Virus record (IMG/VR): IMGVR_UViG_3300020438_004615
Span: 1 to 24,087 of that record
Direction: 5' to 3' (one strand)
Length of the DNA: 24,087 bases
Source of the DNA: a virus
Shown here piece after piece: positions 1-24,087 of this stretch. Below the pieces are notes generated by a model, which did not search any database, was not told the DNA's origin, and saw nothing but the letters and a program-made list of their open reading frames with translations. The position numbers were made by a program, and so were the translations under genes. The first letter of the stretch is position 1; each line of letters opens with the position of its first letter.

Positions 1-158
1 CCCAAGGCAGTTCTAATACTACCATGTGGAAAGTTTTTGTCTAGTACATGTACAATACCTAGTATTGTCCATGCTTCGAAATCTTGTGTAGCAAACAAGC
101 CAAGGCCTTGCACCTTTGACTCTTTGATAGTTAATCCTTCTGGTAATGGTCTGTACAT
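1..158 (-). CDS. SET-domain protein, N-terminal part (runs off the window)
   Basis: This is the first 52 codons of a minus-strand gene that leaves the window at base 1. It reads MYRPLPEGLTIKES, then the motif VQGLGLFAT at about residues 16-24, then a segment around LGIVHVLDK. A G-x-G-LFAT turn followed by a strand is the opening of a SET domain (protein lysine methyltransferase family). The catalytic part (the NHS and GEE/Y regions) lies outside the window, so activity cannot be judged. The ATG has no Shine-Dalgarno site. A TAAATA box ends 8 nt upstream, which suggests a very short leader. SET proteins occur in marine T4-like phages, but their substrates are unknown to me. Confidence 0.7.
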   Translation of the reverse strand, partial: MYRPLPEGLTIKESKVQGLGLFATQDFEAWTILGIVHVLDKNFPHGSIRTAL

Positions 159-166
159 AATAACAG

Positions 167-172
167 TATTTA
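167..172 (-). promoter_or_regulatory. late-promoter-like TAAATA box for the SET gene
   Basis: TAAATA on the minus strand, 8 nt before the SET ATG. T4 late promoters carry TATAAATA, with transcription starting about 6 nt after it, so this message would have almost no leader. The match is inferred from sequence only. Confidence 0.4.
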
Positions 173-265
173 TTATACATTATGTAATCTGTTAATGCAA
201 GAAAAGATTTGTTAACACATCAGTTTAAGCCATATATTGCGTTTTAATCTTAGAACATAGATGCC

Positions 266-271
266 TAAATA
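266..271 (+). promoter_or_regulatory. late-promoter-like TAAATA box for the acidic-protein gene
   Basis: The box reads CCTAAATACTATT. It resembles the T4 late consensus and lies 39 nt before the ATG at 311, leaving room for the leader that carries the GGGAG ribosome-binding site. Confidence 0.4.
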
Positions 272-310
272 CTATTGACTTAATACAAAAATGCTTTGGG
301 AGTAGTAGAC

Positions 311-571
311 ATGGAAAGAAATATCATTGAACAGTTAAACGATAGAATAGACGAATTAGAGAACAGAATCGAAAGATTAGTTGACCTTTTAGAAATGGGT
401 CATGAATTTGAAGATCAAGATTATGATGCTGATTATTCAGAAGATGAATTAGATGAGTGCGAAGATTGTTACTCAGAGCCTTGTGATTGCGATGATGAAG
501 ATGAAGATGAGAACGATTTTGAAGATAACGATGACGACTTCGAATATGATGAAGACGAAGACGACAAATAA
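311..571 (+). CDS. small acidic protein with N-terminal coiled coil
   Basis: 86 residues, function not recognised. The first 35 residues (MERNIIEQLNDRIDELENRI and on) form a heptad pattern typical of a short coiled coil. The remainder is almost all Asp and Glu with four Cys (motifs ECEDC and CDC), ending in EDEDDK. I chose the ATG at 311 over the upstream in-frame TTG at 296 because GGGAG at 298-302 is a good Shine-Dalgarno site 8 nt before it. A strong intrinsic terminator follows the stop codon, so this is a single-gene unit. The low-complexity acidic tail could mimic nucleic acid or bind metal, but nothing in the sequence decides this. Confidence 0.7.
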   Translation: MERNIIEQLNDRIDELENRIERLVDLLEMGHEFEDQDYDADYSEDELDECEDCYSEPCDCDDEDEDENDFEDNDDDFEYDEDEDDK

Positions 572-590
572 TTTTATATTACTAGTAGAT

Positions 591-622
591 AGGTAGGGTA
601 TTAATTTACCCTACCTTTTTTT
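591..622 (+). terminator. rho-independent terminator after the acidic-protein gene
   Basis: The arms AGGTAGGGTA (591-600) and TACCCTACCT (607-616) are perfectly complementary across a 6-nt loop, followed by a run of seven T ending at 622. It acts on plus-strand transcription. On the minus strand no T-run follows the hairpin. Confidence 0.9.
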
Positions 623-627
623 ATGAT

Positions 628-729
628 TTATAAGAAAAATAAAAGTAACATAGATAGCATTGTAATAACAACTGTAGCAACTGCGACTACGCCTGCTGTG
701 GTGTATACTTTGTTCATAAATTTTGCCAT
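628..729 (-). CDS. 33-residue membrane peptide
   Basis: A very short reading frame: MAKFMNKVYTTAGVVAVATV, continuing as VITMLSMLLLFFL to the stop. It has a Lys-containing N-terminus and then a single hydrophobic helix of about 23 residues, so it would be a one-pass inner-membrane peptide. A well-formed promoter (TTGCAA, 16 nt, TATAAT) sits 21 nt upstream, which argues that it is real despite its size. No strong Shine-Dalgarno site is visible. It lies downstream of the tRNA genes on the same strand. No known family recognised. Confidence 0.55.
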   Translation of the reverse strand: MAKFMNKVYTTAGVVAVATVVITMLSMLLLFFL

Positions 730-749
730 TTTTAACTGCTTATGATTTT

Positions 750-777
750 ATTATAACATATAAAAATAATTTTGCAA
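750..777 (-). promoter_or_regulatory. sigma70-type promoter for the 33-residue peptide
   Basis: Minus strand: -35 TTGCAA (772-777), 16-nt spacer, -10 TATAAT (750-755). The -10 is a perfect consensus. It directs transcription into the gene at 628-729. Confidence 0.65.
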
Positions 778-808
778 TACAAAAAATTAGTTGTTATCCA
801 CAATTGAT

Positions 809-885
809 TGGCGACTCCGGCAGGATTCGAACCTGCAACCTACGGTTTAGAAGACCGTTGCTCTGTCCTGTTGAGCTACGAAGCC
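809..885 (-). tRNA. tRNA-Arg(UCU)
   Basis: Minus-strand cloverleaf of 77 nt: acceptor GGCTTCG pairs with CGGAGTC, D-arm GCTC/GAGC, anticodon stem ACGGT/ACCGT with loop CTTCTAA (anticodon TCT), T-arm GCAGG/CCTGC around TTCGAAT, discriminator G, and an encoded CCA. It reads AGA, the arginine codon favoured in AT-rich genes such as those here. Confidence 0.95.
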
Positions 886-891
886 AATCAA

Positions 892-977
892 TGGTGCGAG
901 TGGAGGGAGTTGAACCCACACATCCATACAGATAACGGATTTTAAGTCCGTTGCGTCTACCATTCCGCCACACTCGC
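892..977 (-). tRNA. tRNA-Leu(UAA)
   Basis: Minus strand, 86 nt. Acceptor GCGAGTG pairs with CACTCGC. The anticodon stem ACGGA/TCCGT encloses CTTAAAA (anticodon TAA). A long variable arm (class II) confirms leucine. The T-arm GTGGG/CCCTC has one T-T mismatch. Discriminator A and CCA are encoded. It reads UUA and lies 6 nt from tRNA-Arg(UCU), so the two are probably co-transcribed. Confidence 0.95.
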
Positions 978-998
978 TTTGCTATTATATTATAGATT

Positions 999-1154
999 TT
1001 ATGTTTTCTTTTTCTTCTTGCTACCCCATCCATACTTTTTATTAATAGTATCTGGGTCTGACCTTCTCATAGGTGGACAAGTCGTTGGTTTATTTTTTTT
1101 AAGCCATTGCTCAATTAATACTTTATCTTCTTCTGATATTTGTGATTTTGTCAA
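999..1154 (-). CDS. small basic hypothetical protein (51 aa)
   Basis: Starts at TTG with AAGGA 9 nt upstream; an in-frame TAA just upstream rules out a longer start. The product begins MTKSQISEEDKVLIEQWL, has the central motif TTCPPMRRSDPDTI, and ends in a WGSKKKKKT tail. The pattern of a short helix, then CPP..RSDP, then WG plus lysines resembles small hypothetical proteins of marine T4-like phages that I recall only in general terms. No function is assigned. It lies 21 nt upstream of tRNA-Leu on the same strand and is preceded by a TTGACA promoter, so it may head the tRNA transcript. Confidence 0.6.
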   Translation of the reverse strand: MTKSQISEEDKVLIEQWLKKNKPTTCPPMRRSDPDTINKKYGWGSKKKKKT

Positions 1155-1184
1155 TTTGATTAATCCTTACATAAACTATGTGTA

Positions 1185-1212
1185 TTATTACACAGGTTGA
1201 TGTGTTTGTCAA
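1185..1212 (-). promoter_or_regulatory. putative sigma70-type promoter for the small protein and tRNA unit
   Basis: Minus strand: TTGACA (1207-1212), 16-nt spacer, TAATAA (1185-1190). TAATAC at a 19-nt spacing is an alternative -10. The -35 overlaps a GGTTGA/TCAACC inverted repeat at 1195-1214. It lies 30 nt upstream of the TTG start at 1154. Confidence 0.45.
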
Positions 1213-1229
1213 CCACTATCGTGGCCAAA

Positions 1230-1235
1230 TAAATA
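1230..1235 (+). promoter_or_regulatory. late-promoter-like TAAATA box for the Cys-rich protein
   Basis: CAAATAAATAATAC: TAAATA ends 7 nt before the ATG at 1243, and no Shine-Dalgarno site lies between. With T4-type spacing the transcript would begin about 2 nt before the start codon. Confidence 0.45.
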
Positions 1236-1242
1236 ATACAAA

Positions 1243-1497
1243 ATGTCTTGTGATTTATGCAACTGTGATGACCATGTTAATAGGCCCTGTCCAACATGTA
1301 GAAACTGTATAGGACATTATGTACAAACAGCAGATTATGATGAAGTGCATTATGACTTTAGCAATGAAGAACCTGTTAAATGCCAAACTACAAAACCACA
1401 CTACAAATACAATGGAAAAAGTGGTAAAATTACTAAAATTATAAAAAACAAAGACAATGTTGATATTAACTTTATATTAGACGCATTTGGCGGGTAA
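1243..1497 (+). CDS. small Cys-rich, possibly zinc-binding protein (84 aa)
   Basis: The first 22 residues carry six cysteines (C3, C6, C8, C16, C19, C22) as C-x2-C-x-C and CPTCRNC, with a seventh near residue 47. Paired CxxC motifs usually hold zinc; an Fe-S cluster is the alternative. The rest is polar, with a lysine-rich strand KSGKITKIIKNK and a short hydrophobic end. The family is not recognised. The start lacks a Shine-Dalgarno site but has a TAAATA box 7 nt upstream. The gene is convergent with lysozyme across a 111-nt gap containing an unusual inverted repeat. Confidence 0.6.
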   Translation: MSCDLCNCDDHVNRPCPTCRNCIGHYVQTADYDEVHYDFSNEEPVKCQTTKPHYKYNGKSGKITKIIKNKDNVDINFILDAFGG

Positions 1498-1538
1498 TGT
1501 GCTTGTATAATGGCGTCTTAGTCCTGTTTTAAAGCGTC

Positions 1539-1581
1539 TACAAGCGTCATACAGTGTATGAATTAGTGTTTGACGCTTGTA
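1539..1581. repeat. 11-bp perfect inverted repeat between convergent genes
   Basis: TACAAGCGTCA (1539-1549) and its exact complement TGACGCTTGTA (1571-1581) flank 21 nt that hold a second small palindrome, ATACA-G-TGTAT (1549-1559). GCGTC words also occur at 1513, 1534 and 1545. No T-run follows on either strand, so it is not an ordinary intrinsic terminator. A protein-binding site or structured 3' end is possible. Confidence 0.7.
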
Positions 1582-1608
1582 CTGTTAAAACCCTATTTAA
1601 AGAAGGTT

Positions 1609-2052
1609 TTAGGCAAGTGCTTGTATTCTATCTCTAAGCCTTTCAGCCCTGTTTCCTACTTGTTTTGCCCAACGTGAATCCATCATTTCAACGGCCGCTG
1701 TGTTCCAGTCGCTGTTATTCACACCAGCAATAAACTTTTTAAATTTACTTAATCTTGGAGCACCCATGTTGAATGTCATATTTACAATAACTTCTTGTGC
1801 TTCGCTAGGTAATTCTGTTAGATTAGGAAATACTTTTTTTGCTTCACTCATATAGATAGCAACATCGCTATCAAATACTGCATTTACTCTTTGTTCTGTG
1901 ATTGGTGTTCCTACAGGTTTTCCATGTTCTTCATCTGCTTCTGTAACTAGGTGTCCAATCCCAAAAGTAGGATACCCTAAATGATCAAGATAAATTTCGT
2001 ATTTGACTCCTTCATCTATTTTTAGTTGTTCTCTTAATTGTTGTATGTTCAT
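1609..2052 (-). CDS. T4-type lysozyme (endolysin, GH24)
   Basis: 147 residues. Hydrolyses the MurNAc-GlcNAc bond of peptidoglycan at lysis. The N-terminus aligns directly with T4 gpe: LKIDEG carries the catalytic Glu (E14), YLDHLGYPTFGIGH carries D23 and T29, so the E-9-D-6-T spacing is the same as E11/D20/T26 of T4. The C-terminal half has the usual helical features, including NMTFNMG and RWAKQVGNRAERL. There is no signal peptide or SAR anchor, so a separate holin is expected; none is identified here. The ATG has AAGGA 8 nt upstream and a TAAATA box 27 nt upstream. It is divergent from the kinase-like gene at 2106. The lysozyme family is among the surest identifications in the window. Confidence 0.93.
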   Translation of the reverse strand: MNIQQLREQLKIDEGVKYEIYLDHLGYPTFGIGHLVTEADEEHGKPVGTPITEQRVNAVFDSDVAIYMSEAKKVFPNLTELPSEAQEVIVNMTFNMGAPRLSKFKKFIAGVNNSDWNTAAVEMMDSRWAKQVGNRAERLRDRIQALA

Positions 2053-2079
2053 TGTTTTATCCTTATGTGCTTGTAAAAG

Positions 2080-2085
2080 TATTTA
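2080..2085 (-). promoter_or_regulatory. late-promoter-like TAAATA box for lysozyme
   Basis: ACTAAATACTTTT on the minus strand, 27 nt before the lysozyme ATG. The leader it would produce contains the AAGGA ribosome-binding site. It is back to back with the plus-strand box at 2095-2100. Confidence 0.5.
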
Positions 2086-2094
2086 GTAAGCAAA

Positions 2095-2100
2095 TAAATA
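2095..2100 (+). promoter_or_regulatory. late-promoter-like TAAATA box for kinase-like gene 1
   Basis: CAAATAAATA followed by TTAGT and the ATG at 2106. The 5-nt gap would place a T4-type start site on the A of the ATG, giving a leaderless message. No Shine-Dalgarno site is present. Confidence 0.5.
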
Positions 2101-2105
2101 TTAGT

Positions 2106-2846
2106 ATGCTTGAAAATAAACTGCCTCGTGGATTTAACCACCGTCGAATGAAATTAATCAACAGAGTATTCAAAACTGATGTTACTCCTTTACGCAAAGT
2201 ACCCCAAATTGGTTTAGAACAATCAGCAACTATAGAAATGTATGCAGATGATCAATTTGTTTACAAAGTTTTTTTAGGTAGTAGACAACACGAGCAATTT
2301 GAACTGTTTTTAAAAAATTATCAAGGAAGTATGCAGATTTTAGATGTTTACCGTCAAGGTACTTCAACAAACTTTTTAAAATTATCTATCTTTAAAATTA
2401 ACAAGATACCAGGTATGACTTTAACAAATATAGGCGAGGAGAAGTTGTCGTTTGAAATGAGTTTACCAAAAGCAGTAACGTGGTTTCGAGATCAAATAAT
2501 AGAAATACACAACACTGGAATTCGGTGTAATGAAAGATATGAACAATTTAAAGTGGGTAATGACCCATGGGACCATGGGTTTGTTTTTACATTCAGTGAT
2601 TGGCATGGTCAGAATATATTGTTTGACTCAAAAACTAAAAAATTGCATCTTGTTGACTTTGAGCCAATAGATTGGATTCCTGTTAATACATGGCAACTTT
2701 TGATTAAAGATCAGTTAAGATCATTTTTAAATGGATTTCCAGATGAATGGAAAAGACATCATAAACTATACCGACATGATATTGTTAGAAAAATTACACA
2801 AGAATTGCAAGATGATTTAAACCAATTAATAAAGTACGTATTTTAA
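2106..2846 (+). CDS. protein-kinase-like-fold phosphotransferase, copy 1
   Basis: 246 residues from the ATG at 2106. The in-frame TTG at 2052 is rejected because it lies in the lysozyme start region. The fold signs of the aminoglycoside phosphotransferase / choline kinase group are present: a lysine in DDQFVYKVF (about K54), a Brenner-like catalytic loop FSDWHGQNIL (D165, N170), and a metal-binding aspartate in HLVDFEP (D184). It should transfer the ATP gamma-phosphate to a small molecule or a side chain; the substrate is unknown. It is a clear paralog of the next gene, sharing FELFLKNYQG, LDVYR, EIHNTG.RC and the catalytic loop region, so the pair arose by tandem duplication. Confidence 0.65.
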   Translation: MLENKLPRGFNHRRMKLINRVFKTDVTPLRKVPQIGLEQSATIEMYADDQFVYKVFLGSRQHEQFELFLKNYQGSMQILDVYRQGTSTNFLKLSIFKINKIPGMTLTNIGEEKLSFEMSLPKAVTWFRDQIIEIHNTGIRCNERYEQFKVGNDPWDHGFVFTFSDWHGQNILFDSKTKKLHLVDFEPIDWIPVNTWQLLIKDQLRSFLNGFPDEWKRHHKLYRHDIVRKITQELQDDLNQLIKYVF

Positions 2847-2848
2847 AA

Positions 2849-2854
2849 TAAATA
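2849..2854 (+). promoter_or_regulatory. late-promoter-like TAAATA box for kinase-like gene 2
   Basis: AAAATAAATA, GATAC, then the ATG at 2860. The 5-nt gap is the same as for copy 1 and again there is no Shine-Dalgarno site. The box lies just after the stop codon of copy 1. Confidence 0.45.
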
Positions 2855-2859
2855 GATAC

Positions 2860-3585
2860 ATGCACAATCGTAATTATAATAATTATAAGCAAGATATTGT
2901 TGAAAACGTATATCAAACCAGTGTAACTCCTATTGCTAAAAATGATTATTCTAGCAAACGAGCAGTTTATTCTGACGATCAATTTGTTTACAAAGTTATT
3001 AAACAAAGCAGAGATGACAATCAATTTGAATTATTTTTAAAAAACTACCAAGGAGATTTAAAACTATTAGATGTTTACAGAGAAAACGATCTTGTTATTT
3101 TTAAAATTAGAAAACTGTTTGGTAAAACTATTTCGCAACTGGCAAAAGAAAATGACCATATTTCATTAAACATAGATACACTCACACAATGGTTTAAAAC
3201 TCAAGTAAAAGAAATACACAACACTGGTGTGAGATGTTATAAAAAATATGACTCATATAAAATTAAAAATGATCCATGGGGCAAAGGTTTTGTTTACACT
3301 TTTGTCGACTGGAATAATTCTAACTATATCTATAACAAAAATATCAATAAACTTTATCTAGTTGACCTTGAGCCAGCCAATTGGATTTCAAGAAACATTT
3401 GGGACTGTGTTGTAAGAGATCATTTTAATAAATTTATAAAAAGTTTTGATCATATTGACTATGATGATAAACAATATATTTCAAAATTAGAAGATAGTGT
3501 ACAGCAAGAACTAGATAAAGAAATACCTTTGTTTTTGGCCTGCCCGGGAGGATTCGAACCACCGGCCTTCAGTTCCGCAAACTGA
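2860..3585 (+). CDS. protein-kinase-like-fold phosphotransferase, copy 2, with a C-terminus read through antisense tRNA
   Basis: 241 residues, paralog of the preceding gene. Conserved positions: K45 in DDQFVYKVI, catalytic-loop D150 and N155 in FVDWNNSNYIY, and metal Asp D169 in LVDLEP. The loop has lost the His-Gly of copy 1 (WNNSN instead of WHGQN), so the two copies may differ in substrate or activity. Similarity to copy 1 ends at about residue 225 (KEIPLF). The last 16 residues, including CPGGFEPP, are the antisense translation of tRNA-Arg(GCG), and the TGA stop at 3583-3585 lies within the tRNA gene. The family is likely right; the authentic C-terminus is uncertain. Confidence 0.6.
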   Translation: MHNRNYNNYKQDIVENVYQTSVTPIAKNDYSSKRAVYSDDQFVYKVIKQSRDDNQFELFLKNYQGDLKLLDVYRENDLVIFKIRKLFGKTISQLAKENDHISLNIDTLTQWFKTQVKEIHNTGVRCYKKYDSYKIKNDPWGKGFVYTFVDWNNSNYIYNKNINKLYLVDLEPANWISRNIWDCVVRDHFNKFIKSFDHIDYDDKQYISKLEDSVQQELDKEIPLFLACPGGFEPPAFSSAN

Positions 3586-3612
3586 CGCTCTATCCAACTG
3601 AGCTACGGGCAG
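3536..3612 (-). tRNA. tRNA-Arg(GCG)
   Basis: Minus strand, 77 nt. Acceptor CTGCCCG pairs perfectly with CGGGCAG. D-arm GCTC/GAGC, with A in the GGATA loop (an arginine identity element). Anticodon stem TCAGT/ACTGA with loop TTGCGGA gives anticodon GCG. The T-arm GGTGG/CCTCC has a central T-T mismatch. Discriminator G and CCA are encoded. It would read CGC and CGU. Bacteria normally use ACG (inosine) for this box, so GCG is odd. The gene overlaps the ends of both neighbouring protein genes. Confidence 0.88.
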
Positions 3613-4180
3613 TTATTAGAGGCTGTTCCATTCTATTTTTAATATCTTCATAGAATGCTTCAACTAATATTTCAATGGCTTTTGTCTCAGGTATACCCCT
3701 ACTTCGAAGATAGAATACTTGCTCTTGATCTAATGGTCCTGTTGTAGCACCATGTGAGCATATAGTATCGTCATTTTTAATGTCTAGTTCTGGTTTTGAA
3801 AATGCAAAAGAATCATCGTCTAACAATAAATTTTTATTCAACATATGACTTTCACATCCTGTGACACCTTTTGGAATAGTAATTTTTCCTTCAAAAGAAC
3901 TTTCACATTCTTTATTAACAAATCTAAAATCTTGGTCACACTTTGATTTTTTGCCTTTGTGTGTTACTGTTGTAACTACTTTTGGGTCTCTTCCTTTGTT
4001 ATGGAATAATCCATACATTTCGCAAGAAGCATTCTCTTCTAAATCTACATTAATCTTTACGTCAACTCCGGCACGATCATAGAAAAATAATCTAGCAACT
4101 GCATTTGTTTTCAATGTATAGTTTAAAACTGTGTCTTTATCTAAATTTATGGTTTCTGAATAAACGTCTGTTATTTCCAT
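3590..4180 (-). CDS. sufD: truncated SufD-like Fe-S cluster assembly protein
   Basis: 196 residues against about 420 for E. coli SufD. Only the C-terminal half of the beta-helix and the terminal helical region are present. The diagnostic end CSHGATTGPLDQEQVFYLRS (residues 141-160) matches SufD, including the conserved H143 next to C141 that lies at the SufB-SufD cluster site. SufD pairs with SufB and the ATPase SufC as a scaffold for building Fe-S clusters. No sufC is seen in the window, so host SufC may be used. The ATG overlaps the sufB stop (TAATG), so the genes are translationally coupled. The TAG stop (3590-3592) lies inside tRNA-Arg(GCG); the last residues (TARSSVG) are encoded by the tRNA. 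Confidence 0.8.
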   Translation of the reverse strand: MEITDVYSETINLDKDTVLNYTLKTNAVARLFFYDRAGVDVKINVDLEENASCEMYGLFHNKGRDPKVVTTVTHKGKKSKCDQDFRFVNKECESSFEGKITIPKGVTGCESHMLNKNLLLDDDSFAFSKPELDIKNDDTICSHGATTGPLDQEQVFYLRSRGIPETKAIEILVEAFYEDIKNRMEQPLITARSSVG

Positions 4181-5628
4181 TATCCTACAGAACCTTCCAT
4201 ACTGACTTCTAATAACTTGTTGGCTTCAACAGCAAACTCCATAGGAAGTTTTTGAAACACTTCTTTACAAAATCCTGATACTAATAAGTTAGTTGCGTCT
4301 TCTTCGTTTAAACCTCTTGCTCTCATATAAAATAATTGCTCTTCATCTATTTTAGATGTTGTGGCTTCATGATTACATGTACTCTTTCTTGTTTTACTGT
4401 CAATGTAAGGAATAGTTATAGCAGAACATTCATTACCCATCATTAAAGAATCACAGGCAGTAAAGTTTTTGGCTCCTGTTGCACGTTTGCCAACTTGTAC
4501 TAATCCTCTATATGTGTTAGTAGATTTACCTGCAGAGATACCTTTTGATATAATTGTACTTTTGGTATTCTTTCCAAGATGTATCATTTTAGTACCTGTG
4601 TCTGCCATTTGATATCCATTGGTCAATGCTACTGAATAAAATTCTCCAATTGAATTATCTCCTTTTAATATACAAGAAGGATACTTCCATGTTAATCTAC
4701 TTCCTGTTTCAAACTGTGTCCAAGTTATACGAGAGTTTTTTCCTTGGCATAAACCTCTCTTGGTTACAAAGTTATAGATACCACCTTTGCCTGTTTCTGG
4801 ATCTCCCGGATACCAATTCTGTATTGTTGAATATTTTATTTCTGCATCTTTCATAGCAATCAATTCTACATTGGCCGCATGTAATTGATTTTCGTCACGC
4901 ATTGGTGCTGTACAACCTTCTAGATAACTTACATAACTGCCTTCATCAGCAACAATCAAAGTTCTTTCAAACTGTCCTGTGTTTGATGCATTGATTCTAA
5001 AGTATGTTGAAAGTTCCATTGGGCATCTTGTGTTTTTTGGAATATAAACAAATGTGCCATCTGAAAATACTGCTGAATTAAGTGTAGCAAAATAATTGTC
5101 TGAACGTGGAATAACTTTACCTAAGTATTTTTTAACTAGATCAGGATACTTTTGTACTGCTTCTCCAAATGAACAAAATATAATTCCTTTTTCTAATAGT
5201 TCTTTGTGATATGTTGTTGCTACTGACACAGAATCAAATACTGCATCAACGGCCACACCTGCCAATGCCGCCTGTTCTGATGTAGGAATACCTAACTTTT
5301 CAAATGTGGCAAGTACTTCTGGATCAACTTCATCCATAGACTTTAATTTTGGCTTTGGTTTTGAATAGTAACTTATGCCTTGATAATCAATAGGATCAAT
5401 TTCAAGGGTGGACCAATCTGGTTCTTTCATTTCCGTCCAACGCCTGTATGCTTTCAATCTATAGTCCAACAACCATTCTGGTTCGTTTTTCATTTTTGAA
5501 AGTCTTGTGACTATTTCTTCATTAACACCTGGTTCGAAAGTTTCACTTTCCACATCAGTAACAAAGCCAGCACTATATTCTTTGGCTAGTTTGTCTTCAA
5601 TTTTTTTTCTATCTTTTACTTCTGGCAT
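4180..5628 (-). CDS. sufB: SufB, Fe-S cluster assembly scaffold
   Basis: 482 residues, close to full length (E. coli SufB is 495). SufB is the scaffold on which sulfur and iron are assembled, in a SufBC2D complex in the cytoplasm. Conserved motifs: [18 protein letters not shown] (C239, equivalent to E. coli C254), [11 protein letters not shown] (C392, equivalent to C405), [10 protein letters not shown] (H420, E421) and [17 protein letters not shown]. All key residues are present, so it looks functional. The ATG has no Shine-Dalgarno site, and a TAAATA box ends 10 nt before it. SufD follows with a 1-nt overlap. A complete SufB in a phage is unusual and fits the many radical SAM genes here. Confidence 0.95.
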
Positions 5629-5638
5629 ATTATACTCA

Positions 5639-5644
5639 TATTTA
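5639..5644 (-). promoter_or_regulatory. late-promoter-like TAAATA box for sufBD
   Basis: GAATAAATATGAG on the minus strand in the 34-nt gap before sufB, 10 nt from the ATG. A T4-like start here would give a leader of only about 5 nt. Confidence 0.4.
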
Positions 5645-5662
5645 TTCTAATAGGCAACTGGG

Positions 5663-6163
5663 CTATTTGCCCATGTCATATTCAAAGTTCACAGTGCTTT
5701 TGTTTACTCTTAACTCTTTAGCGCCGTTCTTTGTATGAAACTTTCTTGCCATGTCTGTCATTGGTGACAGTGTGACCAGCCTTGTTAGATGATTTGATTT
5801 CTTAATCATCTTATAAACTTCTTCTACTATTTTTTGTCCGCCTCCACGTTTACGACTCCAGACTGTGTATGCAATAGCAATCTTTCCTTGCACACCTGCT
5901 CTGTGTATGGCTTCCATGTGTGCAACTTTACTCATAGTATCTAATTCTTGTACTGATGCTGGGACTTCATTTGTAAATGCGAAACACATCACAGCAACTA
6001 TTTCATCACCATCTTGTAGCCCATATATCTTTCTACCATATTGTTGCCTAAACCAATTATCAAGTTCTGGCCTCACTGGATCTTCTGATGTATCGACTTC
6101 ATTAAGTTCTATCAACTTAACCTTTTTTAACCAATCAAATTTATTTAAAATTTTTTCAAACAT
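5663..6163 (-). CDS. GNAT-like acetyltransferase (probable)
   Basis: 166 residues. The central part has the GNAT order of elements: a strand KIYGLQDGDEIVAVMCF, a strand IAIAYTVWS, then RKRGGGQKIVEEVYKMI resembling the acetyl-CoA pyrophosphate-binding turn, then LVTLSPMTDMARKFHTKNGA, the usual final helix and strand. The Q/RxxGxG/A motif is imperfect (RGGGQK), so activity is not certain. Similar proteins occur in marine T4-like phages; the substrate is unknown. A good promoter (TTGACA, 16 nt, TAATAT) lies directly upstream, so this gene may be expressed separately from the oxygenase genes before it. Confidence 0.6.
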   Translation of the reverse strand: MFEKILNKFDWLKKVKLIELNEVDTSEDPVRPELDNWFRQQYGRKIYGLQDGDEIVAVMCFAFTNEVPASVQELDTMSKVAHMEAIHRAGVQGKIAIAYTVWSRKRGGGQKIVEEVYKMIKKSNHLTRLVTLSPMTDMARKFHTKNGAKELRVNKSTVNFEYDMGK

Positions 6164-6171
6164 GTAGTTAT

Positions 6172-6199
6172 ATATTACTTTCTTTTAAGATTTTGTCAA
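6172..6199 (-). promoter_or_regulatory. sigma70-type promoter before the GNAT-like gene
   Basis: Minus strand: perfect -35 TTGACA (6194-6199), 16-nt spacer, -10 TAATAT (6172-6177). It lies in the 38-nt gap upstream of the ATG at 6163. Confidence 0.6.
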
Positions 6200-6201
6200 G
6201 A

Positions 6202-6840
6202 TTATTTGTAGTTTAGTAGTGTACGTGATAACGCACTGATTCTATCAAAGTTTTCTGTTTGTTCTGGAACTTCATGATATGTATCTAAAGAATTTGGATA
6301 GCAAAAATAAGTTCCTGGTTTACATTTAATTTGTTTTGTTCTTTCAAATCTACAACCTGTATCATCGCAAATTTCTTTTATCAACCAAATTCCAGAGTCT
6401 TCAATATTGTTTGTATTATGGCCACTATCTGGAAAATATATCTGTTGAGTAAAAAGACTGTTGTATTGCTTATTGTCTTTGTTATCTAACAAGTGCATAT
6501 CTGTGTGTGGAGATTGCTTTGCTCCTTGCTGATGCCACGAATGTCCCCAAGCGGACATATGAATAGAAGGTAAAACTAAATTAAACTTTTTTAGTATTTC
6601 TGTAAGAAAAATTGGCTTTTTAAATATATCAAATATAGTATCTATTTCTTTTTGTGGATCAGTGCTTAAACGAACCGCCTGGCTTTCTTGTTGCCATGGT
6701 GCTTTTTCTTTTAATATTTTATGTATACGTGTTGATTCACTTTCGCTGAAGAATTGTTCTATGCAAATATGCGGCCACGGATTGTGCTGTACTTCAGCAT
6801 CTTTTATTTTTTGTATGACACTGTCAAAAGAAAACATCAT
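6202..6840 (-). CDS. 2OG-Fe(II) oxygenase-like protein
   Basis: 212 residues. The iron-binding triad is visible: HTD at residues 112-114 and H189, with R200 as the likely 2-oxoglutarate anchor. PGTYFCYPNSLDTYHE has the form of the penultimate strand of the double-stranded beta-helix. Such enzymes use O2 and 2-oxoglutarate to hydroxylate a substrate. The substrate is unknown; peptide, nucleotide and lipid are all possible. The ATG overlaps the stop of the next oxygenase gene upstream (ATGATG), so the two are coupled and may act on related targets. Two other oxygenases, at 13495 and 20637, belong to the large operon. Confidence 0.7.
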   Translation of the reverse strand: MMFSFDSVIQKIKDAEVQHNPWPHICIEQFFSESESTRIHKILKEKAPWQQESQAVRLSTDPQKEIDTIFDIFKKPIFLTEILKKFNLVLPSIHMSAWGHSWHQQGAKQSPHTDMHLLDNKDNKQYNSLFTQQIYFPDSGHNTNNIEDSGIWLIKEICDDTGCRFERTKQIKCKPGTYFCYPNSLDTYHEVPEQTENFDRISALSRTLLNYK

Positions 6841-7427
6841 GGATGTATTGGTGTGGTGTCTAATACTGTAGCAACTAGATGCACTCTATCTTCTTCACCA
6901 CCATTAAATGCATTATGATATCGTGTGTTGTCTGTAATCCAAACTGATCCGTCTGCTGGCATGTGTCTAACTTCTGTATCAATACACATACGAGCTCCGG
7001 GGTTGGTAACAATTGGAATATGTAATCTTGGTTCTGGATCTCTATGCCAACTCAATGTTGTTCTTGGCAGTTTCCATAACAGTCTAATCCTACCTAGTTT
7101 ATATTTTGATGTCAGTGTAGTGTATACTTCGTTGAAGTAAGTGTCCTCAAACAGTTTGACAAATTCAGAGTATTGCGTTTCGTCTATTGGTGCTTCTCTA
7201 GTTACTTCTTGACCTGTATGATCAGGTCTTGTCCAAAATAATCCTCTAACATTTCCGCCTGTGATTGAGTTTGGATCTCCTGGTACCTGTGTAAGACAGA
7301 TTGCGTTGATGTCTCTTTCACCAAGTGGCGATTGTCTTGCTACCCTAGTGTCTACTTCTTTTAATGCTGATTGTAGTTTGTTAATATCAAAACAAATATC
7401 AGGATCTTTATAAAAGTTTGTATGCAT
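6837..7427 (-). CDS. aspartyl/asparaginyl beta-hydroxylase-like oxygenase
   Basis: 196 residues. TTLSWHRDPEPRLHIPI gives the H128-x-D130 iron site. MPADGSVWITDNTRYHNAFN gives distal H171, and R181 in EEDRVHLVA is the likely 2-oxoglutarate ligand. This order and the WITDNTRYHNA wording match the Asp/Asn beta-hydroxylase domain. The target could be a protein side chain or a free amino acid. The next oxygenase gene overlaps its end by 4 nt. The ATG lacks a Shine-Dalgarno site, but TAAATA ends 6 nt upstream, inside the end of the preceding gene. Confidence 0.78.
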   Translation of the reverse strand: MHTNFYKDPDICFDINKLQSALKEVDTRVARQSPLGERDINAICLTQVPGDPNSITGGNVRGLFWTRPDHTGQEVTREAPIDETQYSEFVKLFEDTYFNEVYTTLTSKYKLGRIRLLWKLPRTTLSWHRDPEPRLHIPIVTNPGARMCIDTEVRHMPADGSVWITDNTRYHNAFNGGEEDRVHLVATVLDTTPIHP

Positions 7428-7428
7428 A

Positions 7429-7578
7429 TTAAATATTTATTACCATAAGTAATACTCCTATTAATCCTGTCATTGCTAGTATTACAGCAATCTTAATCCA
7501 AAAAATATGATGTGGAATTTTTTCCCATTTTTCTATTTGGTCTTTGGTTGAATGTATCTGCATCCAAGGACCCCACAT
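7429..7578 (-). CDS. 49-residue membrane protein
   Basis: Starts MWGPWMQIHSTKDQIEKWEK, then a single hydrophobic helix of about 20 residues rich in Ile, Leu, Val and Met, ending at INI. I chose the ATG at 7578 (directly after the TAG of the upstream gene, with a GAAGAG Shine-Dalgarno site) over an earlier in-frame start that would overlap dsbA. Predicted topology is a short amphipathic cytoplasmic part and one C-terminal membrane span. The family is not recognised. A holin role is conceivable given the lysozyme, but nothing here supports it specifically. Confidence 0.6.
   Translation of the reverse strand: MWGPWMQIHSTKDQIEKWEKIPHHIFWIKIAVILAMTGLIGVLLMVINI
7434..7439 (-). promoter_or_regulatory. 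possible late-promoter-like TAAATA box before the beta-hydroxylase
   Basis: TAAATA on the minus strand, 6 nt before the ATG at 7427, overlapping the last codons of the 49-residue membrane gene. Because it is within coding sequence it is weaker evidence than the intergenic boxes. Confidence 0.3.
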
Positions 7579-7579
7579 A

Positions 7580-7852
7580 CTACTCTTCTTTATGAGCACT
7601 GCCACGTTTGATTGTATCAAGTATCATCTCAATATCATCAAATGCATCTCGCTCTTCTGATAGACTGTTTTTGTATGCAATCTTAATTGCTTTGTTTAGT
7701 ACAGTAGGTTTAATATCAAGTTCTTCTGCAATATGTTTTACTGTATCTCTTAGGCCTGCTCTTAAATCATCTGACTCTTGCAATACTTGTGTGCCTTCAT
7801 CAAACAATCTAATAAGTTTTGCTTTTTCTTCTTGATTAATTGTTAATGCCAT
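7580..7852 (-). CDS. dsbA: DsbA-like double-stranded DNA-binding late-transcription protein
   Basis: 90 residues, mostly helical: KAKLIRLFDEGTQVLQES, then DLRAGLRDTVKHIAEEL, then KPTVLNKAIKIAYK and an acidic helix. Length, charge pattern and helix order match the T4 DsbA family (T4 DsbA is about 90 residues), which binds double-stranded DNA near late promoters. This is a family-level call from pattern. In context it fits the TAAATA boxes in the window. It begins 1 nt after the flavodoxin stop and is followed at once by the 49-residue membrane gene, so all three are co-transcribed. Confidence 0.6.
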   Translation of the reverse strand: MALTINQEEKAKLIRLFDEGTQVLQESDDLRAGLRDTVKHIAEELDIKPTVLNKAIKIAYKNSLSEERDAFDDIEMILDTIKRGSAHKEE

Positions 7853-7853
7853 T

Positions 7854-8297
7854 TTAGTTTCCTATTAGTTTTTTTATTGTATCAATTGAATACTCTCTTG
7901 CACCTTCATCGTCACCATCACATTCAAGTGTGTCAACTATTCTAGTTGCTCCAAGCTCTTCCATACGTTTGTCAATTTTCTTAGGACCTCCACAAAAATA
8001 AGTGTGCGAACTGTCTCCTAACCCACAAATACCATAATTAATGTTGCTGAGATCTATGTCAGTTTCTGATAGTTTATCAAAAAATTCTTCGCCATTAGAA
8101 GGAATATCGCCTTGCCCTGTAGTACTGGATACAAATAATACATTTTTCATCGTTTTAAATGTATCAATATCAACATCGTTCATTTCGCTTATCTCAATAT
8201 CAGCACCTAATTCTTTTGATGTACTTTCAAATACATCGTTGGCTACATCTTCTGCTGTGCCAAACATTGATGCCCATAATATGTTTACTTGTGTCAT
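7854..8297 (-). CDS. flavodoxin
   Basis: 147 residues, the usual length of a short-chain flavodoxin. FMN phosphate loop SMFGTAED (residues 10-17), second FMN loop SSTTGQGDIPSNG (57-69), and third loop GLGDSSHTYFCGG (92-104). The wording is closest to the MioC/CysJ-type group. It carries single low-potential electrons; in bacteria reduced flavodoxin starts the reductive cleavage of S-adenosylmethionine by radical SAM enzymes. A matching NADPH-flavodoxin reductase is encoded at 14157-14915 and five radical SAM genes lie in the same window. Shine-Dalgarno AGGAAG precedes the ATG. Confidence 0.93.
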   Translation of the reverse strand: MTQVNILWASMFGTAEDVANDVFESTSKELGADIEISEMNDVDIDTFKTMKNVLFVSSTTGQGDIPSNGEEFFDKLSETDIDLSNINYGICGLGDSSHTYFCGGPKKIDKRMEELGATRIVDTLECDGDDEGAREYSIDTIKKLIGN

Positions 8298-8302
8298 TTA
8301 TT

Positions 8303-8506
8303 TTATCTTCCTAACTTTTTACTCCTACCCATTGGTAGTTCTTGTTGTTTTTCATAAACACCACCTTTTTTTGCTTCCCATTCAACACGTACCATTTTGC
8401 TTTTAGTATTGCCTTGGAAAGACTTCACTGCTCTTCTATATCCTAGTGCGTCTATGGTTTTTGTTTCTTCTCCATCGTAGAACGTGTAAGTTCTCATTTT
8501 TGCCAT
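8303..8506 (-). CDS. small basic hypothetical protein (67 aa)
   Basis: Function not recognised. It begins MAKMRTYTFYDGEETKTIDA, then ALGYRRAVKSFQGNTKSKMV and a basic tail ending SKKLGR. Two predicted strands, one helix (LGYRRAVKSF) and high Lys/Arg suggest nucleic-acid or protein binding, but this is only a guess. It has the strongest ribosome-binding site in the window (AAGGAGG) and a TAAATA box 26 nt upstream, so it is likely made in quantity late in infection. Flavodoxin follows 5 nt after its stop. Confidence 0.65.
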   Translation of the reverse strand: MAKMRTYTFYDGEETKTIDALGYRRAVKSFQGNTKSKMVRVEWEAKKGGVYEKQQELPMGRSKKLGR

Positions 8507-8528
8507 AACCCTCCTTGGTTATATATTA

Positions 8529-8699
8529 TTAGTATTTAACTTTCTGCTCTAAGTGTCTTATTTCCCAACCTGTGCCTTTGTCTTTTTTCTGCAGGTCAAC
8601 CCAAACACTATGAGCATCTAATTTTTGATATACTGAATTGATTGTGTTTAAATTTTGTTTTAACTGTTTAACCAATTCAACTACTTTTGGATCTTTCAT
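8529..8699 (-). CDS. small hypothetical protein (56 aa)
   Basis: A short frame: MKDPKVVELVKQLKQNLNTI, then NSVYQKLDAHSVWVDLQKKD, ending WEIRHLEQKVKY. A first amphipathic helix and a DLQ..DKGTGWEIRHLE segment are visible; no known domain. The ATG has AAGGA 9 nt upstream. The gap to 8506 is small, and its last codons contain the TAAATA box of the next gene. It is divergent from the radical SAM gene at 8771. Confidence 0.6.
   Translation of the reverse strand: MKDPKVVELVKQLKQNLNTINSVYQKLDAHSVWVDLQKKDKGTGWEIRHLEQKVKY
8533..8538 (-). promoter_or_regulatory. late-promoter-like TAAATA box for the 67-residue gene
   Basis: GTTAAATACTAATAAT on the minus strand, 26 nt before the ATG at 8506 and upstream of its AAGGAGG site. 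It would also serve flavodoxin and dsbA. Confidence 0.45.
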
Positions 8700-8722
8700 A
8701 ATCGCCTATCCTTTACATTCAA

Positions 8723-8728
8723 TAAATA
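8723..8728 (+). promoter_or_regulatory. late-promoter-like TAAATA box for the plus-strand radical SAM pair
   Basis: CAATAAATACTATAAT, 42 nt before the ATG at 8771; the leader carries AGAGGA. The overlapping TATAAT could also serve as a sigma70 -10, but no good -35 is seen. Confidence 0.45.
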
Positions 8729-8770
8729 CTATAATAAAGTATAGTGACGCATTAGTCAAGAGGAAAATTC

Positions 8771-10033
8771 ATGGAGTTAGATATCAAAACATTCTGTCAT
8801 TTACCGTTTACATCTGTTTGGATAGGTGGAACTGGCCTAATGAATCCTTGTTGTAAAGCCGATCTTCATCAACAAAAAGAATATCAAATTCCACATCACA
8901 ACATAGATGATTATCTGAATTCAAAAGAATTAGCACAACTAAAAAATGATTTAGTAAAAGGTGTAAAAAATCCTGCCTGTAATGCTTGTTGGAACGAAGA
9001 AGCACAAAAACGGATATCAAAAAGACTTGAACAACAACTTTTTCAGGATTGGCAAAACAAAAAGTTTATTCCAATGAAACACAATACCAACACCTTGTCC
9101 TTGCAACTTACTAATTTATGTAACCTTGGCTGTAGAATGTGTCACTCGTTTTCTAGTTCAGTTATTGAAAAAGAAGATATAGAAAATAGTAATTTGTATT
9201 TCAGCAAAAAGTATGGTAGCTCAGAAAAGCCATATTGGCATCATAAAGAGGAGTATTTTGATGATTTAAAAAAACAAAAAGATTGGTGGGCAAACAAGAA
9301 CTTTTTAAAACAAATTTACGATATATTGCCTAACATTACATATATAGATGTGTCAGGTGGAGAACCATCTATTAATAAAACTTTTATAGATATACTAGAT
9401 TATTGTATTGATAATGATTTTGCCAAAAACATAGATTTAACTGTTACCACAAACGGACAGCAGATAAATCCAAAATTGATAGAAAGATTAAATAAATTCA
9501 AAAAAACACAATTGATTGTTTCTATCGACGGTTACAAAGATACATATGAGTATATCAGATATAAAGGCTCTTGGGACAAACTTGTAAAAAATATTAAAAT
9601 TTTTCAAAAATATTCAAAAGAAAATCTTTCTTTAATGTGTCACATGACTGCTCAAGTGTTAAACATTTTAAACTTACCGACACTGATAATTTGGCTTGAA
9701 AAAAACAATGTTGATTGGAATACCATTGATATTGTTTTTAGGCCAGACTATCACAACATACGATTATTAACCCAAGATGTTAAATCTGTTGCACTTAAAA
9801 AATTTGAAGAATTAAGACAACAACACACATTTAGTTTTAAAAAAAAATTACTAATAAGTAATATTATAAAAGCATTGAAAGTTAACGACCAAAAATATGC
9901 AGATGAGTGGTGGCCATATTTTGTAAGAGATACTAAATTAAAAGATGAAATAAGAAAACAAAGTCTTGAAAAATCTGTTCCAGAACTGTATAATATAATA
10001 AAAGAAAGATACACTTTTAAAAATGAAACTTAA
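8771..10033 (+). CDS. radical SAM protein with N-terminal auxiliary Cys region (rSAM 1)
   Basis: 420 residues. The SAM-cluster motif is LTNLCNLGCRMC (C117-x3-C121-x2-C124), with SGGEP at about residues 196-200 for SAM binding. Before the core, four or five cysteines (C9, C27/C28, C70, C73) in the patterns FCHLPF, NPCCKA and CNACW look like an auxiliary Fe-S site of the twitch/SPASM type, placed at the N-terminus. The C-terminal tail has the motif LKDEIRKQSLEKSVPEL, shared with rSAM 3, rSAM 5 and the orphan at 23666. The substrate is unknown; relatives modify peptides or small molecules. Shine-Dalgarno AGAGGA. It overlaps rSAM 2 by 11 nt. Confidence 0.85.
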   Translation: MELDIKTFCHLPFTSVWIGGTGLMNPCCKADLHQQKEYQIPHHNIDDYLNSKELAQLKNDLVKGVKNPACNACWNEEAQKRISKRLEQQLFQDWQNKKFIPMKHNTNTLSLQLTNLCNLGCRMCHSFSSSVIEKEDIENSNLYFSKKYGSSEKPYWHHKEEYFDDLKKQKDWWANKNFLKQIYDILPNITYIDVSGGEPSINKTFIDILDYCIDNDFAKNIDLTVTTNGQQINPKLIERLNKFKKTQLIVSIDGYKDTYEYIRYKGSWDKLVKNIKIFQKYSKENLSLMCHMTAQVLNILNLPTLIIWLEKNNVDWNTIDIVFRPDYHNIRLLTQDVKSVALKKFEELRQQHTFSFKKKLLISNIIKALKVNDQKYADEWWPYFVRDTKLKDEIRKQSLEKSVPELYNIIKERYTFKNET

Positions 10034-11138
10034 AAACATAGTATTCTACGAACTGGAACTAACATCAAAGTGTAATGCTAGATGTCCTGGTTGTTCTAGA
10101 ACTATCCATGGTGATACACACCCAGGACTAGATATGCTTGATATTTCTATTGACTACATTAAGAAGATTTTTCCACCGGAAGCAATCAAAGGAAAAGAAT
10201 TTGGATTTAGTGGTGTATATGGTGACCCTGGAATGAATAGAGATCTATACGACATCTGTAAATATTTTTTAGAAAATGATTGTGGTCCTATTGTTATTGA
10301 TACCAACGGTGGTATGCAAACAGAAGCATTCTGGAATAGACTATCTAAATTAAGTTCAGAACATACCATGCGACTGTGTGTAAAATTTAACATAGATGGC
10401 TACGAAAATACCAATCACTTGTACCGTGTTAATGTTAATTGGAAAAAATTAGTAAAAAACATAACTGCATATTCACGAGGTGGTGGACGAGGAGTATGGC
10501 AATACATTGAATTTGATCATAACGGCAATGATATTGATAGAGCAAAACAACATGCAAAAGATATTGGATTTGATTTTCATGTAAGAAGATCAGCAAGAAA
10601 TCAATCTAAAAAATCTTGGAAGTCTGTTGCTAAGAAAAAAGAAGATGGAAAAATTATAGAAAAACAAAATACAGTAACGTCTACTAAAAAACAAATATTG
10701 CATAAGCATTCACAGGCAAAATACAACATCACACAAAAAATAGATCATATAAAAGACACAAAGTTTACAGATATCAGTTGTAGACTGCTTCACGAAAAAC
10801 GTGTGTATATTTCACATGATATGAGGTTATGGCCTTGTTGTTGGTTTGGAGATATGCACAAGGATAATATTAGAACTGATAATGTTCAAAAGGGCAGACA
10901 AAAACTATTTGATTTAGAAAACAAATATGGTAAAAATTGGAACGACTTATCTAAATATTCAATTGACGAAATATTGCAACACGAATACTATTCAAAAATT
11001 TTACAACAATCTTGGGATACTGAACACGAATTTTATATCAAAAGATGTGTAATTGAGTGTGGCGGACACGGATCTAGATCAAAAGTTGAAGTTGAAATAA
11101 AAGAACTTGCCAACATGTCAAAATCTGATTCTAATTAA
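10023..11138 (+). CDS. radical SAM protein with C-terminal SPASM-like domain (rSAM 2)
   Basis: 371 residues. The motif TSKCNARCPGC gives C17-x3-C21-x2-C24. The SAM-binding GGEP position is replaced by GVYGDP (about 64-69). A C-terminal cysteine set (C253, C272/C273 in WPCCW, C342, C346) has SPASM form, normally holding one or two auxiliary 4Fe-4S clusters that contact a substrate. A lysine-rich linker (about residues 190-235) is inserted between the domains. SPASM enzymes such as anaerobic sulfatase-maturating enzymes and peptide modifiers act on protein or peptide side chains, which suggests, but does not prove, such a target. Its ATG lies inside the end of rSAM 1, so the two are made together. 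Confidence 0.85.
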   Translation: MKLKNIVFYELELTSKCNARCPGCSRTIHGDTHPGLDMLDISIDYIKKIFPPEAIKGKEFGFSGVYGDPGMNRDLYDICKYFLENDCGPIVIDTNGGMQTEAFWNRLSKLSSEHTMRLCVKFNIDGYENTNHLYRVNVNWKKLVKNITAYSRGGGRGVWQYIEFDHNGNDIDRAKQHAKDIGFDFHVRRSARNQSKKSWKSVAKKKEDGKIIEKQNTVTSTKKQILHKHSQAKYNITQKIDHIKDTKFTDISCRLLHEKRVYISHDMRLWPCCWFGDMHKDNIRTDNVQKGRQKLFDLENKYGKNWNDLSKYSIDEILQHEYYSKILQQSWDTEHEFYIKRCVIECGGHGSRSKVEVEIKELANMSKSDSN

Positions 11139-11146
11139 AAAAATAA

Positions 11147-11341
11147 TTATTTCTTTTGAAAATCTTTTGAGCTAACACCTAATTTAGCAAATGCATCTGC
11201 AAATGCTGTGTTTATTGGAGTCGACTGATTGTTGCTCACTGGCTTGTTATTCTTCTTTGCAGGTTTTTTCTTCTGCTTTGGCTTGGTTATTTTTTTAGTA
11301 GGTGTAATATCACCTATAATGTATGTTTGTTTTTTATTCAT
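11147..11341 (-). CDS. small lysine-rich hypothetical protein (64 aa)
   Basis: Starts MNKKQTYIIGDITPTKKI, followed by a stretch of Lys, Pro and Asn (about residues 16-38), a Ser/Asn-rich linker and a C-terminal helix AFADAFAKLGVSSKDF. The disordered basic centre with a helical end suggests binding to nucleic acid or a partner protein; no known family. It is preceded by a full TATAAATA box 21 nt upstream but has only a weak ribosome-binding site. It is convergent with rSAM 2, 8 nt away, with no terminator visible. Confidence 0.6.
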   Translation of the reverse strand: MNKKQTYIIGDITPTKKITKPKQKKKPAKKNNKPVSNNQSTPINTAFADAFAKLGVSSKDFQKK

Positions 11342-11362
11342 ATACTGCTCGGTTGTATGTTA

Positions 11363-11370
11363 TATTTATA
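11363..11370 (-). promoter_or_regulatory. full T4-type late box TATAAATA
   Basis: TATAAATA on the minus strand, 21 nt before the ATG at 11341. All eight bases match the T4 late -10 element. Confidence 0.55.
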
Positions 11371-11386
11371 TAGATATCTGTATTTA

Positions 11387-11629
11387 CTACCTATAATCGT
11401 CTTTATTGATCTTTCCTGCTTGTTCTTTTAAGTATAACCACCAATCTATAAACAATAATTGCATCACAGTACCCAAAGGTGTTAGCAAATATCCAAATAA
11501 AAATGGAAGGCCTATTAGGAAGAATACAATTGTTAATAGATATTTTAAAGGATTATCTGGTTGCCATTGACTCCACCTTGGAGGATCATATGGATCTTTA
11601 TTTCTATAGTCTTCAAATTCATATTTCAT
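11387..11629 (-). CDS. membrane protein (80 aa)
   Basis: Begins MKYEFEDYRNKDPYDPPRW, with a polar cytoplasmic-type N-terminus, then a hydrophobic region of about 40 residues (LLTIVFFLIGLPFLFGYLL and TVMQLLFIDWWLYL) that could make two membrane spans, and a charged end. No domain recognised. Its ATG directly follows the stop of the 39-residue gene (TAAATG), so they are coupled. It belongs to a run of small membrane proteins from 11387 to 12444. Confidence 0.65.
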   Translation of the reverse strand: MKYEFEDYRNKDPYDPPRWSQWQPDNPLKYLLTIVFFLIGLPFLFGYLLTPLGTVMQLLFIDWWLYLKEQAGKINKDDYR

Positions 11630-11749
11630 TTAAATTCCAGTATTAAATATTAATAAGGTTATTGTAATAATACTTATAGTAACTACATAAATCCAAGCAT
11701 CAGATAGAAGATCTTTGACTGCTTCTTTAATGAAATTACTTATCTTCAT
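11630..11749 (-). CDS. 39-residue membrane peptide
   Basis: A very short frame: MKISNFIKEAVKDLLSDAWI, then a single hydrophobic helix YVVTISIITITLLIF and a short end. The ATG overlaps the end of the preceding gene by 14 nt and the TAA abuts the next ATG. This perfect packing is the main support that it is translated. Predicted one-pass membrane peptide, no family known. Confidence 0.6.
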   Translation of the reverse strand: MKISNFIKEAVKDLLSDAWIYVVTISIITITLLIFNTGI

Positions 11750-12023
11750 ACTTGTGAAGATCTTCAAGAACACCTAAAGCCATAGCAGATGTCATTCTCA
11801 GTGTTTGAGATGTTTTGCCAATCCTTTTTAGATGTGCTTTGGCAGTATCGTTGTATTTGATACCGTAATGATTTTTGACATATTTGGCAAACTCAAGTAT
11901 TTCTCCTTCAAGTTCTTCCAACCACCAAACTTTCATATCAAGTTTTGATGCAACAGAATGTTTAACGTATGCTGGATCTAATTTAATTTGATTGTCTTCT
12001 TTGGTTATACGTTTCCTCGCCAT
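11736..12023 (-). CDS. hypothetical helical protein (95 aa)
   Basis: Begins MARKRITKEDNQIKLDPAY and is mostly helical: KLDMKVWWLEELEGEILEFA, then a region with HYGIKYNDTAKAHLKRIGKT, then ending HKYEDK. The N-terminus is strongly basic. No catalytic motif or known domain recognised. It overlaps the DUF2061-like gene by 19 nt upstream and the 39-residue gene by 14 nt downstream, so it is part of the same small-gene operon. Confidence 0.6.
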   Translation of the reverse strand: MARKRITKEDNQIKLDPAYVKHSVASKLDMKVWWLEELEGEILEFAKYVKNHYGIKYNDTAKAHLKRIGKTSQTLRMTSAMALGVLEDLHKYEDK

Positions 12024-12304
12024 TTGCCATACCTTTCTCTTTTAACTTTTTTTTTAACATTTTTCTTTTTAGTTATAATGCCAGATATCCAATACCTGTC
12101 TAATAGATAGTACCAAACCGAATTAACCAAAGGTTCGACTATTGCATCAGTGATTGCTACCCAAAGCTCTATACCTGGATCTAATAATTTTAATATTGCG
12201 GCCGCAATCACAAAGTGGCCAACAGTAAATACTATTGTTCGGGCCAATGACCCATTTAGTCGTGTTTGAAATAGTTGTTTTATTTTTGTTTTCATTTTTA
12301 TCAT
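12005..12304 (-). CDS. DUF2061-like membrane protein
   Basis: 99 residues. GSLARTIVFTVGHFVIAAAI is the first membrane span, a second hydrophobic stretch follows (ELWVAITDAIVEPLVNS), then SVWYYLLDRYW and a very basic tail (KKKNVKKKVKRERYG). The order (T/R-x-hydrophobic span, acidic-lined second span, YY-x2-(D/E)R-x-W) resembles the DUF2061 family, a small predicted membrane protein of unknown function found in bacteria and marine phages. Two ATGs (12304, 12295) are possible; neither has a clear ribosome-binding site, but the gene directly follows the 44-residue peptide gene. Confidence 0.6.
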   Translation of the reverse strand: MIKMKTKIKQLFQTRLNGSLARTIVFTVGHFVIAAAILKLLDPGIELWVAITDAIVEPLVNSVWYYLLDRYWISGIITKKKNVKKKVKRERYGKWRGNV

Positions 12305-12309
12305 TTATT

Positions 12310-12444
12310 TTATTTGTTTCTTTCCATTAACCATATAATTATAGGTAATGAAAATGCCATTATTATGTAAATTTCTAAGGTTGTTAATTCAATTCCACAT
12401 CTTAGAATACATTCTCCCCACCAATTGTTTATGGCTTCGATCAT
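12310..12444 (-). CDS. 44-residue membrane peptide
   Basis: A short frame: MIEAINNWWGECILRCGIEL, then a hydrophobic helix TLEIYIIMAFSLPIIIWLM and the end ERNK. A two-Cys amphipathic N-terminus is followed by one membrane span. It starts 3 nt after the stop of the gene at 12447 and ends 6 nt before the next start, so spacing supports translation. Function unknown. Confidence 0.55.
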   Translation of the reverse strand: MIEAINNWWGECILRCGIELTTLEIYIIMAFSLPIIIWLMERNK

Positions 12445-12446
12445 GC

Positions 12447-12725
12447 TTATCCAACCGGCTCAAGTTTACCGTTTTTATCTGTAAACCAAGTATAGCCTGC
12501 AACTTTAGCCTGCTTGTCAAATCCTTTAAGATTATAAGCAAACAATAAGTCTGGTTGATGTGTGTTTCTAATCAACCCGTACTTAGATTGCCTATTTCCT
12601 TCAAGGATATATGTGGCTTGTTTTGTGTTTGGGTCTTCAACAAGTTCAACTTTAAACTTGTGCTTACCAATAGTGATTTCTGTATTTTTTGGCAGATCAC
12701 TGTGTGTTTTTACTTCGTTATTCAT
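12447..12725 (-). CDS. hypothetical protein (92 aa), first gene of the small-gene operon
   Basis: Begins MNNEVKTHSDLPKNTEITIG, followed by alternating strands (HKFKVELVED, KQATYILEGN) and YTWFTDKNGKLEPVG at the end, so it is likely a small beta-rich protein. No domain recognised and no membrane segment. It is the first gene after the best sigma70 promoter in the window and has GAGG about 7 nt before the ATG, so it and the six genes behind it are probably expressed early. Confidence 0.65.
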   Translation of the reverse strand: MNNEVKTHSDLPKNTEITIGKHKFKVELVEDPNTKQATYILEGNRQSKYGLIRNTHQPDLLFAYNLKGFDKQAKVAGYTWFTDKNGKLEPVG

Positions 12726-12761
12726 TATTTTGCCTCATTGTTATTTAACATAGTTTTCTAT

Positions 12762-12789
12762 ATTATAGCATCATATAGGTATCTGTCAA
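12762..12789 (-). promoter_or_regulatory. consensus sigma70 promoter for the small-gene operon
   Basis: Minus strand: TTGACA (12784-12789), 16-nt spacer, TATAAT (12762-12767). Both hexamers are perfect. It directs transcription into 12725 and beyond and lies back to back with the late-type box at 12835. Confidence 0.85.
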
Positions 12790-12834
12790 CCATAAAGATG
12801 CCTAAAAAATTTATTATTTTGTTGACTGTTTGCA

Positions 12835-12842
12835 TATAAATA
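12835..12842 (+). promoter_or_regulatory. full T4-type late box TATAAATA
   Basis: GCATATAAATATAG, 33 nt before the ATG at 12876, with AAGGA in the leader. A TTGACT at 12822-12827 gives a weaker sigma70 alternative. Confidence 0.6.
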
Positions 12843-12875
12843 TAGTAGTATATTGTAATAATGAAGGAAAAAACA

Positions 12876-13493
12876 ATGAGAAACCCATTTTTTTACGTGC
12901 CAGATATAGAATACGATCAGAATGAATTAAAGCAAATATTAGAAACAAAATGTAAATGGATGGAAATGGACGGCACTGCTGACGCTCCGTTACTATCTAA
13001 AGAGGATGTTCCTGATAGTATTAGAAAGTTTTTCAACTACACAGATCCATTTGCCACATGTGGTTATGTTAAAGTAGATGTAAAGTACGATTTAGTGCCG
13101 CACGAAGATGAACAGATTTTAGCCCCTGTGTTTGAGAGCAAACACCAACTTGCTGGTTTACCACAGTATTACGTTGATTGGTTACGCATTATTGGGTCAA
13201 GAGATTGGGGACTATCGTTTCCAGTTTCTGGAGACTTTACCAATGTTGTTACTAAAATGTATCACAAACATAATGAAGAATACATTGATGAATTTTCTTT
13301 AAACACTGCTCCTACATTTTTTCGTACTAGAGGTGAATATTTACATGGTGTTGTTAATACATCAAGTGAACCAAGAATATTATTTCAATTGAGTTTTAAA
13401 GGTCATGATATGTATGAAGCATTTGTAAATAACACATATCCATCATGTGCTAGTAAAGAAGAAGTTTTAAATAGAAATAAAATTAATCAGTAA
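12876..13493 (+). CDS. possible 2OG-Fe(II) oxygenase-like protein
   Basis: 205 residues from the ATG at 12876, chosen over the in-frame ATG at 12861 because AAGGA lies 7 nt before it. The C-terminal part, TFFRTRGEYLHGVVN followed by SEPRILFQLSFKG, has the form of the last strands of the double-stranded beta-helix (H157, R167). HED at 76-78 could be the first two iron ligands, which would complete the H-x-D...H triad, but the surrounding sequence is not typical. The call is therefore tentative: an oxygenase or a cupin-fold protein without iron. It stands alone on the plus strand and converges with 13495, one base apart. Confidence 0.45.
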   Translation: MRNPFFYVPDIEYDQNELKQILETKCKWMEMDGTADAPLLSKEDVPDSIRKFFNYTDPFATCGYVKVDVKYDLVPHEDEQILAPVFESKHQLAGLPQYYVDWLRIIGSRDWGLSFPVSGDFTNVVTKMYHKHNEEYIDEFSLNTAPTFFRTRGEYLHGVVNTSSEPRILFQLSFKGHDMYEAFVNNTYPSCASKEEVLNRNKINQ

Positions 13494-13494
13494 T

Positions 13495-14160
13495 TTACAC
13501 TAAATTTTCTTTTTGAAGAACGTACTGTTTGTATTTGGCTATACTTCTTTTGATTAGATTGCGATGTTCTGATTCAATTACTTTGCCTAATACAAATCCA
13601 ACAATTCGATCATCATCAACAACATCTTTTACATCAACACCATGTGGCTGTGTACAGTTGTTAATTAAAAATGCATCTGTTTCTTGAGGTATAGTACAAA
13701 ACCATTTTTGTTGAGTACTCATATCTTTTGTGTAATCATATTCTTTGCACATATACAATGTATCTCTCGAACCACTCACAACAAATCTATATCCAATTGG
13801 CTCATTAGCCAGTTGATGATCTAACATGTCTTGAGTTATTGTCATATGATGTCCAGGATAGGGTGACTCAACATAATTGCCATCCACATGTGGCTTTACA
13901 TTACCTGTTGACCTTGCTAGTCTTACATAAAACTTATATTCAAATGGCAGGTGTTTATCAATCCATTGTAATAGCTCAGGATATTTTTGTTTTGCCATAT
14001 CATTCCAAGATTTCATTTCTCCAAAAGGTTTTGAAAAATCTTTCTTACCCATTAATGTTTCTTCATCCCAACACACAAATTTTTCTTTCCCATCAAAGTT
14101 ATCTAGTATTGATTGCTTGTTTGGTATTGGTGGTATATCTAATGGTGTAAATATTGTCAT
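13495..14160 (-). CDS. 2OG-Fe(II) oxygenase-like protein, last gene of the large operon
   Basis: 221 residues. VKPHVDGNYVE gives H91-x-D93. QPHGVDV gives H173 and DDDRIVGFV gives R185, completing an iron and 2-oxoglutarate triad plus anchor at the usual spacing. Also present is the YKFYVRLARSTG strand that precedes the HxD turn in this superfamily. It would hydroxylate an unknown substrate. The ATG overlaps the TGA of the reductase gene (ATGA), so it is the last of twelve coupled genes. Confidence 0.65.
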   Translation of the reverse strand: MTIFTPLDIPPIPNKQSILDNFDGKEKFVCWDEETLMGKKDFSKPFGEMKSWNDMAKQKYPELLQWIDKHLPFEYKFYVRLARSTGNVKPHVDGNYVESPYPGHHMTITQDMLDHQLANEPIGYRFVVSGSRDTLYMCKEYDYTKDMSTQQKWFCTIPQETDAFLINNCTQPHGVDVKDVVDDDRIVGFVLGKVIESEHRNLIKRSIAKYKQYVLQKENLV

Positions 14161-14915
14161 CTTTGTACAAATGCCTTTTCAACTACAAAATGTGCTGGTG
14201 TAGAAGTATTACCTTCTTCCATACCAAGTGATTCAAAATATTCAATTAAGTCTTTGTTCAATCCTTGTGATCCACATATCATAAATCTATCATCCTGCGG
14301 ATCTAGTGATTGGTTAATTGTTGTATGAAATAAATTATTATTTTTAATCCATTCCGTAATTCTACCTGTGTGTTTCCAATCTTGTTGTGTTAGTGTGTTA
14401 AAGTACCTAAAGTTTCCTAGTGTTACTTCTTGCCAATCATTGTTGAAAGTTTCTAACATGTCTTTATATGCTAGTTCGTTTTCGTATTGTACTGTGTGTG
14501 TTAACACAACCTTATCAAAACGTTCATATGTTAATGGATCTTTGATAATACCCATATACGGTGCTAATCCTGTGCCAGTTGCAATTAAATACAAATTACG
14601 TCCAGGCAACAAATAGTCAATCACTAGTGTTCCGGTCGACTTGCTGTTTATTAGAACTTCGTCACCTTCTTTGATATGCTGTAGTTTAGAAGTCAAAGGT
14701 CCGTCTTCTATCTTTATAGATAAGAATTCTAAAAAGTCTTCGTGGTTAGCAGAAGCAACAGAATATGCTCTCATTAGTTTTTTGCCTTCATGCTGTAGGC
14801 CCATCATAACAAACTCACCGTTGTTAAATTTTAGTGGAAAGTTTCTTGTAGTGCGAAACGAAAACGTTTTATCGCTCCAGTGTTTCACCTGCAAGACTGT
14901 TTCTTTATTGATCAT
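14157..14915 (-). CDS. fpr: flavodoxin/ferredoxin-NADP+ reductase
   Basis: 252 residues, typical Fpr length. FAD-binding motif RAYSVAS (residues 49-55), NADP-binding glycine loop ATGTGLAPYMG (112-122), nucleotide-contact motif FMICGSQGLNKDL near residue 220, and the bacterial Fpr C-terminus HFVVEKAFV that stacks on FAD. It passes electrons from NADPH to flavodoxin or ferredoxin in the cytoplasm. With the flavodoxin at 7854 it makes a complete NADPH-to-radical-SAM electron path. AAGGAG lies 7 nt before the ATG. It sits directly after rSAM 3 in the operon, which supports a role in feeding it. Confidence 0.93.
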   Translation of the reverse strand: MINKETVLQVKHWSDKTFSFRTTRNFPLKFNNGEFVMMGLQHEGKKLMRAYSVASANHEDFLEFLSIKIEDGPLTSKLQHIKEGDEVLINSKSTGTLVIDYLLPGRNLYLIATGTGLAPYMGIIKDPLTYERFDKVVLTHTVQYENELAYKDMLETFNNDWQEVTLGNFRYFNTLTQQDWKHTGRITEWIKNNNLFHTTINQSLDPQDDRFMICGSQGLNKDLIEYFESLGMEEGNTSTPAHFVVEKAFVQR

Positions 14916-16287
14916 TAAAATACTCCTTTAGTAGTTCCCATTCTTCAGGACAACTGTCCTTAAATTTTTGCTTTCTAATCTTATCCAAAGCATTAGTATA
15001 ACGTACAAAATCTTTGATTGCAACCAAATCATCTTCTTTTTTATTTCTGTATGACAAATATTTAATTTTATTTGTCCAATCTTTTTTAAAACCTTTTGGT
15101 AGTTGATTAATTATATCACTACTCTTATATATGTTAATTAATTTATCTTTGACTGCATTTGGTAATAATTTAATATCAAGATATTTTGGCATGGAAACAT
15201 ATGATGGGTGTGTTCCACTTTCATTTAAATCTGTTTCGATAGCATATTTTGCCATAAACTCAAATTGTTTTATCATACTAATAACTGTGTATGTTTGAAA
15301 TGTAATACTAAAGTCTAAAGTTATTGTATCTGAATGTTTCTTAATTAACTCTAACGCATTCTCTATTACTTTCCACCTAGCAGGATATCTTACGTACTCA
15401 TAACTGCTTCCATATCCGTCTAAACTGATAGACAATGCAACATTTTTAAAATGTACAAAATAATCTTCAATCATTTCTTTTGTGATTTTTGTAGCATTTG
15501 TTATGATATGTAATTGGATTTCTTTTGATAATTTCTTGTCAATTAATCTTTTTAAAACTTTAAACAAATTAGAAATAAGCAATGGCTCACCTCCTGTAAA
15601 TTTTAAAAACACTGTGTTGTCAATTACTTTTTCAAATGATTCAATAAAATTATCTTTTTCAAAGTATCTAAAATTCAAATGTTTATCTTCTGCTACTTCT
15701 AATATTCTGTTGGCATCTCCACGACTAAACTCTTCAAGTTCTGGATTGCTGATAATTTCTTTTAATATTTGTGAACTGCTCATGTAATCACACATTCTAC
15801 ATTTTAAATTGCAAAGGTTACCAAACTTTATATCAAAATTTATTGGAGCAGGTGATGGCGTAATAAAATTATTTTTTATTGCTTTGTTGGCTTCATTATA
15901 AATGTATGTTCTTAGTTGCTTGTCATTACGTATAGAATCTACTTTTTGAGATCTAAAAGACGGAATTCCTATGTCATCTTTTTCCTTACATTCAATACAC
16001 TCTACAGGATAAGAATTACTGCCTAGCATCTTTCTTGATTTTTTTAAGTAATTAGAATTCCACCATTCTTCTATTGAGTTATTTGATTTAGAAACTTTAA
16101 TTGAGTTAGGTGGAGGCGTGGCTATACAACAAAGTTTTTGATTACCAACAGTATCAATGGTTGAATGATAATAAAGCAATGGGCAAAAGGATTTAGACTG
16201 CTCAGATAATTTATCAAAGTCTTCTGCAGAAACTTTCTTTTGCCAATTAACTTTTAATTTTTTACTAGACTTTTCTGGTGTTTCCAT
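14905..16287 (-). CDS. radical SAM protein with N-terminal auxiliary Cys region (rSAM 3)
   Basis: 460 residues. SAM-cluster motif FGNLCNLKCRMC (C159-x3-C163-x2-C166), with FTGGEP further on. The N-terminal cysteines SFCPLLYY (C35), KLCC (C53/C54) and ECIECK (C97, C100) are placed as in rSAM 1 and rSAM 5, so it belongs to the same subfamily. The C-terminal tail contains LDKIRKQKFKDSCPEEW, a version of the shared tail motif. The substrate is unknown. It overlaps the dehydrogenase gene by 23 nt upstream and the reductase by 11 nt downstream. It is the longest radical SAM protein here. Confidence 0.85.
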   Translation of the reverse strand: METPEKSSKKLKVNWQKKVSAEDFDKLSEQSKSFCPLLYYHSTIDTVGNQKLCCIATPPPNSIKVSKSNNSIEEWWNSNYLKKSRKMLGSNSYPVECIECKEKDDIGIPSFRSQKVDSIRNDKQLRTYIYNEANKAIKNNFITPSPAPINFDIKFGNLCNLKCRMCDYMSSSQILKEIISNPELEEFSRGDANRILEVAEDKHLNFRYFEKDNFIESFEKVIDNTVFLKFTGGEPLLISNLFKVLKRLIDKKLSKEIQLHIITNATKITKEMIEDYFVHFKNVALSISLDGYGSSYEYVRYPARWKVIENALELIKKHSDTITLDFSITFQTYTVISMIKQFEFMAKYAIETDLNESGTHPSYVSMPKYLDIKLLPNAVKDKLINIYKSSDIINQLPKGFKKDWTNKIKYLSYRNKKEDDLVAIKDFVRYTNALDKIRKQKFKDSCPEEWELLKEYFNDQ

Positions 16288-17479
16288 ACTCTACAACTGT
16301 ACAACCTTCTATTTGTGGACACTGCCTCCACGGATCAATAATATATGATCCTTGTGGAAAATTATAATTTGCTGTGTCGTCTGTTCCATAAGTTACATTT
16401 GGGTTATGGGCCAACAAGTAAACTGCTGTACCTAAATCTTTAGGTGGATGATCGCCTGTGTGTTCATCTTGATAATATAAAGTTCTACCCGCTTTTTCAA
16501 TATAGTGTCCAATTAGCAAACTGTATGATCCATTAGTGTATGGTACATGAGGTTTATATGCTTTGCCTACAATTACGATTGGTAAGTTATATGACATTAG
16601 TTTTTTAGCAAGATTTTCTGCTTGTACTTCTCTTGCACCCATGATAGCATCAAACAAATCATAACCTAAGCCTAAATGGTCTGCCATCCATCTTAAAGCA
16701 ATATTATCACGTGGGTGACAAGCACCACCGTCGCCCATACCTGCTGTCATATATTTTGGTCCCATAATACGCATATCAGAAAATGCAAGTGCTGACGTTA
16801 CTACATCAACGTTAATATTTCCTTGTTTCTCTGCTACGTCTTGAATCATGTTTACCAAACCAATCTTTGCTGAAATAAATGTGTTATAAAATATTTTAAT
16901 TGATTCACATTCATCCCAAGTACCAACTACATATCTTGGATTGTTTTGCATCATTGGTTTGTAAAAATCTATAAGTTCTTTTGCATCACCAGTTTTTGAT
17001 CCATCTTCTGTACCAATCATAATCATTTCTGGATTTACCATATCCCATTTAACTGAACCCATTGCAATCAAGTAAGGATTATAAACAAAACGTGCATTTG
17101 TAATCAATGGCTCAAGCTCACGTCTTGTTGTGCCAGGCAACACAGTTGATATAAGAACTACTAATTGTTTTTTATTAACAAATTGATTAACTTCTTGTAA
17201 GATGTTTTTTACAATTGTATAATCAAAATCTTTTGGTTCTAAATGTGCTGTTGGTGTTGACCCATCATACCGTGGATCATGTGGTGTTGGTGCCGCAATA
17301 AAAACAATGTCTTTACCTTTAACTGTTTCTTGTATAGTTGATTGCATTTTAAAGTTTTCTGGCTTTCTTGGTTCCACATCGTAGCCTTCTACCATGTATT
17401 GCTGTGCCATGACTTCAGCACAATCTTGTCCTAATTTACCGCAACCAATCATTGCAACTTTTGTATCTTTTATTTTCAT
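16265..17479 (-). CDS. nucleotide-sugar (UDP-glucose/GDP-mannose) 6-dehydrogenase-like protein
   Basis: 404 residues. NAD-binding GCGKLG (12-17), VLISTVLPGTTRRELEP in the middle, K195 and N199 in SIKIFYNTF, and the catalytic-cysteine loop MGDGGACHPRDN (C254). The usual PKD is PRD here. A C-terminal second Rossmann half (VIVGKAYKP) is present. The family oxidises the C6 hydroxyl of a nucleotide sugar to a carboxylate with two NAD+. It lies between a carbamoyltransferase and a radical SAM gene, which suggests that a modified sugar or sugar-like molecule is made. The exact substrate is uncertain. ATGA overlap with the carbamoyltransferase. Confidence 0.85.
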   Translation of the reverse strand: MKIKDTKVAMIGCGKLGQDCAEVMAQQYMVEGYDVEPRKPENFKMQSTIQETVKGKDIVFIAAPTPHDPRYDGSTPTAHLEPKDFDYTIVKNILQEVNQFVNKKQLVVLISTVLPGTTRRELEPLITNARFVYNPYLIAMGSVKWDMVNPEMIMIGTEDGSKTGDAKELIDFYKPMMQNNPRYVVGTWDECESIKIFYNTFISAKIGLVNMIQDVAEKQGNINVDVVTSALAFSDMRIMGPKYMTAGMGDGGACHPRDNIALRWMADHLGLGYDLFDAIMGAREVQAENLAKKLMSYNLPIVIVGKAYKPHVPYTNGSYSLLIGHYIEKAGRTLYYQDEHTGDHPPKDLGTAVYLLAHNPNVTYGTDDTANYNFPQGSYIIDPWRQCPQIEGCTVVEYGNTRKV

Positions 17480-18966
17480 GAATATACCCTCACTTTGTGT
17501 TGTTGTTCAAATGCATCTGCGTGTTGTCTAGTATTTACCAGTGGCTCGCCTTTGATGTTTAGGCTAGTGTTTAGTAATATTGGACAACCAGTTTGATCAT
17601 AGAACTTTTTAATTAAATTATAAAATCCTGGTGCTTCTTTTTGTGTTACTGTTTGTACACGAGAAGTACCATCAGCATGTATTATTGCTGGAAACTCTTG
17701 TGGCTTTCTACATATAGCAACTGCCTGCATGTAAGGAGATTCAGTAATGCCTCCTGGCATTGTAAAGTACTCGTGTACATGTTCTTCGAGTATGGCAGGA
17801 GCAAAAGGTCTAAACTTTTGTCGTTTTTTAATATCATTTACTCTATCTTTGATTTCACCTCCCCTTGGGTCTGATAGTAATGATCTATTACCTAATGCTC
17901 TTGGGCCAAACTCTGCTCTACCACTTGCTACTCCAATAATGTTTCCATTTGTTAGAGCTTCGCAGGCAGTATCAACAGGATAGTTACCTTCAATATTTGT
18001 GCCTAAAAAAGGACCTTGCCAATTTAGTTTATCACCATAACCAAGTGCGGCCGCTCCTAATGAGTTACCTGCGTCACCTGGATTAGGCATGATCCATATG
18101 TTTTGATTTTTAGTATACATTAATGAGTTGGCTACACAATTAAGTGCAACTCCGCCCATCCACACAATATTCTTTTGTGAACTGTAAGAACGTGCTATTT
18201 CAAACAGTGTAAGAATTTTCTTTTCAATAACCAATTGTATTGATGCCGCAACATCATATGAAAACTGATGATCAAGCAATGGCATATGAGCCATCCATTC
18301 TTCAATACCAGCATGTACGTTCATTTTTAATTTTAAAGGATCTTTTGTGTCAAAAAAGTCTTTTTCAATTTGCTCTGCATACTTTGGTTCTCCATATGCC
18401 GCCATACCCATTAAAATATATTCTTCTTCGTTTGCTTTCAATCCAACTCTCTGTGTAAATGCTGAATACAATAAACCTAATGAGTGCGGATACTGATATG
18501 TTTTTAATCTTTTTAAATCGTTTGGTGCTGTGTATTCCCATATTGATATAGTGTCAAACTCTCCAATAGCATCAGCAACAATAACACAGGCACTGTTGTA
18601 TGGTGATGTGTATGCTCCTGCGGCCGCATGTGCTTTGTGGTGCTCCACATATTCTAACTTATGTGGTACCATATGTTGGAACTGTTTCATATACGTCTTT
18701 GGTAGATTACAACTTTGAAATACTTCTCCCCATTGCCCAGCAACCATTTGTCTGCGTTTCTTTAGCCAAGGTCTTTCGTGCCATATTACACGATCAGGCT
18801 CTCCATATTCTAATGCTTCATTAAGCATTTCATTACATAAGTTTGGATCATTTTTTATTCTTGTGTATCTTTCTGTGTGTCCAGCAAATACTATTTCGCC
18901 ATCTTTGACTACTGATAAAGATCCATCATGTCCTAATCCACATATACCCCAAATTGTTTTACTCAT
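17476..18966 (-). CDS. carbamoyltransferase (NodU/CmcH/TobZ family)
   Basis: 496 residues from the ATG at 18966, which has GAGGG upstream and overlaps the SDR stop by 8 nt. The N-terminal Kae1-like domain has GLGHDGSLSVV and the metal-binding HHKAHAAAG (H109, H113). The C-terminal carbamoyl-phosphate region has ASGRAEFGPRALGNRS, and the end has LLNTSLNIKGEPLV. These are diagnostic. Family members make carbamoyl-AMP and transfer the carbamoyl group to a hydroxyl of a sugar, antibiotic or, as I recall for some viral members, hydroxymethylated DNA bases. No hydroxymethylase or glycosyltransferase is seen in the window. Confidence 0.92.
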   Translation of the reverse strand: MSKTIWGICGLGHDGSLSVVKDGEIVFAGHTERYTRIKNDPNLCNEMLNEALEYGEPDRVIWHERPWLKKRRQMVAGQWGEVFQSCNLPKTYMKQFQHMVPHKLEYVEHHKAHAAAGAYTSPYNSACVIVADAIGEFDTISIWEYTAPNDLKRLKTYQYPHSLGLLYSAFTQRVGLKANEEEYILMGMAAYGEPKYAEQIEKDFFDTKDPLKLKMNVHAGIEEWMAHMPLLDHQFSYDVAASIQLVIEKKILTLFEIARSYSSQKNIVWMGGVALNCVANSLMYTKNQNIWIMPNPGDAGNSLGAAALGYGDKLNWQGPFLGTNIEGNYPVDTACEALTNGNIIGVASGRAEFGPRALGNRSLLSDPRGGEIKDRVNDIKKRQKFRPFAPAILEEHVHEYFTMPGGITESPYMQAVAICRKPQEFPAIIHADGTSRVQTVTQKEAPGFYNLIKKFYDQTGCPILLNTSLNIKGEPLVNTRQHADAFEQQHKVRVYS

Positions 18967-19498
18967 TGTTATCCCTCGCACTTAATGATATAAATTTTAC
19001 TTCTGCTTTATTTTCTATTACCCATTTTACAGTATCAACAATATTTTCACAAGATAATTTATTACCATTGTATTCTTTATTGAATTTTGTATCAACATGA
19101 CCTAAACCCAAAGTTGTGATTTTGCATTTGCGTTGTTGATTTTGTAATAATTCTGCTTGAGCATGTAGTGTCATTTTTTCTACAGGATATTGCCTGTGTA
19201 CTACTTGCCAATCAACGTAAGGAACTGCATCAGTTCCAATGTTAATAATGTGTTTGTTGTCTTGGTCTTTCCACGCATCAAACATTGTGTTTAACATTTC
19301 AGTTTGATTAAAACCATTATGAGCATTGTTTATAAAAACGTCACAGTTCATTGCTTGATGTAATATCATAGTTCTGCCAGTCTGTGTTGAAATGTCATGA
19401 CCAGTATTTCGACTACATCCAATTGAATTTGGAAATGCTTCGTAAATTGCTTTACCAATTCCACTTGTGTGTCCAGTTATTGCTATTTGTTTACTCAT
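18959..19498 (-). CDS. short-chain dehydrogenase/reductase-like protein
   Basis: 179 residues, shorter than the usual 250. NAD(P)-binding TGHTSGIG (8-15), NNAH (57-60), and the active-site pair Y104-x3-K108 in QYPVEKM. The strand that normally ends in catalytic Ser reads HIINIGTDAV, with no serine, so catalysis may be altered or use Thr89. The substrate-binding C-terminal part is short. It may reduce or oxidise an intermediate of the operon's pathway, or have a structural role. It overlaps its neighbours by 8 nt on both sides. Confidence 0.75.
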   Translation of the reverse strand: MSKQIAITGHTSGIGKAIYEAFPNSIGCSRNTGHDISTQTGRTMILHQAMNCDVFINNAHNGFNQTEMLNTMFDAWKDQDNKHIINIGTDAVPYVDWQVVHRQYPVEKMTLHAQAELLQNQQRKCKITTLGLGHVDTKFNKEYNGNKLSCENIVDTVKWVIENKAEVKFISLSARDNNE

Positions 19499-19766
19499 CT
19501 TTTGCTTCTACGTGTATACCTTTTACCCAATGATACCATTCATTAGATTTTGCTTTTGCTTCCTTGTGTAATGGATCAGTTCTCCAAGCATCAACATCTT
19601 CCAAAGTTTTCCAAGAACTGATTGTAATTTCAACATCATCTTTTTCTTCTGATACAAGGTCAATAAATCCTGGCATTGTTTCTGCTTTTTCTCTAACTCT
19701 TTTACTGTAGTCATAATATTCATTGTTAAAATTTTTTATCTTTGCTATAAAAAATACTTTAATCAT
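19491..19766 (-). CDS. ABM-fold (antibiotic biosynthesis monooxygenase-like) protein
   Basis: 91 residues from the ATG at 19766, preferred over one 15 nt earlier because AAGAGA precedes it and it starts at the end of the aminotransferase-like gene. KAETMPGFIDLVSEEKD, then ITISSWKTLEDVDAWRTD and PLHKEAKAKS follow the ABM pattern (xMPGF, strand, W-x-T/S-x-E-x2-x-W, H/A helix). The superfamily is a small dimeric ferredoxin-like barrel that includes cofactor-free oxygenases and heme degraders. Activity here is unknown; oxidation of a small molecule in the same pathway is plausible. Confidence 0.7.
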   Translation of the reverse strand: MIKVFFIAKIKNFNNEYYDYSKRVREKAETMPGFIDLVSEEKDDVEITISSWKTLEDVDAWRTDPLHKEAKAKSNEWYHWVKGIHVEAKDE

Positions 19767-20634
19767 CCAATCTCTTTTCATATGCTGGTGTAAGACATAC
19801 TCTGTTTATTCCGTTTTCTCGTTTGAATCTATCCCATTGCTCATCATGTGTAGTTGCTACCAAATAAGAATCACTAGGAGTAAGATCAAACTTCTCACAA
19901 ATTTTCTTTTGTCGTTCACCGTACTCTTGTTTTTTAGCAAACACTGAACTGTTTATTGTTACTGCCTTAAACACATCAATCATTGCATGATTAAAATATC
20001 CTACACCTTGCAACTCTTGTTGAATTAGTTCTGCTTCTCTAACAAATCTTACACCTGCTCTCAACAGTCCAAGCCCCCAAGGTTTAGAACAACTCCAAAA
20101 CACTTCTTTTACATTTTCATATAGATTTATCTTATGAGGTCCTGTTGTTCCTACAAATGCTAGATCTAAGTATATAGGACATATCTGTCTTGAACCAACT
20201 TCGTCATATCTTCTATCAAAATTCCCTGTAGCACTAAATGGATTACTCATGTATAACGGAACTCCTATTTGTAAATCACTAATTGTTCTAGCAATATTAA
20301 TTGGCTTCTTAACAAATGTAGGATATCTATACTCTCCTTCAAACACTTGATAATTTTTAACTTTGTTACACATCCAATCAATGCTTTCATGTATTCCGTT
20401 TGTTGGATACCCCCATCTTAATTCAGTTAGATCAACAAAAGGTTCTAAAAATGTACGTATTTGATTTTGACAATTTTCCCAACGCACTCTTCTTTTTACA
20501 GATGGTGTTTTATCGTTTTCATTTGTACTTTCAATGTACGACCCATACGTGCTAGTTAACATGTTTCTTATTGTCATGTCAGTTGGCGAGTGTATTGCTT
20601 TACTTTTACCAAATACTTCGTTTGTTATTTTCAT
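19759..20634 (-). CDS. short PLP-dependent aminotransferase-like protein (fold type I)
   Basis: 291 residues from MKITNEVF (the ATG at 20634 follows the upstream stop by 2 nt and has AAAGG before it). The expected signs occur in order: WGYPTNGIHESID (cofactor-phosphate region), YRYPTF, SNPFSATGNFD (N131-P132), the pyridine-N aspartate in YLDLAF (D157), the Schiff-base lysine in SCSKPWGLGLLRAGVRF (K184), with R192. This is the class I/II aminotransferase pattern, but the protein is about 100 residues shorter than usual. It could be a minimal aminotransferase or decarboxylase; substrate unknown. It overlaps ABM by 8 nt. Confidence 0.65.
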   Translation of the reverse strand: MKITNEVFGKSKAIHSPTDMTIRNMLTSTYGSYIESTNENDKTPSVKRRVRWENCQNQIRTFLEPFVDLTELRWGYPTNGIHESIDWMCNKVKNYQVFEGEYRYPTFVKKPINIARTISDLQIGVPLYMSNPFSATGNFDRRYDEVGSRQICPIYLDLAFVGTTGPHKINLYENVKEVFWSCSKPWGLGLLRAGVRFVREAELIQQELQGVGYFNHAMIDVFKAVTINSSVFAKKQEYGERQKKICEKFDLTPSDSYLVATTHDEQWDRFKRENGINRVCLTPAYEKRLDD

Positions 20635-20636
20635 AT

Positions 20637-21299
20637 CTACCTTTGCTTCATATATCTGCATACTTCAACAATTGTTTGCTCATTTACATCAACATTAACA
20701 ACTAGCCAATATGCAGGATCAGGTGTTGTGTTAAAAAGATAATGCATTTTAGCAGTATCAACAAAATATAAAATTCCTTGTTGCCATTGTAAAACTTTGT
20801 CTTCTAATATAAATGTCATGCCAGGAGTGTCACAATTTCTCAACGGCATTATTAATCTAAATGTATCAAGATTTAATTTATTTGATTGATAAAAATCATA
20901 TTCATCCGGATGATCTCTATGTGGAGGAAAAAATCCACCTGTGTTTAATTTTAAAATATGTGTTCTAAATATATGTCCTTCAAATGGTGCTAAACATTTT
21001 TTTAATGATGGCCATTCCATTACTGGTGTTGGTGTTTTAAAATCTCTTTCAGTCCATGATGTATTATTTTCTTTGTTGTATTCATACACACTATCTAAGT
21101 CTGGAATTCCTGTCATGCATCCATCTAAACTTGTGATGCTTAATCCTTGTCTAGGATAATCTTTTCTTGGATTATATTTTACATAGTCAAACTGTTCTTC
21201 AGTCCAATCAATAAATTCAGGAGAATCCTTCATACGAAGTGTTAAAGGATAATGTGCTCCAAATGTTATTAGGTCTCTATATAAACTGTTTTTGTTCAT
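20637..21299 (-). CDS. 2OG-Fe(II) oxygenase (Asp/Asn hydroxylase-like)
   Basis: 220 residues. FFPPHRDHPDEYDF gives H127-x-D129. TFRLIMPLRN supplies R148, and KMHYLFN gives distal H186. GMTFILEDKVLQWQQG forms the strand between them. The pattern matches the aspartyl/asparaginyl hydroxylase-like group of 2-oxoglutarate oxygenases common in marine phages. It lies between the second radical SAM group and the PLP-like gene in a coupled operon, with an ATGA overlap upstream, so a small-molecule or peptide substrate within that pathway is likely. Confidence 0.75.
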   Translation of the reverse strand: MNKNSLYRDLITFGAHYPLTLRMKDSPEFIDWTEEQFDYVKYNPRKDYPRQGLSITSLDGCMTGIPDLDSVYEYNKENNTSWTERDFKTPTPVMEWPSLKKCLAPFEGHIFRTHILKLNTGGFFPPHRDHPDEYDFYQSNKLNLDTFRLIMPLRNCDTPGMTFILEDKVLQWQQGILYFVDTAKMHYLFNTTPDPAYWLVVNVDVNEQTIVEVCRYMKQR

Positions 21300-22456
21300 A
21301 CGTATGTGTTATCTCCTGGCCATAACGGCATTTGTGTTCCTGGTGCTCTTTTTGGTATTTTAGAGTCAGCACTTGATACACAACTTTTTGAAATGCATTT
21401 TTGTGGCTTGTCAAATAATTTAAACCCTGTTTCAATATTTCCAAGAGGTTGATCATGACAACTGTAACTACGTTTTATACTGCCATCTGGTTCTCTAATA
21501 ATGATTGATCTATAACCTGAAGAACATTCCCATCCTTCAAACTTGTTGAAATTAAATGCATTGAATCTTTCTGCTTGGTCCATAAAATGTGGATTTCCAT
21601 CTTTATCTCTAAACTCAACTTGAAAATGTTGTGGAACTCCTTCCGAATATGTTTGTTTCTGCATTGTTCTGTTGTCATCTATTTTAAATGTTGGTTTAGG
21701 TCTTTGTACATGTTTATTTTTTTCTTCTGTGAACCCACGTTGTGGCATTCCGTTGTGTAATTTTTCAAGCATTTCTTTTGAGTACCCATGGACAACTTCT
21801 GACGCTGTTGGATCTGATTGAGCCTTTAGTGTAACATTAATACCTCTATTGTGAAAATATAATGATTCATCATACAATTCATCAAACCATTCCGGAACCA
21901 TAACTTGGTTAATTGTAACTTGTACATCGTGTTCTTGTGCAAAACATAACTTATCGGCAAAGTCTGCTCTTTTTTCTTTTGAGTTAACATGCTCTCTATG
22001 ATATGAAGCAGTAATACTAGCTCTGTGAAACGGTGCAACTGCTTTGACATATTGTTCAAACCATTTCATATTTCTACTGCAATTACTTGTCATATGAACA
22101 GAAGTATAATTAGTATTTTTTGTATCATCAGCGAGATGCTGTAGAATATCAATATAACCAGGATGAAATGTAGGCTCTCCGCCAGAAAGTGAGAAATGGA
22201 AACTATTAAAGCCTCGCTGTCTCGCTTGTCTTTTGATTTCATCAATGGTAGCAAGACAAAGCTCAGTAGGTCTATGATCTTTTCTGTCACTCCTAGCATA
22301 CGGCCAACAGTACGAACACCTATAGTTACAAAACCTACCAAGAAGCCAACTGACTGTAAAAAGATCCCTATAAAGCATAGTACGTTGTCCCACACGTACA
22401 AGATCAGAGTACGGAATTTGTGTAAAATCATATTCACTCCATTTTAAATCACTCAT
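21296..22456 (-). CDS. radical SAM protein with C-terminal auxiliary Cys region (rSAM 4)
   Basis: 386 residues from MSDLKW, whose ATG overlaps the stop of rSAM 5 (ATGA) with AAGGA 10 nt upstream. RFCNYRCSYC gives C43-x3-C47-x2-C50, and HFSLSGGEPTFHPGYI is the SAM-binding turn. The C-terminal region has WECSSGYRSI, YSCHDQPLGNIE, KCISKSC, consistent with a SPASM/twitch auxiliary Fe-S domain. It lacks the N-terminal FC...CW cysteine set of rSAM 1, 3 and 5. The substrate is unknown; it would need flavodoxin for activation. It is one of three radical SAM genes in the same operon. Confidence 0.87.
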   Translation of the reverse strand: MSDLKWSEYDFTQIPYSDLVRVGQRTMLYRDLFTVSWLLGRFCNYRCSYCWPYARSDRKDHRPTELCLATIDEIKRQARQRGFNSFHFSLSGGEPTFHPGYIDILQHLADDTKNTNYTSVHMTSNCSRNMKWFEQYVKAVAPFHRASITASYHREHVNSKEKRADFADKLCFAQEHDVQVTINQVMVPEWFDELYDESLYFHNRGINVTLKAQSDPTASEVVHGYSKEMLEKLHNGMPQRGFTEEKNKHVQRPKPTFKIDDNRTMQKQTYSEGVPQHFQVEFRDKDGNPHFMDQAERFNAFNFNKFEGWECSSGYRSIIIREPDGSIKRSYSCHDQPLGNIETGFKLFDKPQKCISKSCVSSADSKIPKRAPGTQMPLWPGDNTYV

Positions 22457-23673
22457 TGCCAATAGTCCTTAAATTCTGGATACACTTCTAAAAAATTAGT
22501 TTTGTTTAATCTATCCATAGTTTCAATATATTCCTTTGTTGATTTTGGCAACACATCATTGTTTATATCAGTATTATTCATATAGTCTAATACATAGTTT
22601 GACCATTTAATTATTTTGGCCAAACGATTCTCCTTGATATTTTCTAAACTTTCTATTTTATTATAAACTCTTTTTGTTATAATGTCTTTCATTTTCTTTG
22701 GTATATATTGAATATTTAGAGCTTCTGGATATTGTACCAAACTACAATGAAAGGGGCAATCTAAAGATATATAATAATCAATAATATCATCAAATCTAGA
22801 AATATTGTACAACGAAACTGTACATGTTGTTGTTAAATTAAAAACTTCTTGTGGTAATTTAGATTTTAATGTTGTTATATTATCTTCAACTGCTTGTAAA
22901 TTACTTCCTGTTCTTAGATAACTGTGTATTTTTTTATCACCATCTAAACTTACACGACAATTTATCTTTTTAAATTTACTCCAAAGGTCACTGATATGCC
23001 TATCCTTCAATACTATATTGTTTAAATTTGTATTGTATTCTAATGTGATATTGTGGGCATATGGTAATAGTTTTTCTAATGCATCATAGTGTTGTGGCTG
23101 TATCAAAGGCTCGCCGCCTGCTATAACTATTTCTTCTACTCTTGGTCCTATGTCATTTACTACTTGATTAAATGTTTCTATGGGTAATTTTGCTATGCCT
23201 CTCCATGTGCTGGTTTCAGTTAGTTGATATTTGTCAAACAAACGTTTAACCTCATCATGTTTGTTTACTGCTACTGCCCAAGTTGAACTGTATATTGATG
23301 AACAATGTCTGCATCTTAGATCACACACATTACCAAAACGCAATTCAATTGTTTTAACGTTCATTGGTAGTTCACCATCATTTACTTCTTTTAACACTTG
23401 AGGAATATGCTTTTCATAATCTTGATTACACTGTTGCCTAGTTGATATAACATTTGCTTTTTCCATATCCCAACAACTTTTACAACCTTCATGCTGTATT
23501 CCGTTCATCAAGTTATTGCGTATTTTTTTATAATTGTCATTATTCCATATTTCTTTGAGTGTTTTATCTCCATAGTGTCCTAACGAATCATGATTACGCC
23601 AACAAGCACTTATAAAGCCTTTTGGCTTTAGGTTCATGTGTATGAACGGCATTATACAAAAAGTCTTACTCAT
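22453..23673 (-). CDS. radical SAM protein with N-terminal auxiliary Cys region (rSAM 5)
   Basis: 406 residues from the ATG at 23673. The N-terminus MSKTFCIMPFIHMN (C6), SACWR (C24) and GCKSCWDM (C64, C67) precedes the core motif RFGNVCDLRCRHC (C117-x3-C121-x2-C124); IAGGEPLIQP is the SAM turn. Core positions are identical in number to rSAM 1, showing a close relationship. The C-terminal tail MDRLNKTNFLEVYPEFKDY is a version of the tail shared with rSAM 1, rSAM 3 and the 138-residue orphan upstream. It overlaps that orphan by 8 nt. The reaction is unknown. Confidence 0.87.
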   Translation of the reverse strand: MSKTFCIMPFIHMNLKPKGFISACWRNHDSLGHYGDKTLKEIWNNDNYKKIRNNLMNGIQHEGCKSCWDMEKANVISTRQQCNQDYEKHIPQVLKEVNDGELPMNVKTIELRFGNVCDLRCRHCSSIYSSTWAVAVNKHDEVKRLFDKYQLTETSTWRGIAKLPIETFNQVVNDIGPRVEEIVIAGGEPLIQPQHYDALEKLLPYAHNITLEYNTNLNNIVLKDRHISDLWSKFKKINCRVSLDGDKKIHSYLRTGSNLQAVEDNITTLKSKLPQEVFNLTTTCTVSLYNISRFDDIIDYYISLDCPFHCSLVQYPEALNIQYIPKKMKDIITKRVYNKIESLENIKENRLAKIIKWSNYVLDYMNNTDINNDVLPKSTKEYIETMDRLNKTNFLEVYPEFKDYWQ

Positions 23674-24082
23674 CAATTATCTCTGCTAGTTCAGGAAATA
23701 CTCCACGCCAGTCCTCGTTTCTTATGCTATCAAACAGTGCTGTTTTTTCATAGAATTCCTCTGTTAGTTTGTGTGTGTGTTTATTTTGTAATGCATTTTT
23801 TCTTAAATCTTTCCATGATGTATTATTAGATTCTATGCTAGATTGTAAAACTGTAATACATTTATCGTATACTCTGCGTACAATGAGCTTTGTCGCTTCA
23901 TTTTTTAATAGTGTATGCTTGTTATAAAATGGGTCAAACTCACCTTCTAATATTTGTAATATTCTTAATTTTGTGTTGTTTTTTTGATTAGCCACAGCAA
24001 GGTATTTAGGGGTTGACGCAATAGTTGGTTCAAAATTAAGTTTCCGCATACCAAGTTTTTCAATTGGAAAAAATTTTATCAT
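23666..24082 (-). CDS. orphan protein carrying the radical-SAM tail motif (138 aa)
   Basis: 138 residues, family not recognised. No cysteine cluster, nucleotide motif or membrane span is present; one Cys occurs near the middle. It is mixed helical, beginning MIKFFPIEKLGMRKLNFEP. Its end, TALFDSIRNEDWRGVFPELA, matches the C-terminal tail of rSAM 1, 3 and 5. The start ATGATAAAA overlaps what could be a TGA stop of an upstream gene that runs past the window, so the gene is probably complete at 24082, though an extension upstream cannot be excluded. It could be a partner, carrier or substrate protein of the radical SAM enzymes. Confidence 0.6.
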   Translation of the reverse strand: MIKFFPIEKLGMRKLNFEPTIASTPKYLAVANQKNNTKLRILQILEGEFDPFYNKHTLLKNEATKLIVRRVYDKCITVLQSSIESNNTSWKDLRKNALQNKHTHKLTEEFYEKTALFDSIRNEDWRGVFPELAEIIDE

Positions 24083-24087
24083 CCATT

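Follow-up and report, generated by a model that had tools for sequence, protein, structure and literature searches.

What does a marine phage make with twelve coupled genes for tailoring enzymes, and what feeds the radical SAM (rSAM) enzymes among them? The question is raised by a 24,087-nucleotide viral record (IMGVR_UViG_3300020438_004615), which was analysed as a whole and is called here the window, the end of the record falling inside the first operon gene. The ORF listing and the junction table confirmed what an initial, sequence-only reading had described, a coupled operon of twelve minus-strand ORFs running from 24082 to 13495, and the count is still twelve. With the longest starts, all 11 operon junctions overlap by 4-25 nt, whereas the likelier ATG starts give overlaps of 4, 8, 11 or 23 nt and a single 2-nt gap between o4 and o5, in line with the overlaps of 4-25 nt or 2-nt gap of that reading. 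Its claim that internal terminators are lacking was likewise borne out, as the 6 terminator-like sites found on both strands are no excess over the 4.8 expected from shuffled sequences. The window was compared with G001, a 69.6-kb contig whose proteins are 100% identical to its own, and with the relatives G002, G003, G004 and G025, the last of these a jumbo-phage contig of 328 kb in which 22 rSAM matches were counted. The operon genes are the following:

23666..24087, minus strand: o1, C-terminal 139 aa of operon gene 1, an N-Twitch rSAM of 467 aa truncated at the record end
22453..23673, minus strand: o2, N-Twitch rSAM, CX3CX2C present (NF033640, 321 bits)
21296..22456, minus strand: o3, rSAM not of the N-Twitch type, CX3CX2C present (PF04055, 3.8e-13)
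20637..21299, minus strand: o4, Asp/Asn-hydroxylase-type 2OG-Fe(II) oxygenase (PF05118, 0.0023, below cut-off)
19759..20634, minus strand: o5, compact fold-type-I PLP enzyme, aminotransferase-like (conserved residues, fold search)
19491..19766, minus strand: o6, small ABM-like protein, accessory (PF03992, 1.6e-4, just below cut-off)
18959..19498, minus strand: o7, short SDR-like oxidoreductase (homology to G025 proteins, without a Pfam match of its own)
17476..18966, minus strand: o8, two-domain O-carbamoyltransferase (PF16861, 2.7e-55; PF02543, 4.8e-39)
16265..17479, minus strand: o9, UDP-glucose/GDP-mannose 6-dehydrogenase-like protein (UGD; PF00984 and PF03721 over cut-off)
14905..16287, minus strand: o10, N-Twitch rSAM, CX3CX2C present, accessory (NF033640, 309 bits, cut-off 170)
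14157..14915, minus strand: o11, ferredoxin/flavodoxin-NADP reductase (Fpr)-like (PF00175 and PF00970 over cut-off)
13495..14160, minus strand: o12, oxygenase-like, last operon gene, HxD...H motif (by eye)

Most of the gene identities first proposed from the letters stood, including a PLP aminotransferase, now backed by a fold search, and a reductase, now refined to the Fpr-like o11, but not the count of three rSAMs nor an 'orphan' at 23666-24082. As seen in G001, the supposed orphan is the tail of the N-Twitch rSAM, whose intact gene lies at L055:2895-4298 and reaches 242.6 bits with NF033640 (cut-off 170), so that the operon holds four rSAMs. Identity in G002-G004 is 69-97% for o2 and 89-95% for o3, while o10 has no ortholog in those three and a 31%-identical rSAM at its position in G025; a search of PDB sequences with one N-Twitch rSAM as query gave no match. 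An iterated search groups o4 with AspH-type proteins that these phages encode. Residues D166 and K193 of o5 are invariant in 11 sequences, and its model (pLDDT 73.5) was assigned to the CobD/HisC family with a Foldseek probability of 1.00, albeit with TM-scores of only 0.45-0.58. The ABM protein o6 was found in G001 and G025 only, and one G025 homologue of o7 exceeds the adh_short cut-off. Both the N- and C-terminal domains of the NodU/GdmN/TobZ type are present in o8 with their conserved motifs, and its closest solved relatives are GdmN, novobiocin carbamoyltransferase and TobZ, antibiotic O-carbamoyltransferases that have both domains and the motifs in common with o8 but differ in overall context. 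The catalytic Cys, Lys, Asn and Asp align in o9, where the NPEFL motif is replaced by NPYLI; since the usual glutamate is absent, its substrate may differ. The reductase o11, with PRK10926 as its best curated match (128.7 bits, cut-off 390), is present within the operon in all five genomes (79-81% identity in the relatives). Finally, o12 had no match in Pfam or NCBIfam, shares 73-77% identity with its counterparts in the relatives and has three more tandem relatives in G003.

Overlaps occur at 36 of the 70 same-strand junctions of G001, so that dense packing is usual there and overlap by itself is not special. Judged from the sequences, the gene order is a feature exceeding chance, being kept in G002, G003, G004 and G025: nine operon genes follow one another in the same order across G001-G004, and eight of these do so in G025 as well. 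The scattering of homologous genes into unrelated orders, named beforehand as what would speak against an operon of this kind, was not seen in these four relatives. Moreover, dN/dS values of 0.05-0.28 for nine operon genes against three relatives indicate purifying selection, the relatives carry T4-type gp23 capsid genes, and G001 encodes a jumbo-phage-type DNA polymerase. These lines of evidence uphold the first reading of a biosynthetic-style operon in a phage. Operon structure, enzyme families and conserved order are directly observed, and the locus would be best explained as a biosynthetic operon conserved among T4-like jumbo phages of the sea, whose hosts are probably alphaproteobacteria. 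The T4-type late promoter TATAAATA is no more frequent than expected by chance, and among the DNA-level matches to cultured phages that were listed, only a tRNA-Arg was covered.

The remaining genes of interest in the window are these:

3590..4180, minus strand: SufD-like protein, C-terminal half only, 196 aa (PF01458, 1.1e-35; TIGR01981, 139 bits, below cut-off 222)
4180..5628, minus strand: SufB, Fe-S cluster assembly (NCBIfam SufB equivalogs passed, 850 bits, cut-off 717)
7854..8297, minus strand: flavodoxin (PF00258, 6.1e-28)
8771..10033, plus strand: N-Twitch rSAM outside the operon (PF04055, 5.1e-15; NF033640, 286 bits)
10023..11138, plus strand: further rSAM outside the operon (PF04055, 2.6e-5, below cut-off; phrog_21308, 4.4e-15)

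Outside the window, a second co-oriented block upstream of the operon comprises a B12-type rSAM, a BtuB-like receptor, a DUF6580 gene, a GNAT and a 2OG oxygenase, and two desaturases lie in this block in G001. The closest solved relatives of this rSAM are the cobalamin-dependent methylases TokK and CysS, with which it aligns over the first ~390 of its 593 residues only. In the receptor of G001 both plug and barrel were found, and the six solved relatives that match it best are BtuB proteins without exception (TIGR01779, 186.6 bits, cut-off 599.7). The B12-type rSAM lies next to this receptor and to the DUF6580 gene; the assignment of the latter as an ECF-type B12 component was dropped on a structure model that is too poor (pLDDT 44), and, as a pattern scan found no bacterial relative either, its role is only a guess. 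No cobalamin riboswitch or other Rfam regulator was found near the B12 genes. In G025, SufB, SufC (equivalog passed) and a SufD-like gene lie inside the counterpart of the upstream block, and flavodoxin is found in the window and in three other relatives searched. Suf, Fpr-like, BtuB-like and rSAM genes are physically linked, and the linkage of Suf, flavodoxin and the in-operon reductase to the rSAMs suggests that these enzymes come with a cofactor kit, whose genes would serve them. Such a kit is not universal, since searches of G002 and G004 yielded neither SufB nor SufD and a BtuB turned up in five viruses only. A SufB of the Microcystis phage MaAM05 was left out, as that record, which has panB, panC and a cysteine desulfurase as well, may be partly of bacterial origin, and BtuB matches in Salmonella 'phage' records look like host contigs. 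The cofactor side of the locus (SufB/C/D, Fpr, flavodoxin and the BtuB-like receptor beside the B12-type rSAM) had no place in the sequence-only reading.

Regarding the product, that reading had left the choice between a modified nucleotide, a sugar and a small molecule, and the evidence now leans towards a sugar-type compound, with PF00303 unmatched and with relatives of the UGD and the carbamoyltransferase in glycan-type clusters. We see about an even chance that this phage operon makes a heavily tailored sugar-type molecule with its own cofactor supply, a reading favoured by the pairing of carbamoyltransferase and UGD and by their partners in other phages. Of 50 carbamoyltransferase loci in other viruses, 24 have a UGD within ~10 kb, and a DegT aminotransferase and an NTP transferase lie as near at 10 loci each. 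In addition, o9 is 73% identical to its counterpart in Synechococcus phage Bellamy and 51% to that in Pelagibacter phage HTVC008M, whose glycan-type clusters also bring this same-family UGD together with a carbamoyltransferase and a methyltransferase in one co-oriented cluster, preceded immediately upstream in HTVC008M by an rSAM ORF. On the other hand, those clusters hold glycosyltransferase or glycosyltransferase-like genes and a NadE-like gene, none of which is in the operon of the window, and the latter differs from them by its four rSAMs, Fpr-like reductase, PLP enzyme and hydroxylases, with Suf and B12 genes alongside. As already noted from the letters, no glycosyltransferase, thymidylate-synthase-like or precursor peptide gene was found in the operon, and the lack of a glycosyltransferase and of a nucleotidyltransferase counts against a sugar. 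PF00535 had no match in 24 records; outside the operon, G025 has a 246-aa family that is GT-A-like by eye, with no Pfam or PHROG match.

In the proposed pathway the scaffold would be a sugar, oxidised at C6 by the UGD-like o9, O-carbamoylated by o8 and modified further by the rSAMs, the PLP enzyme, the SDR and the 2OG-Fe(II) hydroxylases, while the B12-type rSAM of the upstream block would do C-methylation. SufB/C/D would provide [4Fe-4S] clusters, the Fpr-like reductase and flavodoxin would give the electrons starting each radical reaction, and the BtuB-like receptor, perhaps with DUF6580, would supply cobalamin. The finished product would presumably become part of a glycan on the host surface or the virion. 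The complete scheme, in which the phage would during infection import B12 through its own receptor for its own B12-type rSAM, help to assemble [4Fe-4S] clusters through its own Suf proteins, reduce them through its own Fpr and flavodoxin, and produce a novel sugar or small molecule bearing carbamoyl and C-methyl groups, is put forward more tentatively.

Other products have to be weighed against a tailored sugar. A hypermodified virion base, on which the carbamoyltransferase would cap a hydroxymethyl group and the rSAMs and other enzymes build further groups, is unlikely, even though a phage carbamoyltransferase making 5-carbamoyloxymethylcytosine is proven and belongs to the same two-domain family as o8 (PMC8670742). 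The proven carbamoylation enzymes co-occur with thymidylate synthase (PMC8670742), whereas no thymidylate-synthase/dCMP-hydroxymethylase partner was found here, PF00303 being unmatched in G001-G004 and G025, which are incomplete records, and none of the 50 carbamoyltransferase loci was found to have a thymidylate synthase nearby. This absence disfavours the known carbamoyl-cytosine modification. A weak thymidylate-synthase match in G026 falls, by eye, in a gp46-like nuclease, and the same is assumed for G027. DNA modification of some kind may occur, in view of QueD-type genes in five large relatives and of a 508-aa protein that is DpdA-like by eye, but these genes are far from the operon. Quite unlikely, too, is a remodelling of host membrane lipids or lipid A, in which the envelope would be altered by hydroxylases of the LpxO/OlsC type, together with desaturases, a GNAT resembling acyltransferases and chemistry of glucuronic acid. 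Proteins of the Asp/Asn-hydroxylase family, which includes LpxO and OlsC, are indeed present, two desaturases and a GNAT lie upstream in G001, and an acyl-carrier-like protein (by eye) is near the block in L095; yet the desaturases sit in the neighbouring block, outside the operon, and a pathway of this kind offers no obvious role for the carbamoyltransferase, the UGD or the N-Twitch rSAMs.

It is distinctly improbable that the locus is an island of separate tailoring genes pooled in a variable region with no common product. The coming and going of o6 and o10, the multiplication of o12 in G003, the density of packing throughout G001 and the rSAM cassettes described in variable regions of pelagimyophages (PMC7029224) would all fit such an island, but not the nine genes kept in order, eight of them as far as G025, nor the purifying selection where it was tested. 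Maturation of a RiPP-type peptide, with Twitch/SPASM rSAMs acting on a small precursor peptide or on one of the phage's proteins, is very improbable: SPASM and Twitch domains are present and many of their known relatives are peptide maturases, but the operon contains no conserved small ORF clear of the larger genes, and UGD and carbamoyltransferase do not fit. The rSAMs could conceivably modify a large phage protein.

In relation to earlier work, the supply of Fe-S clusters by viruses to their own rSAMs has been published before: Nishimura et al. in 2017 described a T4-like genome of 183 kb in which 12 rSAM genes occur along with a gene for an Fe-S carrier, and proposed that the Fe-S genes of a virus work for the virus's own proteins (PMC5332604). 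Their system has an A-type carrier and IscU; in the present case there are SufB/C/D, an Fpr-like reductase and flavodoxin, and the B12-type rSAM has a B12 receptor as its neighbour, in linkage with the conserved operon that contains UGD and carbamoyltransferase. The tie of SufBCD, Fpr and a B12 receptor to one rSAM operon appears new in the literature searched. Marine phages rich in rSAMs were known before; a linked and conserved supply of Fe-S clusters, electrons and cobalamin, together with a defined tailoring set, now provides a testable pathway. It also makes it possible to ask by experiment if phages direct the uptake of vitamins by their hosts, and a phage-borne B12 receptor would bear on the vitamin economy of the ocean. 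The whole operon was not found in any bacterial cluster, and the sole close relative of the B12-type rSAM from that search (83%) lies on a Puniceicoccaceae MAG contig, surrounded by the same phage genes. SAR116 contigs carry a 29% relative of this rSAM among genes that, read by eye, are sugar-nucleotide-like.

The window spans the whole of one IMG/VR record, which is itself a piece of a larger virus, and its genes are encoded at 100% protein identity in IMGVR_UViG_3300020469_004256 (G001; 69,589 b), which extends beyond 24087. The comparison set comprised the close relatives G002, G003 and G004 and the more distant G025 (328,149 b), all of them uncultured and mostly partial virus records. From 24082 to 13495 on the minus strand, 11 of 11 junctions between the twelve genes (o1 to o12 in operon order) overlap, or one is a 2-nt gap if the likelier start of o5 is used, and no terminator above shuffled-sequence level was found across the operon, in agreement with the sequence-only reading. 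Such tight packing alone is ordinary for this phage, because 36 of the 70 same-strand junctions in G001 overlap, and conserved gene order is the stronger argument for an operon. In this regard, the order of o2, o3, o4, o5, o7, o8, o9, o11 and o12 is preserved in G002-G004, with ~61-97% amino-acid identity and dN/dS of 0.05-0.28. The same order is found in G025, where another Asp-hydroxylase-type gene takes the place of o4 and an extra QueC-like PP-loop gene precedes the carbamoyltransferase.

The first gene, o1, formerly regarded as an orphan, is in fact the C-terminal part (139 aa) of an N-Twitch radical SAM (rSAM) protein 467 aa long. Its full gene opens the operon in G001, with a gene transcribed in the opposite direction some 80-115 nt away. 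The original count of twelve genes therefore stands, with four rSAM proteins instead of three. Among the others, o5 is a fold-type-I PLP enzyme with invariant Asp and Lys and a fold match to CobD and HisC, o8 is an O-carbamoyltransferase with two domains, and o9 is a UDP-sugar dehydrogenase relative (UGD) with its catalytic residues present and NPYLI replacing NPEFL. The family nearest to o11 is the ferredoxin-NADP reductase Fpr, o6 and o10 are accessory genes, and the HxD motif of o12 is a label read by eye.

Every rSAM enzyme requires a [4Fe-4S] cluster and an electron, the latter supplied in E. coli by flavodoxin and Fpr, and B12-dependent rSAM methylases additionally require cobalamin. Genes for all three supplies lie near rSAM enzymes in this phage lineage. 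Upstream of the divergent gene, G001 carries on the operon strand a second block with genes for a 2OG oxygenase, a B12-type rSAM (nearest to TokK, 6.5e-50, and CysS), a GNAT and the following pair:

L055:7775-10157, minus strand: BtuB-like TonB-dependent receptor, then DUF6580; the genes overlap and adjoin the B12-type rSAM gene

The six best solved relatives of the receptor are all BtuB, yet it scores far under the curated BtuB cut-off. The pair occurs in five viruses, with no true counterpart found among cultured phages; for this virus, the receptor and the B12-type rSAM lie outside the window and are known from one overlapping contig. The second block of G025 also holds SufB, an equivalog-level SufC and a SufD of half length, and in the window virus SufB, a half SufD and a flavodoxin are located ~5-10 kb past the operon end on the same strand. 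Moreover, rSAM-domain matches number 22 in G025 and 23 in the related record G026, versus 0-4 in eight yardstick phage records. From their linkage, the supply genes may serve the neighbouring rSAM enzymes. Nishimura et al. reported an Fe-S carrier together with 12 rSAM genes in a T4-like genome of 183 kb and proposed that Fe-S genes of viruses serve viral proteins (PMC5332604), and rSAM cassettes have been placed in a variable host-recognition region of pelagimyophages (PMC7029224). In the partial literature collection searched, none of the titles and abstracts listed dealt with phage-borne BtuB or with phage rSAM together with carbamoyltransferase, which does not prove novelty. Many gut Clostridia contigs (L123-L148) contain arrays of 2-6 B12-type rSAM genes with about 24-33% identity to the phage one.

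As for the product, the partners of UGD and carbamoyltransferase in other phages suggest a sugar scaffold. Bellamy and HTVC008M encode a UGD of the o9 family (73% and 51%), which lies beside genes for a carbamoyltransferase, a methyltransferase and a NadE-like protein, as well as glycosyltransferase or GT-like genes. Of 50 viral carbamoyltransferase loci, which include near-duplicates so that the counts are not independent, 24 have UGD, 10 DegT aminotransferase and 10 NTP transferase within ~10 kb, and no thymidylate synthase was found near any of them. This last absence bears on a carbamoylated base of cytosine type, since the proven phage cytosine carbamoyltransferase is found together with thymidylate synthase (PMC8670742). 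In unmodified contigs, the neighbours of carbamoyltransferases include, for instance, glycosyltransferases (PMC8670742). The thymidylate synthase profile PF00303 has no match in G001-G004 or G025, which argues against such DNA modification and extends the earlier remark that no partner of this type was in view. Likewise, the operon contains no conserved small ORF that would support a precursor peptide, in line with the earlier remark that no gene for one was in view. Lipid remodelling is a less likely but possible option, given the desaturases, GNAT and Asp-hydroxylase-type gene next to the operon.

Returning to a sugar product, surface sugars are known to undergo amidation of uronic acids (PMC7468200), a step for which the QueC-like gene of G025 and a NadE-like gene elsewhere in its genome (55% to HTVC008M) are speculative candidates. 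In the neighbouring block of G026, at L093:3660-4743 (plus strand), a sulfotransferase-like protein and a gene resembling APS kinase (PF01583, 3.1e-10) hint at sulfated products; the sulfotransferase-like label, as well as the GT-A-like one of a 246-aa family, comes from reading by eye. Separate from the operon, 7-deazaguanine DNA modification is possible in these phages: five large relatives carry QueD-type genes, and a 508-aa protein, DpdA/TGT-like by eye (L056:18075-19601, minus strand), shows 90-96% conservation in G002 and G025 and 41% identity to proteins annotated as 'hypothetical' in PA5oct-type jumbo phages, with no match in Pfam, PHROG or PDB.

The DNA polymerase of G001 is closest to those of Phosso (51%) and Atu_ph07 (46%), two jumbo phages that infect Sinorhizobium and Agrobacterium, T4-type gp23 capsid genes are found in G025 and six other records, and G025 encodes a tmRNA of alphaproteobacterial type (131.6 bits). 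Altogether, these features identify the virus as a jumbo phage related to T4, whose host is probably a marine alphaproteobacterium. By eye, G025 also encodes the translation and chaperone proteins L11, EF-G, IF-3, S21, DnaK and ClpX; the tmRNA and these genes come from L109:14937-15228 and L118. The window itself carries tRNA-Arg(TCT), tRNA-Leu(TAA) and tRNA-Arg(GCG) at 809-977 and 3536-3612 (minus strand), the first of which has matches of up to 93.5% to the tRNA-Arg of T4-like phages of enterobacteria. At 2052-3585 (plus strand) lies a tandem pair of related genes of 241-264 aa, kinase-like by eye and without PHROG match, with 38-56% relatives in G002 and G004.
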